Shown piece after piece: positions 1-52,992 of a DNA stretch of 52,992 nucleotides. Position numbers and translations under genes: made by a program. The stretch is from a candidate division WOR-3 bacterium (GTDB lineage Bacteria > Hydrothermota > UBA3072). Location: contig JBDRZZ010000011.1 in the NCBI GenBank assembly GCA_039804165.1, positions 1-52,992 of the forward strand, read 5' to 3'. Below the pieces are notes generated by a model. The model saw nothing but the letters and a program-made list of their open reading frames with translations. It made no database searches and was not told the DNA's origin. Every line of letters starts with the position of its first letter. Position 1 is the stretch's first letter.

Positions 1-147
1 TATTTTCCAATTTTTGATGCTCGGGAGATGGAAAAGATAGAAAAAGTTATTTTCAGAAGAAAACGATGAAAGGGTTGAGAATAAATTAAGAGTATCCTTT
101 GGCAAATATCTATTGCCTAAATCATTTAATGAAAAATTTATTCTCAT
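1..147 (-). CDS. cmr6: Cmr6 RAMP protein, N-terminal 49 codons (cut by window edge)
   Basis: This reading frame stays open from an ATG at 147 to the left edge of the window and encodes 49 residues starting MRINFSLNDLGNRYLPKDTL. The ATG overlaps the Cmr5 stop codon as ATGA, the usual coupling in this operon. The LPKDT segment near the N-terminus resembles the start of known Cmr6 proteins, and cmr6 commonly follows cmr5. Cmr6 is a Cas7-like RAMP subunit that caps the 3' end of the crRNA in the Cmr effector backbone (family knowledge). The glycine-rich RAMP motifs would lie beyond the edge, so the call rests on position plus a short N-terminal match. Confidence 0.72.
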   Translation of the reverse strand, partial: MRINFSLNDLGNRYLPKDTLNLFSTLSSFSSENNFFYLFHLPSIKNWKI

Positions 148-566
148 TCTTCTCCCCCTTCTCCTTCAATCATTCCTTCAGCAAACTTCTTGAGCCAGTT
201 TAAGAAGGCAAGCACTTCTTCTGTTACATATCTATAGTTATAAGTATCAAGTGAAATAACCCATTCAATGAGTTCATTTTGATTTTCAGGCATACTTATT
301 CTGGCAGTTGAATCACTTTTAAGGTAATCTGTTAGTTGCTTATAGATTAAATCGTAAGCATTTCCCTCTTCTTTTTTTGCATAAACAAAAGCAAGAGTTT
401 GACCGAGACCATTTGAAAGAATCATCTGCGGGATTTTACGGGTATAGGAACGATATTCCTTCTCTCTTTTATCATCTAAGTTATTTACTGCATTTCTTAC
501 ACACCTATACGCAAACTCAGCTCTTCCTTTCTCAAGTTTTGTAATTAATGTTTCTTTTTCAGACAT
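144..566 (-). CDS. cmr5: Cmr5 small subunit of the type III-B effector
   Basis: This 140-residue, largely helical protein has the size and character of Cmr5, the alpha-helical small subunit that forms the minor filament along the crRNA-target duplex. Visible family-like segments are RAEFAYRCVRNAVNNL near the start and SNGLGQTLAFVYAKK in the middle. The latter matches the conserved 'mi..nGLgqtlAFl' region of Cmr5. A good ribosome site (AAAGGAG) stands about 8 nt before the ATG, and the gene follows cmr4 after 15 nt. The acidic tail ends in GEGGEE, and its stop overlaps the cmr6 start. It has no catalytic role in known systems. Identity is secure from sequence and neighbours. Confidence 0.92.
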   Translation of the reverse strand: MSEKETLITKLEKGRAEFAYRCVRNAVNNLDDKREKEYRSYTRKIPQMILSNGLGQTLAFVYAKKEEGNAYDLIYKQLTDYLKSDSTARISMPENQNELIEWVISLDTYNYRYVTEEVLAFLNWLKKFAEGMIEGEGGEE

Positions 567-581
567 GGTTAAGTCTCCTTT

Positions 582-1658
582 TTATTTTAAAAGGTTTACT
601 CTTACAAATCCTTTCCCTATGGTTTGACTTCCACCTATCTGTATTACTGATGGAAGACCTTTTTCAAAGAATTCTGAGACAAGTTTAGCCTCTTTGTCTG
701 GGGAACCTGCTTTAAAAATTCCTTTTTGGGCATCTTTTTCTACCCTTAGAGAGGTAAACATAACGAGTGAGTAAAGAATTGTATCCTGAGGAAGATACTC
801 CTCTGTCCATAAAGCACCGGAGGCAACCGTCCCTGTTACATCATCAATTTTTGTCCTTGTAATAACTTCTGTTGAGGTCTTCACAAATTGTTTAAAATCA
901 TCATCACTTAAAATTACAAGGTCCTTCTTTAACCTTTCACGCCAGAAACTATAGGTATCAGTATTTGGGAAAATTTTATTGGCAAGCCATTCTGCTACTT
1001 GTGAGGTGGTTTGATTTTCATTTACTTCAAATGTAAATTCCTCCAGCACAACTTTAGAGGAGATGGAGATGTTTGTTTGATTCGGCAAGGTATCTTTCAA
1101 ATTATAATATAAGTTACCGAAATTAAAATCCCTTATCCCAACGAGTTCAAGATCTTTTTTGAATCTTTCAAGAACCATCGGGCAGGTTATCCAAGCAAAT
1201 ACACCTTTTAGGGACTTTACAGGAAAGAGCAAAATCTTTGCATCAGTTATGCTCATAGCACCAGCATGGGCTTCTTCTCCTTCCGGACCAAAAACAAGGA
1301 CGACCGCTTCATCAAATTTAATTAGCTTATTACCATCTTTATCAGTTTTTCTTACTTCTTTCTCTTTGCCGGTTTCATCTTTAACTTTTAATGTCCATTG
1401 ATCAGAGATATGTGGAAAACTTTCTTTAAGTTCCTTCACTTTATCACATTCAATTAATTTACTTTCCTTATTTTCAAATACTCTGTATCCTTCAAAAGCT
1501 TCCCTTATGCAACCCTTAAGTCCCGAACTTTCAATTTTGGGGAAACCTGTATATCTTTCCCTCTGAATGGGCAGGTCAACTATTCCAACCTCGCTTCCAC
1601 TACCTGCATGAACAGGTGTTTCTGCTATTAAAAATAGCACCCTTTTTTCTTTAAACAT
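582..1658 (-). CDS. cmr4: Cmr4, Cas7-like target-RNA-cleaving backbone subunit
   Basis: This 358-residue RAMP protein has the typical Cmr4 opening, ETPVHAGSGSEVGIVDLPIQ followed by RERYTGFPKIESSGLKG. Cmr4 polymerises along the crRNA and cuts the bound target RNA at 6-nt intervals. The aspartate at about residue 28 (in GIVDLP) sits where the catalytic Asp of characterised Cmr4 lies, so the subunit is probably active. The C-terminal glycine-rich stretch IGGSQTIGKGFVRV is the usual RAMP G-loop. The gene starts 2 nt after the CARF effector gene ends and is followed closely by cmr5. Length is slightly above the common 290-340 residues because of an insertion around residues 75-110. Confidence 0.95.
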   Translation of the reverse strand: MFKEKRVLFLIAETPVHAGSGSEVGIVDLPIQRERYTGFPKIESSGLKGCIREAFEGYRVFENKESKLIECDKVKELKESFPHISDQWTLKVKDETGKEKEVRKTDKDGNKLIKFDEAVVLVFGPEGEEAHAGAMSITDAKILLFPVKSLKGVFAWITCPMVLERFKKDLELVGIRDFNFGNLYYNLKDTLPNQTNISISSKVVLEEFTFEVNENQTTSQVAEWLANKIFPNTDTYSFWRERLKKDLVILSDDDFKQFVKTSTEVITRTKIDDVTGTVASGALWTEEYLPQDTILYSLVMFTSLRVEKDAQKGIFKAGSPDKEAKLVSEFFEKGLPSVIQIGGSQTIGKGFVRVNLLK

Positions 1659-1660
1659 AT

Positions 1661-2845
1661 TTATACCTCCTTTTTGATTTTATAAAATTCGTATGTTTCA
1701 AAGTTTTTAATTTTTTCTCCATACCTTCTAAATGCTTCTACATATTCACTCTCTGCATTATGAACTTCACTGCCAATTGCTATTAGTTCTATGTAAACTG
1801 ATGTCTCAACTGACCCATAAACTGTATTATACCGCTCATCATTATATAAAATTCTTACCTGTAAATCTTCTTCTTTATGTTTAAAGGTCTTAAAACCTTC
1901 TGGTAAATCTACATTTTTTAAAGAATGATTAAGATCCGGGTGAGCGGGATTTTCTTTTAATCTTCTTTTAAGTTCACACACTGATTTTTCAAATATTCTC
2001 TTTCTTCCTTGATTTCTTTCGAGATAATTTTTGACCTCTTCAGATATGTAGAAAAATTCAAAATTTGATTTATATCTTTCCCATAAAGCAACTCCTAATG
2101 GATTAAGAGTATAAAGATTATCCACGAATTCAAGTAATGAAGTTATATCCGGGTCTATTTTTAATTTTTCATTAATTTCTTTTATTTTGTCTTTTTCTAA
2201 TTCAAAAAAGAATTTCTCATTGTTTTCAAAAATTGACCATTTTATATCAATTGGAATAATTGGTATCTTTATCAATGCATCTGTATCTTCAAAGATATAA
2301 TAAATTGGGCATCTATTAATCTGAGCAAGAATTGTAAGATAGGGTATTGTTGCTTTATATCCACCAGTGATGTTAATAATTACATTTTCCCAGTATCCAC
2401 CAGCAATGTTATAAATTTTGCTAATTAGATTTGACATGCCTGTGTTAAATTCTTTTCTATCCCAAATTTGAAGACCACTGATTACCTCGGCTTCAATACG
2501 CCGGTTATTAATTAATTGCGGTAAAATATCTTTTAAAATTTCGCCAGCAAGTTTACTTAAGATTGTATCAGAAGATAAAAGATAAATTTCAAAGTCATCC
2601 TTTAGTTCTTCTTTAAGTTTTACAAGGCTTTTTATTTCTGCAGATATAATTTTCTTATCAGATTCACTTTCTATCCAGTTTTTTACCGCATTTTTTAATC
2701 GTGCAATTCTGCTTTTTTCATTATCCCAATCTTTTTCCCTTTTTTCTTTAAGGTTATCATAATAATTTTTAATTGTTTTGTCACAATTTTTCTCAAAATA
2801 ATTTTCAAAAATTGATGCTCCAACCATTGTAATTACTTTTTTCAT
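1661..2845 (-). CDS. CARF-domain effector with a RelE-like C-terminal region (candidate Cami1-like)
   Basis: This 394-residue protein has an N-terminal CARF-type fold of the APE2256/Cas_APE2256 group: MKKVITMVGAS at the start and the ligand-binding phrase NITGGYKATIPYLTILAQI at about 158-176. Residues about 235-285 look helical and could be a winged-helix linker. Residues about 286-372 (KRRLKENPAHPDL...LQVRILYNDE...YIELIAIGSEVHNAESEY) have the order and spacing of a RelE/HigB-type mRNA interferase, including the R-V-L-Y strand and the final 'iyelaIG...Y' strand. CARF-RelE effectors (Cami1) bind cyclic oligoadenylate and cut ribosomal mRNA. The intact GGDD cyclase of Cas10 nearby fits a cOA-triggered role. 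The CARF call is firm; RelE-like is inference from pattern. The start overlaps the cmr3 stop by 4 nt. Confidence 0.75.
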   Translation of the reverse strand: MKKVITMVGASIFENYFEKNCDKTIKNYYDNLKEKREKDWDNEKSRIARLKNAVKNWIESESDKKIISAEIKSLVKLKEELKDDFEIYLLSSDTILSKLAGEILKDILPQLINNRRIEAEVISGLQIWDRKEFNTGMSNLISKIYNIAGGYWENVIINITGGYKATIPYLTILAQINRCPIYYIFEDTDALIKIPIIPIDIKWSIFENNEKFFFELEKDKIKEINEKLKIDPDITSLLEFVDNLYTLNPLGVALWERYKSNFEFFYISEEVKNYLERNQGRKRIFEKSVCELKRRLKENPAHPDLNHSLKNVDLPEGFKTFKHKEEDLQVRILYNDERYNTVYGSVETSVYIELIAIGSEVHNAESEYVEAFRRYGEKIKNFETYEFYKIKKEV

Positions 2846-3930
2846 AGCACTACCCCCATTAAACTTAGTCCAAAACCTTCTTCTGGATTTATATCTGAAA
2901 TATTTTTAAGATGAAAGACCTCTTTAATCTTCTCAAGCGAACCATTTAAGACTTTAAAATAATAAACGCTTCCTGATGGCACTGCCTTATACATTGGCTT
3001 TGGCTCATTTTTTGCCATATCCCAGCCGCCAATTCTTAAAAATTTACCTACGGCACAGGTAAGGAGCTTTAACTTAACTCCATCTTTTTCGCCTTCTAAC
3101 GAATTTAGATTAATCCATTCAGGTAACCATCCATTTTTAAATATAGCAGGTGTTGCAAGATAGATTTTAAAAACTCCATCACTAAGTTCAAAATTAATAT
3201 TTTCTAATTTTCCCAAGGGATTTTCATTTATTTTCTCAAATTTTGCAGTTTTTCCTTCTCCACCAAGAGCAAAGAGACCTTTCTCCGGCATATTCTCTAT
3301 TCCGTCAATCTTTACTAAAAAACAATAATCTTTTTCTAACCTTATCATTTGGGCTCTGTAAAGATAACCTTCCTTTGAAGAAAGGGTTATGTCGTCCCTT
3401 GCAATACCTATTTGGGGTTCTGGTGTATAAAATTCCGATATAAAAGAATATTCTCCTTTTTGCCCTTGAAGGTATTCTTTGAAAGGGATATTATCTAAAT
3501 ACCCTTCGGTAGATTCCACCTGTTCCTTTTTTGGATAAATGAGCATATCTTCAAGGGAATATTCAGAATAAAATATTTCTGGTTTTTTAACTTTGCTGAT
3601 TTGAAAAAGTTTATCATTTTTCTTATTCTCTTTCTTCATTACCAAATCCAATGGAGCTGGGAAATAAGTAAGGCTATGTTTAGAATTAAAGATAAGTGGA
3701 CCGAAAATTTTCATTGTCCCTTTTTCATCTGGTGTTCCAATATCTTTATATTTTCCATTTTTAAAATCTTTTAAACTGCCTCTTTCAAAAATTAAGAATG
3801 TTCTCAGTGCTCCATAAATGGTAGAAGGATATGGTGAAAAAATGGTATCTGTCCATGTTTCAGAGCCCATAGTAAAGGGTCTTCCGGAGCGGAAGAATAA
3901 GGTATCATTTGGAGAAATCTTTATCCACAT
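2842..3930 (-). CDS. cmr3: Cmr3, Cas5-like subunit of the type III-B effector
   Basis: This 362-residue Cas5-like RAMP binds the 5' handle of the crRNA and contacts Cas10. The N-terminus MWIKISPNDTLFFRSGRPFT is diagnostic of Cmr3, as is the following TIFSPYPSTIYGALRT. The C-terminal IGGWDMAKNEPKPMYKAVPS and NPEEGFGLSLMGVV are the other family signatures. The frame is open 11 codons further upstream, but that would overlap cas10 by 32 nt. The ATG at 3930 has a GGGAGG site about 7 nt before it and lies 1 nt after the cas10 stop, so it was chosen. The CARF effector gene follows with a 4-nt overlap. Confidence 0.94.
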   Translation of the reverse strand: MWIKISPNDTLFFRSGRPFTMGSETWTDTIFSPYPSTIYGALRTFLIFERGSLKDFKNGKYKDIGTPDEKGTMKIFGPLIFNSKHSLTYFPAPLDLVMKKENKKNDKLFQISKVKKPEIFYSEYSLEDMLIYPKKEQVESTEGYLDNIPFKEYLQGQKGEYSFISEFYTPEPQIGIARDDITLSSKEGYLYRAQMIRLEKDYCFLVKIDGIENMPEKGLFALGGEGKTAKFEKINENPLGKLENINFELSDGVFKIYLATPAIFKNGWLPEWINLNSLEGEKDGVKLKLLTCAVGKFLRIGGWDMAKNEPKPMYKAVPSGSVYYFKVLNGSLEKIKEVFHLKNISDINPEEGFGLSLMGVVL

Positions 3931-3931
3931 T

Positions 3932-6685
3932 TTAATCCTCCCTTCTATGGATAAAGGTTGCAATAGTGCAGAAATTAATAAAGCAATCTATGTTTTCTTC
4001 TAAGTTCCAGAATAAATCGCTTAAGTGCGTGAACAAATCTTTTATAAATTCATTTTTTATCTTCTTTTTATCTCTCTCCGATATTTTTTGTTCTTTAGGA
4101 AAGTTATAAGATCTATCAAGAAGTCTCAATATTTCCTTGTTAATAATATCTCCTGTTCCTATAAAAAAGCCTTCTTTGTCTTTTAAGTGCGCAAATTCTA
4201 AGGCAAATTTTTGAATAAAGCTCTTTGATATATAACCTTTTTCATTATTTTCATCAAAAGATTTTGCTATTTCGTTTAATGTCTCAATGGTATCTTTGTC
4301 ATCATATTTCCACTGTGCAGTAGCGATTCTTTCCTCACCAGATCGTTTCATTAAACATATGGCAAATCTATTTCTGCATTCTTTCTTTGCCTTCTTTTCC
4401 ATCTCAAAAACCTTTCCAATAACAATTTGAAGCGGTGTTTTATAATGAGCAATCACAACTCCCATAGAGGCAGTAGATTCTGGACCCATTGTAAGAATGT
4501 ATCTTCCATCTTTTTCTACGAAACCTGTTTGATTGCTTTTTTGATTGCTTTGATTGTTCGGTTCAATTTTAATTATTTTAATTTCTCCATTTTCAACTTT
4601 TACCTGACCTGAAAAGGCCCATCTAAGTTTTTGCATAACATCAAATAAATCTTTAAGATTGACAAAGGCTAAAACATCATCACCACCTGCATAGATTAGT
4701 TTACCGAGATGTTCTTCTTCAACTATTTTTCTCACAAATTCAAGAGCATAGTTTCTCAACGCTGTTGAAATAGAGGCGTGGATGGCAGGGGTTAGAAATT
4801 TTTGGGGTAATATCCTCGTCAAACCTATTTTAAAATCATCGGGTAACTTTTGCCACACCTCGGAATTATAGGCATTTTCAATATCAGGTAAGAGTTCACC
4901 TGAAAGCCATTTGCCCATGTTGTCAGCATCAAGATGAAGTATGGCATAATAGGAATTTGGTTTTCCTACTCTATTAATAAGTTGTTTTAAGTTTTCTTTT
5001 ATCTTTTTTAATTTGGTTTCATCGATTTGGATTCCAACTTCTTCCTTAATATGCTTTTCTGTTAAATTTTCTTCGTAAAACCAATATCCTTCTAAATTTT
5101 CTTTCATATCCAGTCTTGGCAGTGGCTTAGTTGTTGGAAGATTATTTTGAAACATCTCTCTCTGATAGTTGAGAAATTCATTTTGTGCGATTCTTAACGC
5201 TCTTTCTTTAAAATCAGCCAAGGCAACCTCTGCTGTGGATGGGAAAGTTAAATCTTTAAAAACCTGTGATGCTTCTTTTTCAAGGTAAATTTCAAATGTT
5301 CTTTTGATAAAACAAATAGCACAAAGACCTTCACCATCAGCAAGATATTTTAATAGAACTTTTTCATTGTCAGTTAAATCAACAGCATATGGATTAAATC
5401 TTTCGAATTTATTTTTATTAGTAGTTTCTCTAAAGAAAATTACATCTCTTTCCCCACACACTGAGCATTTTCTACCTTTTTCTTCTACCTGCCTAAACTC
5501 TCTTAAGTTCTTCCTTGCTCCCATTGATTTTTCAAGAGCTGAATATAAAATCTCGTAAAGGAGCCCTATGTTAGGTGGAAATTCACCATTATTAGTTGCG
5601 AAGTCCCATAACTCACGATATTTCTTTAAAACTTCATCTTCAAAATAGTCTTTTAGGTCATCAAAGGAAACATCTCTGTCACCAATTTTCCATGGGACGG
5701 CAACCCAGTATATTTCTGGAAAATCCGAAAGTTGAGAGTTGATTTTGCTATTGGCTCTTTCTGAAGGATTTATATTTAGTTCTTGAAATATCAGATCTTT
5801 AGCGTTATTAATTGCGTTTCTTATACTGTTTTGCATTTCCCTGACAAGCTCGTTTATTTCTTTCCCATCAGTTACAGGCAATATAGCCACAAATCTATTT
5901 GGTATGGTCGGAAGTTGAATTGAATTTACATCAAAATCAACTGGCTCAATTCCGTTTTTCTTAAGCCAAAAGTCCATAAGTGGCTGTTTATAAAGGTCTG
6001 GATAAATTATGTTTGTAGGTCCGTATTCATCAATTATTATTTCCATTGCTTTAAAAGTAAGAAATGAAAGGATGAAGCTTCCCATATAAAAATCTTGAGT
6101 CTTTCTTGCCTGAGAGATAAAACTTTGAACTGGTCCTACTGTAAATAGAAAAAGTGAATTGTTTTGATAAAGGACTTTCTCTTCTTCATCCAGATAGGCC
6201 TTGATTGCAGAGGCAATTTTTATATGTTCCCAGATTGAGTGGTCTGGAACTCTTGTATCTGCTGGAAGAAGGGGTAAGTATTTAATCCAGCCTTCATTTT
6301 TTAAATCCTGAAATATTTTATCTTGAAGATTTCTCCAGAGATATAAAAATTTTTTCTTATCATCCAGATTTGAAATTTCTTTACCAATTTTTTCATATAC
6401 CTCTTCAAAGGCTTTAAAGATCTTTTCTTTATTATAATTTTCAATTTTTAAACTCCCTTTACAGAGGGGATGCCTTACCTCGCTGAAATCTTGAATAATT
6501 CCTTTTGCTAATAAACTTCTTTCCATGCATGAGGCAATCTGGTCAGGTCCCTTTCCTTCTTCAACTCCTGAAATAGCAAGTTTTTGAGCATAATTCTTAG
6601 CCCTCTCAATGTGGTTAGGAATGTCAAAGCATTTATCAATTGGATCATGTAAGAAAGCTTTTAGTTTTTCAGTAAAGTTGCTCAT
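3932..6685 (-). CDS. cas10: Cas10/Cmr2, large subunit with cyclic-oligoadenylate cyclase palm domain
   Basis: This 917-residue protein is the large subunit of the Cmr complex. The N-terminus KLKAFLHDPIDK has a His-Asp pair (H13, D14) typical of the Cmr2 HD domain. The sequence TVGPVQSFISQARKTQDFYMGS marks the first palm-like domain. Two CxxC pairs (C407/C410 in CSVCGERD and C455/C458 in CAIC) form the expected zinc site. The active palm motif GGDD is intact at residues 667-670 (YAGGDDVLAF). An intact GGDD implies cyclic oligoadenylate synthesis after target RNA binding, which would activate the CARF protein two genes downstream. The start overlaps the cmr1 stop by 4 nt. Confidence 0.96.
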   Translation of the reverse strand: MSNFTEKLKAFLHDPIDKCFDIPNHIERAKNYAQKLAISGVEEGKGPDQIASCMERSLLAKGIIQDFSEVRHPLCKGSLKIENYNKEKIFKAFEEVYEKIGKEISNLDDKKKFLYLWRNLQDKIFQDLKNEGWIKYLPLLPADTRVPDHSIWEHIKIASAIKAYLDEEEKVLYQNNSLFLFTVGPVQSFISQARKTQDFYMGSFILSFLTFKAMEIIIDEYGPTNIIYPDLYKQPLMDFWLKKNGIEPVDFDVNSIQLPTIPNRFVAILPVTDGKEINELVREMQNSIRNAINNAKDLIFQELNINPSERANSKINSQLSDFPEIYWVAVPWKIGDRDVSFDDLKDYFEDEVLKKYRELWDFATNNGEFPPNIGLLYEILYSALEKSMGARKNLREFRQVEEKGRKCSVCGERDVIFFRETTNKNKFERFNPYAVDLTDNEKVLLKYLADGEGLCAICFIKRTFEIYLEKEASQVFKDLTFPSTAEVALADFKERALRIAQNEFLNYQREMFQNNLPTTKPLPRLDMKENLEGYWFYEENLTEKHIKEEVGIQIDETKLKKIKENLKQLINRVGKPNSYYAILHLDADNMGKWLSGELLPDIENAYNSEVWQKLPDDFKIGLTRILPQKFLTPAIHASISTALRNYALEFVRKIVEEEHLGKLIYAGGDDVLAFVNLKDLFDVMQKLRWAFSGQVKVENGEIKIIKIEPNNQSNQKSNQTGFVEKDGRYILTMGPESTASMGVVIAHYKTPLQIVIGKVFEMEKKAKKECRNRFAICLMKRSGEERIATAQWKYDDKDTIETLNEIAKSFDENNEKGYISKSFIQKFALEFAHLKDKEGFFIGTGDIINKEILRLLDRSYNFPKEQKISERDKKKIKNEFIKDLFTHLSDLFWNLEENIDCFINFCTIATFIHRRED

Positions 6686-7776
6686 AGGACTAACTCCTCT
6701 TTTTGAGGTAAATTATTTAAAAAACTGTTTACCAGTTCTTCAGTAAATAGTTCAACCTTCTTCTTATTCCAATCTCCTCTTCTTACTTCTTTTCCAATTA
6801 ATTTTACTCCTCCAGACGACAATTTTACTACCACTGGAAAATATAAACTCCCTGATGATTTAATGACCTTAAAAATCAGGGCAGAAGCCCACCTCTCTGA
6901 GAGCCGTCTCCTATTATTATCGTAGGGAACCATTCTGATAGAACCTCCTGAATGCATTACAGGCATACCAAAGGTAGCTGTTTCGAAAATTTGAGATTTG
7001 TTCTTAATTCTAAAATTTTTATATTTTTCGCCTAAAGGGTTTAAAGCTTCTTTCCAATCATTATTTGGAGCAAAGATTAAAATTTTTGCATTCTTAAGAT
7101 TCGTATAGTTTGGTTTTGCAGAATTTGTATTAATTCCACAGATTTTTTTAACTTCTATTAGATTCCTTTCCAAAAACTTTTTCAATTGAGAAGTATCTTT
7201 TGCATCACAAATAAAATCAAGATTTATATTGTTATTCTTATCTGCTTTTGTTATCTCTATATTTCCCCCTCCTCTTCTTGCCCTTGTTCCAAATCCACCA
7301 AGGTATATAGCAAGCCAAAGGGAGGCACAGGCTTTATTAAATGCTTCTTCATTCCAAGAGGTTAGAGTTATTTCAAAACTATGACTTTCCTTTACGTAAG
7401 CTCTTTCTCTGTTAGGCAATGCGGTAGAGTATAGTAAATATCCAATGCCTGCATTTTCTCCAGTTAGTGAGTTGGTATTTCTGTCAAAACGCCATATTAA
7501 GTTGTAGTCCCTTTTTAAATTATTGCCTATACTTAGCTGAGATATCCCTTTAATTATCATTTGCACTTTACTTCTCCCTTCTCCTTCCCCTGTTCCACCG
7601 AAAATTTTTGCTTCCTCTTTTCTTAATTTTTCAATATCCTCTTCTGCCTTAATCGCCCTCCACCACCATCGCATCATGCCCTTGAATTCTGAAGGTCTAA
7701 GTTCGGGTGTTCTTCCATCTGCCCCTGCCATAAACATAGGGGTTATAAGTCTACACTTTAAAATTAACCTATTCAT
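6682..7776 (-). CDS. cmr1: Cmr1 RAMP protein of the type III-B effector
   Basis: This 364-residue protein begins MNRLILKCRLITPMFMAGAD and continues ELRPSEFKGMMRWWWRAIKA. That is the hallmark of Cmr1, which sits at the head of the Cmr complex near the 3' end of the crRNA. A second recognisable block is LWLAIYLGGFGTRARRGGGNI at about 154-174, the RAMP glycine-rich loop. The ATG at 7776 has a GGGAGG site 5 nt upstream and overlaps the end of the HD gene by 8 nt. The stop overlaps the cas10 start as ATGA. Length is normal for Cmr1 and there are no defects. Confidence 0.94.
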   Translation of the reverse strand: MNRLILKCRLITPMFMAGADGRTPELRPSEFKGMMRWWWRAIKAEEDIEKLRKEEAKIFGGTGEGEGRSKVQMIIKGISQLSIGNNLKRDYNLIWRFDRNTNSLTGENAGIGYLLYSTALPNRERAYVKESHSFEITLTSWNEEAFNKACASLWLAIYLGGFGTRARRGGGNIEITKADKNNNINLDFICDAKDTSQLKKFLERNLIEVKKICGINTNSAKPNYTNLKNAKILIFAPNNDWKEALNPLGEKYKNFRIKNKSQIFETATFGMPVMHSGGSIRMVPYDNNRRRLSERWASALIFKVIKSSGSLYFPVVVKLSSGGVKLIGKEVRRGDWNKKKVELFTEELVNSFLNNLPQKEELVL

Positions 7777-8500
7777 TTATGCCTCCCATAAGCAATTTCT
7801 TATTTTCCACATACCTTTTTATCTCTTCCACCATCAACCAACCTCCATAATAATCTTCATCGTCTTTCTTCTGGTAATCCTTTCTCTCTCCAGCAGCAGA
7901 GATGTCGCAAAGTTTAAGTATATGATGTGCCAATGATGCTTGAAGCCTTCTCTGATGCTGTTCTAACAATCCACCTCCTTTAGCCCAAATTCTAAGCCCT
8001 CTTGCCATTTCTTTTAACTCGTGAATAGTTAGATTTTTCGCTTCCCCAGGAAACCAATCACTTTCCAATTTATAAGCATCTTTATGCCATATAATATTTC
8101 CATCAAAATCAACAATCCCTTCCAATACTGCCTGTACATCTGGTCTTTCAATGTTATCTCCAAGAAGCCCTTTGTCTGTGTGATGAATGGCAATAGCAAA
8201 ACTTATTGGTTCTCTAAGCCCCGTAGGTAGAATCTTGAAGAGAAAGGCAGCACCAATAGGAGCATGGGATACTTTGGCATTTTTACCCAGATTTTCCTGC
8301 CATCTTTTTGTAAGTTTTCCAAGATCATGGAAACAAATCATCTTTAAAAATGAATTATAAAGAATTTTTTCATCAGTATAACCCAGAATCCTTTTTATTG
8401 GATGCAGGAATAAAGGAAATACAATTTCATATTTTTCTCTGCATAATTCAATATGCGTGAGATATTGTTCGTTTGGTGCGCTAAATATAGATGGGGGCAT
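7769..8500 (-). CDS. Cas3'' HD-type nuclease
   Basis: This 243-residue stand-alone HD domain of the Cas3 family has a metal-binding pair H58-D59 in MICFHDLGKLTKRWQ, a further His at about 79 (SHAPIGAAF) and the HH pair 106-107 in AIAIHHTDKG. The order matches the Cas3'' HD phosphohydrolase fold, which degrades single-stranded DNA in type I interference. It follows the separate helicase gene with a 20-nt overlap, so Cas3 is split into two polypeptides. The ATG at 8500 has a GGAG site 9 nt upstream. In this operon the partners are Cmr genes and not a Cascade, so its exact role here is unclear. Confidence 0.85.
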   Translation of the reverse strand: MPPSIFSAPNEQYLTHIELCREKYEIVFPLFLHPIKRILGYTDEKILYNSFLKMICFHDLGKLTKRWQENLGKNAKVSHAPIGAAFLFKILPTGLREPISFAIAIHHTDKGLLGDNIERPDVQAVLEGIVDFDGNIIWHKDAYKLESDWFPGEAKNLTIHELKEMARGLRIWAKGGGLLEQHQRRLQASLAHHILKLCDISAAGERKDYQKKDDEDYYGGWLMVEEIKRYVENKKLLMGGINE

Positions 8501-10175
8501 CTTTATCTACTCCTTTTTCCGAGTTATAGAGTGAACTTTCAAGAATATAAGTCTTAAATGGTGAAATGTTTTGCTCTTCTTCTTTTTCATTCACTTTCTC
8601 TTTTATCGCTACGACCTTAGGTTGATATTTTTCTTTTTCTTTCTCTTCCCATTTTAGTTCATAACGAATCAATCCATCCTTATACCAGCCCCATAATACT
8701 TTTATGTCAACCTCAAAGGCATAATCACCGAGTCTATTATTTTTTAGAATCTCCTTTATCCCATTCTCTAATTGAGTTTCCTTATTTTCTCTTTTTTTCT
8801 CGCCTATTTTTGGTTCTACCACAATAACTTTTGCAGATTTATTTTTCCTCAACTGTATATTTTTAGGCTCTGAATCTGCGTATAAAACGCATTCATAGAG
8901 GTCAATCAGAGTATCATTTGCCTCATAGTCATTAGCCTGATAATCAAGTGTTTCATCTACAAAAGTAACTACTTGGTTGAAATCTCTGATGTTGAAATTT
9001 CTATTTCTTTTTAACCATTCTAATGTTTTTGTTAGACTCTCTTTTTCATAAGGTAAATGTCCTTTATCGTCCTCTACAGGGAAAATAATCATCTCTCCTT
9101 TTTCACCATTATATCTTGCACATCTTCCGGCTCTCTGGATTAGTGAATCTGCTGGAGCAAGTTCGGTGAGTAAAAGCTCTGCAGAAAAATCAATACCTGC
9201 TTCAAGAACTTGAGTTGATACAACTACACCTACACCTTTAGGAACTTTTATTTCTCCATTTTTCTTCTGGGGAAGCAAAGAAAGAGCTTTATATTCGTGT
9301 GCTCTTCGCTCGAGCCTTGTAAAACGAGAGTGAAGGAGGACAATTTGATCATTGTTTAGTTTGAGCCTCTTTTTAATTTCCTCATAAACTTTCTGTGCTT
9401 TTTTGACCTGGTTTAGGACGATCAATGTCTTATGTTTTTTTATTAACTTGAAGATTGAGTCAGGAATATTTAGTTCGCCGTTTTCAATAACTAAAGGCTT
9501 TTTTTCAATTTTAATGTTAACGGTGGTATAAAAGGGGACCTCACCAAAAATTTTTTGCTTGGTATCAAGTGGGATATTTTCAAAGAGACTTTTTTCCAAT
9601 GTCTGAGGCATTGTTGCGGTCATTAAGATAAAGGGAATTTTACTCTGGTAAAGTATTTCCATTATTGCCCGCATTATAGAAAAAGTAAACTCGTCCCTGT
9701 ACATATGGGCTTCATCGAAGACTACAATTGAGGATGCAATAGAACCAGCGGGTAAATCTATGTGTTTTCCCACCTGTTTGCTTGTTCTGGCGAAACCGTA
9801 AAGAAACTGGTCAAGGGTAGTGACTATAATGTCGTCAATAAAGAATGGAGAATTCGGCGTATCTCCGTGTTGAATTTGAACAGAAATATATGGAGAAACT
9901 TTTTTTGCATAACCTTCAATCCTTTTGGCGATTGAATCGGCAAGGACTCTCATAGGAAGGACATAGATTAATCGTGGAGCAAAGAAATTATTTTCCAAAA
10001 ACTGATTGAGAAATGGAGCGATTAGTGCTTCTGTTTTTCCAGAACCAGTTGGCGCTTTAACCAATAATGGAAAATTGAATTTTTCCCAATTTTCAAATAT
10101 TTTCCATACTTGTTCTTGGTGAGAGTAAGGTTCGGAAATTTTTAAAAAGTTTTTATAAAACTCTTTGAATTTCAT
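8481..10175 (-). CDS. cas3: Cas3' DExH-box helicase
   Basis: This 564-residue SF2 helicase has Walker A APTGSGKT at 41-48 and a DEAH box at 154-157 (VVFDEAHMYRDEF). Motif III is MTATMPQTL, followed by VLNQVKKA, the motif V region VGVVVSTQVLEAGIDFSAE and motif VI QRAGRCARYNG. The overall pattern is that of CRISPR-type Cas3 helicases, which unwind DNA for the HD nuclease. It is flanked upstream by a non-cas gene (4-nt ATGA overlap) and downstream by its HD partner (20-nt overlap). No Cas8, Cas5 or Cas7 of a type I Cascade is present in the window, which is odd for a Cas3 pair. Confidence 0.9.
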   Translation of the reverse strand: MKFKEFYKNFLKISEPYSHQEQVWKIFENWEKFNFPLLVKAPTGSGKTEALIAPFLNQFLENNFFAPRLIYVLPMRVLADSIAKRIEGYAKKVSPYISVQIQHGDTPNSPFFIDDIIVTTLDQFLYGFARTSKQVGKHIDLPAGSIASSIVVFDEAHMYRDEFTFSIMRAIMEILYQSKIPFILMTATMPQTLEKSLFENIPLDTKQKIFGEVPFYTTVNIKIEKKPLVIENGELNIPDSIFKLIKKHKTLIVLNQVKKAQKVYEEIKKRLKLNNDQIVLLHSRFTRLERRAHEYKALSLLPQKKNGEIKVPKGVGVVVSTQVLEAGIDFSAELLLTELAPADSLIQRAGRCARYNGEKGEMIIFPVEDDKGHLPYEKESLTKTLEWLKRNRNFNIRDFNQVVTFVDETLDYQANDYEANDTLIDLYECVLYADSEPKNIQLRKNKSAKVIVVEPKIGEKKRENKETQLENGIKEILKNNRLGDYAFEVDIKVLWGWYKDGLIRYELKWEEKEKEKYQPKVVAIKEKVNEKEEEQNISPFKTYILESSLYNSEKGVDKDAPIYI

Positions 10176-11107
10176 TTAATCTCCATTCTTACCTCAAACT
10201 TTACAAAATCTTGGAAAAACTCAGATTTTTTGAAAACCTTCTTTCTCCATGGACCTTCTTTTTCTATCTTTTTATCTACAAATCCAAAATATTCCATTAG
10301 GTCAAAAGTTCTCAAAATGTAACACAAACTTCTCTCATCTTCATTATCTTTTCTGGATAATTTCTCAATTTCTTCTTCATTGAAGAACTCCTCATAATAG
10401 GGAAGGTCATAAGAAAACCAATAAGATTTTAGAGGGAATACCTCCAAAAACTTCTGGGCATAAAATTCGCTTTCCCTATAAATATCTCCAAATTTGTGTA
10501 AGAGATAAAGAGAAAATAGAAATCCTTTTTGAATTATAAAATAGAAGAATTTATCCCAGTAGAAATAAGACCAATTTATTGAATTTATTGCAATATCTAT
10601 GTAACTTAGAAATCTTTCGTAAGAAGAGTGTTTAATAAACTCTTTTTCTTTAAAAACCAACGTTCTTTTCCCTTTTTCAAAAAATTCTCTATTAAAAGTT
10701 ATAATGTTTCTTATTCTAAATAAATGGGTAACTGCTTCTTCAGAGGTAATCTTCTGTTCGCTACCACGATGAAATTCATAATTTTCAAAAATTTTACAAG
10801 AAAAGAATAAATTGTTAACATCTTTAAGTTTAAGATTTTTGTTCTTGGTGAGCTTTAGCTTTCCCCCGTTTGCCTTAAGGATTCCAACAAGTTTTTCTTC
10901 CAGATCTAATATTGGGGTTTTTAGTAATTTTTCCTCAGGGATGTTTTTGTTAAATTGAAGGAAAGGACTTAAAGATTTAAAATCTTCAAAAGTAAGTAAT
11001 TTAAACATTTGTAAGGGTGATAATCCATAAAATTCCTCGGATGGCGTCTCTTTTACCTTTTCTATAAACTCTAAGAATTCTTTTACTAAATCATAGTCGC
11101 CTGTCAA
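10172..11107 (-). CDS. Uncharacterised protein coupled to the cas operon (GLSPxQM family)
   Basis: This 311-residue protein matches no Cas family I recognise. Its N-terminal part (VKETPSEEFYGLSPLQMFKLL, then LKANGGKLKLTKNKNLKLKDV) resembles a family of uncharacterised bacterial proteins often seen beside pRiA4b ORF-3-like genes. The rest is rich in aromatic residues and lysine and looks helical. It starts with TTG (TTGA overlap with the upstream stop) behind a GGAGG site and ends in an ATGA overlap with cas3. It is therefore translated together with the cas genes. Function is unknown. It could be an accessory CRISPR protein or a passenger of the preceding DUF gene. Confidence 0.6.
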   Translation of the reverse strand: MTGDYDLVKEFLEFIEKVKETPSEEFYGLSPLQMFKLLTFEDFKSLSPFLQFNKNIPEEKLLKTPILDLEEKLVGILKANGGKLKLTKNKNLKLKDVNNLFFSCKIFENYEFHRGSEQKITSEEAVTHLFRIRNIITFNREFFEKGKRTLVFKEKEFIKHSSYERFLSYIDIAINSINWSYFYWDKFFYFIIQKGFLFSLYLLHKFGDIYRESEFYAQKFLEVFPLKSYWFSYDLPYYEEFFNEEEIEKLSRKDNEDERSLCYILRTFDLMEYFGFVDKKIEKEGPWRKKVFKKSEFFQDFVKFEVRMEIK

Positions 11108-12138
11108 AATAACCTCCTTCTAAACAGTTCTTTTTTAGCTTCTTCTAATTCTTTAAGGCTTTCTATTACCATTAGCTCGATTTCTAATTCCTTTGCAATT
11201 TGTTTAAATAATAAGTAACATTCTTTCTTTTTTACAAGAATCCTCAAGGGAGTTATCCTTTTGAATTCTATTATGTCTAAGAACTTATTAAGAAATTCCT
11301 TAAGGTATTCCCGGGATTTGGATAGTTGGAAATCTATAATTAAGCCTGATAAGTGGTCAATGAATAAACATACAAGGGGATAATATGGCACTTCCTCTTC
11401 TTTTTCTTGAATTGTAAAAGGTGCATAAAAGAAATCAATTTCCCATTCACCTTCTTTTGAGTTAATACTTTCTTTCGCTTCTTTTATAGAATAATCATCT
11501 ATGATTGGGATTTTTATCACTTCTGGTTTGAATTCTGGTCTTATCCACTTTTCTTCCCATTTAATTTTCTTTCCCTTTTTCTCTGGAGTCATCACAAATA
11601 ATAATCCCTTTTGGGGAGGTGTAAAAAGTGTTTCGTTTTTCTTGAAAAGCAAAGCAACATTTTTGGCTTGTTCTAACATAATTGTTAAAAATCGCACTTC
11701 TTCTTTTGTAAGAAACCAAGGATAAAAACCGGGTTTATATCTTCTAAATATAGGCCATTGATTTTCTCCTTGAAATTTTAATTCAAGTCTTTCGATAACT
11801 TCTAGGTCTTTTTTATGTAGAACTTCTTTATTGACAAATGAAGCTACAAGGCAATCTTGAACATAAAGTATTTCTGAATCAAAGGAAGCTTCTTCTTGAG
11901 TTAGCATTTTGAGATAGCTTTTTAGCCCTTCTTCTCCAAGGTAGACATTTAAGGAAAAAAATTCTCCAAGATTTCCCAAAACACTACAATATCCTATTTC
12001 TTTTGTTTCTGGGTCTTGAACCCCAAATAGGTCTGTGTCAAACATCCAGTTCCAACACTCTATGTCTCTAAAATCTACGGCTGCAGTATATAGTTTCTCC
12101 CATTCTTCTAATGTTATGTCTTTTGTTATTTTACTCAC
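11104..12138 (-). CDS. DUF7309/DUF6930-like protein embedded in the cas operon
   Basis: This 344-residue protein has an N-terminal block WEKLYTAAVDFRDIECWNWM then FDTDLFGVQDPETKEIGYCS, which I recognise as the pattern of the DUF7309 family. The C-terminal half (about 180-340) resembles the DUF6930-type partner domain. Neither has an established function. The frame is open 30 codons further upstream into cas6, but a GTG at 12138 with AGGGAG about 6 nt before it gives a normal coupled start just ahead of the cas6 stop (8-nt overlap), so it was chosen. It forms a TTGA-overlapping pair with the next gene. It is not a described cas gene. Family names are from memory of the motif and should be checked by profile search. 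Confidence 0.6.
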   Translation of the reverse strand: MSKITKDITLEEWEKLYTAAVDFRDIECWNWMFDTDLFGVQDPETKEIGYCSVLGNLGEFFSLNVYLGEEGLKSYLKMLTQEEASFDSEILYVQDCLVASFVNKEVLHKKDLEVIERLELKFQGENQWPIFRRYKPGFYPWFLTKEEVRFLTIMLEQAKNVALLFKKNETLFTPPQKGLLFVMTPEKKGKKIKWEEKWIRPEFKPEVIKIPIIDDYSIKEAKESINSKEGEWEIDFFYAPFTIQEKEEEVPYYPLVCLFIDHLSGLIIDFQLSKSREYLKEFLNKFLDIIEFKRITPLRILVKKKECYLLFKQIAKELEIELMVIESLKELEEAKKELFRRRLF

Positions 12139-12907
12139 TTTTGCTCCCTTCTTTGCCATGGAGATTAAGGATCTCGAACATTCCAAAACCTTCTGAATTT
12201 TTCGCTCCAATCCCTGCATTCCAGGCAAGTTTTAACATTTCTGGATGGCTTTTGAGTGTATATACTCCAAGCCATCCTTTTATTACATATTTGTTTTTGT
12301 AATAGGTGATTTGTTCGCTATTTTTGCTCAACTTTTCTGGGATTATTTTGAATTCCTGAGAGGGTGGTTGACATTTGTATAAAGCTTTGTATTTTCTCTT
12401 GATGTTTTCGGAAACTAGCTCTGAAAATTCTGATTCACGAGGATGAAAATAATATGTTTTTTTCTTTCCTATTTTATCTTCTAAGGTTCTGTAAACTGTT
12501 ATGGGCGAGAGCATCTTTACTGTTATTTCTTCTCCAAAAGTTGGAGTTATACCTATTTCTATAGAGTGGACATACACTCTTTGCTCTCCTATCCATAACT
12601 CAGGCTTTTTTAAGAGTTCTGTTGCATACGATTCAAGGAAATCACTTAGAGGAGAGGAAACCCAAAATTCAAAATTATCTTTAAAAATGAGAGTTTTAGT
12701 CTCTTTCTCGTAAATGGATTTTCCTGAAATTCTTGAAAAGGTAAACATTTTGAAAGTTCTTTTCCCTAATGAGTAACCCTTCCCATGAAGAAAATCTGAG
12801 AGATTTTTAGAAATATTTCGGTAAATAAAAGACTGGATAAGATAATTGTAGTTCACAGGAATCTTAAATAAACTATTTTCAGGTAAAAAATTTATTCTAA
12901 TTCTCAT
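12131..12907 (-). CDS. cas6: Cas6 crRNA-processing endoribonuclease
   Basis: This 258-residue protein starts MRIRINFLPENSLFKIPVNY and contains LIQSFIYRNISKNLSDFLHG near the N-terminus. It ends with the glycine-rich loop AWNAGIGAKNSEGFGMFEIL, the defining Cas6 feature. Cas6 cuts the pre-crRNA within the repeat to release units for the Cmr complex. It is the first gene of the operon, preceded by a promoter-like sequence and without a clear Shine-Dalgarno site. The repeat array it would process is not in this window. Confidence 0.93.
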   Translation of the reverse strand: MRIRINFLPENSLFKIPVNYNYLIQSFIYRNISKNLSDFLHGKGYSLGKRTFKMFTFSRISGKSIYEKETKTLIFKDNFEFWVSSPLSDFLESYATELLKKPELWIGEQRVYVHSIEIGITPTFGEEITVKMLSPITVYRTLEDKIGKKKTYYFHPRESEFSELVSENIKRKYKALYKCQPPSQEFKIIPEKLSKNSEQITYYKNKYVIKGWLGVYTLKSHPEMLKLAWNAGIGAKNSEGFGMFEILNLHGKEGSKSE

Positions 12908-12931
12908 ATTTACTAATTTTAATAATTAATA

Positions 12932-12959
12932 AGTTTAAACATAATTATTGAGTTGTCAA
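12932..12959 (-). promoter_or_regulatory. Predicted promoter of the cas6-cmr operon
   Basis: On the minus strand TTGACA (12954-12959) is followed after 16 nt by TAAACT (12932-12937), 24 nt before the cas6 ATG. The consensus -35 box and the 16-nt spacer match the other promoters in the window. The -10 box is only 4/6 and the region is AT-rich, so confidence is moderate. Confidence 0.5.
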
Positions 12960-13005
12960 TAGGAAAAATTATTTTTGAAGAAGAAATTATATGTAACAAA
13001 GAATT

Positions 13006-14313
13006 CTATTTAGATTTTTTCTCTATATTTTTTAGAGTTGCGAGAGAAGCTTTTCTCATTATTAGGTTAATTGGGATGTATAGTATTGCTATTTTTCTTA
13101 GGTGGAAGGTTCTTTTAAATATTGAGTTTAGGGAGGAGAGTTGTTTTCTTGCCCAAAGATAACCTTCTTGCAGTTCTTCTTTTTTCATAAGTTTTGGAAT
13201 AAATACCGTTTCGCCATTTGTGTATTTTTCCCAGTTATAGTCTATTATTCTTTTTTCTTTTTCAAATTTTTTGTATAGTCGGGTTCCTGGAAGAGGGGTA
13301 AGGATTGAAAGACTTGGTAGCTCTATCTGGGTTCTTTCTATGAAAGAGACTGTTTCTTCAAAAACGTTTTTCTTATCAGAATCAAAGCCAAATATAAAGG
13401 CTCCTATAATTCCAATTCCATAATCGTGTATTATTTTTATTGATTCTTTGTAGTTTTCTACAATATTAATATTTTTCCCGACTTCTTTAAGAGAACTTGG
13501 GGAAACTGATTCGAACCCAATGAAAAGTGATAAGCAACCGCTTTTTGCTGCAAGGTTTAGGAGTTCTTTATTTTTTGCAATAGTTATAGAAGCTTGCCCA
13601 AACCATTTTATGTTTAAAGGTATTAGAGCTTTGAATAGTTCTTTGGCATAATTTAGATTACCTATAATATTGTCATCTACGAAGAATATTAAGGTATGTC
13701 TTTTAAATCTTTTAATTTCTTGAATAACAATAGGAATGGGTTTTACTCTGTGGGTTTCTCCAAAGAAATTTGTTACACTACAGAAGTCGCAATTGAAAGG
13801 GCATCCACGAGTGGTTTGAATCATTTGGATTTCGTCATAGTATTTGTTTTTATTTTCGTATAAATCTATTCTTGGTGGATGGATTTTAGTAAGGTCTGGC
13901 TTTTTCTTTGAGTGATAGAATTTTTTCAGTTTTCCTCTTTTGAAATCCCTAATTAAATTTTCAATTTGTCCTTCTGCTTCTCCAATTACAACTGAATCTG
14001 CGTGTTTTATAGCTTCTTCTGGTAATGTAGAAGGGTGTATTCCTCCTATTATGACTGGAACTCCCTTTTTTCTAAATTTATCAGCGATTTCATAAGCACG
14101 TGGTGCTGTTGAAGTTATGGAGGTTATGCCTACAAGATCCACCTTCTCGTTGTAGTTAATTTCCTCTATGCTGTCGTTTATTATCTCAATTTTATCCTCT
14201 TTGGGAAATAAAGCTGCAATAGTTGTAAGGGTTAAGCGAGAAAAATTTATTGCCTTTTCTCGCTTGCTTACAAATTTTACAGGAGAGCGCGGCGAGATCA
14301 ATTTAATAAACAT
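13006..14313 (-). CDS. B12-binding-domain radical SAM protein of unknown substrate
   Basis: This 435-residue enzyme of the class with an N-terminal cobalamin-binding domain (about 1-150: VDLVGITSITSTAPRAYEIA, VIIGGIHPSTLPEEAIKHAD, VIGEAEG) is followed by a radical SAM barrel. The [4Fe-4S] motif CPFNCDFC lies at 171-178 (CxxxCxxC). The FVDDNI, IGFESVSP and LTPLPGTRLY segments are typical of this family. The C-terminal 80 residues resemble the DUF4070-type cap seen in many family members. The substrate cannot be told from sequence; relatives methylate or rearrange lipids, hopanoids or cofactors. It has its own AAGGAAGGAG ribosome site and lies between the cas operon and the RRM gene, with no obvious functional link to either. 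Confidence 0.85.
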   Translation of the reverse strand: MFIKLISPRSPVKFVSKREKAINFSRLTLTTIAALFPKEDKIEIINDSIEEINYNEKVDLVGITSITSTAPRAYEIADKFRKKGVPVIIGGIHPSTLPEEAIKHADSVVIGEAEGQIENLIRDFKRGKLKKFYHSKKKPDLTKIHPPRIDLYENKNKYYDEIQMIQTTRGCPFNCDFCSVTNFFGETHRVKPIPIVIQEIKRFKRHTLIFFVDDNIIGNLNYAKELFKALIPLNIKWFGQASITIAKNKELLNLAAKSGCLSLFIGFESVSPSSLKEVGKNINIVENYKESIKIIHDYGIGIIGAFIFGFDSDKKNVFEETVSFIERTQIELPSLSILTPLPGTRLYKKFEKEKRIIDYNWEKYTNGETVFIPKLMKKEELQEGYLWARKQLSSLNSIFKRTFHLRKIAILYIPINLIMRKASLATLKNIEKKSK

Positions 14314-14385
14314 TTTATAACTCCTTCCTTAATTAAAAAGGATTTTTTAAAAGGGATTTATGTGAAGAAAAATTTTTACTAAGTG

Positions 14386-14400
14386 TTTACCTCCGGTAAA
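14386..14400 (-). other. Small perfect hairpin between the RRM and radical SAM genes
   Basis: TTTACC and GGTAAA form a 6-bp stem around a 3-nt loop, 66 nt after the RRM stop codon. An A-run and then a T-run follow about 8 nt later on the minus strand. It may be a weak terminator or RNA stabiliser. It shares the core TACCTCCG with the leader hairpin on the other side of the RRM gene. Confidence 0.35.
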
Positions 14401-14465
14401 TAGTTCTGTGCTCTTTTAATAAAGAAAAATACAATTCTTTAGAGCAACTGGAAAAATAAGTCAAA

Positions 14466-14747
14466 TTATACTCTACCTCTTCTTCTATTTTTTCGCGGAT
14501 TTTGTGTGCGAGGACGTGCTTTATTCACGATTATCTCTCTACCTTTAAGTTCTTTTCCGTTAAGTCCGTTTATTGCAGCTTCTGCCTCAGTTTCCTGTGG
14601 CATTTCTACAAACCCAAAACCTCTTGATCTTCCTGTGTACTTGTCTTTGATGATACTGACTGTTGTTGTCTTACCATAAGCTTCAAAAGCTGCTCTAAGC
14701 TCCTCTTCTGTTAAGTCCCACGGAATGTTTCCTACATAAATGTTCAT
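14466..14747 (-). CDS. RRM-type RNA-binding protein
   Basis: This 93-residue single-RRM protein has RNP2 IYVGNIPWDL at 3-12 and RNP1 RGFGFVEMP at about 43-51, followed by AINGLNGKELKGREIIVNKA and a basic tail (RPRTQNPRKNRRRGRV). Such small bacterial RRM proteins are thought to act as RNA chaperones, often cold- or stress-induced (family knowledge). The AAGGAGG site stands about 6 nt before the ATG. The predicted promoter lies about 180 nt upstream, giving a long untranslated leader with a hairpin, as in other autoregulated RNA-chaperone genes. Confidence 0.92.
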   Translation of the reverse strand: MNIYVGNIPWDLTEEELRAAFEAYGKTTTVSIIKDKYTGRSRGFGFVEMPQETEAEAAINGLNGKELKGREIIVNKARPRTQNPRKNRRRGRV

Positions 14748-14799
14748 TCTGCCTCCTTTGTGGTTAGAATGTTTTTGTTTTAAAAATATAACCTCTTCT

Positions 14800-14824
14800 A
14801 AATACCTCCGTGGAGAAAGTATTT
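14800..14824 (-). promoter_or_regulatory. Leader hairpin upstream of the RRM gene
   Basis: AAATAC and GTATTT pair (14800-14805 with 14819-14824), and an inner CTCC/GGAG pair is separated by a small bulge. The structure lies midway in the predicted 170-nt leader of the RRM gene and exposes or hides a GGAGGTA sequence. It could be a regulatory element for the RNA-binding protein; this is inference from position and symmetry. Confidence 0.4.
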
Positions 14825-14924
14825 AGAAAATTGACCTTAATCTGTAAGGAAAATTTTTAAATTGTTGATTTAAAGCTAAGAATCCTTAAGATTATAAAGG
14901 TCTTGTTATATTTTCTTTAATAAT

Positions 14925-14952
14925 AAGATATATAAATTTTGTGATAAGTCAA
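14925..14952 (-). promoter_or_regulatory. Predicted promoter of the RRM gene (long leader)
   Basis: Minus-strand TTGACT (14947-14952), 16 nt, TATCTT (14925-14930). The same -10 sequence and spacing occur in front of the 5S rRNA gene. Start of transcription is expected near 14918, giving about 170 nt of leader. The 359-nt gap 14748-15106 otherwise holds only the hairpin at 14800-14824 and the divergent sufC promoter. Confidence 0.55.
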
Positions 14953-15068
14953 GGGTAAAAAGGGAAAATAATTTAGAATGTAGACTTTGAACCTTAAAAG
15001 ATAGCAAAGAAGAATTAACAAAGGCTAAAAAACAAGAGGCAAGAAACAAGATTTTTTCTAAAAATAGC

Positions 15069-15096
15069 TTGACTTTCTCTTTTTCTTGTTTAAAAT
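15069..15096 (+). promoter_or_regulatory. Predicted promoter of the sufC operon
   Basis: TTGACT (15069-15074), 16 nt, TAAAAT (15091-15096). The ATG at 15107 begins only 10 nt after the -10 box, so the mRNA would have at most a few untranslated bases. Confidence 0.65.
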
Positions 15097-15106
15097 TTAT
15101 TCCGAT

Positions 15107-15865
15107 ATGTCTTATGTAGAAAAAGTGAATGTTCTTCTAGAGATTAAGAATCTTTCAGTAGAAGTTGAAGGTAGTGTTCTTCTTAAGAATGTCAATATGC
15201 TTATAAAAGAAGGAGAAACCCATATTGTTTTTGGCCCAAATGGTTCTGGGAAGACTACTCTTGTAAATACTATTATGGGATTGCCTCAATATAATGTTAT
15301 TGAAGGTGATATAATTTATAAAGGTGATTCCATATTAGATTGGAGTATTACAAGAAGGGCAAGAGCAGGAATAGGCCTTGCTTTCCAACATCCTCCGAGT
15401 GTTGATGGTGTAACTCTTGATGTTCTGTTGGGAGCAATTACTAATAATAGAAAAATTTCTCAGGAAATTGCTAAGAAGGTCAAAATGGAAGCTTATTTAG
15501 AAAGGGAGGTAAATGTTGGTTTTTCAGGAGGAGAGAGAAAAAGAAACGAGCTTTTACAACTTTTAGCACAATCTCCCCAGCTTGTTTTATTTGATGAGCC
15601 TGATTCAGGTGTTGATATTGATAGTATAAAATTGATGATTGGTATTATGATGAAATTATTAGAAAAAAATAAGCCAATTAGAGAGAGGAAAAATGGAGGA
15701 ATAATTGTGACCCATTCGGGACAAATCCTTGAAGGGCTACATGCAGATAAGGGTTATGTAATTGTGGATGGGAAAATAGTGTGTTCTGGTCCACCTCTTG
15801 ATATTTTTGATCAGATAAAAAAATTTGGTTTCGAAAGATGCATAAAGGAGGCAAGAGAAAGATGA
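15107..15865 (+). CDS. sufC: SufC-like ABC ATPase for Fe-S cluster assembly (SmsC-like)
   Basis: This 252-residue cytosolic ABC ATPase powers the SufB-type scaffold. Walker A is FGPNGSGKTTL (residues about 42-52), the signature is FSGGERKRNELLQLL and Walker B is LVLFDEPDSGVDID, all typical of SufC. The frame is open from a TTG at 15086, but that codon lies inside the promoter spacer, so the ATG at 15107 was chosen. No Shine-Dalgarno site precedes it, which fits a leaderless mRNA. The stop overlaps the SufB-like gene by ATGA. No sufS, sufU or sufE follows. A two-gene set of this kind corresponds to the minimal SUF-like (SMS) systems known from anaerobes and archaea. Confidence 0.92.
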   Translation: MSYVEKVNVLLEIKNLSVEVEGSVLLKNVNMLIKEGETHIVFGPNGSGKTTLVNTIMGLPQYNVIEGDIIYKGDSILDWSITRRARAGIGLAFQHPPSVDGVTLDVLLGAITNNRKISQEIAKKVKMEAYLEREVNVGFSGGERKRNELLQLLAQSPQLVLFDEPDSGVDIDSIKLMIGIMMKLLEKNKPIRERKNGGIIVTHSGQILEGLHADKGYVIVDGKIVCSGPPLDIFDQIKKFGFERCIKEARER

Positions 15866-16974
15866 AGAAGATCGATGAGAATTTAAAAGAGGAGATTTCT
15901 AATTTAGATAGAGTTGGATTTGATGCAAAAGGACAAACTGAAAGGGCGGGTTCTTTCTTAATAACTGATAATAAAACAATCCAATCGGAGTCCAAGGAAG
16001 AATCTTTAATTGTTATGCCTATATCCTTTGCCCTCCAAGTTTATGATTGGGTAGGGGACTTGCTTTTTTCTCTTGTGGGCAGAGATGAGGATGAAGTTAC
16101 AAAGGAAGTCGCTTCCCAAGAAGAACCTCTTGGTAGTTTTGTTTATGTTAAAGAGGGGGCTAAAATAAAAGTTCCTTTTCAATCTTGCTTTTTTATGCAT
16201 ACTCAATCTTTTAAACAAGTTTTGCATAATATTATAGTTCTTGAACCTCATTCAGAGCTCAATATAGTAACAGGTTGTGCAACTGGTAATATGGTCTCTT
16301 TAGGAAGTCATCTTGCAGTTACAGAAATGTTTGTGAAAGAAGGTGCCAGTCTTACCTACACGATGATCCATGATTGGGGGACTGAGGTTGTTGTTTATCC
16401 AAGAGCTGGAGTGGATGTAGGGAAGAGTGCTACCTTTACTTCCAATTACATTGCTTTGACTCGGGTAAAAAGAATTCAAAGTAACCCAATAGCTTATCTT
16501 TCGGATGGTGCGAGAGCTAAATTCAATACTATTATCTATGGAAGGGCTGGTTCATTCTTTGATATGGGAGCAAGGGGGATTTTGAATGGAGAAGAAGCAG
16601 GTTGTGAGATTTTAAGCAGAGTAGCTTCAGAAAACAGTCATCTTATTTTAAGAGCTTATATTGAAGGAAGAGGTAGAAATACGAAAGGGCATACTGAATG
16701 TAATGGTCTTTTGCTAAGTGAAAAAAGTTTGGTTTATACAATTCCAGAATTAAAGGCTGCTAATATGGAGACTGAGTTGTCTCATGAGGCATCAATTGGC
16801 AAAATTGCAGGAGAAAAACTAAATTATCTTATGGCAAGAGGTTTAAACGAAGATAGTGCAAGAGCTCTTCTTATAAGAGGTTTTCTTGAGAAAGGAATTG
16901 AGGGATTGCCAGATAGTTTGAAGAAAAAAGTAGATTCGTTGATAGAGAAGGCAACCTCTATTGAGGGTATCTAA
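15862..16974 (+). CDS. SufB/SufD-like Fe-S scaffold protein (SmsB-like)
   Basis: This 370-residue beta-helix scaffold belongs to the SufB/SufD family. The C-terminal core GRGRNTKGHTECNGLLLSEK and the later ELSHEASIGKIAGEKLNYLM carry the Cys and the His-Glu pair that correspond to cluster-assembly residues in SufB/SufD. It is shorter than E. coli SufB (about 495) and is the only such subunit here, so it probably forms a homodimer with SufC, as in the minimal SMS arrangement. The ATG at 15862 overlaps the sufC stop and has AAGGAGG about 11 nt upstream. An in-frame ATG at 15838 lies deeper inside sufC and was rejected. Confidence 0.88.
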   Translation: MKKIDENLKEEISNLDRVGFDAKGQTERAGSFLITDNKTIQSESKEESLIVMPISFALQVYDWVGDLLFSLVGRDEDEVTKEVASQEEPLGSFVYVKEGAKIKVPFQSCFFMHTQSFKQVLHNIIVLEPHSELNIVTGCATGNMVSLGSHLAVTEMFVKEGASLTYTMIHDWGTEVVVYPRAGVDVGKSATFTSNYIALTRVKRIQSNPIAYLSDGARAKFNTIIYGRAGSFFDMGARGILNGEEAGCEILSRVASENSHLILRAYIEGRGRNTKGHTECNGLLLSEKSLVYTIPELKAANMETELSHEASIGKIAGEKLNYLMARGLNEDSARALLIRGFLEKGIEGLPDSLKKKVDSLIEKATSIEGI

Positions 16975-16985
16975 TTGGAGGTGAA

Positions 16986-18020
16986 ATGAATCTCATAATC
17001 CCTGAAGGATATGTTAATCATTTGAGTTTAGTAGAAACAGAAGAAGCTATAAAGTTGATTAAGGATTATTTTGAAGTTGAACTTGCAAATCAGTTGAATT
17101 TAACAAGGGTGAGTGCTCCTTTATTTGTTGCTTCTGGGACGGGCATTAATGACGATCTTAATGGTGTAGAAAGACCTGTAGATTTTGACTTGAAGAACTT
17201 CCCGGAAATAAAAGCGGAAGTAGTTCAGTCTCTTGCGAAATGGAAGAGATTAGCTCTAGCAAGATATGGTTTTACTTTGGGAAGTGGGCTTTATACAGAT
17301 ATGAATGCTATAAGGAGAGATGAAGTTTTGGATAATTTGCATTCAATATATGTAGATCAGTGGGACTGGGAAAGGGTAATTTCAAAGGAGGAAAGAAATC
17401 TTGATTTTTTAAAAGAAGTGGTTAGGAAAATATATAAAGTTTTAAAAGAAACAGAGATGATTGTATACAAGAAATTTCCACAATTGCAACCTTTTTTAAG
17501 AGATGAGATAACTTTTATTCATAGTGAAGAACTCCAAGAAAGATATCCTCATTTGTCGCCACGGGAAAGGGAGGATGCAATAACTAAAGAAAAGGGCTCA
17601 GTTTTTATTATAGGAATCGGAGGAGAATTGGCAGATGGTAAGCCACATGATGGAAGAGCTCCAGATTATGATGATTGGACAACCCCTACTTCAGAGAAGA
17701 CAAAAGGGTTGAATGGGGATTTAATTGTTTGGGATCCTGTAATAAATAAGAGCCTTGAGATTTCTTCAATGGGAATAAGAGTGGATAAGGAGGCTTTACT
17801 AAGGCAACTTAAAATTACAAATACAGAATACAGAAAGGAATTAATGTGGCATAGAATGCTCCTTGAGGATAAATTGCCTCTTTCTATTGGGGGGGGAATT
17901 GGGCAGTCTCGTCTGTGTATGTTACTTCTTCAGAAAGCTCATATTGGAGAAGTTCAATGTGGAATTTGGCCTCCGGAGATGATTAGAATTTGTGAGGAGA
18001 ATAATATATTTTTACTATGA
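16986..18020 (+). CDS. asnA: Ammonia-dependent aspartate-ammonia ligase (asparagine synthetase A)
   Basis: This 344-residue enzyme makes asparagine from aspartate, ammonia and ATP through an aspartyl-AMP intermediate and is related to class II aminoacyl-tRNA synthetases. Recognisable blocks are RVSAPLFVASGTGINDDLNG, ALARYGFTLGSGLYTDMNAI, DQWDWERVI, GRAPDYDDWTTPT, LEISSMGIRV and the class II motif 3-like LPLSIGGGIGQSRLCMLLL. Length agrees with E. coli AsnA (330). It follows the SufB-like gene by 11 nt with a GGAGG site and so belongs to that operon, although no direct link to Fe-S assembly is known. Confidence 0.96.
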   Translation: MNLIIPEGYVNHLSLVETEEAIKLIKDYFEVELANQLNLTRVSAPLFVASGTGINDDLNGVERPVDFDLKNFPEIKAEVVQSLAKWKRLALARYGFTLGSGLYTDMNAIRRDEVLDNLHSIYVDQWDWERVISKEERNLDFLKEVVRKIYKVLKETEMIVYKKFPQLQPFLRDEITFIHSEELQERYPHLSPREREDAITKEKGSVFIIGIGGELADGKPHDGRAPDYDDWTTPTSEKTKGLNGDLIVWDPVINKSLEISSMGIRVDKEALLRQLKITNTEYRKELMWHRMLLEDKLPLSIGGGIGQSRLCMLLLQKAHIGEVQCGIWPPEMIRICEENNIFLL

Positions 18021-18023
18021 AAG

Positions 18024-18389
18024 ATGAAGAAGACAAAAGGACAAATTGAGGCTCAAATTAGCGAAGCAATTACGAAGTTTGAAAAGGAATATATGGGAAG
18101 AGGCCCAAAAGAAACAAAGACTTATATCCTAAAGGATATGGTTTTTGTTAGACTTAAGGGTGTTCTTACTTTAGCAGAGGAGAAATTGGCACAGAGTCCT
18201 GAAGGGGCAGATTTGATAAAGAGAGTAAGGATGCAACTTTTAGAAAATGGAAGGACTTTATTAGAGAAGATAATCTTGGAAAATACCGGAGCTACCGTGA
18301 AAAGTATGCATACTGATATAAGCACAAGGACTGGAGAAAGAGTTATAATTTTTATACTCGATAAAAATTTAGAGGAAAATTTCTTTTGA
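18024..18389 (+). CDS. DUF2294 family protein
   Basis: This 121-residue protein begins KKTKGQIEAQISEAITKFEK and continues YMGRGPKETKTYILKDMVFV, the recognised DUF2294 (sometimes labelled Na-translocating decarboxylase domain) signature. The middle has RLKGVLTLAEEKLAQSPEG and the end SMHTDISTRTGERVIIFIL. Members are small soluble proteins of unknown role found in many thermophiles and Firmicutes. It starts 3 nt after asnA ends and is the last gene of the suf-asnA operon. The next promoter begins 5 nt after its stop. Confidence 0.85.
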   Translation: MKKTKGQIEAQISEAITKFEKEYMGRGPKETKTYILKDMVFVRLKGVLTLAEEKLAQSPEGADLIKRVRMQLLENGRTLLEKIILENTGATVKSMHTDISTRTGERVIIFILDKNLEENFF

Positions 18390-18394
18390 AAGGA

Positions 18395-18422
18395 TTGACA
18401 AAATTAGTTTTTTTGTTATAAT
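18395..18422 (+). promoter_or_regulatory. Consensus promoter of the PEPCK leader RNA
   Basis: TTGACA (18395-18400), exactly 16 nt, TATAAT (18417-18422): a full match to both consensus hexamers and the best promoter in the window. Transcription should start near 18429. Confidence 0.8.
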
Positions 18423-18428
18423 TTTCCC

Positions 18429-18541
18429 TGGGAAGACTGTAAGCAAAAGCCGAAAGTGGCGGTTGCTGAGTAAGCCAATGAATTGTTCCCTTAGTTCTCT
18501 TTTTAAAGTTAAGAGAGCGGGGAACAGGAGTTGGCTTTTTT
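18429..18541 (+). ncRNA. Structured leader RNA upstream of PEPCK (candidate riboswitch, attenuator or sRNA)
   Basis: About 113 nt lie between the consensus promoter and a T-run, with no reading frame of note. One hairpin pairs AGCAA (18442-18446) with TTGCT (18463-18467), with an inner GCC/GGC stem closed by a GAAA-containing loop. GGGAA (18430-18434) can pair with TTCCC (18486-18490), closing a domain around that hairpin. The same TTCCC is also part of the terminator stem (with GGGAAC at 18520-18525), so the two folds exclude each other. This is the usual layout of a transcription-controlling riboswitch. I could not match it to a known class. An independent small RNA is the alternative. Confidence 0.6.
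18473..18541 (+). terminator. Long-stem intrinsic terminator before PEPCK (attenuator)
   Basis: Three stacked stems share one axis. AGCCAA (18473-18478) pairs with TTGGCT (18531-18536). TGTTCCC (18484-18490) pairs with GGGAACA (18520-18526). An 8-bp stem GTTCTCTT/AAGAGAGC (18494-18501 with 18511-18518) includes one G-U pair. Six T follow at 18536-18541. It ends 32 nt before the pckG ATG, so it would block the operon unless the upstream GGGAA sequence captures its 5' arm. Confidence 0.75.
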
Positions 18542-18573
18542 ATTGCTTTTAAGTTTGTTTTTTAGGAGGAGAA

Positions 18574-20346
18574 ATGAAGAAACCACTTGAGAAATGGGTA
18601 GAAGAGCAGGCTGAGTTATGTGAGCCAGAGAAAATCTTTTGGTGTGATGGATCAGAGGAAGAGGCTCGCAAAATTGTTGAAATTGGTATTGAAGAAGAAA
18701 GGATAGGAGAAACTCCTGTTTTTCAAGAATTAAATCACAAAATTTGGCCGAATGCTTACCTTCATAGGAGTCATCCTACTGATGTAGCAAGAACAGAGCA
18801 TCTTACTTATGTTTGTCATCCTGATAAAGAAACTGCAGGCCCTAATAACAATTGGATGCATCCTGAGGAAGCCAAGGAGAAAATGCGAACTTTATTTAAA
18901 GGTTGTATGAAAGGAAGGACAATGTATGTCCTTCCTTATATGATGGGGCACCCTGATTCTCCTTATGCAAAGGCTTGTGTTCAAATTACAGATATTTCTT
19001 ATGTGGCTGTGAGTATGCGAATAATGACCAGAATGAGTAAAGAAGTTATTGAGAAAATTGGGGAGAGAGATGATTTTGTGAGAGGGCTTCATTCTGTTGG
19101 TGATTTTGATCCAAATAAGCGTTTTATTATGCATTTCCCGGAAGAAAATCTAGTTTTAAGTATTGGTTCAGGGTATGGAGGTAACGCTCTTTTAGGAAAA
19201 AAATGTTTTTCTTTACGGATTGCTTCTTGGCTTAGTTTTCAAGAAGGATGGCTTGCGGAGCATATGGTAATTATAGGTGTAGAGGATCCTGAAGGAAATA
19301 TTACTTATCTTACTGCTGCAATGCCTTCTGCCTGTGGTAAAACAAATTTAGCTATGTTAGAGTCAGCTTTGCCAGGTTATAAAGTCTGGACATTGGGCGA
19401 TGATATTGCTTGGTTAAATATTGGATCTGATGGAAGGCTATATGCCATTAATCCTGAGACTGGGCTTTTTGGAGTGGCTCCTGGGACTTCTACAAAAACA
19501 AATCCCAATGTGATGAAGACTTTAAAAGCAGCTGAATTTTATCCAACACTATTTACTAACACAGCTTTAAATATTGATACAAATGAACCTTGGTGGGAAG
19601 GCTTAGATGAAAAACCTCCAAAGAATCTTTTGGATTGGCGAGGTAAACCTTGGGATAGCTCGACCGGAACAAAAGCTGCTCATCCTAATTCTCGTTTTAC
19701 TGTTTCAATATATAACTCTCCAATCCTATCCAAGGAATTTGATAATCCAAAAGGAGTTCCAATTTCAGGGATTATATTTGGAGGAAGAAGAAGCCATCTT
19801 ATTCCTTTAGTTGTGGAAGCTTTTGATTGGGAACATGGGGTTTTTATGGGTGCAAAAAATGGTTCAGAGACAACAGCAGCAGCTATCCACGAGATAGGTG
19901 TTTTAAGAAGAGACCCAATGGCAATGCTTCCTTTTTGCGGTTATAATATGGGTGATTATTTTCAACATTGGTTAAATATAGGGAACCGCTTGAAACATCC
20001 ACCAAAAATATTTTCTGTGAATTGGTTTAGGGTTGATGAAGATGGGAAAATTATCTGGCCAGGATTTGGAGAAAATATAAGGGTTATAAAGTGGATTATA
20101 GATAGAACCAAAGATAAGGTTGGAGCAAAAAGCACACCTCTTGGATATGTTCCTTATCCGGAAGATTTAAATTTGGAAGGTCTTTCTATTCCTAAGGAGA
20201 AACTACAGAAGTTGTTTGAGATTAATCCTTCGGAATGGGGTAGGGAACTACTTGAAATCAAGGAATTCTTTTCTCGGTTTGGTAATCGCTTACCAAATGG
20301 GCTCTGGAAACAATACGAAACTTTGAAGAAAGAGTTGGGGTTTTAG
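18574..20346 (+). CDS. pckG: Phosphoenolpyruvate carboxykinase (GTP)
   Basis: This 590-residue GTP-type PEPCK interconverts oxaloacetate and PEP + CO2 using GTP/GDP. The P-loop with the reactive cysteine lies at about 249-262, MPSACGKTNLAML with C254. Other family blocks are HSVGDFDPNKRF, GSGYGGNALLGKKCFSLRIA, WTLGDDIAWL and GVPISGIIFGGRRSHLIPLV; GNRLKHPPKIFSVNWFR lies near the end. The length is that of GTP enzymes (about 600) and not ATP enzymes (about 540). A strong AGGAGG site precedes the ATG. The gene sits behind the structured leader and terminator, and the next gene follows after 23 nt. Confidence 0.97.
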   Translation: MKKPLEKWVEEQAELCEPEKIFWCDGSEEEARKIVEIGIEEERIGETPVFQELNHKIWPNAYLHRSHPTDVARTEHLTYVCHPDKETAGPNNNWMHPEEAKEKMRTLFKGCMKGRTMYVLPYMMGHPDSPYAKACVQITDISYVAVSMRIMTRMSKEVIEKIGERDDFVRGLHSVGDFDPNKRFIMHFPEENLVLSIGSGYGGNALLGKKCFSLRIASWLSFQEGWLAEHMVIIGVEDPEGNITYLTAAMPSACGKTNLAMLESALPGYKVWTLGDDIAWLNIGSDGRLYAINPETGLFGVAPGTSTKTNPNVMKTLKAAEFYPTLFTNTALNIDTNEPWWEGLDEKPPKNLLDWRGKPWDSSTGTKAAHPNSRFTVSIYNSPILSKEFDNPKGVPISGIIFGGRRSHLIPLVVEAFDWEHGVFMGAKNGSETTAAAIHEIGVLRRDPMAMLPFCGYNMGDYFQHWLNIGNRLKHPPKIFSVNWFRVDEDGKIIWPGFGENIRVIKWIIDRTKDKVGAKSTPLGYVPYPEDLNLEGLSIPKEKLQKLFEINPSEWGRELLEIKEFFSRFGNRLPNGLWKQYETLKKELGF

Positions 20347-20369
20347 AGAGAAAAGGAGGTAAAAGGAGG

Positions 20370-21563
20370 ATGGTAATATCAAAGAGGGTAAGTCAGATTA
20401 GTCCATCTCCAACTTTGTCAATCACTGCAAAAGCAAAGAAGATGAAAATAGAAGGTATTAATGTTATTGGTTTTGGAGCTGGTGAACCTGATTTTGATAC
20501 ACCTCTTAATATTAAAGAGGCAGCTAAGGAGGCACTTGATAAGGGGTTTACTAAATATACTCCTACTTCTGGAATAAGAGAATTGAAAGAAGCAATTATA
20601 GAAAAACTTAAGAAAGATAATGGTTTAGAGTATTTTCCCGAAGAGATTCTTGTTTCTTGTGGAGCAAAACACTCTATTTTTAATGCACTTTTAACATTAT
20701 GTGAGGAAGAGGATGAGGTGATTTTACCCTCTCCATATTGGGTGAGTTATTTGGAAATGATTAAGATAACAGGGGCGAAAGCGGTTTTATTAAAAACGGA
20801 TTGGAAAAATAATTTTAAAATTGATCCTCAACAATTAGAAAGAGTAATTACACCTAAAACAAAATTATTGATTCTAAATACCCCTTCAAATCCCACAGGA
20901 ATGGTTTACACAAAAAAAGAGTTGACTGCAATTAGTGAAATTCTGATTAAAAGAAGTATTTTTTGTCTTTCTGATGAGATTTACGAGAAATTAATCTACG
21001 ATGGGTATAAACATGTCAGTATTGCTTCTTTAGGAGGAGGGATAAAAAATTTAACGATAGTTATAAATGGTGTTTCTAAAGCCTATTCAATGACAGGTTG
21101 GAGGATTGGTTATGCTGCAGGACCAAAAGAAATAATTCAAGCAATGTCAAATCTTCAGGATCATTCAACTTCTAATCCAACCTCTATTGCTCAATATGCG
21201 AGTATAGAAGCTTTAAGAGGTATTCAAGAAGATTTAAGAAAAATGGTTGAAGAGTTTGATAAGAGGCGAAGATATATAGTAGAGAGAATAAATTCAATAA
21301 ATGAAGTAAAAGTAATTAAGCCAAATGGGACATTCTATTGTTGGGTGAATGTAAAAAATTTATATGGTAAGTCTTATAATGGTTGTTTGATTAAGGATTC
21401 GCTTTCTTTGGCGGAACTACTTCTTAGTGAAGCGAAAATAGCTGTGGTTCCGGGTTGCGTTTTTGGAGATGATGATTATATAAGAATATCATACGCTTTA
21501 TCTATGGAAGATATTGTTGAAGGAATAAATAGATTTGAAGAATTTATAAGTAAACTTTGTTAA
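20370..21563 (+). CDS. Class I PLP aminotransferase, aspartate aminotransferase type
   Basis: This 397-residue fold-type I aminotransferase of the AspAT Ib group begins VISKRVSQISPSPTLSITAK, with GFGAGEPDFDTPLNIK early on. It also shows NTPSNPTGMVYTKKEL and SDEIYEKLIYDGYKHVS, and the PLP lysine is K237 in NGVSKAYSMTGWRIGY. It very likely transfers the amino group between aspartate and 2-oxoglutarate, but related enzymes act on other amino acids. It lies between PEPCK and a citrate/homocitrate synthase-like enzyme. Both neighbours use or make oxaloacetate, which supports aspartate as substrate. Two AGGAGG sites precede the start. Confidence 0.9.
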   Translation: MVISKRVSQISPSPTLSITAKAKKMKIEGINVIGFGAGEPDFDTPLNIKEAAKEALDKGFTKYTPTSGIRELKEAIIEKLKKDNGLEYFPEEILVSCGAKHSIFNALLTLCEEEDEVILPSPYWVSYLEMIKITGAKAVLLKTDWKNNFKIDPQQLERVITPKTKLLILNTPSNPTGMVYTKKELTAISEILIKRSIFCLSDEIYEKLIYDGYKHVSIASLGGGIKNLTIVINGVSKAYSMTGWRIGYAAGPKEIIQAMSNLQDHSTSNPTSIAQYASIEALRGIQEDLRKMVEEFDKRRRYIVERINSINEVKVIKPNGTFYCWVNVKNLYGKSYNGCLIKDSLSLAELLLSEAKIAVVPGCVFGDDDYIRISYALSMEDIVEGINRFEEFISKLC

Positions 21564-21580
21564 GGGAGGAAATTTAAAAA

Positions 21581-22816
21581 ATGCCTAAAATTTATATAAT
21601 TGATGTGACAAATCGCGATGGTGTTCAAACTTCCCGTATTTGCCTTTCTAAATTACAGAAAACCATAATAAATCTTTATCTTTCTCAAATGGGAATTTTC
21701 CAGTCTGAATTTGGCTTTCCTACGACTCGTCATGAAACAAATTATCTAAACGCAAACTTGGAGTTAGCCAAAATGGGAGTTTTTGGGGATATGCGTTTAG
21801 AGGGATGGATTAGGGCTATTGAAGATGATGTGGCGTTGGCATTTAAATTGGTTCCTGGGATTGAATATCTCAATTTGTCTATTTCTACCTCTGATCAGAT
21901 GATTTCTCATAAATTTAAGGGAAAGTTGGATCATGAGTTAGTTATAAAAGAGATGACTAGTGCGGTAAAATTAGCTAAAGAATTAGGAGCAAAGTCTATT
22001 GGAGTAAATGCTGAAGATGCTTCTCGTTCTAATATGGATTATCTTATTTCTTTTGCATTAGCGGCTAAGGAAGCAGGAGCGGATAGATTCCGTTATTGTG
22101 ATACTCTTGGATATGATACCCCTTTTACAATATATGAAAGGGTTAAAAAAATTGCAGAAAAAATAAAAATTCCTATAGAATTGCATTGCCATAATGATCT
22201 TGGAATGGTTGTTGCTACTTCAGTAGCAGGAGCTATGGCGGCTTGTGATGCTGGAGTGGATGCTTATATTAATACCTGTATAAATGGTATGGGAGAGAGG
22301 GCGGGGAATGCAGACCTTGTTTCTGTGATCTTAGCAATTAAATATGGAAGTGGAATGGATAAATATACTCTGGATGAGAGTATTAATTTGAAGATGGCTT
22401 GGAGAATTTGCAAATATGCTTCTTATGCATTTGGTATTCCAATTCCAATTAATCAACCTGGAGTTGGTGCTAATGCTTTTGCTCATGAATCAGGGATTCA
22501 TGCAGATGGAGCTCTTAAAGATAGGCGCAATTATGAACTTTACGATTTTGAGGAGCTTGGAAGGGGAGAACCAGAGATCATTGAAACAGGGAGACAGATC
22601 ACTGTAGGGGAATATTCTGGAATAAAAGGTTTTAGGAATGTATATGAAAAGCTGGAGATAGCTTTCGAGGATGATGCTGAAGCAACTAAGATTCTTGAAC
22701 TTGTGAGGTTTGCTAATGTTCATAATCAAAAGCCTTTGGTGGAGGAAGAGTTAAAGTTTATTGCTCGTTATCCTGAAATCGCTAAAAAGATTATGACGAT
22801 GTCACCTTTAGCTTGA
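21581..22816 (+). CDS. Homocitrate/2-isopropylmalate synthase family enzyme (possibly Re-citrate synthase)
   Basis: This 411-residue DRE-TIM metallolyase has the active-site segment VTNRDGVQTSR at residues 9-19 (R12, D13), SEFGFPTTRHETNYLNANLE and GVNAEDASRSNMDYLISF. The metal site is LHCHNDLGM (H202, H204), followed by CINGMGERAGNADLVSVI. These enzymes condense acetyl-CoA with a 2-oxo acid. The context of PEPCK and an aspartate aminotransferase suggests oxaloacetate, which would make it a Re-type citrate synthase. Homocitrate synthase (2-oxoglutarate) is the main alternative, and no leu or lys genes lie nearby. It lacks the C-terminal LeuA allosteric domain. The family call is firm; the substrate is inference. 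Confidence 0.8.
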   Translation: MPKIYIIDVTNRDGVQTSRICLSKLQKTIINLYLSQMGIFQSEFGFPTTRHETNYLNANLELAKMGVFGDMRLEGWIRAIEDDVALAFKLVPGIEYLNLSISTSDQMISHKFKGKLDHELVIKEMTSAVKLAKELGAKSIGVNAEDASRSNMDYLISFALAAKEAGADRFRYCDTLGYDTPFTIYERVKKIAEKIKIPIELHCHNDLGMVVATSVAGAMAACDAGVDAYINTCINGMGERAGNADLVSVILAIKYGSGMDKYTLDESINLKMAWRICKYASYAFGIPIPINQPGVGANAFAHESGIHADGALKDRRNYELYDFEELGRGEPEIIETGRQITVGEYSGIKGFRNVYEKLEIAFEDDAEATKILELVRFANVHNQKPLVEEELKFIARYPEIAKKIMTMSPLA

Positions 22817-23216
22817 AATTAGGGATTTATAATAGAGTTTAGTTAAAAGGCTATCTTTTTAAATTTAAGAAACTTTTATGGAGCAAGTTTTATTGTCCTT
22901 TCTTCTATTTCTAAATAAAATTCACTATGATAACTTTTAAATGGTAATGTTCTTGTATATTTTCTATTAAAGATTTTTGAGGAATTTTCTGAGTAATAAA
23001 ATTAATAGAATTCTCAAGAGAATAGAAAAGTTTCTTCTTTTATCGAAATTTTGAGATAAATTTATCTTCTGAAAATTAGATTGCGGGATTCCTTCATGAA
23101 AATTAATTCTATAAAAAGGTTCTGCAAATATTAAGAAGAAGGTTAATCGTTTGCTAAGGAAGAAAAATCTATTTTTAAAATTTTTTAGTACCTTCGAGTA
23201 AAGCCAAAAATAAAAT
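22817..23216. other. 400-nt AT-rich intergenic region without a gene
   Basis: This is the space between the convergent citrate synthase-like gene and the 5S gene. I find no reading frame with a ribosome site, no tRNA-like clover leaf, no promoter matching the window's pattern and no clear terminator. An A/T-rich inverted stretch at about 23163-23190 could end the 5S transcript but is weak. Confidence 0.5.
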
Positions 23217-23332
23217 GCCCGGCAGCGACCTACTCTCTCACCCTAAAAAGGGCAATACCATCGGCACTGGAGAGCTTGACTTCCGTGTTCGGAATGGGAA
23301 CGGGTATGTCCTCTCCGTTATGGCCACCGAGC
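23217..23332 (-). rRNA. rrf: 5S ribosomal RNA
   Basis: The 116-nt minus-strand sequence begins GCTCGGTGGCCATAACGGAG and ends in GTCGCTGCCGGGC. The terminal helix pairs GCUCGG with CCGGGC. The diagnostic internal segments CCCGTTCCCATTCCGAACAC and GGAAGTCAAGCTC are present. No 16S or 23S gene adjoins it, so it is an isolated copy. It has its own promoter and is followed by a T-rich tract (ATTTTATTTTT) that may act as terminator together with the terminal helix. Confidence 0.96.
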
Positions 23333-23338
23333 AAATAT

Positions 23339-23366
23339 AAGATAATAAATTTTTTATTTCTGTCAA
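23339..23366 (-). promoter_or_regulatory. Dedicated promoter of the lone 5S rRNA gene
   Basis: Minus-strand TTGACA (23361-23366), 16 nt, TATCTT (23339-23344), then 6 nt to the first base of mature 5S rRNA (23332). The predicted transcription start therefore coincides with the mature 5' end. It lies in the 40-nt gap after the ecfT stop. Confidence 0.7.
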
Positions 23367-23372
23367 GACCTT

Positions 23373-24134
23373 TTATAGGAATTTTTTTTCTAAGAACAGA
23401 ATAAACAATGGGAAAAGAGCATAAATCATAAATAAGAAATCTTTCCAAGATAAACGGAATTCTCTAAGAGTTATCCTCTTCTCTCCAACCTGATAAGCCT
23501 TTGCGTGAAGTGCAAGGGCTAAAGTTTCTGCTTTTCTAATAGAAGAATGAATAATGGGGAAGATCAAAGAAATGAGATTTTTATTAATTCTAATATTTCC
23601 GAATCTTGCTTTTTGAGCAAGGATAATTCTTTTCCCTTCTTGGAACATAAAAGGGACAAAGCGTAATGTAAAAATCATAATCATGGGAAAGTCTCTTAAG
23701 GTTTTAGACTTTAAGCGAGAAAAAAACGGAGAAAGGCTATCTGCAAGGTCAATCGGAGAAGTAGTAAGCCCTACAAATGTAGAAGAGAAGATGAGAAGGG
23801 TTATTCTTAAAGAATAAAAAAAACCTTTTTGTAAGCCTTCTAATGTTGCATTTAAAAAGCCTAACTTAAGAAGGATTTTTCCAGGGGTTAAGAAAAGATG
23901 GAATAAGAAAGTTATGAGAATTAATCCAAAGAGAGGGAGAAAATTCTTTAAGAGTTTTTTTATTGGAAGTTTTGAGAAAGAAAAAGGAAAAATTATAAAT
24001 AGAAGAAGTAAAAAGTAACTATAGATATTTTTTAAAAGCAAAATAAAGATAAAAGTGGAGAAGGCAAAGAATAATTTACTCCTTGGATCAAGAGAATGAA
24101 TGATGGAATTTTTAGGATAATAAGCAAAATTCAC
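23373..24134 (-). CDS. ecfT: Energy-coupling factor transporter transmembrane protein EcfT
   Basis: This 253-residue membrane protein has the N-terminal HSLDPRSKLFFAFSTFIFIL signature and several hydrophobic helices. Cytoplasmic coupling regions include ALALHAKAYQVGEKR, close to the Ala-Arg-Gly-like coupling helices of EcfT. EcfT joins two ATPases to a vitamin-binding S component. Neither EcfA nor an S component is encoded in this window. The start overlaps the pyrG stop by 4 nt, so it is co-expressed with CTP synthase. The predicted 5S promoter begins just after its stop. Confidence 0.85.
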   Translation of the reverse strand: MNFAYYPKNSIIHSLDPRSKLFFAFSTFIFILLLKNIYSYFLLLLFIIFPFSFSKLPIKKLLKNFLPLFGLILITFLFHLFLTPGKILLKLGFLNATLEGLQKGFFYSLRITLLIFSSTFVGLTTSPIDLADSLSPFFSRLKSKTLRDFPMIMIFTLRFVPFMFQEGKRIILAQKARFGNIRINKNLISLIFPIIHSSIRKAETLALALHAKAYQVGEKRITLREFRLSWKDFLFMIYALFPLFILFLEKKFL

Positions 24135-25840
24135 TTATAATTAATAATGCTTTTTAAAAAACCTAAAAAAAGAGGAGCAGGATTTTCAAGACGTGATTTA
24201 AATTCTGGATGAGATTGGGTGGCAATAAAAAAGGGATGATTTGGAAGTTCCATAAATTCCATTAAAGGTTTGCCACAAGCTGGACGATGAAAACCACTAA
24301 AAATAATGCCTGCTTTTTCAAAAGCTTCTATATACTCAGGATTAACTTCGTATCTATGACGATGACGTTCAAGAACAACAGGTTCTCCTTTATCTAGGAT
24401 TCCAAGTCTAAAAGGTTCTTTTATTTCCTTTATTTTCTCTTCATCTGCCTTTAATCTTCCAGTTTTTTCATACCATTCAAGGACCTTTGTTCCTCTTTTT
24501 AATTGTGCTGCATAAGCCCCCAATCTCATAGTTCCACCTATTTTTTTCTCTCCAATGAGTTCAGCTTGTTTTTCGAGATAATCAATGACTTTATGAGATG
24601 CATTAGGATCGGCTTCTCTCGTATTTGCATTGGTTAGTCCCATTACATTTCTTGCGTACTCCACTAAGGCAAGTTGCATACCAAGACATAACCCAAGATA
24701 GGGAATCTTCTTTTCTCTGGCATATCTAATACTTTCAATTTTCCCTTCAAAACCAGCTTCACCAAATCCTCCAGGAACTATTATTCCCTCAACATCATTA
24801 AGGCAATCAGTTCCTTCTTTTTCTATCTCTTTAGAATCAATCCATTTAATATCCACTCCTATCTTATCTTGTGCTCCTGCATCTATTAGAGCCCTTGAAA
24901 CCGAAATATAGGAATCCTTAAGAGAAAACTTTCCTATATCAAGATATTTACACACCATAGCAACTTTTACCTTTACTTTTGGATTCATAATTCCTTCTAC
25001 CAATTGTTTCCATTTACTCCAGTCAGGTTTTTTCCTTGGGGAGAGCATTAATTTATCAAGCAATTTTTTCCCTAAGTTTTCCTTTTCAAAATTTAAGGGA
25101 ACTTCATATATACAGTCAGTATCAGGAGCAGATATAACATAATCGGCTTCTATATTAGCGTAAGTTTCGATCTTTTTTCTTCTAACGTCATCAAGAGGGG
25201 TTTTTGCTCTACAGAGGATAATATCTGGCCATATTCCGTGTTCAGAAAGTTGCCTTATTGCCTGTTGCGTGGGCTTTGTTTTCATTTCATCAATATGAGA
25301 AGGAATGGGAAGGTAGGAAAGCATAACGATTGCTAAATTCTCTTTACCAATCATTCTTATAAGGCTTCTTACAGCAAAAAGATAAGGCATATTCTCGTAG
25401 TCTCCTATTGTACCCCCTATCTCTATAATACTTACTTCAAACCCTTCAGAGGCTTTTTTTATTCTCCTTATGATTTCATCTGGGATGTGGGGAATAAATT
25501 GGACTGTTTGTCCTAAGTATTCTCCAGCGCGTTCTTTTTCTATTACACTTTTGTAAATTTGTCCTGTGGTAATGTTGTTTTCTTTTGGTATGTCTTTACA
25601 GAGAAATCTTTCGTAGTTGCCAAGATCTTGGTCAATTTCCCCTCCATCATCTGTGACCCAAACTTCTCCATGTTCGGTTGGTCTTAACGTTCCAGCATCG
25701 TAATTTATATATGGATCTATCTTAATAGCGGTGGTCGAATATCCGTAATTCTCTATTATTTTTCCAATAGAGGAGGTGGCGATTCCTTTTCCAATTCCGC
25801 TTAGAACCCCTCCTACTATTACTATATATTTAGAAGCCAT
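24131..25840 (-). CDS. pyrG: CTP synthase
   Basis: This 569-residue enzyme makes CTP from UTP, ATP and glutamine. The N-terminal synthase domain shows GGVLSGIGKGIATSSIGKII, KIDPYINYDAGTLRPTEHGE and VWVTDDGGEIDQDLGNYERF. The C-terminal glutamine amidotransferase has the nucleophile region YLGLCLGMQLALVEYARN and the catalytic His-Glu in SHPEFKSR. The length is slightly above the usual 535-550. It lies 5 nt after rpsA and overlaps ecfT, in the cmk-to-ecfT operon, giving that operon both ends of CTP metabolism (cmk and pyrG). Confidence 0.98.
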   Translation of the reverse strand: MASKYIVIVGGVLSGIGKGIATSSIGKIIENYGYSTTAIKIDPYINYDAGTLRPTEHGEVWVTDDGGEIDQDLGNYERFLCKDIPKENNITTGQIYKSVIEKERAGEYLGQTVQFIPHIPDEIIRRIKKASEGFEVSIIEIGGTIGDYENMPYLFAVRSLIRMIGKENLAIVMLSYLPIPSHIDEMKTKPTQQAIRQLSEHGIWPDIILCRAKTPLDDVRRKKIETYANIEADYVISAPDTDCIYEVPLNFEKENLGKKLLDKLMLSPRKKPDWSKWKQLVEGIMNPKVKVKVAMVCKYLDIGKFSLKDSYISVSRALIDAGAQDKIGVDIKWIDSKEIEKEGTDCLNDVEGIIVPGGFGEAGFEGKIESIRYAREKKIPYLGLCLGMQLALVEYARNVMGLTNANTREADPNASHKVIDYLEKQAELIGEKKIGGTMRLGAYAAQLKRGTKVLEWYEKTGRLKADEEKIKEIKEPFRLGILDKGEPVVLERHRHRYEVNPEYIEAFEKAGIIFSGFHRPACGKPLMEFMELPNHPFFIATQSHPEFKSRLENPAPLFLGFLKSIINYK

Positions 25841-25845
25841 TTATC

Positions 25846-27582
25846 TTATGATTTTTCTTCCCCTTCCTTTAGTTCTTCTTTCTGAATAGATTCCTTAGAG
25901 GTTAGCTCTTGAGAGGCGTTTTCTTGAGTTTCTATTTTTTTCTCTTCCTCTTTAATTTTTTCATATTTCATTTGTTGTTCTTTTAGATACTCTCTTTCTG
26001 AGAGAATTATATTTCTTCTTTCTAAGTCTATTTCTATAACTTTTAATTTCAGCTTATCCCCAAGAGAATATCCTTCTTCAGGTTTTTTTATTCCTTTTTT
26101 ACCAAGATGAGAAAATGGGACAAATCCTTTTAATCCTTTACCAAGAGAAACGACAATTCCTTTTGGCAGTATCTCAAACACAGTTCCAATTATGTTGCTA
26201 TCAACAGGATACTTCTCGGCAAAGATTGTTAATGGGTCATCTTTTAGTTGCTTTAACCCAAGAGAAATACGTCTTTCTTTTACATCTAACGAAAGCACCT
26301 TACACTTTATAATTTCTCCTTTTTCAAGGACATCTCTTGGGTGATTAATCCTCTGTGTCCAAGACATATCAGATATATGGAGAAGACCTTCAACTCCTTC
26401 TTCTAATTGAATAAACGCACCAAAAGAAGTAAGGTTTGTAACTTTTCCTTTAATTATTGAACCTACAGGATACTTTTCCGGAACTTTTTCCCAAGGATCA
26501 GGCATAGCTTGCCGGAGACCTAAAGATATTTTTCTTGCTTTTTCATCCACTTCTAACACTATTGCTTCTACTTCTTCTCCAATTTTCATTAATTCTGAAG
26601 GATGTTTTATATGTCTTGTCCAGGACATCTCGGAAATATGAATAAGACCCTCGATTCCTGATTCAAGCTCAATAAATGCCCCATAGTCTGTGATTGAAAC
26701 AACTTTGCCTTTCACTTGTTTCCCAATCTGATAACGTTCGCTTATATTTTTCCAAGGATCAGGTGTGAGTTGTTTTAATCCTAAGGATATCCTCTTGGAA
26801 TCTTTATCCACTTCTTTAACCATTACTTTGATTTTATCTCCAATTGAAAGAATTTCTGAAGGGTGGTTTATTCTTCTCCAAGACATATCTGTTATATGAA
26901 GTAAGCCGTCTATTCCTCCATTTAACTCAATAAAAGCTCCAAATTCGGTGATATTTTTAACAGTTCCTTCTACAACGTCTCCTTCTTTTGTTTTTTCTAA
27001 GAATTCTAATATTTTTGCTTCTTGTTCTTCGCTTAGAATTACTTTTCTTGAGACCACTATATTTCTTCTTTTAAAGTTTACCTTTATTATTCTTACTTGA
27101 AATTTATCTCCAATGTTTACATCGACTTCCTTTGCAGGTTTTAAATCAATTTGGGAGCCAGGTAGAAAAGCTTCTGTTCCGAAAACTTTTACCATAAGTC
27201 CGCCTTTAACTCTTCTTACAACTTCACATTCTACAGGGTTTCCTTCTTTATAAGCTTCTTTAATTTGATCCCAGCTTTTTATAAAGTCTGCTTTCTTTTT
27301 AGAGATTGTTGCAAGCCCTTGATGTCCGCCTACATCTTCTAGATAAACATCTATAACATCACCTACAGAAAACTCGGACTTAGATTCAGAATCAAAATCT
27401 TCAATAGGAATAACACCTTCAGATTTAAGCCCCACATTCACCAAAACTTCTTTGTCTGTAATCTTGACAATCTTTCCTTTAACTACACCTGAGTCTGGGA
27501 AACTTTTTTCTGTGTATTCTTCTAAAAGTTTAGCTGCTTCTTTTTCACTTATAGGTTCAATTATGCTTAGTTCATCGCTCAT
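25846..27582 (-). CDS. rpsA: 30S ribosomal protein S1
   Basis: This 578-residue protein contains six S1/OB-fold repeats. Four similar ones are marked by the phrases GAFIELNGGIDGLLHITDMS, GAFIELESGIEGLIHISEMS and GAFIQLEEGVEGLLHISDMS, and a later GIVVSLGKGLKGFVPFSHL. Each is followed by the spacing phrase KISLGLRQ..PDPW or similar. S1 binds mRNA on the 30S subunit and helps initiation. The acidic, lysine-rich tail is normal. The start overlaps the ispH end by 11 nt; in some clostridia ispH and rpsA are fused, here they are separate but coupled. Confidence 0.97.
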   Translation of the reverse strand: MSDELSIIEPISEKEAAKLLEEYTEKSFPDSGVVKGKIVKITDKEVLVNVGLKSEGVIPIEDFDSESKSEFSVGDVIDVYLEDVGGHQGLATISKKKADFIKSWDQIKEAYKEGNPVECEVVRRVKGGLMVKVFGTEAFLPGSQIDLKPAKEVDVNIGDKFQVRIIKVNFKRRNIVVSRKVILSEEQEAKILEFLEKTKEGDVVEGTVKNITEFGAFIELNGGIDGLLHITDMSWRRINHPSEILSIGDKIKVMVKEVDKDSKRISLGLKQLTPDPWKNISERYQIGKQVKGKVVSITDYGAFIELESGIEGLIHISEMSWTRHIKHPSELMKIGEEVEAIVLEVDEKARKISLGLRQAMPDPWEKVPEKYPVGSIIKGKVTNLTSFGAFIQLEEGVEGLLHISDMSWTQRINHPRDVLEKGEIIKCKVLSLDVKERRISLGLKQLKDDPLTIFAEKYPVDSNIIGTVFEILPKGIVVSLGKGLKGFVPFSHLGKKGIKKPEEGYSLGDKLKLKVIEIDLERRNIILSEREYLKEQQMKYEKIKEEEKKIETQENASQELTSKESIQKEELKEGEEKS

Positions 27583-28435
27583 TTAATACCCTCTCCTTAT
27601 TTTTAATTTTTGTTAGTTTTTTAACTACATCTTTAATAATCCACTCAGGGGTTGAAGCTCCAGATGCGACACCTACCTTTCTTACATCGGTAAACCAATC
27701 TTCTTTTATTTCTTTTGCTTCTTCTATGTGGTATGTTACGCAACCTTCTTCTTTTGCAATGGAAACAAGCCTTGAGGTGTTAGCGCTTTTTTTGCCACCT
27801 ATTATTATCATAACATCAGAGTTTTTGGCAAGCTTTCTAACTTCTTCTTGCCTTTTGCTTGTTACATCACAAATTGTGTTGAAAACTCTAAGTTCTGAAA
27901 TTTTTGGTAAGATAAATTCTACGACTTTCCTCAAAGAATCTTTACTTTGAGTTGTTTGAACAACCAAACCTACTTTTCTATTTTTGAACTCTAAATCTTT
28001 AATAAAAATAGGATCTATAACTTGAGCTTTACCTTTTGTTCCTGCTATTATACTTATTACTTCTGGATGTTCTTTTTCTCCTATAATGAAAGTTTCATAA
28101 CCTTCTTTAACAAGTTGTTTGGCTCTTTCTTGAGCCTTTTTTACAAGAGGACAAGTTGCATCTATTTCTTTTAGATTCTTTTCTTTTATTTTGTTTATAA
28201 CCTCTGGACTAATTCCGTGCGATCTAATTATAACGTATCCTGAATCTATCTCAGAAAAGTCATTAGCAGGTATTATCCCTTCTTCTTCTAATTTTTTAAC
28301 AACCTGAGGATTATGGATTATTGGACCAAGAGTCCAGACTTTTTCTTTTGTGCTTTTTCTGATTCCCCTGGCTATTTTTATAGCCCTTTTTACTCCAAAA
28401 CAAAATCCCATATTTTTTGCTAATTTTATCTCCAT
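27572..28435 (-). CDS. ispH: 4-hydroxy-3-methylbut-2-enyl diphosphate reductase
   Basis: This 287-residue [4Fe-4S] enzyme catalyses the last step of the MEP isoprenoid pathway. The three cluster cysteines are in GFCFGVKRA, DATCPLVKKAQ and NTICDVTSKRQ. Substrate-site blocks GPIIHNPQVV, RSHGISPEV, GEKEHPEV, TTQSKDS and SGASTPEWII are all present. The ATG shares one base with the plsC stop (TAATG). Its Fe-S cluster requires an assembly system, and the minimal sufBC genes earlier in this window would serve. Confidence 0.97.
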   Translation of the reverse strand: MEIKLAKNMGFCFGVKRAIKIARGIRKSTKEKVWTLGPIIHNPQVVKKLEEEGIIPANDFSEIDSGYVIIRSHGISPEVINKIKEKNLKEIDATCPLVKKAQERAKQLVKEGYETFIIGEKEHPEVISIIAGTKGKAQVIDPIFIKDLEFKNRKVGLVVQTTQSKDSLRKVVEFILPKISELRVFNTICDVTSKRQEEVRKLAKNSDVMIIIGGKKSANTSRLVSIAKEEGCVTYHIEEAKEIKEDWFTDVRKVGVASGASTPEWIIKDVVKKLTKIKNKERVLNER

Positions 28436-29037
28436 TACATCAAACTCTTTATTTCTTCCATTGTTTTTTCTGATAATGTTTTCGAATTCTTTATAGTAGG
28501 TTTTTCTTTGTCTGGATAAATAGGTTTTCCAAATTTTACAAAAAGAGGGCTTTTCCGTAGGAAATGATTTAACATTGATTCATGGGTTCCAATAATTAAA
28601 GTAGGGACAATAGGGGCACCTGTTTTTATTGAAAGGTATCCCACGCCTGGCTCTGGAGGAAGAAATTCGTTTGTGAGGGATCTCCTTCCTTCAGGGAAAA
28701 CTATTACTGCTTCACCATTTTTTAATAAGTTTATAAATTTCTTCATAACTTCAACCCCAGGTTTTTCTGTATCTACCGGAATCGCATTTACACTCTTTAG
28801 GACTGCCGAGACTGTTTTATTTATAAAGAGGCCCTTTTTTGCGAGGAAGTAAACCGGTCGGAAATTGATCACAGAGCCTATAATTGGAGGGTCGTAATTT
28901 GAGCGATGGTTAGGAGCAATTATTAATCCTCCTTTTCTTGGAACATTATTTAATCCTTCTACTTTTAGACCAAGAATTATTTTGAAAAACCAATAAAATA
29001 AAGGGCGTCCTATTTTATAAGGAAGAGAAGCCTTCAT
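28435..29037 (-). CDS. plsC: 1-acyl-glycerol-3-phosphate acyltransferase
   Basis: This 200-residue membrane-associated acyltransferase has the catalytic HX4D motif in PNHRSNYDPP, the acceptor-binding FPEGRRS and the PIVPTLIIGT block. It adds the second acyl chain to lysophosphatidic acid. It overlaps cmk upstream by 23 nt and ispH downstream by 1 nt. The cmk-plsC-ispH-rpsA order is found in many bacteria. Confidence 0.94.
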   Translation of the reverse strand: MKASLPYKIGRPLFYWFFKIILGLKVEGLNNVPRKGGLIIAPNHRSNYDPPIIGSVINFRPVYFLAKKGLFINKTVSAVLKSVNAIPVDTEKPGVEVMKKFINLLKNGEAVIVFPEGRRSLTNEFLPPEPGVGYLSIKTGAPIVPTLIIGTHESMLNHFLRKSPLFVKFGKPIYPDKEKPTIKNSKTLSEKTMEEIKSLM

Positions 29038-29686
29038 TAATCTTTTTTATCTCTGAAATCACAATGTTTACTTGCTCTTCAATGGTGAGAGAACTTGTGT
29101 CAAGGAAAAGAGCATCCGAAGCTCTCTTTAGAGGGCTTTCTTTTCTTGTGGAATCGTGATGATCTCTCCTTTTTAAATCTTCTTTTACTTTTTCTAAATT
29201 ATTTAAACCTTCCTGTTGCTTTCTTCTTTCTGCTCTAACATTTATATCGGCATCCATATAAAATTTTATATTAGCATCCGGGAAGACCACAGTTCCAATA
29301 TCTCTACCTTCAACTATTGCATTTTTATCGTTAACTATCTTTCGTTGAATCTCCACTAACTGTCTTCTTACCTCTTTTATTTTTGAAATAGGAGTTACAG
29401 CTTTGTTTATTTCTTCTGTTCTTAATTTTTCTGTTACGTCTTCTCCGTTAACTATTGTTCTTTGCTCACCATTTAAATTTTTAATCTCAATTTTCAAATT
29501 GTCTAAACTCTGGATGACCTCTCTTTCATTTTTGGGGTCTATACCCCTCTTTAAAACAAAGTAAGCTACTGCTCTATAGGTTGCTCCAGTATCAAGATAT
29601 AGCCAACCCAAGCGCCTTGATACCTCTTTTGCTGTGGTTGTTTTTCCTGAACCTGCTGTTCCATCAATTGCAACAACAAACCCCAT
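29015..29686 (-). CDS. cmk: Cytidylate kinase
   Basis: This 223-residue NMP kinase phosphorylates CMP and dCMP. The P-loop is IDGTAGSGKTTTAKEVSRRL, followed by LYLDTGATYRAVAYFVLKRG. The nucleotide-binding EGRDIGTVVFPDANIKFYMD and the lid region RRDHHDSTRKESPLKRA are typical. It is the first gene of the operon. Its ATG lies 16 nt after the -10 box and has no Shine-Dalgarno site, so it probably has a very short leader. Confidence 0.97.
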   Translation of the reverse strand: MGFVVAIDGTAGSGKTTTAKEVSRRLGWLYLDTGATYRAVAYFVLKRGIDPKNEREVIQSLDNLKIEIKNLNGEQRTIVNGEDVTEKLRTEEINKAVTPISKIKEVRRQLVEIQRKIVNDKNAIVEGRDIGTVVFPDANIKFYMDADINVRAERRKQQEGLNNLEKVKEDLKRRDHHDSTRKESPLKRASDALFLDTSSLTIEEQVNIVISEIKKINEGFSSL

Positions 29687-29702
29687 AGATTTTTATTATA
29701 CT

Positions 29703-29730
29703 ACTATATAAAAAAAATTCAAGATGTCAA
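29703..29730 (-). promoter_or_regulatory. Predicted promoter of the cmk-ecfT operon
   Basis: Minus-strand TTGACA (29725-29730), 16 nt, TATAGT (29703-29708), 16 nt before the cmk ATG. It faces away from the lpd promoter 45 nt to the right. Confidence 0.7.
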
Positions 29731-29774
29731 GTTGCCAATTTTGGAAATCTGGAAGAGAGGGGTTCAATAAGCCC

Positions 29775-29801
29775 TTGACTTTTGAAGGGCAATGTTATAA
29801 T
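29775..29801 (+). promoter_or_regulatory. Predicted promoter of the lpd-wzc operon
   Basis: TTGACT (29775-29780), 15 nt, TATAAT (29796-29801). The lpd ATG begins 10 nt later, so the leader is only a few bases long. Upstream in-frame codons starting at 29782 lie inside the promoter and cannot be translated from this start. Confidence 0.7.
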
Positions 29802-29811
29802 TTCTTCAATA

Positions 29812-31113
29812 ATGCGAATAGGAATCATTGGTGGTGGGCCTAGTGGATATAGTTTTGCTCTTAAAGTAGCAGATAATAATGAGGTTTTTTTGTTTGAAAA
29901 GGAGGAGGTGGGTGGAGTTTGTTTGAATAAAGGTTGTATTCCAACAAAGTCTCTCATTTCTTCAGTAGAAATTTATGAAATGGTCAAGTCATACCAGAAA
30001 AAACCAAATTGGAGGAAAATTCAAGAAAGCAAAGATTTGGCGATTAAAAGAGGGCTTTTAGGGATTAAATCTTTATTGAAGGAAAAGAAGGTAAAAGTTA
30101 TAAAAAAGGAAGCAAGACTGAAAGATGACAGAAAAATAGAAGTAGATGGTGAAACTTTTAGTTTTGATAAGGTTGTTCTCGCTACAGGTTCTAAACCAAT
30201 TCCACCTCCTTTTCCTATCCAAGGAGAATTTTGGGATAGCACGGATGCTCTTAATGCAAAGGAATTGCCAGAATCATTAGCGATAATAGGGGCTGGATTT
30301 GTAGGAATAGAATTAAGCTATATTTTTTCTTCTTTGGGTTGTAAAGTTCAGGTTATAGAGAAAGAAGCTGAAATCTTACCAGGGGAAGATGTAGAATTTA
30401 CAAAAATTTTGAGAAAAAGTCTTATAAGAAAGGGTATTGAGTTTCATTTGTCTTCAGAAGTTTTAGAGGTTAAAAAAGAGAATGAAAAATTTAATGTTTT
30501 TTTTAAAGAGAAAGGGAAAAATAAAGATATAATAGTTGAGAAAGTTATTGTGTGTATTGGAAGGATTCCAAATATCGAAGGTATTCCAGAAGAAATTGTA
30601 GAAAAAGATAGAGTGAAAGTGAATGAATTTTTGGAGACAGAAATTGAAAATGTTTATGCTATTGGAGATTGTATTGGAGGTTATCTTTTAGCTCACTCTG
30701 CGTTTAAAGAAGCTGAGATTTTGGCGGAGAACATTCTTGGAAGGAAAGTTAGAAAAGATAATTATGTAATACCAAAAGTCCTTTATACAAAGCCAGAGTT
30801 TGCATCAGTTGGTTTTTCGGAAAAAGAGACCTTAAAGGAGAATTATAAAATTTCAAAATTACCCTTTGCTTCAAATGGAAGAGCAATAGCGGAAGGGAAA
30901 ACCTCAGGTTATGTTAAGATCATTCATTCTGGAAATGGTGAAATATTGGGAGGAGTTATAATTGGGGAGAGGGCTTCAGAGCTAATTTCTATTTTGAGTC
31001 TTGCAATTATTAATAAATTAGGGTTAAAGGAACTTTCGGAATGTGTTTTTCCTCATCCTACATTTTCTGAAATTATAAGAGATGTTTCTTCTATAGCTTT
31101 AGCGGATCAATGA
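29812..31113 (+). CDS. lpd: Dihydrolipoamide dehydrogenase family flavoprotein
   Basis: This 433-residue FAD/NAD-dependent disulfide oxidoreductase has the FAD-binding MRIGIIGGGPSGYSFALKVA, the redox disulfide GGVCLNKGCIPTK, the NAD-binding AIIGAGFVGIELSYIF and VYAIGDCIGGYLLAHSA. The C-terminal catalytic segment is CVFPHPTFSEIIRD (His-Pro). No lipoyl-enzyme subunits are nearby, so the partner complex (pyruvate dehydrogenase, glycine cleavage or other) is unknown. The length is a little short of the usual 460-470. It heads an eight-gene operon with 4-nt overlaps to the RNase gene. Confidence 0.92.
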   Translation: MRIGIIGGGPSGYSFALKVADNNEVFLFEKEEVGGVCLNKGCIPTKSLISSVEIYEMVKSYQKKPNWRKIQESKDLAIKRGLLGIKSLLKEKKVKVIKKEARLKDDRKIEVDGETFSFDKVVLATGSKPIPPPFPIQGEFWDSTDALNAKELPESLAIIGAGFVGIELSYIFSSLGCKVQVIEKEAEILPGEDVEFTKILRKSLIRKGIEFHLSSEVLEVKKENEKFNVFFKEKGKNKDIIVEKVIVCIGRIPNIEGIPEEIVEKDRVKVNEFLETEIENVYAIGDCIGGYLLAHSAFKEAEILAENILGRKVRKDNYVIPKVLYTKPEFASVGFSEKETLKENYKISKLPFASNGRAIAEGKTSGYVKIIHSGNGEILGGVIIGERASELISILSLAIINKLGLKELSECVFPHPTFSEIIRDVSSIALADQ

Positions 31114-32576
31114 ATGGAGAAAAGCAAATAATTCTTAATGTAAGAAGAGATGATGTAAGAGTTGCCGTTCGGGAGAATGGAGAGTTGATTGAGTTTTATA
31201 TAGAAAGAGGGGATATAATTTATTCTCCCGGGACAATTATAAAAGGAAAGATAATTGGTCTTAGAAAGGAATTAAATGGGATTTTTGTGGATATAGGAGA
31301 TGATACTGCAGGCTTTTTGCCGATGAATGATTATTATCTTTCTTTTCCTGAAAAAAGAGGAAAAGAAGGGAATTCCGAAGTTATTGTTCAAGTAAAGAAA
31401 GAACCTTATGGGACAAAAGGTGCAAGACTTACGACATTTATAGGGATTCCCGGAAGGTATCTTGTGCTTATGCCTTCTAAGAAAGTCTTTGGGGTTTCTA
31501 GAAAGATAAGGAATAAAGTTGTTAGAGAGAGATTGAAGGAGATTGCGAGAAAATTACATGAGGATAAGATGGGAATTATTATTAGGACAGCTTCTTATAA
31601 CGAAGATATAGAAGTGTTGAAAAGAGATTATTTGGAATTGAAAGGAATTTGGGAGAAAATTTTAGAAGAAAGCAAGAAAGTATCTGCCCCTTTTATTTTA
31701 TGGAAAGATGAAGAGTTACCTATAAGAATTGTAAGGGACTTGTTAGATGATTCAATTTCAGAGGTTATCGTGGATTCGGAGGAAGCTTTTGAAAAAATAA
31801 TAAAGTATCTAAAAAAGAAGAGTTCTCCTTTTCTAGAAAGAGTAAAGTTATATAAAAATCCAACACCAATTTTTAATTACTATAAGATTGAACAAGAGCT
31901 TCGCTCTATCTTTAGGAGAAAGGTCTATCTTAAGAGTGGAGGGTATATTGTAATTGATGAGACAGAAGCTCTAACAGTTTTTGATGTAAATACAGGTTCT
32001 TATCGTGGGAGAGAAACAACAGAGGAGATGATATTTAAGACAAATTGCGAGGCTGCTATTGAGATAGCGAGGCAATTAAATCTAAGAGACATAGGAGGCA
32101 TAATTATAATAGACTTCATAGATATGCAAAAAGAAGAGAACCAAGAAGCTTTGCTGGAATTGTTCAGGAAGCAATTGAAAAGAAGTAAGGCAAGGTATAG
32201 GCTTGCCCCTAAGCTTTCTCCTAATGGACTTCTTGAGATGACAAGGGAGAGAGTTAGAGAGAATATAGCTAAAAAGTTTGTTGAGCCTTGTCCTTATTGT
32301 ATAGGTAAGGGTTATGCGTTGAGTGCTCCATACCTATTTTCAAGATTTACTAGTTGGCTTGAGAAAAAGGGAAGTTCTTTATCGAATGCAAAATTGCGTA
32401 TAATTGCAAATCCTAAAGTGGCAATTTATTTTGAAAATGAAGGGAAAAATACCCTTGATTATTCCTGCAAGAAAAATAATATGCATATAGAATTTGTTTA
32501 TAATGAGAATAGCCCTTTAGAATTTGTAGAAGTTATTACTTATAATAATGGAGAAGTTATAAGAGAAGAAATATGA
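31110..32576 (+). CDS. rng: Ribonuclease G (RNase E/G family)
   Basis: This 488-residue endoribonuclease of RNase G size has no long RNase E tail. An S1 domain near the N-terminus contains GKIIGLRKELNGIFVDIGDD and TAGFLPMNDY. The catalytic metal site has VFDVNTGSYRG and IIIIDFIDMQ. The zinc-link motif CPYCIGKGY follows, and MTRERVRENIAK is the usual late block. It matures rRNA and starts mRNA decay. It overlaps lpd and the TPR gene by 4 nt each. Confidence 0.95.
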   Translation: MNGEKQIILNVRRDDVRVAVRENGELIEFYIERGDIIYSPGTIIKGKIIGLRKELNGIFVDIGDDTAGFLPMNDYYLSFPEKRGKEGNSEVIVQVKKEPYGTKGARLTTFIGIPGRYLVLMPSKKVFGVSRKIRNKVVRERLKEIARKLHEDKMGIIIRTASYNEDIEVLKRDYLELKGIWEKILEESKKVSAPFILWKDEELPIRIVRDLLDDSISEVIVDSEEAFEKIIKYLKKKSSPFLERVKLYKNPTPIFNYYKIEQELRSIFRRKVYLKSGGYIVIDETEALTVFDVNTGSYRGRETTEEMIFKTNCEAAIEIARQLNLRDIGGIIIIDFIDMQKEENQEALLELFRKQLKRSKARYRLAPKLSPNGLLEMTRERVRENIAKKFVEPCPYCIGKGYALSAPYLFSRFTSWLEKKGSSLSNAKLRIIANPKVAIYFENEGKNTLDYSCKKNNMHIEFVYNENSPLEFVEVITYNNGEVIREEI

Positions 32577-33886
32577 AAAAATTTTTTTTATTTTTTCTTT
32601 TTTTTATTGGTTGTGTTTATTATAACACTTTCTATAACGCAGAAAAATATTTTGAGGAAAAGAATTACGATAAGAGTATAAAAAAATGTAAAAAAATAAT
32701 TGAAAGATTTCAGGACTCGGAATATGTAGATGATGCATTTTTCCTTATGGGTAAAAGTTATTTTTATTTAAATAATTTAGATGAAGCAAAGGCAAGTTTT
32801 AAGCAATTGGTTGAGTATTTCCCTGGTTCTCCTTTTACAGACGAAGCTTATCTTTTTTTAGGGAAAATAGCTGTTGAGAAAAGAGATAAGGATGAAGCGC
32901 TTCTTTTTCTTGAGAAAGCTTCAAGGTCTCCTCGTCAGGGGATAAGAATGGAGACATTTAAAACAAAATTGAAATTATTCCTTGAGTTTGGCGAACCTCA
33001 AAAAGCGATAGAAGAAGGAGAGAAATTTGTTGAGAAATACTCTGAGTATTCTGGAGAGATTTATTATATAATTGGAAATGCAAATGAATCAATGGGGAGG
33101 GAAGAGGAAGCTTTGAAAATGTATAAGAAAGCTCTTGGGAAGAGTAAAAAAGAAGAAAAAGGGAAAATTATATTTAGTTTAGGCAATTTATATATGAAAA
33201 TGGATAGTTTAGAAAAAGCCCTTTCTGTTATTTCTTCTTTAGGGGAAGGGAAATTAAGCGATTCTCTTAATCTTCTTAAAGGAGAAGTATTGAAAAAAAT
33301 GAATAATTTTGATGAATCCGAGAAATTTTTAAATTTTCTTTCTTATAGGACTGATAGTCTTGGAGCTATAGCAAAATACAACCTTGCAGAGATAAAAGAG
33401 ATAAAAGGAGATACCTCTTCTGCTCTTTTTATATATAAGGAGATAGATTCAAAGAGAAGTTTTGGGGAGCTTGGTTTAAGAGCAAAGGCAAAAAAAGAAA
33501 TTTTGGAAAAACTAAAATTATTAAAGGACCTCTCTGATAAAGAAAAAAGGAAAGAATTAGAAAAGGAATTAAAAGATGATGTGATGAATAAGGATTCTGC
33601 TTATATATTTTTTAGAATAGGAGAACTTTATTTCTGGGATCTGAAAGAAAAATTAAAAGGAGCGGAATGGTATAAAAAGACTTATGAGATGTTTCCTAAA
33701 AGTCCTTATGCTCCAAAAGCCATTTTTACTCTTTTTTATATGAATATTAAAGAAGATACAACTTACTTTTTTGAGACAGACAGACTATTTTCAATCTTAG
33801 TGGAGGAATTTAAAAACACTCAATTTGCTGAAAAAGCAAAGGAGATTTATGGATCCTATATTCGGAATAAGGAAAGTCCTCAGTAA
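32573..33886 (+). CDS. TPR-repeat outer-membrane-type lipoprotein
   Basis: This 437-residue protein has a type II signal peptide (KKFFLFFLFFIGC, lipobox FIGC, acylated Cys at about 14). It is followed by YYNTFYNAEKYFEEKNYDKS and a chain of tetratricopeptide repeats through the whole mature part. The repeats are of the BamD/YbgF type (FPGSPFTDEAYLFLGKIA, MFPKSPYAPKAIFTLFYM). It is probably anchored in the outer membrane and acts as a protein-interaction scaffold; its partner is unknown. Such YFNTFYNA lipoproteins are common in FCB and candidate-phylum diderms. It is coupled to rng (4-nt overlap) and overlaps pyrK by 38 nt. Confidence 0.85.
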   Translation: MKKFFLFFLFFIGCVYYNTFYNAEKYFEEKNYDKSIKKCKKIIERFQDSEYVDDAFFLMGKSYFYLNNLDEAKASFKQLVEYFPGSPFTDEAYLFLGKIAVEKRDKDEALLFLEKASRSPRQGIRMETFKTKLKLFLEFGEPQKAIEEGEKFVEKYSEYSGEIYYIIGNANESMGREEEALKMYKKALGKSKKEEKGKIIFSLGNLYMKMDSLEKALSVISSLGEGKLSDSLNLLKGEVLKKMNNFDESEKFLNFLSYRTDSLGAIAKYNLAEIKEIKGDTSSALFIYKEIDSKRSFGELGLRAKAKKEILEKLKLLKDLSDKEKRKELEKELKDDVMNKDSAYIFFRIGELYFWDLKEKLKGAEWYKKTYEMFPKSPYAPKAIFTLFYMNIKEDTTYFFETDRLFSILVEEFKNTQFAEKAKEIYGSYIRNKESPQ

Positions 33887-34586
33887 TAGAAAACTTGGTA
33901 GTTATTACGAAATTACAATAGAGGATGAAGAAATGAGTAAGAGAGCAAAATGTGGAAATTTTCTTATGATAGGACTTCCAGGACTAGATCCGTATCTTTT
34001 ACGTCCTTTCTCTTTTTTAGATGTAAATGACAACTCTTTCTCAATTCTTTTAAAAGTAAAAGGCAAAGGAACAGAACTTTTAGCAGAGTTAAGAAGAGGA
34101 GATGAGGTTAAGGTTTTAGGTCCAATAGGAAAAAGTTTCGATCCTCCTTCGGAGGGAATTTTAATAGGTGGGGGAATTGGAATAGCTCCTCTTTATTATC
34201 AATCAAAATGGATGCGGGGAGGGAAGCTATTTTTTGGTGCAAAAAACGAAGAGGAAATAATATTAGTTAAGGAATTTGAACAGAGAAATTTTAAAGTAAG
34301 AACTATTATAGAGAAAAAAGGTGGTGTTGTGAGTGAACTTGTAGAAAGGTATTTAGAAGAGATCTCTAATGAGGAAATATTTATCTGTGGTCCAGAAGAG
34401 ATGATAAAGGCAGTTATTAAAGTTTTGTCTAAGAGTCAGTTAGAAAAAACCTATGTTTATGTTGAAGAAAGAATGGGTTGTGGATTAGGAGGTTGTAAAT
34501 CTTGTGTTGTAAAGACAAAAGAAGGATACAAGCAACTATGCATAGATGGTCCTATTTTTCCTTTGAGGGAGATAAAATTTGATTGA
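33849..34586 (+). CDS. pyrK: Dihydroorotate dehydrogenase electron transfer subunit
   Basis: This 245-residue FAD and [2Fe-2S] protein passes electrons from PyrD to NAD+. It shows LRPFSFLDVNDNSF (FAD site), the GILIGGGIGIAPLYY nucleotide-binding glycines, CGPEEMIKAV and a cysteine cluster at the C-terminus (ERMGCGLGGCKSCVVKTKEG ending in QLC). The frame is open 8 codons upstream, but the ATG at 33849 has AAAGGAG just before it and gives a typical N-terminus. The gene starts inside the end of the TPR gene, which is a larger overlap than usual in this operon. It overlaps pyrD by 8 nt. Confidence 0.93.
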   Translation: MDPIFGIRKVLSNRKLGSYYEITIEDEEMSKRAKCGNFLMIGLPGLDPYLLRPFSFLDVNDNSFSILLKVKGKGTELLAELRRGDEVKVLGPIGKSFDPPSEGILIGGGIGIAPLYYQSKWMRGGKLFFGAKNEEEIILVKEFEQRNFKVRTIIEKKGGVVSELVERYLEEISNEEIFICGPEEMIKAVIKVLSKSQLEKTYVYVEERMGCGLGGCKSCVVKTKEGYKQLCIDGPIFPLREIKFD

Positions 34587-35463
34587 TCTTTCAGTAGAAA
34601 TTGGACCAATTAAATTAAAAAACCCTGTTCTTCTTGCTTCTGGAGTTTGGGATTTTCCCTATACAAAGATAATAGATTTTGAGAAGTTAGGAGGGGTTAT
34701 TTATAAGAGCATTTCTTTAAAACCGAGAGATGGAAATCTTCCCCCTAGGATTGCTGAGGTTCCCTATGGTTTAATTAATTCAATTGGTTTGGAAAATAAA
34801 GGGGTGAATTTTTTCAATAAAGAGGTTCTTCCGAAGTTGAAGAATTTAAAAACCAATGTTTTTGTAAGTATTTTTGGAGAGACTATAGAGGAATTTTCAA
34901 TAATTGCTTCAAAAATTAAGGATGTAGATGGAATTGAGTTGAATGTGAGTTGCCCAAATGTGAAAAGGGGAGGAGAAAGTTTTGGGAAAGATCCGGAGAT
35001 GGTTTTTTTGATAACTAAGGCTGTTTGTAAGAGCACTTCATTACCTATCATTGTTAAGCTTCCCCCTTCTTATACTAATATTGAAGAATTGGCAAAGAAA
35101 GCTAAGGAAGGAGGTGCGGTGGCAGTTACAGTAGCTAACACTTTTCCAGCTATTGCTATAGATATAGAAAAAAGAGAACCTTTTTTTAAGGGGATAACAG
35201 GAGGTTTAAGCGGTCCAGCTATAAAACCTATTTCTTTATATAATGTTTATAGAATTAAAAAGTCAGTTTACATCCCAATTATAGGTTCTGGTGGAATTGC
35301 AAATTATAAAGATGTGCTTGAATATATTTTTGCTGGAGCAATAGCTGTTCAGCTTGGAAGTATTATTTTCAATAACCCCCTTGCTCCAGTTGAGATTCTG
35401 TATAATTTAGAAAAATGGATGAGAGAGAAAGGATATTTTAGTTTAAAGGATTTAACGAAATGA
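34579..35463 (+). CDS. pyrD: Dihydroorotate dehydrogenase B, catalytic subunit
   Basis: This 294-residue FMN enzyme is of class 1B and oxidises dihydroorotate to orotate together with PyrK. Visible blocks are KNPVLLASGVWDFPYTK and GLINSIGLENKGVNFF. ELNVSCPNVKRGGESFG has the catalytic Cys in the SCPN segment, and VTVANTFPAIA and IPIIGSGGIANYKDVLEYIF follow. The start codon is TTG, overlapping the pyrK stop, with GAGGGAG upstream. The stop overlaps pyrF by 4 nt. Confidence 0.95.
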   Translation: MIDLSVEIGPIKLKNPVLLASGVWDFPYTKIIDFEKLGGVIYKSISLKPRDGNLPPRIAEVPYGLINSIGLENKGVNFFNKEVLPKLKNLKTNVFVSIFGETIEEFSIIASKIKDVDGIELNVSCPNVKRGGESFGKDPEMVFLITKAVCKSTSLPIIVKLPPSYTNIEELAKKAKEGGAVAVTVANTFPAIAIDIEKREPFFKGITGGLSGPAIKPISLYNVYRIKKSVYIPIIGSGGIANYKDVLEYIFAGAIAVQLGSIIFNNPLAPVEILYNLEKWMREKGYFSLKDLTK

Positions 35464-36191
35464 ATAAAGAGCCAAAGGATTTTTTAATAGTTTCTTTGGA
35501 TGTTCCTACTCTTGAAGAGAGCTTATCTATAGTAAAGGAATTGGAGGATTTAGTAAATTTCTATAAGATAGGACTTGAACTTTTTACTAGAGTTGGTCCT
35601 CAAATTGTCTATACTTTAAAAGATAAAGGGAAAAAGGTTCTGCTTGATTTAAAATTGCACGATATTCCAAACACGGTTTCTGGAGCAGTTAATGCTGCAG
35701 TTCGTATGGGAGTAGATATGTTGACGATTCATACTCTTGGTGGCTTTGAGATGATGGAAGCAGCACAAAAAGCAGTATGGAATAAAAGATTGAGTACCCC
35801 TATTATTCTTGGAGTTACAATACTTACAAGCCTTGATGAGGCATTTTTGAAAGACGTTCTGGGGGTAGAAAAATCTTTAAAGGAGGAAGTGTTAGATTTG
35901 GCTTCTATTGCAAAGAGTGCAGGTCTTGGAGGTGTTGTAGCTTCTCCTTTTGAGGTTTCCTTAGTTAAAGAAAGGTGTGGAAAGGAATTTCTTGTGGCTA
36001 CCCCAGGGATAAGACCAGAATCCGTAGATAAGGACGACCAGAAGAGATTTGCAACGCCTTCTCTTGCAATTAGGAGTGGAGCAGATTATCTTATTGTAGG
36101 AAGACCTATTATCAAAGCAAAAAATATGGTTAAAGTTACAGAAAACATAATTAAGGAGATTGAAAATGAGTTATTACAGAAAACTTCTTGA
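35460..36191 (+). CDS. pyrF: Orotidine 5'-phosphate decarboxylase
   Basis: This 243-residue enzyme catalyses the last step of UMP synthesis. The catalytic LDLKLHDIPNTVSGAV (Asp-Lys-x-x-Asp arrangement) is intact, and ATPGIRPE and GADYLIVGRPII form the phosphate-binding end. It overlaps pyrD by 4 nt (ATGA) and pyrE by 26 nt, placing pyrK-D-F-E in one transcript. Confidence 0.96.
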   Translation: MNKEPKDFLIVSLDVPTLEESLSIVKELEDLVNFYKIGLELFTRVGPQIVYTLKDKGKKVLLDLKLHDIPNTVSGAVNAAVRMGVDMLTIHTLGGFEMMEAAQKAVWNKRLSTPIILGVTILTSLDEAFLKDVLGVEKSLKEEVLDLASIAKSAGLGGVVASPFEVSLVKERCGKEFLVATPGIRPESVDKDDQKRFATPSLAIRSGADYLIVGRPIIKAKNMVKVTENIIKEIENELLQKTS

Positions 36192-36744
36192 AGAAGCGGG
36201 AGCTCTTCTTCAAGGACACTTTTTGCTTACATCAGGAATGCATTCTGATAGATATGTGGAAAAGATTAGAATTTTAGAGAACCCCAAATTACTGGCGCCT
36301 TTTGTTAAAAGAATGATAGAACTTTCTCCGGAAACTGATTGGTTTGTAGGTCCTACCTTAGGAGGAGCAATAATTGCTTATGAGCTTGCGAGAGCTACAG
36401 GTAAAAAGTGTGCTTTTGCAGAAAGGAATGAAGATGGAGAGGGAAGATCTTTAAAAAGAGATTTTGGAATAACAGGAATGGATAAGATAGTGGTTGTTGA
36501 TGATGTGTTAACGACAGGACTTTCTGTTGTGGAAACCTGCACTGCGATTAAAAAAGGGAAGATCTTAGCAATAGTAGTTCTTGTGGATCGCTCTATGGAG
36601 CCTTTAGATATTGATATACCTATAAAATCGGTTGTTAGGTATCCTACGAGGATTTATTATCCAGATGAGTGTTATCTTTGTATGAATAAAATTAAATTAA
36701 CAAAAAGAGGTGGAAGTGGAAGGTGGCAAGATTTACGAATTTGA
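36166..36744 (+). CDS. pyrE: Orotate phosphoribosyltransferase
   Basis: This 192-residue PRTase adds the ribose phosphate to orotate. The LLTSGMHSDRYVEKIRI opening, GPTLGGAIIAYELARATGKK and the PRPP-binding motif DKIVVVDDVLTTGLSVVET are diagnostic. A TTG at 36160 is in frame, but the ATG at 36166 with AAGGAG 7 nt upstream is preferred. Unusually, the PyrE end runs on to CYLCMNKIKLTKRGGSGRWQ, and the following wzc-like gene begins within it. Confidence 0.94.
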   Translation: MSYYRKLLEEAGALLQGHFLLTSGMHSDRYVEKIRILENPKLLAPFVKRMIELSPETDWFVGPTLGGAIIAYELARATGKKCAFAERNEDGEGRSLKRDFGITGMDKIVVVDDVLTTGLSVVETCTAIKKGKILAIVVLVDRSMEPLDIDIPIKSVVRYPTRIYYPDECYLCMNKIKLTKRGGSGRWQDLRI

Positions 36745-38830
36745 TATAAGGGATTATTTACGAATAATAATAAGAAGAAAGGGAATTATTATAGGAATTA
36801 TTGGACTTTTCTTATTCTCTGCCCTTCTTTATTTCTTTTGCGTTTCCCCCGAATATACTTCTATCTCTAAAATTCTTGTAAAGAGAGTGGAATCCATCTT
36901 TACAACAACCTATTATAGATCTCCTACGGAGGAGGAGTTAACAAATCATATTTTTTTAATCAAGAGTTATCCTGCGCTCCAGATGACAGCTAATAGTTTT
37001 ACCAAAGAGGAACTTGATAAGATGAATTTTAAAAACAAGGAAGAAGCCTTTATTAGACTTAAAAAAGATATAGAAAAGAAAAAAATAGAAGTAAGCATAA
37101 AGGGAGAATCAAGAATTATAGAAATAAAGGTAACGGAAGAAAATCCTTATCGTTCTCAATTGTTTGCCAATAGACTTGCTGAAACCTATAAGGATTTTGA
37201 TGTAGAGCTTAAGAAGAAGGATGCTCATTCCACTTACGAATTTATTACAAAACAAACGGAAAAGGTTCAGAGGGATTTGGAAGAAGCGGAAGAGAAAGTA
37301 AAAGAATACAAGGAAAAATATGGAATTCTTGGGGTTCCTTCTGAAACAGAGGAATTTATAAGACAGATGTCCGAGATAGAGAAGGAGCTAAAAGCTGCTA
37401 ATATTGAGTTAGAGGTTTTAGAAAAGAAACTTGCGGCAGTGAAATCAAAATTAAATGAACAGCAAAAAGTTTTACTTGCAGAGGCTTCCCAGACTTCTTA
37501 TGAAGTGCTTATAGATTTAAAAAAACAACTAACAGCCTTGGAAAATGAAAAAGCAAACTTATTAATCCAGGGGTATTCTTCTAATGATGAAAAAATTCAG
37601 AAAATAGAGTATTCCATTCAATCTTTGAAGAATAAGATGGAAGGCGTTGTGAAGGAACTTTTACAAAATCAAGGAGTTCTTGATCCTTTAGCTCAGATGG
37701 AAGATTTTATGGAACAATCGGTTAATTTAACGATTGAGTATGCTGTTTCTAAAAGTAAAGTTGAAGCCTTAAACGAAGCTCTTAAATATTATAAAGAAAA
37801 GTTGAATCGTATCCCACAAAGAGAGTTAGAGCTAATTAGGTTAGAGAGGGAAAAGGAGGCAAACAAAAATATATATCTTATGCTTATTGAGAAAAGAGAA
37901 CAGGCTAAAATCGCTGAGGTTAGAGAAAGTGGTGATATTTCTGTTCTTGAACTTGCTTCTTTGCCTAAAAGCCCAAATATAATTTCAAAAGTGAAAAAAT
38001 TTTTATTGTTTGTTATAATTGGTGTTTTTTTGGGAATTGGTGCAGCATTTGTTGTAGATTATGTAGACGCAGCTATAAGAGATGAAATAGAGATTGTAAA
38101 AATCTCCGGGTTGCCTATCCTGGGAAGGATTCCCTTAATTGCAGAAAATAAAAATGGGTTAAATGGATTGAAAGATGTGGATACAAAAAACTATATTGCG
38201 GAAGCTTTTAGGACCCTCCGTGCGAATATAAAACTTTCTCGAGCAGAGGGGATCCCTTCTACAATTCTAATTACAGGGCCGGATGCGGGTTCTGGAAAAT
38301 CTATGGTTGCTGTGAATCTTGCTCTTTCTTTTGTGACCAGTGGGGAGAAAGTTTTGCTTGTAGATGCAGACCTTAGAAGACCTTCAATTGAAAAATACTT
38401 AGGAGTAGAGAGAGGAAAAGGTCTAACTGAGTTACTTGTAAATGAGGAAAAAGATTTAAAGCCAATTTGTATAGATGGTTTGAATGTTATTCCTTCTGGT
38501 AAATTACCACCAAATCCTTCAGAACTTTTGGATTCTAATAGAATGAAATTTCTTTTAAATAAATGGAAGAAAGAATTTGATATAATAATTCTTGATTCTC
38601 CACCTCTTATGACGGTAAGTGATAGTTTGATCTTAGCTGCCGAAGTAGAGGAGACAATACTTGTTGCTTCTTATGGTAAGACAACTCGCCATATGATTGC
38701 TCAGACAGCTCAATTGTTGAAGCAGCTTTCTATTAAGCCTCTTGGTTATGTTCTGAATAAAGTGGATCTTCGTAAGGAATATGGATATTATTACAGTTAT
38801 TATCACTATTATCATAGGAAAGAAGAGTGA
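36710..38830 (+). CDS. Wzc-like polysaccharide co-polymerase and BY-kinase
   Basis: This 706-residue inner-membrane protein has an N-terminal Wzz domain with one transmembrane segment (GIIIGIIGLFLFSALLYFF, about 25-45), a long periplasmic coiled-coil region (about 150-400) and a second transmembrane segment at about 425-445. A cytoplasmic tyrosine kinase follows, with Walker A TGPDAGSGKSMVAVN, Walker A' VLLVDADLRRPSIE and the LDSPPL motif. The tail is a tyrosine cluster (EYGYYYSYYHYYHRKEE), the autophosphorylation site. It regulates capsule or exopolysaccharide assembly. The start is GTG at 36710 or, with better spacing from AGAGG, GTG at 36716. It converges with UDP-glucose dehydrogenase only 4 nt away. 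Confidence 0.92.
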   Translation: MEVEGGKIYEFDIRDYLRIIIRRKGIIIGIIGLFLFSALLYFFCVSPEYTSISKILVKRVESIFTTTYYRSPTEEELTNHIFLIKSYPALQMTANSFTKEELDKMNFKNKEEAFIRLKKDIEKKKIEVSIKGESRIIEIKVTEENPYRSQLFANRLAETYKDFDVELKKKDAHSTYEFITKQTEKVQRDLEEAEEKVKEYKEKYGILGVPSETEEFIRQMSEIEKELKAANIELEVLEKKLAAVKSKLNEQQKVLLAEASQTSYEVLIDLKKQLTALENEKANLLIQGYSSNDEKIQKIEYSIQSLKNKMEGVVKELLQNQGVLDPLAQMEDFMEQSVNLTIEYAVSKSKVEALNEALKYYKEKLNRIPQRELELIRLEREKEANKNIYLMLIEKREQAKIAEVRESGDISVLELASLPKSPNIISKVKKFLLFVIIGVFLGIGAAFVVDYVDAAIRDEIEIVKISGLPILGRIPLIAENKNGLNGLKDVDTKNYIAEAFRTLRANIKLSRAEGIPSTILITGPDAGSGKSMVAVNLALSFVTSGEKVLLVDADLRRPSIEKYLGVERGKGLTELLVNEEKDLKPICIDGLNVIPSGKLPPNPSELLDSNRMKFLLNKWKKEFDIIILDSPPLMTVSDSLILAAEVEETILVASYGKTTRHMIAQTAQLLKQLSIKPLGYVLNKVDLRKEYGYYYSYYHYYHRKEE

Positions 38831-38834
38831 GAAT

Positions 38835-40133
38835 TTATCTTCCTATTCCGTAATATTCAAAGCCTAAGTTTCTTACTTTAACTGGATCGTAGATATTTCT
38901 TCCATCAAATATTATTTTTTTGGACATTAACTTCTTCATTTTATCAAAATCAGGGTTTCTAAATTCGTTCCACTCAGTACAAATAATAAGAGCTTCAGCG
39001 TCTTTTAAGCAGAGATAAGGTTCATCAGGAAATTCTAAACTTTTACCAAAGATTTTTTTAGCATTCTCAATTGCTTGGGGATCATAAGCTTTAATTTTGG
39101 CTCCTTCAGAGAGTAAAGCATTTATAATGACAATAGAAGGAGCATTTCTCATATCATCAGTTTGTGGTTTAAAAGAAAGTCCCCAGACCGCAAAATTCCT
39201 ACCTTTGAGGTCATTAAATCTATTTTTTATCTTCTCAAAAATTACCCTTTTTTGACTTTCATTTACAAAATCTATTCCTTCGCAAAACTTCATTGGGAGG
39301 CCATATTCTTTTCCTTTCTGGATTAAAGCTTTCACGTCTTTTGGGAAACAAGAACCTCCATATCCAATACCTGGAAAGAGAAATTTTGAACCAATTCTTG
39401 GATCTTTCCCCATTCCAATTCTAACTTCTTCAATGTCTGCTCCTACTTTCTCGCAGAGATTTGCTATTTCATTCATAAAAGAGATTCTACTGGCAAGCAT
39501 TGCATTACTTGCATATTTTGTCATTTCTGCGCTTTCAATTTTCATAACAAGAATGGGGTTTCCAGTCCTAACAAAAGGCTCGTAAAGTTCTTTAATCTTT
39601 TCAGCGGCTTTTTTACTATCAGTTCCTATAATTATTCTATCAGGTTTCATAAAATCTTGTAGAGCACTTCCTTCTTTTAGGAATTCCGGGTTAGAGACAA
39701 CATCAAAATTTGCCTTTGTTTTCTTTTTTATTATTCTCTTGACCTCTTTCGCTGTTCCAACAGGAACTGTGCTCTTGTTAACTATAATCTTGTATTCATC
39801 TCCCATTGCTTCTCCAATTTCTTCAGCTACTTTATAAACATAAGATAAATCTACCGAACCATCTTCTTTTTCAGGTGTTCCAACTGCAATGAAGATAATC
39901 TCAGAATTGACAACACCTTCTTTAATTCTTGTTGTAAAAGATAATCGCCCTTCCTTTGAGTTTCTTTTAATTAGCTCCTCTAAGCCTGGTTCGTAAATTG
40001 GAACTATGTTACGTTTTAATTTTTCAATTTTTTCTTTGTCACTATCAACACAAATAACTTTGTTACCACTTTCTGCGAAACCTGTTCCTACTACAAGTCC
40101 CACATAACCAGTTCCTATTACACAGATTTTCAT
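38835..40133 (-). CDS. ugd: UDP-glucose 6-dehydrogenase
   Basis: This 432-residue NAD-dependent enzyme makes UDP-glucuronate for surface polysaccharide. The NAD-binding start is MKICVIGTGYVGLVVGTGFA. Other blocks are VGTPEKEDGSVDLSYV, NPEFLKEGSALQDFMKPDRI, the catalytic Cys in GIGYGGSCFPKDVKAL and GLSFKPQTDDMRNAPS. The frame is open 13 codons upstream, but the ATG at 40133 with GGAGGAG 4 nt before it gives the canonical N-terminus. It fits functionally with the Wzc-like gene with which it converges. Confidence 0.96.
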   Translation of the reverse strand: MKICVIGTGYVGLVVGTGFAESGNKVICVDSDKEKIEKLKRNIVPIYEPGLEELIKRNSKEGRLSFTTRIKEGVVNSEIIFIAVGTPEKEDGSVDLSYVYKVAEEIGEAMGDEYKIIVNKSTVPVGTAKEVKRIIKKKTKANFDVVSNPEFLKEGSALQDFMKPDRIIIGTDSKKAAEKIKELYEPFVRTGNPILVMKIESAEMTKYASNAMLASRISFMNEIANLCEKVGADIEEVRIGMGKDPRIGSKFLFPGIGYGGSCFPKDVKALIQKGKEYGLPMKFCEGIDFVNESQKRVIFEKIKNRFNDLKGRNFAVWGLSFKPQTDDMRNAPSIVIINALLSEGAKIKAYDPQAIENAKKIFGKSLEFPDEPYLCLKDAEALIICTEWNEFRNPDFDKMKKLMSKKIIFDGRNIYDPVKVRNLGFEYYGIGR

Positions 40134-40177
40134 ATCTCTCCTCCATTTCTGTTTTTTATTCTTGAAGGACAAAATAA

Positions 40178-40205
40178 ACTATAACCTAAAACCATAATTA
40201 GTCAA
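40178..40205 (-). promoter_or_regulatory. Predicted promoter of ugd
   Basis: Minus-strand TTGACT (40200-40205), 16 nt, TATAGT (40178-40183), 44 nt before the ugd ATG. In contrast to the leaderless genes here, ugd has a real leader with a GGAGGAG site. Confidence 0.65.
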
Positions 40206-40210
40206 GAAGA

Positions 40211-40244
40211 AAAATAAAAACCTCTTCTCCTTAAGGAGAAGAGG
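40211..40244 (-). terminator. Intrinsic terminator of rho-rpmE (perfect 24-nt palindrome plus T-run)
   Basis: A perfect inverted repeat at 40221-40244 (CCTCTTCTCC joined by TTAA to GGAGAAGAGG) is followed on the minus strand by TTTTTATTTTT (40210-40220). It is correctly oriented to end the rpmE transcript, 193 nt after the rpmE stop, and sits just upstream of the ugd promoter. The plus-strand side lacks a T-run, so it acts in one direction only. Confidence 0.7.
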
Positions 40245-40392
40245 TAGGGATAAGGAGGTATTATGGTTACTTTAAAATATAGGCAAATAATATTTTTAAT
40301 AAATGTCAAATATCTATAAAAAAATATACAAATATTATTCCTAAATTTAAGCCTTTTGAAATCAAAGACTTAAATAATTAAAAAATCGCATT

Positions 40393-40420
40393 TTGACTAC
40401 TTGTGTAAAGTTTTTATGAT
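40393..40420 (+). promoter_or_regulatory. Candidate antisense promoter facing rpmE and rho
   Basis: Plus-strand TTGACT (40393-40398), 16 nt, TATGAT (40415-40420), matching the window's promoter pattern exactly. Transcription would start near 40427 and run antisense to rpmE and rho. No plus-strand gene lies downstream for over 3 kb. The surrounding 192-nt gap (40245-40436) holds nothing else except a weak 18-codon frame with a good ribosome site at 40263. Confidence 0.45.
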
Positions 40421-40436
40421 TATTAGGTTTTAGGGG

Positions 40437-40616
40437 TTAATTAATGTTCTTTAAGTCTGGGATTATTCCTTCTTGTCTAAGTTGTTGGTAAACAGGGTGG
40501 CAGTTAGAACAGACTTCCACGTGTAAGTTTTCTTTTGTTGATTTAGTTTTTATTACATTTCCGCAAGTGCAGGTTATTGTAGCTTCTTTATATTCTGGAT
40601 GAATATCTTTTTTCAT
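40437..40616 (-). CDS. rpmE: 50S ribosomal protein L31 with atypical C-terminus
   Basis: This 59-residue protein starts [20 protein letters not shown] and has the four zinc-binding cysteines of the C+ L31 type (C16, C18, C36, C39; VEVCSNCHP). The family normally continues FFTGKQ...GRVEKF to about 66-70 residues. Here it ends [20 protein letters not shown], so the last third is replaced or lost. No GRVEKF remnant is visible in other frames downstream. AAGGAGG precedes the ATG, and the gene follows rho by 12 nt, a common rho-rpmE pairing. Confidence 0.85.
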
Positions 40617-40628
40617 ATTTTATCCTCC

Positions 40629-41876
40629 TTAAACTGTCATAAGTTTTAAGAACTCTGCGTTATTTTCTGAGCGTTTCATTCTTGAAATCAAGAATTCCAC
40701 AGCTTCAGCGTTATTTGCCATATCTCTTAATATTTTTCTTAAAATCCAAATTCTATTTAAAACATCTGAGGGTTGAAGAAGTTCTTCCTTTCTTGTTCCG
40801 GAAGCAAGTAGATCAATTGCAGGAAAGATTCTCTGGTTTGCCAACTCCCGAACCAAGACAATTTCTTGATTACCTGTTCCCTTAAATTCTTCAAATATAA
40901 CAGAGTCCATTCTGGAACCTGTTTCAATTAAGGCAGTAGCGATTATTGTTAAGCTTCCCCCCTCTTCAATATTTCTTGCTGCGCCAAAAAATCTTTTTGG
41001 CGTTCTTAGAGCTTCAGAATCAATTCCTCCGGATAGAGTTTTTCCGCTATGAGGAACAACTAAATTACTTGCTCTGGCAAATCTTGTAATAGAGTCAAGC
41101 AGGATCACTACGTCTCTCCCCATTTCTACATATCTTTTTGCTTTTTCAAGAGCCATTTTTGCAACTTGGAGATGTCTTTGAGGAGATTTATCAAAAGTGG
41201 ACGATAGAACTTCTCCATTTACAGATCTTTCCATATCAGTAACTTCTTCAGGTCTTTCGTCTATAAGGAGAACCATCAGGTGAATTTCAGGATGATTTTC
41301 TGAGATAGAATGAGCAATTTTCTTTATTAGAACTGTTTTTCCAGCTTTTGGAGGAGATACAATAAGACCTCTTTGTCCTTTTCCTATAGGAGCAATAAGA
41401 TCTATAATTCTTGTAGAAATATCTTCGTCTTCTGTCTCGAGATTTATCTTTTCATTTGGATGTAGTGGAGTAAGAGAATTAAAATTTGGTCTATTTTTAG
41501 CATTATCTGGATGGGTGTAATTTATACTTTCTATTGTTTCTATTGAAGGATACTTTTCTGAATTTTGGGGAGGTCTTGCTGCTCCTATTATTGTATCTCC
41601 TGTTCTTATTCCAAATCTCTTTATAATTGCTGGTGGAACGTATATATCTTCAGGGGTGGGAGTATAGTCATTTTCTTTGGATCTTAAAAATCCATACCCC
41701 TCATTCAATATTTCAATCACACCCCGAATTAGGTTTCTCCCTTCTTTTTTTGCTCTTTCTTTAAGAATGTAAAATATTAATTCTTCCCTATCTAAGCCAG
41801 TATAGGAGATTCCTAACCTTCGGGCTGTATTTGCCAATGCAGTATAATCTTTATCTTGAATTTCGGAAATATACAT
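40629..41876 (-). CDS. rho: Transcription termination factor Rho
   Basis: This 415-residue hexameric RNA-dependent ATPase ends transcription of untranslated RNA. The RNA-binding cold-shock-like domain shows [20 protein letters not shown] and [20 protein letters not shown]. The ATPase has [32 protein letters not shown] and [16 protein letters not shown]. The Q- and R-loop regions [14 protein letters not shown] and [20 protein letters not shown] are intact. The ATG lies 16 nt after the -10 box without a Shine-Dalgarno site. Confidence 0.98.
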
Positions 41877-41892
41877 AGAAAGTGTGTAAAAT

Positions 41893-41920
41893 ATATTATT
41901 TAAATTTTATCTTTTGTCAA
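41893..41920 (-). promoter_or_regulatory. Predicted promoter of rho-rpmE
   Basis: Minus-strand TTGACA (41915-41920), 16 nt, TAATAT (41893-41898). The expected leader is only about 10 nt and has no ribosome site. Confidence 0.65.
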
Positions 41921-41937
41921 GGGCATACTTAAATTTT

Positions 41938-42780
41938 TTATTCTGTTGTTGCTAATTCTCCTCCGCAATTTTCGCAATACCAGGCGTCCGGTCTATTTTT
42001 GTGATTACATTTAGGGCATACAGAAAATAAGTTAGGCTCAGCATTTGTTTTCTCTTGGGTTACCTTTTCGGGGGTTCTCTCTTCCTCGGTTTCTCCAGAT
42101 AGTTCTTTCTCAAGAGTAACAAGCCAATCTTCTTCTGAAGAAGCGGAGAGTGTTTCTTCTTCCTCAAGGGTAGCTGATACGTTAGGAGTAACATTTTCGT
42201 TTTCTTCTGCTGTTATTTCTGCTCCGGTAAATAACTCTTCTGCGATTTTCTCATCCTCAGAGACCTCTGGTAAAGGTTCTATTTCTATTGGTTCCTCTTC
42301 TTTTTCTTCCTTTTCCTCTACCTCTGGTTCTTCCCAAGCTTCTTCAATTAGAGACTCTTCGATAATAGGCTCTTCTTCTCCTAAAAGGGTTTTTGCCTCT
42401 TTTTCTTCTTTTTTTGCGTATTCCAGCTCTTCTTCCAAAGACTGAATCTTTGTCTTTATCTCTTGACTGAGTGAGTTGTACTGATCTTCAGTGTATTCTC
42501 CTATTGAGTGGCGAAGCTCAATTTCTTCAAGTTGTTCTTGTAGTTCATTTAATTTTGTTCTAAGTGATTCTTTTTTGGTAGTGATTTCTTTTAAGCTTTC
42601 TTTTATTAGTTCTTTTTGTCCTGCTATTTTCCCTGTTAAATCTTTAAGTCTTCTTTCGTAATCTTCTTTAACTTTTCTATATACTGATTCACTAACACTA
42701 CCTCTTTTTTCTTCTATTTTTCTGAGTTTTTCTTTTACATCCTCTATTTCTGTCTTTATTTTTGCAAAATCTTCACTCAC
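41938..42780 (-). CDS. Coiled-coil protein with C-terminal zinc ribbon
   Basis: This 280-residue protein has three regions. Residues about 1-130 are charged coiled coil (KIKTEIEDVKEKLRKIEEKR onward). About 130-245 is a very acidic, glutamate-rich, low-complexity linker. The C-terminal about 25 residues form a double CxxC zinc ribbon (CPKCNHKNRPDAWYCENCGG). The frame is open 9 codons into holA, but the GTG at 42780 with GGAGG 7 nt upstream was chosen. Function is unknown; the architecture suggests a scaffold or sensor. It lies 2 nt after holA and has no terminator before the rho promoter. Confidence 0.75.
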   Translation of the reverse strand: MSEDFAKIKTEIEDVKEKLRKIEEKRGSVSESVYRKVKEDYERRLKDLTGKIAGQKELIKESLKEITTKKESLRTKLNELQEQLEEIELRHSIGEYTEDQYNSLSQEIKTKIQSLEEELEYAKKEEKEAKTLLGEEEPIIEESLIEEAWEEPEVEEKEEKEEEPIEIEPLPEVSEDEKIAEELFTGAEITAEENENVTPNVSATLEEEETLSASSEEDWLVTLEKELSGETEEERTPEKVTQEKTNAEPNLFSVCPKCNHKNRPDAWYCENCGGELATTE

Positions 42781-42782
42781 GA

Positions 42783-43742
42783 CTATCCTCCATTTTGAAA
42801 TTCGCAAATGAAATTAAAGTTTATGCTAAACTCTTCCCATCCATTTTTTATTTTGTATTCTCCTTCCATAATTTTCTCAAATTGGCTTTCGAGAAAATCG
42901 TAGGAAAGTTTCCTGGCGGATGGTAAATATTCCTTGTGAAAGATGTAAGGGTGTATATTTAATCTTTGAAAATCTATTTCTTCTTCCTTTCTTTTTTCGT
43001 CAATATTTGCTCGGATTGTTAAAAGGCGCCTAAGATCTCTATTTACAAAATGAAAAAGAGGTATTTCATCTGAATATTCAACTAAATATCTAAGAGCTTC
43101 TTTATATTTACCTTCCAATATAGAATTAGAAATTTTAAATATTGTATCATCTCTATAAAATCCTAAATTTTCTAAATCTTCTTCTGTAATGCTTTTATTT
43201 TGATTCTCTTTTAGAAAAATAACTCTTTCAATATGTCTTTTTATCTCTTCTCTATTAGAGCCGCATTTAAAATGAAGTAAATTTATTGCCTCTTTAGTTA
43301 TAGAGAACCCCCTCTCTTCTACAAAATTCTTAATCCAGGTAGGAATATTTGAATCATAAAAACTTTTAAATTTTCCAGCCAAACTATTTTCAATCTTAAA
43401 GATATTTTCTTCTTTCTTAAAAATAAGGATTACAAAATTTGGTTTTAATCTTTCAGGTTTTTCTAAAGCTTTTTTTACTTCTTTTATTAAACTTCCTCCA
43501 ATTGAATCTATATCATAAACTATTATTAACTTAGGGCCAAAGATATTTTTAATAGATAAGCTTTTCACTATTTCTTCTTTATCTTCAGGGAAAAACACTT
43601 CTATATTTTCTGGAAGAAAGTTTTTCTTTATGTAAGCCAAGACTTCCTTAATATCAAACTCGTCGCCGCAAATTTGAAGCAAATTAAAATTGAGTTTTTT
43701 ATAAGAACTTATTAGGTCTTCTACAGTATTTTTGATTTCCAT
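42783..43742 (-). CDS. holA: DNA polymerase III delta subunit
   Basis: This 319-residue clamp-loader subunit shows the family pattern: an N-terminal AAA+-like fold without Walker A (about 1-140, with PKLIIVYDIDSIGG and KPNFVILIFKKEENIFK), the WIKNFVEERGFSITKEAINL linker, LHFKCGSNREEIKRHIERVI and a helical C-terminal collar. Sequence conservation of this family is low, but the order of elements is clear. The ATG is only 7 nt after the -10 box, so the message is probably leaderless. Confidence 0.85.
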   Translation of the reverse strand: MEIKNTVEDLISSYKKLNFNLLQICGDEFDIKEVLAYIKKNFLPENIEVFFPEDKEEIVKSLSIKNIFGPKLIIVYDIDSIGGSLIKEVKKALEKPERLKPNFVILIFKKEENIFKIENSLAGKFKSFYDSNIPTWIKNFVEERGFSITKEAINLLHFKCGSNREEIKRHIERVIFLKENQNKSITEEDLENLGFYRDDTIFKISNSILEGKYKEALRYLVEYSDEIPLFHFVNRDLRRLLTIRANIDEKRKEEEIDFQRLNIHPYIFHKEYLPSARKLSYDFLESQFEKIMEGEYKIKNGWEEFSINFNFICEFQNGG

Positions 43743-43749
43743 TAATTTA

Positions 43750-43777
43750 AATATAGCATTATTTCCCAGTAAGTCAA
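43750..43777 (-). promoter_or_regulatory. Predicted promoter of holA
   Basis: Minus-strand TTGACT (43772-43777), 16 nt, TATATT (43750-43755), then 7 nt to the holA ATG. Transcription is expected to start at or one base before the start codon. Confidence 0.7.
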
Positions 43778-43865
43778 GACCTTTTATTGATGTGGGATAT
43801 ATCCTAAGTTAATTTTTGATTTTATCCTAATCTAAGTGTGTTTTGCTTAAAAAATGAAATAGGAC

Positions 43866-43892
43866 TTGACTTTAGGATTTATTAATTGTAAT
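43866..43892 (+). promoter_or_regulatory. Predicted promoter of the 43901 gene
   Basis: TTGACT (43866-43871), 15 nt, TGTAAT (43887-43892), then 8 nt to the ATG at 43901. No ribosome site is present, so the message is again leaderless-type. Confidence 0.55.
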
Positions 43893-43900
43893 TTTTAAAA

Positions 43901-45115
43901 ATGTTTTTTTTAATTATTGCTAATTTTCTATTCGTTCCTATGGATAATGAGCAACAAGATCATTTGAAAGCGTATGGTCTTGTTTATAAAATTTTGCAGG
44001 AAGGGCTCACTGCCGAATGGTTCCTTAATTATAGAGGCGGAAGTTTTCTTCTTCCTGGACTTCAGGGGATAAAGAAAGAGGCAGATAAAAGAGGTATTTA
44101 CACAATTTGGATGGAAGACGATGAGGTAAATGAGATTTACGCAATAATTGAAAGGGAGAATATGGAAAGGGTGAAATTAGAGAAAGCTCCTAAAGTTGCG
44201 GTTTATATCCCAGAGATAGAAGGGCCCTGGGATGATGCTGTAGCGCTTGTCCTTGAGTATGCTGAGATTCCTTATGATAGGGTTTGGGATGATGATATTC
44301 TCCAGGGGGCTTTAATAGAGTATGATTGGTTGCATCTCCATCATGAAGATTTTACAGGACAGTATGGTAAGTTTTACAGAAGTTATTCGGAAGCTCCTTG
44401 GTATAAGGAAGTGGTTAAGATTAATGAGATGAAAGCACGTTCTTTGGGATATTCTAAGGTTTGGAAAATGAAGCACGATGTTGCAATGAGAATAAAAGAT
44501 TTTGTTTCGAAAGGAGGTTTTCTTTTTGCAATGTGTTCTGCTCCAATTACTCTTGATATCGCTCTTGCTTTTTATGGAGTAGACATTGTGCCTTCTCAAA
44601 TTGATGGAGATGGGATCACTTCAGATTTTTATAAGAAAGCGAATTTTAATAATACTCTTTTTCTCAAAGATATAAAACTAATTACTTCTATTAATATATA
44701 TGAACATTCGGATGTGGATATTACTCATCTTACTCTGCAGAGGGGAGAGGATAGTTATTTCTTTCTTAAAACTTTTATGGCTAAAAGAGACATAATCCCT
44801 GCAATTCTCACTCAAAATCACACAAATAAAATAAAAGAATTTCTTGGTCAAGATACAGGATTTAACAGAGAGAAGTTAAGAAGTGAAATAATAATTTTGG
44901 GTGAGCATCCAAATACAGAAGAAGTTAAGTATATTTATGGAGAATTTGGTAAAGGTAGTTTTTCTTTTCTTGGCGGGCATGATCCTGAGGATTATACTCA
45001 CCTTGTAGGGGATCCCCCTACCTATTTAGAATTTCATAAGAATTCTCCAGGTTATCGGTTAATATTAAACAATCTACTTTTTCCTGCTGCAAGGAAAAAG
45101 AAACTCAAAACTTAA
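43901..45115 (+). CDS. Conserved export-type protein of unknown function ('asparagine synthetase B'-labelled family)
   Basis: This 404-residue protein has a short hydrophobic start (MFFLIIANFLFVPMD) that looks like a minimal signal segment. It continues NEQQDHLKAYGLVYKILQEG, WFLNYRGGSFLLPG, PWDDAVALVLEYAEIPYDRV and EYDWLHLHHEDFTGQYGKFY. I recognise these phrases from a family in Bacteroidetes and related phyla that databases often name 'asparagine synthetase B'. It has none of the AsnB amidotransferase or synthetase motifs, so that name is probably wrong. A FVSKGGFLFAMCSAPITLDI segment and a late GKGSFSFLGGHDPEDY resemble ThuA/GATase1-like folds. The true role is unknown. Confidence 0.7.
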   Translation: MFFLIIANFLFVPMDNEQQDHLKAYGLVYKILQEGLTAEWFLNYRGGSFLLPGLQGIKKEADKRGIYTIWMEDDEVNEIYAIIERENMERVKLEKAPKVAVYIPEIEGPWDDAVALVLEYAEIPYDRVWDDDILQGALIEYDWLHLHHEDFTGQYGKFYRSYSEAPWYKEVVKINEMKARSLGYSKVWKMKHDVAMRIKDFVSKGGFLFAMCSAPITLDIALAFYGVDIVPSQIDGDGITSDFYKKANFNNTLFLKDIKLITSINIYEHSDVDITHLTLQRGEDSYFFLKTFMAKRDIIPAILTQNHTNKIKEFLGQDTGFNREKLRSEIIILGEHPNTEEVKYIYGEFGKGSFSFLGGHDPEDYTHLVGDPPTYLEFHKNSPGYRLILNNLLFPAARKKKLKT

Positions 45116-45120
45116 CTTGA

Positions 45121-45987
45121 ATGGATAATCTTATTTATTTTTATATTGAAGAACTCAAAAGAAGGAATTTTTCAGAGTTTACTGTAAAAAGTTATAAGAT
45201 AGATCTTGAAGAGTTTAAGTCTTATTTGGAAAAGAATGGGAAAAAGGATTTTTCAGAGATGGACAAAAAAGATATTAGAGGTTTTATGGGAGAACTTCTA
45301 TCTTATGGATATAAAAAATCCTCTGTTGCAAGGAAACTTTCTGCAATAAAATCTTTTTCAAAGTTTCTTGTTAGGAATAAAGCTTTGAAAGGAAATCCTT
45401 CTCTTTCGGTAAAAACCCCAAGAGTAGATAAGCCAATTCCTTCTTTTCTTTCTGAAGATGAAATGAAGAAAATTTTTGAAGAAATTCCTGAGAATGAACT
45501 TGATATTAGAAATAAGGCTATTCTTGAGTTGCTTTACGCTACAGGGATTAGAGCCTCTGAGTTGGTGGGTCTTGATCTTTCAATGTTTGATCCTAAAAGT
45601 AGATTAATTAGGGTTTATGGGAAGGGTAAAAAAGAGAGAATATTACCTCTTACCACATATGCTTTAATTGCTTTGGAAAAGTATATTTCAGAGGTTAGGG
45701 GATGGAAAGATGGTCCTCTTTTTTTGAGTAAATCTAAAAGGCGACTAACTCAGCGTGATCTACAAAGAATTGTAAAAAAAGCAATAATTAAGGTTGCAAC
45801 TTTAAATCAAATGAGTCCTCATACGTTACGACACACTTTTGCAACCCATCTTTTAAATCGGGGAGCAAATCTCAGGGCTGTTCAGGAGCTTTTGGGACAT
45901 CAATCTTTATCTACCACTCAGATTTATACCCATATGAGTTTAGAAAAGTTGAAAGAAGAGTATAAAAAGGCTCATCCAAGAGCATAA
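45121..45987 (+). CDS. Xer-type tyrosine recombinase
   Basis: This 288-residue site-specific recombinase of XerC/XerD size has the SAM-like N-terminal domain (about 1-85) and a catalytic domain carrying R144 (ATGIRASELVGLD), K168, H234 and R237 (HTLRHTFATHLL), H260 (LLGHQS) and Y269 (TQIYTHMS). It most likely resolves chromosome dimers. XerC and XerD cannot be told apart here, and a single-Xer (XerA/H-like) system is possible. It starts 5 nt after the preceding stop and overlaps the next gene by 1 nt, in a housekeeping-type operon, so it is not obviously part of a mobile element. Confidence 0.92.
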   Translation: MDNLIYFYIEELKRRNFSEFTVKSYKIDLEEFKSYLEKNGKKDFSEMDKKDIRGFMGELLSYGYKKSSVARKLSAIKSFSKFLVRNKALKGNPSLSVKTPRVDKPIPSFLSEDEMKKIFEEIPENELDIRNKAILELLYATGIRASELVGLDLSMFDPKSRLIRVYGKGKKERILPLTTYALIALEKYISEVRGWKDGPLFLSKSKRRLTQRDLQRIVKKAIIKVATLNQMSPHTLRHTFATHLLNRGANLRAVQELLGHQSLSTTQIYTHMSLEKLKEEYKKAHPRA

Positions 45988-46757
45988 TGTTACGAGAGAT
46001 AATCGAGGTTGCAAAAAAAGCTGGGATTTTACTTAAGAATTATTTTGGTCTTTTGGATGGAGAAGATATTCAAAGGAAAAAAGAAGGGCATTTTGTTACA
46101 AAAGCAGATAAAGAATCCGAAGAATTTATTGTAAAAGAGTTGGTAAAGAAATTTCCGGGGGTTGGTATATGTTCAGAGGAAAGGGAGTTAATTCCTGGGA
46201 AAGGAACATTTTTCGTTGATCCTTTAGATGGAACTCATAATTTTATTCATAAAATATCTTATTTTTGTGTTTCTATTGCATATGTAGAAGGTTCGGAGAT
46301 TAAAATTGGGGTTATTTATGCTCCTATTTTTAAAGAGCTCTTTTATGCCGAAAAAGGGAAAGGAGCATTCTTTAACGGGAGAAGAATTGAGCATTCTAAA
46401 GAGAAAGAAATTTCAAGAGCTTTAATTTCTATAAGTATTCCCTCTTCTGCTTATAATAGAAGGGAAGAAATTTTTAATTTTTTGAAAGAGCTGATTGTGC
46501 AGGTAAATTCTCTTAGAATGTTTGGCTCTGCTGCTCTTCAATTAGCAGATACAGCAAGAGGAAAAATTGATGGAAATTTAGGATTTTCTTTGTCTCCTTG
46601 GGATGTTAGCGCAGGGGTTTTGTTGGTAAGAGAAGCTGGAGGTTTGGTTACGAATGAAAAGGGTGGAAATGAAATTTCGGATGGAAATATTATTTCTGGA
46701 ACTCCATATATACAAAAATTTTTACTTGACTTTATTAAGAATAAAGTTAATAAATAA
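45987..46757 (+). CDS. suhB: Inositol monophosphatase family protein
   Basis: This 256-residue Mg-dependent sugar phosphatase has metal-site motifs VTKADKESEEFIVKEL, GICSEERE, FVDPLDGTHNFIHKI and the C-terminal PWDVSAGVLLVREAGG. Substrates in this family include inositol-1-phosphate, fructose-1,6-bisphosphate and others. Which one applies here is not visible. The ATG overlaps the Xer stop (TAATG). The last 30 nt also contain a promoter for mlaE. Confidence 0.9.
   Translation: MLREIIEVAKKAGILLKNYFGLLDGEDIQRKKEGHFVTKADKESEEFIVKELVKKFPGVGICSEERELIPGKGTFFVDPLDGTHNFIHKISYFCVSIAYVEGSEIKIGVIYAPIFKELFYAEKGKGAFFNGRRIEHSKEKEISRALISISIPSSAYNRREEIFNFLKELIVQVNSLRMFGSAALQLADTARGKIDGNLGFSLSPWDVSAGVLLVREAGGLVTNEKGGNEISDGNIISGTPYIQKFLLDFIKNKVNK
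46726..46753 (+). promoter_or_regulatory. Predicted promoter of mlaE inside the suhB 3' end
   Basis: TTGACT (46726-46731), 16 nt, TAATAA (46748-46753), then 7 nt to the mlaE ATG at 46761. The geometry is the same as for holA and lies within the suhB coding end, so mlaE-mlaD can be expressed on its own. Confidence 0.5.
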
Positions 46758-46760
46758 ACC

Positions 46761-47522
46761 ATGCGTTTCTTAAAAGAAAAGATAAATTCAAGTATGCAAT
46801 ACATAGGAGAAATTTTTATACTTCTTTGGCAAACTTTTCTGAATGTAAAGGGTATATTTAGAAAGTTTGATTTGTTTATAGAGCAAGTGTTTTTCCAGGG
46901 TGTAAAATCAATCTCAATCGTTCTTTTTACTTCTCTTTTTATGGGGATGGTGACAGCCTATCAAGCTTATTATCAGGGGAAACAATATGCACCAGATGTT
47001 TATGTAGGAATGTTTGTTTGTAAAGCACTTTTTATTGAACTTGGTCCTCTAATCGTAGGGTTAATAATTGCAGGAAGAGTTTCCTCTTCAATAGCCGCAG
47101 AGATAGGTTCAATGAAGGTTACAGAGCAAATTGATGCCTTAGAAGCTTTTGCTATAAATCCTATTGAGCATCTTGTTGTTCCTAGGGTTTTTGCAGGAAT
47201 TTTTATTTTACCAATCCTAACAATCATAGCAGAAGTTATTGGAATTTTTGGAGGGTGGATTCTTTCTTTAGTGAGTTTGAATATCTCAAGTGATGTTTAT
47301 TGGAGAGGAGTCAGATTGAATTATTATCCTATTACTCTATATGGAGGGTTGATAAAATCTATGGTTTTTGGCTTGACTTTGACTTTAATGGGTTGTCACT
47401 ATGGCCTTAAAACAGAAGGAGGAGCAGAAGGGGTTGGAGACTCTACAACGAAGGCGGTGATATCTTCAACGATTCTTATTCTCTTCCTTGATTATTTCGT
47501 TTCAAGATTGGTATTTAGATGA
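46761..47522 (+). CDS. mlaE: MlaE/YrbE-type ABC transporter permease
   Basis: This 253-residue multi-pass inner-membrane permease moves lipids between inner and outer membrane. It shows GVKSISIVLFTSLFMGMVTA, QLGPL-like ELGPLIVGLIIAGRVSSSIA with AEIGSMKVTEQIDALEAFAI, and PRVFAGIFILPIL. The late GCHYGLKTEGGAEGVGDSTT block is characteristic. No Shine-Dalgarno site precedes the ATG. The partner MCE protein follows after 10 nt, but the ATPase (MlaF) gene is not next to them. Confidence 0.93.
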   Translation: MRFLKEKINSSMQYIGEIFILLWQTFLNVKGIFRKFDLFIEQVFFQGVKSISIVLFTSLFMGMVTAYQAYYQGKQYAPDVYVGMFVCKALFIELGPLIVGLIIAGRVSSSIAAEIGSMKVTEQIDALEAFAINPIEHLVVPRVFAGIFILPILTIIAEVIGIFGGWILSLVSLNISSDVYWRGVRLNYYPITLYGGLIKSMVFGLTLTLMGCHYGLKTEGGAEGVGDSTTKAVISSTILILFLDYFVSRLVFR

Positions 47523-47532
47523 AGGAGGTTTT

Positions 47533-48333
47533 ATGATAAAAAAAGAAAAAGCTATAAAAGTTGGAATATTCCTGACAATCGTTATTCTAATATTTGTCCT
47601 TGGGCAGCTTTGGCTTTTGAGTTTTAATGTTGGAAAAAGAGGTTATTATCTTCATATTTTTTATAATGATGTTAGCGGCCTAAAGGAAGGAGATCCTGTT
47701 AGGGTATATGGAATAACGAAAGGAAAGGTAGTAAATATGGAAATGAGGAAAGATGGGGTTATGGTTAAGGTTTGGCTTGAGAAAAGCATTGTGCTAAAGG
47801 AAGATGCGAGAGCTTCAATTCAGGATGTTGCAATGATAAGCGGAACAAAGACAATAGTTATGGATCCGGGAGTTTCTGATAATTTTTTTGACATCAGAGA
47901 TACTTTAAAAGGAGAACCAAGTTTAGGGCTTTCCACTGTTCAAGTTGGAGAGGTTGCTGGGAAGTTTGATGAATTGGTTAAGGCTTTAAAAAGAGGTCTT
48001 GAAGGAGGAGAAGGAACACTTCTTAATTTGCAAAGAACACTTAAAGAGGCAGAGCTTATTTTAAAGGAGAATAGGAAAGGCTTGAAGAAATTGGTTGAAA
48101 GTGGGGGAGGGAGCTTAAGTAAGGCTGAAGATTTAATAAGCAAATTAAATCTTTCTCTTGAAGAATTGGATTTAGCCTTGAAAAAGATAAATAATAAGGA
48201 AGGATCTTTAGGAAAATTAATTTATGATGAGAAGTTATATGATAACTTGGTGAAAGCAACCGCAAATCTTGATTCTTTACTTCTAGAAGTGAGAAAAAAT
48301 CCAGGGAGATTTCTTAGAATAAGTGTTTTTTAA
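47533..48333 (+). CDS. mlaD: MlaD-type MCE-domain lipid transport protein
   Basis: This 266-residue protein has one N-terminal transmembrane helix (VGIFLTIVILIFVLGQLWLL) and an MCE domain at about 40-120 (YNDVSGLKEGDPVRVYGITK, then GKVVNMEMRKDG and AMISGTKTIVMDPG). The rest is a long helical tail with leucine-rich heptads. MCE proteins form hexamers that shuttle phospholipids across the periplasm. The frame is open 15 codons upstream inside mlaE, but the ATG at 47533 with AAGGAGG just before it was chosen. It ends 7 nt from the convergent permease gene. Confidence 0.9.
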   Translation: MIKKEKAIKVGIFLTIVILIFVLGQLWLLSFNVGKRGYYLHIFYNDVSGLKEGDPVRVYGITKGKVVNMEMRKDGVMVKVWLEKSIVLKEDARASIQDVAMISGTKTIVMDPGVSDNFFDIRDTLKGEPSLGLSTVQVGEVAGKFDELVKALKRGLEGGEGTLLNLQRTLKEAELILKENRKGLKKLVESGGGSLSKAEDLISKLNLSLEELDLALKKINNKEGSLGKLIYDEKLYDNLVKATANLDSLLLEVRKNPGRFLRISVF

Positions 48334-48340
48334 AGGTAAA

Positions 48341-49981
48341 TCATCCTAATTCTTCTATTCTCTTTTTCGCATATTTAAAAGGAGTTACTATTATTAGGAT
48401 TGTTAAGAAAGAAAAGATTAAAGAGGATATAAGAAGAGGTCTTTTTATAGAGATTAAAAATCCTTGGAGTTGATTTTTTATGTATATTGAGATTGGTGTT
48501 GTAAAAAGAGCCATTGAGATAGCTATGTAAAATAGATTTATTATAGCTGTTAGAAGACCCCCGGCTCCAGAAGCAATTTTAGCCGGATTTGTTTCTCTAA
48601 AATCTGCGAAAATTGTCCCAAGAGAAATTGATAAATAAATAGAAACTATAGAAAATATAATAGAAAGAATAGCGGATAGCACTACTATTTTGGTGTATTT
48701 CACAAGAGCAATATTTGACAAAATTACAACAGGTTGGGAGATTAGAATATTTACTAATAGGAAGAAAATTCCTTTTGATTGTAAAAAAAGAGAAGGGGAT
48801 AAAGGAGAAGATCTTAAGATCCACCAGGTTCTTCCTTCTAAACTTACTCCGGGATATACAAAACGAAGAGATAAGGTTACAGTTATATACCCTATAAAAG
48901 CTGTATTTATAAGAGCAAAAATAGATAGCCAAAATGGATCTTTTACATATAAAGGGGTTCTTCTTAAAGAAAAGGTGTAAATTACTAAAAGGGTTCCAAT
49001 TATTAAAAGTTGAGACCATTGAATTGGAGAACGGAGGAAAGCTTTTATATCTTTTTGTAAAATGTTAAGTATTTTTGGGAATTTACTTACCAATAATTTA
49101 CTTTTTATTAATGTTTTCTGAGAAACATCTAAAGATTTTAACCAACTTACCTTATAGAAAAGATTGGAAGAAAGAAAAGCAATAGAGATTGAGATTGTAC
49201 TTGCGGATAATAGCAAAACAAAATTTTTTGTGAATTCCTTTAAGTTGTTGTTTATTAGAGCCGAAGAACATTTATAAAGCCATTCGTTTGGGAAATAAGG
49301 ATTTGAGACTTTTAATTGCTGAACAAATTGGTTAATTGCTTCGAGACTTAAAGTATCAGGGACATTAAAGCTATAAGGTGTTGAAGTTATGTATATATAG
49401 ATGAAAAGAATTGAAAGACTTCCAAGGACAATAACGAGTTGTTTTACTGTCCAATTTGGGTTTAACTTTTTTAAGATTATCACAATTGAAACTCCCAATC
49501 CGGAAGGGATAAGGATAAAAGCGAATAAAGGGAAGATGATAAATGTTATTTTGGGATTAAATGAAGAAAAGGCAATTAAATAAGCAAAGATAATTGGTAA
49601 CCCACCAATTAAAGTGGCCCATGAGGAGTAGAAAATTGTTTCGATTAATTTTATTGAAAATATATAAAAAGGCTCAATAGGGGTCGAGTTGAGATAATCA
49701 AGTTCTCTTGAATGATATAAAGTGGAGAGGCTTGTGATTCCATTACTTGTGAAAAGAAGCAAGAGGAAAGTAAAAAAAGAGTAAGAGATGATTCTATCAG
49801 CTATTATTGTCCCTATTATCTCAATTGGTTTTAAGAAAAGAAAGAACTTAAAAAAGAATAGGAAAATTCCTATAAAGAAAAGAGAAAGGACAATAAAATA
49901 GACAAGAAGATTTGTTCTCTTTGTCAGGATAATAGATTTAATGGCTCTTTTAATTCTATTTTTTATAAGTAATAAGAACAT
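48341..49981 (-). CDS. Large ABC-2/ABC exporter-type permease
   Basis: This 546-residue protein has about 12 hydrophobic segments, a charged start (LLIKNRIKRAIKSIILTKRT) and a membrane-proximal phrase STLYHSRELDYLNSTPIEPF typical of ABC exporter permeases, where 'rEldfLlsaPi' follows the second helix. A middle loop (about 285-330) has FLRSPIQWSQLLIIG, and WWILRSSPLSPSLFLQSK follows later. No ATPase gene lies beside it, so the partner is elsewhere. It starts 7 nt after the RecB-like nuclease gene, in the same operon. The substrate is unknown. Confidence 0.8.
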   Translation of the reverse strand: MFLLLIKNRIKRAIKSIILTKRTNLLVYFIVLSLFFIGIFLFFFKFFLFLKPIEIIGTIIADRIISYSFFTFLLLLFTSNGITSLSTLYHSRELDYLNSTPIEPFYIFSIKLIETIFYSSWATLIGGLPIIFAYLIAFSSFNPKITFIIFPLFAFILIPSGLGVSIVIILKKLNPNWTVKQLVIVLGSLSILFIYIYITSTPYSFNVPDTLSLEAINQFVQQLKVSNPYFPNEWLYKCSSALINNNLKEFTKNFVLLLSASTISISIAFLSSNLFYKVSWLKSLDVSQKTLIKSKLLVSKFPKILNILQKDIKAFLRSPIQWSQLLIIGTLLVIYTFSLRRTPLYVKDPFWLSIFALINTAFIGYITVTLSLRFVYPGVSLEGRTWWILRSSPLSPSLFLQSKGIFFLLVNILISQPVVILSNIALVKYTKIVVLSAILSIIFSIVSIYLSISLGTIFADFRETNPAKIASGAGGLLTAIINLFYIAISMALFTTPISIYIKNQLQGFLISIKRPLLISSLIFSFLTILIIVTPFKYAKKRIEELG

Positions 49982-49988
49982 TTTACAT

Positions 49989-50867
49989 TTAATCTACACA
50001 AATTTCTCTATAGTTGCAGAAACTACAGATTTTTTTCTTTGAAGTTTTTTCAAATTTTTCTTTTGGAATAGGTATGTTTTGTTCTATATCTTTGCAAAAA
50101 GAAAACATTTCCTCTGTCTCTTTTTTTACGTTATATATAAAGTTTTCTAATTCATACTCTTTAAACTTTATTTCTTTTTCGCTATACTCTGGTGTTAAGT
50201 ATGCTGAGATTGTAAGGAATTTTTTTGGTTCCTTTTGTAGATGATAAATACCCCACCAGAGATAACCCATTAACTGCTTTTTATGCTTTTTTATGTCTTC
50301 CTTTCCTGTTTTCCAGTCAATTATGTAAAAATTATCTTCAAAAGGAAAAAGAAAGTCAACTTTGCAATATAATTTAATTCCTGAGAGTCTAAATTCTCCA
50401 TAGCCTGGGGGATCAATGATCCAATTTTTTTTGTTTTTTATTGCATTTTCTTTTATCCAGTTAAAACGATTGCTATCAAGAAGATTTTCAAGGCTTAATT
50501 TTATTGAAGAAAATAATTTTTCTTTATTGAGTTTTTTTGTCTCTCCATAATAAATCTCTGAAAAAGTGTTATTTTTGCAGTATCTTTCAATTTCTTCTTT
50601 TACGAATTCCCAAAGCTTATTTATATTTATTTCTCTTTCCGATCTCATAAGTCTTTTTAAGATTATAGCGATTATTTTATGAGTAATAATTCCTATAGAA
50701 AGAGGAATTGAGGTAAGGGCTTTTAGTTCTTTGATTTTATATTCAGAATAAAAATCATCAAATTTTGGATAATACTCATAGAAGTATTGTCTTTTACACA
50801 TTTTGAAGATTTCGTATCTTCTAAATGACCATCCAAGAATTGGAGTATACTGAAATTTCTCAATCAA
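49989..50867 (-). CDS. RecB/Cas4-like PD-(D/E)XK nuclease with Fe-S cysteines
   Basis: This 292-residue protein has the nuclease core D171 (KVDFLFP), D184-W-K186 (IIDWKTGKED), H63 in the early helix and Q198 followed by Y202. It also carries one N-terminal Cys (C24 in CKRQYFYEYY) and three C-terminal Cys (C281, C284, C290 in CSFCNYREIC). That is the iron-sulfur latch found in AddB and Cas4. It is probably a DNA exonuclease or end-processing enzyme. The start is TTG at 50867 with AAGGAG upstream. It is far from the cas genes (37 kb) and pairs with a permease gene, so a Cas4 role is not implied. Confidence 0.85.
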   Translation of the reverse strand: MIEKFQYTPILGWSFRRYEIFKMCKRQYFYEYYPKFDDFYSEYKIKELKALTSIPLSIGIITHKIIAIILKRLMRSEREININKLWEFVKEEIERYCKNNTFSEIYYGETKKLNKEKLFSSIKLSLENLLDSNRFNWIKENAIKNKKNWIIDPPGYGEFRLSGIKLYCKVDFLFPFEDNFYIIDWKTGKEDIKKHKKQLMGYLWWGIYHLQKEPKKFLTISAYLTPEYSEKEIKFKEYELENFIYNVKKETEEMFSFCKDIEQNIPIPKEKFEKTSKKKICSFCNYREICVD

Positions 50868-50888
50868 TTTAATGCTCCTTTTTATTGA

Positions 50889-50916
50889 ATTTTAAAGAAA
50901 GATTAGGAAATGTCAA
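50889..50916 (-). promoter_or_regulatory. Predicted promoter of the RecB-like nuclease operon
   Basis: Minus-strand TTGACA (50911-50916), 16 nt, TAAAAT (50889-50894), 21 nt before the TTG start, with AAGGAG between. Confidence 0.65.
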
Positions 50917-50987
50917 TAAGCTTTTCTGCTTGGAAATGCTGAGAAAGGTCCTTTTTAATTCATTATGAAAGAAAAGTTTGATTTAAC

Positions 50988-51019
50988 TTGACAAGGCTTT
51001 TCTTTTTTGTATATATAAT
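50988..51019 (+). promoter_or_regulatory. Predicted promoter of the glycosidase gene
   Basis: TTGACA (50988-50993), then TATATA at 51012-51017 (18-nt spacer) overlapping TATAAT at 51014-51019 (20 nt). The ATG begins 6 nt after TATAAT. The spacer is longer than elsewhere in the window. Confidence 0.5.
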
Positions 51020-51025
51020 AAAAAT

Positions 51026-52666
51026 ATGATTTTTAAGAAGAGTTTATTTATAAATCTTTTTTCGAATTTTATTCTTCTCCTTCCTTTACCAATCTTAAGT
51101 GAAGCAGAGAGTAATTTGCCTCATTTGAGGAGACAAGGCACAGCTTTTCAACTTATTGTGAATAATAAGCCGTTTTTAATTCTTGGAGGAGAGTTGGGTA
51201 ATTCCAGTGCTTCCAGCTTATCATATATGAAGAATATTTGGCCAATTCTCCGGAAGTTGAATTTAAACACAGTTCTTATCCCTGTTTATTGGGAATTGAT
51301 AGAGCCCGAAGAGGGGAAGTTTGATTTTAGGATTGTAGATACTCTAATTTATATGGCAAGAGAAAACAACTTGAAAATTGTTTTTTTATGGTTTGGTAGT
51401 TGGAAAAATAGTATGTCATGTTATGCCCCAGAGTGGGTAAAGATTGATCAAAAAAGATTTCCAAGAGCCAGAGATGATAAGGGTAACGCAATGGAAATTC
51501 TTACAGTTTTTAGCAAGAATAATCTTCAAGCGGATTTAAGAGCTTTTCAACAATTAATGAGACATATCGCGAAGATTGATAAGAAAAAAAATACGGTAAT
51601 TATGGTCCAGGTTGAAAATGAGATAGGAATGATTCCAGTTGCAAGAGATTATTGTGGAGAGGCAAAATTGGCCTTTAACCAAAATGTTCCAAGGGATTTT
51701 ATTGATTATTTGGAAAAGAACAAAAATAATTTGACCCAGGAATTATATAATTTATGGGCAACAAATGGTTTCAAGAAGGAAGGGTCTTGGGAGGAGGTAT
51801 TTGGGAAAAGTAAATTTACGGATGAATTATTTATGGCTTGGCATTACGCTATTTTTGTAGAGGAATTGGCAAAGGCTGGAAAAAAGGAACATAATATTCC
51901 TATGTTTGTGAATGCAGCTTTAATGAGGAAAGGGTATGAGCCAGGGCAGTATCCGAGTGCAGGTCCATTACCCCACTTAATGGATGTATGGCGAGCCGGA
52001 GCTCCTTCGATTGACTTTCTTTCTCCTGATATTTATTTCCCTGATATAGAAAATTGGTGCCATAAATATGATAGAAAAGAGAATCCATTTTTCATTCCTG
52101 AAGCTCGCTTGGAACCTGAGGTAGGAATGAAAGCTTTTTATGTATTTGGTAATCATAATGCTATAGGTTTTAGCCCTTTTTCTATAGAATCAATAAAAGC
52201 TTTGGAAGAAGAAGCAATATCTAAGGCTTATGAAATTATAAAGCAATTGTCTGGTCTTATCTTAGAAAATCAAGGAATGGGAAAGATGCGGGGGTGTCTC
52301 TTAGATCATAATAAAAAAGAAGAAGAAGTGATTCTTGGAGGATATAAGCTTATTGTTAAACACGATTTTACTCTTGGTTGGTCCCAAGAATCAAAAAATG
52401 AAACCTGGCCTTTATCAGGGGTTCTTATTATAAATACGGATCAGGATGAGTTTTATGTGGCCGGGAGTGGTGTGGTGATAAATTTTGAGACAATAGATGG
52501 TAGTTCAAAAGTTGGTATTTTAAGAATTGAAGAAGGAGAATTTAAAAACGGTGAATGGGTGCCTAGGAGAAGACTAAATGGAGATGAAAGTCATCAGGGT
52601 AGGCATTTGCGGATACCAAAAGGTGTTTATGGGATTCAGAAAATTAAATTGTACATTTATAAATAG
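51026..52666 (+). CDS. Exported GH35/GH42-like glycoside hydrolase
   Basis: This 546-residue protein has an N-terminal signal peptide (FKKSLFINLFSNFILLLPLP, cleavage near SEAES). It is followed by a TIM-barrel glycosidase: FLILGGELGNSSASS, NLNTVLIPVYWELIEPEEGK and the acid/base VQVENEIG (N198-E199). A probable nucleophile Glu lies in NPFFIPEARLEP. The C-terminal about 120 residues resemble the DUF5597 beta-sandwich found after GH35-like beta-galactosidases. It probably cleaves beta-galactosides or related sugars outside the cytoplasm. It is a single gene with its own promoter; no sugar transporter is nearby in the window. Confidence 0.85.
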   Translation: MIFKKSLFINLFSNFILLLPLPILSEAESNLPHLRRQGTAFQLIVNNKPFLILGGELGNSSASSLSYMKNIWPILRKLNLNTVLIPVYWELIEPEEGKFDFRIVDTLIYMARENNLKIVFLWFGSWKNSMSCYAPEWVKIDQKRFPRARDDKGNAMEILTVFSKNNLQADLRAFQQLMRHIAKIDKKKNTVIMVQVENEIGMIPVARDYCGEAKLAFNQNVPRDFIDYLEKNKNNLTQELYNLWATNGFKKEGSWEEVFGKSKFTDELFMAWHYAIFVEELAKAGKKEHNIPMFVNAALMRKGYEPGQYPSAGPLPHLMDVWRAGAPSIDFLSPDIYFPDIENWCHKYDRKENPFFIPEARLEPEVGMKAFYVFGNHNAIGFSPFSIESIKALEEEAISKAYEIIKQLSGLILENQGMGKMRGCLLDHNKKEEEVILGGYKLIVKHDFTLGWSQESKNETWPLSGVLIINTDQDEFYVAGSGVVINFETIDGSSKVGILRIEEGEFKNGEWVPRRRLNGDESHQGRHLRIPKGVYGIQKIKLYIYK

Positions 52667-52687
52667 TTAAGATTTATAAGGATAAGA

Positions 52688-52992
52688 TTAGAACCAGACC
52701 TTCCAAGGCAGGTGGTGGACACTTTGAGATATTTTAACATTCACAAGGTCTAATTCCAGATCAAGAGTCATATCCATTTTCTTCTCCAGGAGTTTATCAA
52801 GATCCGGCACAAACAAGTGGACAAGTTCAGGAGATTTGCTTCTCTCAATAAGTGTCTCTAAAGTGTTTATCATTCTTGTTTGAGTTCTTTCTCATCGTAT
52901 TAAAGAAAAATAGATAATTATTGACTTTATGAAAGAAATGCTCTTTCCCTTCAAAGACTTCTATATCAAAGAATTCTCTTTCTATCCTTTCT
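52688..52992 (-). pseudogene. Integrase-core transposase remnant, frameshifted C-terminus
   Basis: From the right edge, one minus-strand frame reads ERIEREFFDIEVFEGKEHFF then HKVNNYLFFFNTMRKNS and stops at 52845. This is the end of a DDE (rve) transposase core in which the final catalytic Glu region is followed by a 'YNt.R' block. The expected continuation (TPLETL-type 'tPfeil' block, then a VPDLDKLLEKK end) is present but in another frame, from about 52867 to the stop at 52688. The join requires a shift near 52855-52870, so the copy is probably decayed. The family looks IS481-like or related. The element extends beyond the window and no terminal repeat could be confirmed. Confidence 0.65.

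Follow-up and report, generated by a model that had tools for sequence, protein, structure and literature searches.

How is the pckG gene of a candidate division WOR-3 bacterium, which encodes a PEP carboxykinase (PEPCK), transcribed when a terminator lies between its promoter and its first codon? We analyzed the window, a stretch of 52,992 nucleotides from the genome of this bacterium. In the window, a structured RNA extends from about 18429 to 18543 with the terminator at its 3′ end, and pckG starts 32 nt beyond. The genes and signals of the locus are as follows:

18024..18389, + strand: mpsC (DUF2294, PF10057), 121 aa, candidate regulator (Pfam, E 1.5e-41)
18395..18422, + strand: sigma-70 type promoter TTGACA-16-TATAAT with extended -10 (TG), 12/12 consensus
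18536..18541, + strand: U tract of the terminator, six U (read from the sequence)
18564..18569, + strand: Shine-Dalgarno sequence AGGAGG of pckG (found by eye)
18574..20346, + strand: pckG, GTP-dependent PEP carboxykinase, 590 aa, heads the controlled operon (NCBIfam NF003253)
20370..21563, + strand: aspartate-aminotransferase-like gene, 23 nt past pckG (Pfam Aminotran_1_2, spacing)
21581..22816, + strand: HMGL-like or NifV-type acyl synthase gene, 17 nt further (Pfam HMGL-like)

Promoter, terminator, and probable operon

The promoter consists of TTGACA (18395-18400), a spacer of 16 nt, and TATAAT (18417-18422) preceded by TG. Of 14 promoter-like sites within 6 kb, it alone scores 12/12, and this score was found in 0 of about 2,090 random 72-mers drawn from the same loci. 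A second strong promoter of similar type is present elsewhere in the genome (G000:C9, L002:1501-1533, 33 nt with 88% identity to that of the window).

An intrinsic terminator separates the promoter from the first codon and is conserved in nine copies of the RNA described below. A simple terminator scan missed it because the hairpin is long and interrupted. The 32-nt gap between terminator and pckG is too short for a promoter, and thus pckG transcription must cross the terminator. The pckG product, whose ATG is at 18574, matched NF003253 with 832 bits (cut-off 504). The aminotransferase-like gene and the NifV-type acyl synthase gene are probably in one operon with pckG; the match of the latter to NCBIfam nifV_homocitr was below the cut-off. 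On the - strand, window positions 144-12907 hold an apparent type III-B (Cmr) CRISPR cluster, read from translations only, which includes a Cas3-like HD protein and helicase and a Cas6-like protein.

Homologs of the RNA and their distribution

At the gathering threshold of Rfam release 15, the window gave nothing except a 5S rRNA elsewhere, and even with E up to 10, matches in the RNA region did not exceed chance level. The RNA copies of five other genomes (G022, G150, G505, G520, and G422, see below) also had no match at threshold. The preliminary description of this locus had recognized no known riboswitch class, and the covariance search bears this out; 6S RNA, SRP RNA, tmRNA, T-box, and known riboswitches were rejected as without Rfam support. 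In addition, among open-licence PMC papers, one mentioned DUF2294/PF10057, for a fungal secretome, and nothing on the RNA was found. Judged from Rfam 15 and these papers, the RNA very probably represents an attenuator class without prior description.

A covariance model from the window RNA alone (R1) was searched in 147 genomes of the phylum. The single convincing relative was in G022, a genome of a second family (E 2.7e-4), and no copy was detected in G003, which belongs to the same genus as the window's genome. The direct alignment of the window and G022 sequences scored 46, and the maximum was 32 in 2,000 dinucleotide shuffles. The two-sequence model (R2) matched Elusimicrobia CG1_02_37_114 (G150, E 1.2e-9). 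Furthermore, the three-sequence model (R3), run on 341 Elusimicrobiota genomes, matched G520 (E 2.1e-12), G422 (E 2.8e-7), and a tandem pair in G505 (E 2.7e-13 and 3.3e-12). This pair (L149:1387-1616) lies between mpsC and a PEPCK gene, and each of the two directly adjoining RNA copies carries a terminator. None of 79 sequence-pattern matches in viral contigs scored with R3, and thus the model is specific.

For an independent test, plasmid records were queried with MpsC without regard to the RNA and then scanned for it. Two of the three best MpsC matches carried the RNA directly behind mpsC, namely Acetoanaerobium noterae (45.5 bits, E 9.6e-9) and Anoxybacillus amylolyticus (36.6 bits, E 1.2e-6). 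These Bacillota copies begin 0-3 nt past the mpsC stop codon and lack a promoter of their own; in the window and most other non-Bacillota members, the RNA comes with both a promoter and a terminator of its own. Altogether, there are nine copies in eight loci of at least three phyla. Since the genome searches scored limited candidates per genome, this distribution is a lower bound and absences carry little weight.

Model matches L121-L132, L142, L143, and L148 were rejected as weak: L122, L123, and L148 are inside coding sequence, and the others are at chance level for the genomes searched. The weak match L121:1501-1608 (- strand, G129) is non-homologous by sequence, yet has an attenuator-like layout: a promoter close to the consensus is followed by a terminator, and a start codon comes about 40 nt later.

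Structure and covariation

The folding energy of the 119-nt RNA was -45.4 kcal/mol, compared with -28.9 +/- 3.0 kcal/mol for dinucleotide shuffles (z -5.5; 0 of 200 as low). Its parts are the following:

18429..18431, + strand: 5′ strand of P1 (UGG), putative antiterminator (minimum free energy fold of the leader minus the terminator 3′ arm)
18432..18435, + strand: 5′ side of a purine-rich internal loop (GAAG here, usually AAG; from the alignment)
18436..18471, + strand: P2a-P2b-P3 hairpin, two-sided covariation in 8 of 10 pairs
18436-18438/18469-18471, + strand: P2a, ACU/AGU
18442-18446/18463-18467, + strand: P2b, AGCAA/UUGCU
18449-18451/18458-18460, + strand: P3, GCC/GGC
18472..18474, + strand: 3′ side of the internal loop (AAG), common to the terminator base (from the alignment)
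18475..18477, + strand: 3′ strand of P1 (CCA), also within T1, the switch point
18472..18537, + strand: intrinsic terminator, with base T1 at 18472-18479/18530-18537
18483-18491/18519-18527 and 18494-18501/18511-18518, + strand: upper stems (T2) of the terminator

Because MAFFT on the raw pair put the 5′ hairpin out of register, we used a model-based alignment of eight sequences (A10). In A10, standard pairs are formed in 97.4% of cells, and when the pairing partners were slid by 1-3 columns as a control, 33-49% were paired. None of 500 shuffles reached A10 in any of five measures. A10 was fitted to the structure, so its covariation counts lean towards that structure; a hand alignment of seven sequences, independent of the model, agrees with it (two rows were short by 1-2 bases, with the conclusion unchanged). 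The preliminary description had proposed a switch-like transcription attenuator ahead of PEPCK. This is supported by homologs with covarying pairs (two-sided compensatory changes in 19 of 26), and PEPCK also follows the RNA in three other genomes. The positions it gave for the promoter, GGGAA (18430-18434), TTCCC (18486-18490), GGGAAC (18520-18525), a hairpin (18442-18467), the six T, and the pckG spacing were all correct. This hairpin is real and covarying, but the GAAA-containing loop, from which a sensor domain had been suggested, is not conserved.

The switch itself differs from the one first described, in which GGGAA and GGGAAC compete for UUCCC. That competition is peculiar to the window's genome: the fraction of shuffles with a duplex at least as good was 0.07 in the window, but 0.55-0.96 in six other sequences, where the duplex energy is unremarkable. 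What the copies appear to share is a competition between a weak stem P1 (UGG/CCA here) and the terminator base T1 (GCCAA(C/U)/(A/G)UUGGC). The P1 3′ strand, CCA(A), doubles as the T1 5′ strand, and thus the two stems are mutually exclusive. In all nine copies, the minimum free energy fold of the terminator-free leader contains a P1-type stem, followed by a purine-rich loop near 3 × 3 (usually AAG/AAG), P2a, P2b, and a variable P3 hairpin.

P1 is only 2-4 bp long, and its register is shifted in G150 and Anoxybacillus. In the latter, the terminator base reads CCGG with UCGG opposite, and P1 UUGG could still pair with CCGG through two G-U pairs according to our reading of the sequence. The GG:CC of P1 is maintained in all eight aligned sequences, and 87.5% of P1 cells are paired. 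No two-sided change was found in P1, so its pairing is consistent but unproven. When P1 was enforced in the window RNA, T1 was lost and T2 was retained (-36.9 vs. -45.4 kcal/mol). Since T2 can form together with P1 and T1 cannot, the switch need control only the lower terminator next to the U tract. Taken across the copies, the attenuator logic is well supported.

Genes around the RNA

The results of gene order showed that mpsC/DUF2294 is directly upstream of the RNA in seven of the eight loci. The preliminary description had considered a protein regulator conceivable, and this idea gains weight from the arrangement. The exception is G022, in which the RNA has its own promoter and lies downstream of phoU (phoU and pstB were read by eye) in place of mpsC; MpsC was not seen in 947 kb (41%) of this genome. 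The gene behind the G022 copy (L090:1-92, - strand, MRKKRWFSLSGLKELTRKLVRVD...) is cut by the contig end, and a peptide search on it gave chance matches only.

In every copy, the terminator is about 20-50 nt ahead of a start codon, and the genes behind it differ. For instance, the order is mpsC-RNA-PEPCK in G520, mpsC-RNA-RNA-PEPCK in G505 (a PEPCK of another GTP type, about 35% identical to that of the window), and mpsC-RNA-hexapeptide protein-PEPCK in G422. The hexapeptide protein is of the gamma-carbonic-anhydrase/CcmM kind, an assignment based on NCBIfam matches below the cut-off. PEPCK is thus behind the RNA in three further genomes. In G150, the order is mpsC-RNA-mpsC2-cation ATPase, and the RNA is flanked by two MpsC/DUF2294 genes. 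In addition, the RNA is followed by a lactate-type MFS transporter in A. noterae (NCBIfam SfMCT above the cut-off) and by a Na+-dependent bicarbonate transporter (Sbt_1) in A. amylolyticus. The class is not confined to PEPCK genes, for it also precedes bicarbonate and lactate-type transporters and a second MpsC.

A general PEPCK leader was rejected as well. No counterpart was found upstream of PEPCK in 80 public genomes, whose PEPCK loci had neither MpsC nor the RNA within about 3 kb, or in L006-L008. The nearest public relatives of the window PEPCK are 64-78% identical and have no such leader. The window PEPCK is only 34% identical to that of the other genome of its genus, whereas it is about 77% identical to the Elusimicrobiota copies near the RNA (G520 and G422). 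This suggests that the mpsC-RNA-pckG unit may have been transferred between phyla.

The genes behind the RNA thus encode PEPCK of two distant subtypes, a gamma-carbonic-anhydrase-like protein, and bicarbonate and lactate-type transporters. DUF2294 genes without a detectable RNA occur in Staphylococcus pettenkoferi (51% identical), Bacillus badius, Bacillus licheniformis, and a phage record; no MpsC was found in the viral contigs searched. Neighbors of DUF2294 genes lacking the RNA include DabA, an inorganic-carbon transporter subunit, and formate dehydrogenase genes. Distant DUF2294 genes in Bacillus plasmids (L153 and L234) adjoin fdhD and fdhF, with no RNA copy detected. Judging from gene content, the neighborhoods suggest a common theme of CO2, bicarbonate, formate, and small carboxylic acids; such a theme does not identify a ligand.

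MpsC as a candidate regulator

In the window's genome, a single copy of mpsC was found, and its product is 64-70% identical to those encoded directly upstream of the RNA in Elusimicrobiota. In Staphylococcus aureus, an mpsC deletion grows normally, and MpsAB works without mpsC, which is dispensable for bicarbonate supply; furthermore, mpsC and mpsAB do not lie together outside staphylococci (PMC6689103). This fits a regulator. AlphaFold predicted a confident alpha/beta fold for MpsC from one sequence (pLDDT 85.7), and Foldseek found no PDB match for it at E <= 0.001. The isoelectric points of three MpsC proteins range from 5.3 to 9.2. Thus, the protein itself gives no evident sign of RNA binding. 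Nevertheless, mpsC is the constant 5′ neighbor while the controlled gene varies, and this favors MpsC as the factor; on these genomic grounds, it may well be the protein that acts on the RNA.

A possible mechanism and its alternatives

We propose a cis-acting attenuator located after mpsC, in which P1 and T1 are the alternative states and MpsC holds P1. For this account as a whole, we consider the probability to be about one half. The structure, its conservation and covariation, the gene order, and the P1/T1 overlap are computed; for the ON direction, the binding by MpsC, and the signal, we infer the likeliest solution. RNA polymerase would start at the consensus promoter or, in Bacillota members, arrive from mpsC. 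The 5′ stem would be made first, with P1, the internal loop near 3 × 3, P2a, P2b, and the P3 hairpin. If P1 is unheld, the 3′ arm would displace it, T1 would form, and the transcript would end at a length of about 113 nt. With P1 and the internal loop held, T1 would be blocked, and T2 alone would be too distant from the U tract for termination, so that pckG and the two following genes would be transcribed. Read-through would result from a factor that stabilizes P1 and the internal loop by about 9 kcal/mol, or that acts before the 3′ arm exists. MpsC most likely would hold P1, as LicT or BglG holds the RAT hairpin, and its signal may relate to inorganic carbon or to small carboxylic acids.

A held stem that allows read-through is the logic of both RAT elements and ON riboswitches. 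In RAT elements, a hairpin bound by BglG, SacY, or LicT overlaps the terminator, with the regulator gene upstream and the controlled gene downstream. The RNA described here has the same two features, namely a short hairpin, interrupted by internal loops, that has one strand in common with the terminator 5′ arm, and a candidate regulator gene directly upstream of the switch with the controlled gene directly downstream. However, its sequence differs, CAT and PRD domains are missing from MpsC (Pfam found MpsC only), and the genes concern PEPCK and bicarbonate and lactate-type transport, whereas RAT elements serve sugar uptake. Since the adjacent protein lacks CAT and PRD, the RNA may work like RAT but is not RAT. 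It also resembles ON riboswitches of the fluoride, ZTP, and guanidine type in the small aptamer-like stem, closed by a helix that uses one strand of the terminator, the one tandem example, and the varied downstream genes with one theme; it differs from them in that the scanned members have no Rfam match and a conserved protein gene is adjacent.

The main rival is a small-molecule riboswitch, in which the internal loops of P1-P3 bind a ligand directly, the P1/T1 switching is the same, and MpsC is just a pathway neighbor. The architecture and covariation fit it equally, tandem arrangements such as that in G505 are familiar among riboswitches, and G022 has the RNA with no adjacent mpsC. The genes for PEPCK, the gamma-carbonic-anhydrase-like protein, and the Na+/bicarbonate and lactate-type transporters share small carbon acids, and bicarbonate/CO2, PEP, oxaloacetate, lactate, or a related signal would be tentative candidates for the ligand. 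However, beyond the terminator, only a small part is conserved (GG-AAG-AC ... GU-AAG), most stems are freely variable, and a large invariant pocket is not visible. Moreover, an mpsC gene directly upstream in seven of eight loci with varying controlled genes is the pattern of a dedicated protein regulator. We thus regard the riboswitch as possible but less probable than regulation by MpsC.

The own promoter and terminator in the window and most non-Bacillota members would also fit an independent small RNA, and a terminator behind mpsC is nothing unusual, so that the element could merely close the mpsC operon with pckG reached by leak-through. Indeed, an autonomous small RNA was our first reading after the G022 copy was found, and it was demoted because all members are just ahead of a start codon. 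It is improbable that either holds: the 32 nt leave no room for a promoter and pckG must be read through, the Bacillota copies follow the mpsC stop within 0-3 nt and are promoterless, and a plain terminator requires no conserved covarying 5′ stem overlapping its base. Like T-boxes and leader-peptide attenuators, the locus has predicted terminator/antiterminator alternatives ahead of a metabolic operon, but the T-box model gave no match, even with E up to 10, and there is no conserved translated leader peptide. The idea that translation of an open reading frame overlapping the terminator (MNCSLSSLFKVKRAGNRSWLFYCF) sets termination draws on an open frame through the window RNA, preserved by a 9-nt indel in G022 (by eye). 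It is very improbable, with the Shine-Dalgarno sequence absent, the ATG missing in G022 and other members, and the similarity explained by the conserved RNA pairing.

Significance for MpsC and carbon metabolism

The staphylococcal MpsABC/DabAB locus offers a further comparison with regulation by MpsC. There too, mpsC/DUF2294 adjoins inorganic-carbon genes (L152), but mpsC follows dabA-type genes and no RNA copy was detected. As a tentative idea, somewhat doubtful at present, MpsC/DUF2294 might act as an RNA-binding antiterminator of a new type, with CO2, bicarbonate, or a closely linked metabolite as its signal and the RNA class as its target in at least three phyla.

The RNA adds a well-supported structured class that is absent from Rfam 15 and looks like a new type of switch for carbon metabolism. 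It gives a first functional lead for MpsC/DUF2294, a widespread family, and ties the RNA and MpsC to PEPCK and to bicarbonate and lactate-type transport. Furthermore, RNA-level control of C4 and inorganic-carbon genes may now be tested directly in culturable Bacillota such as Anoxybacillus and Acetoanaerobium.
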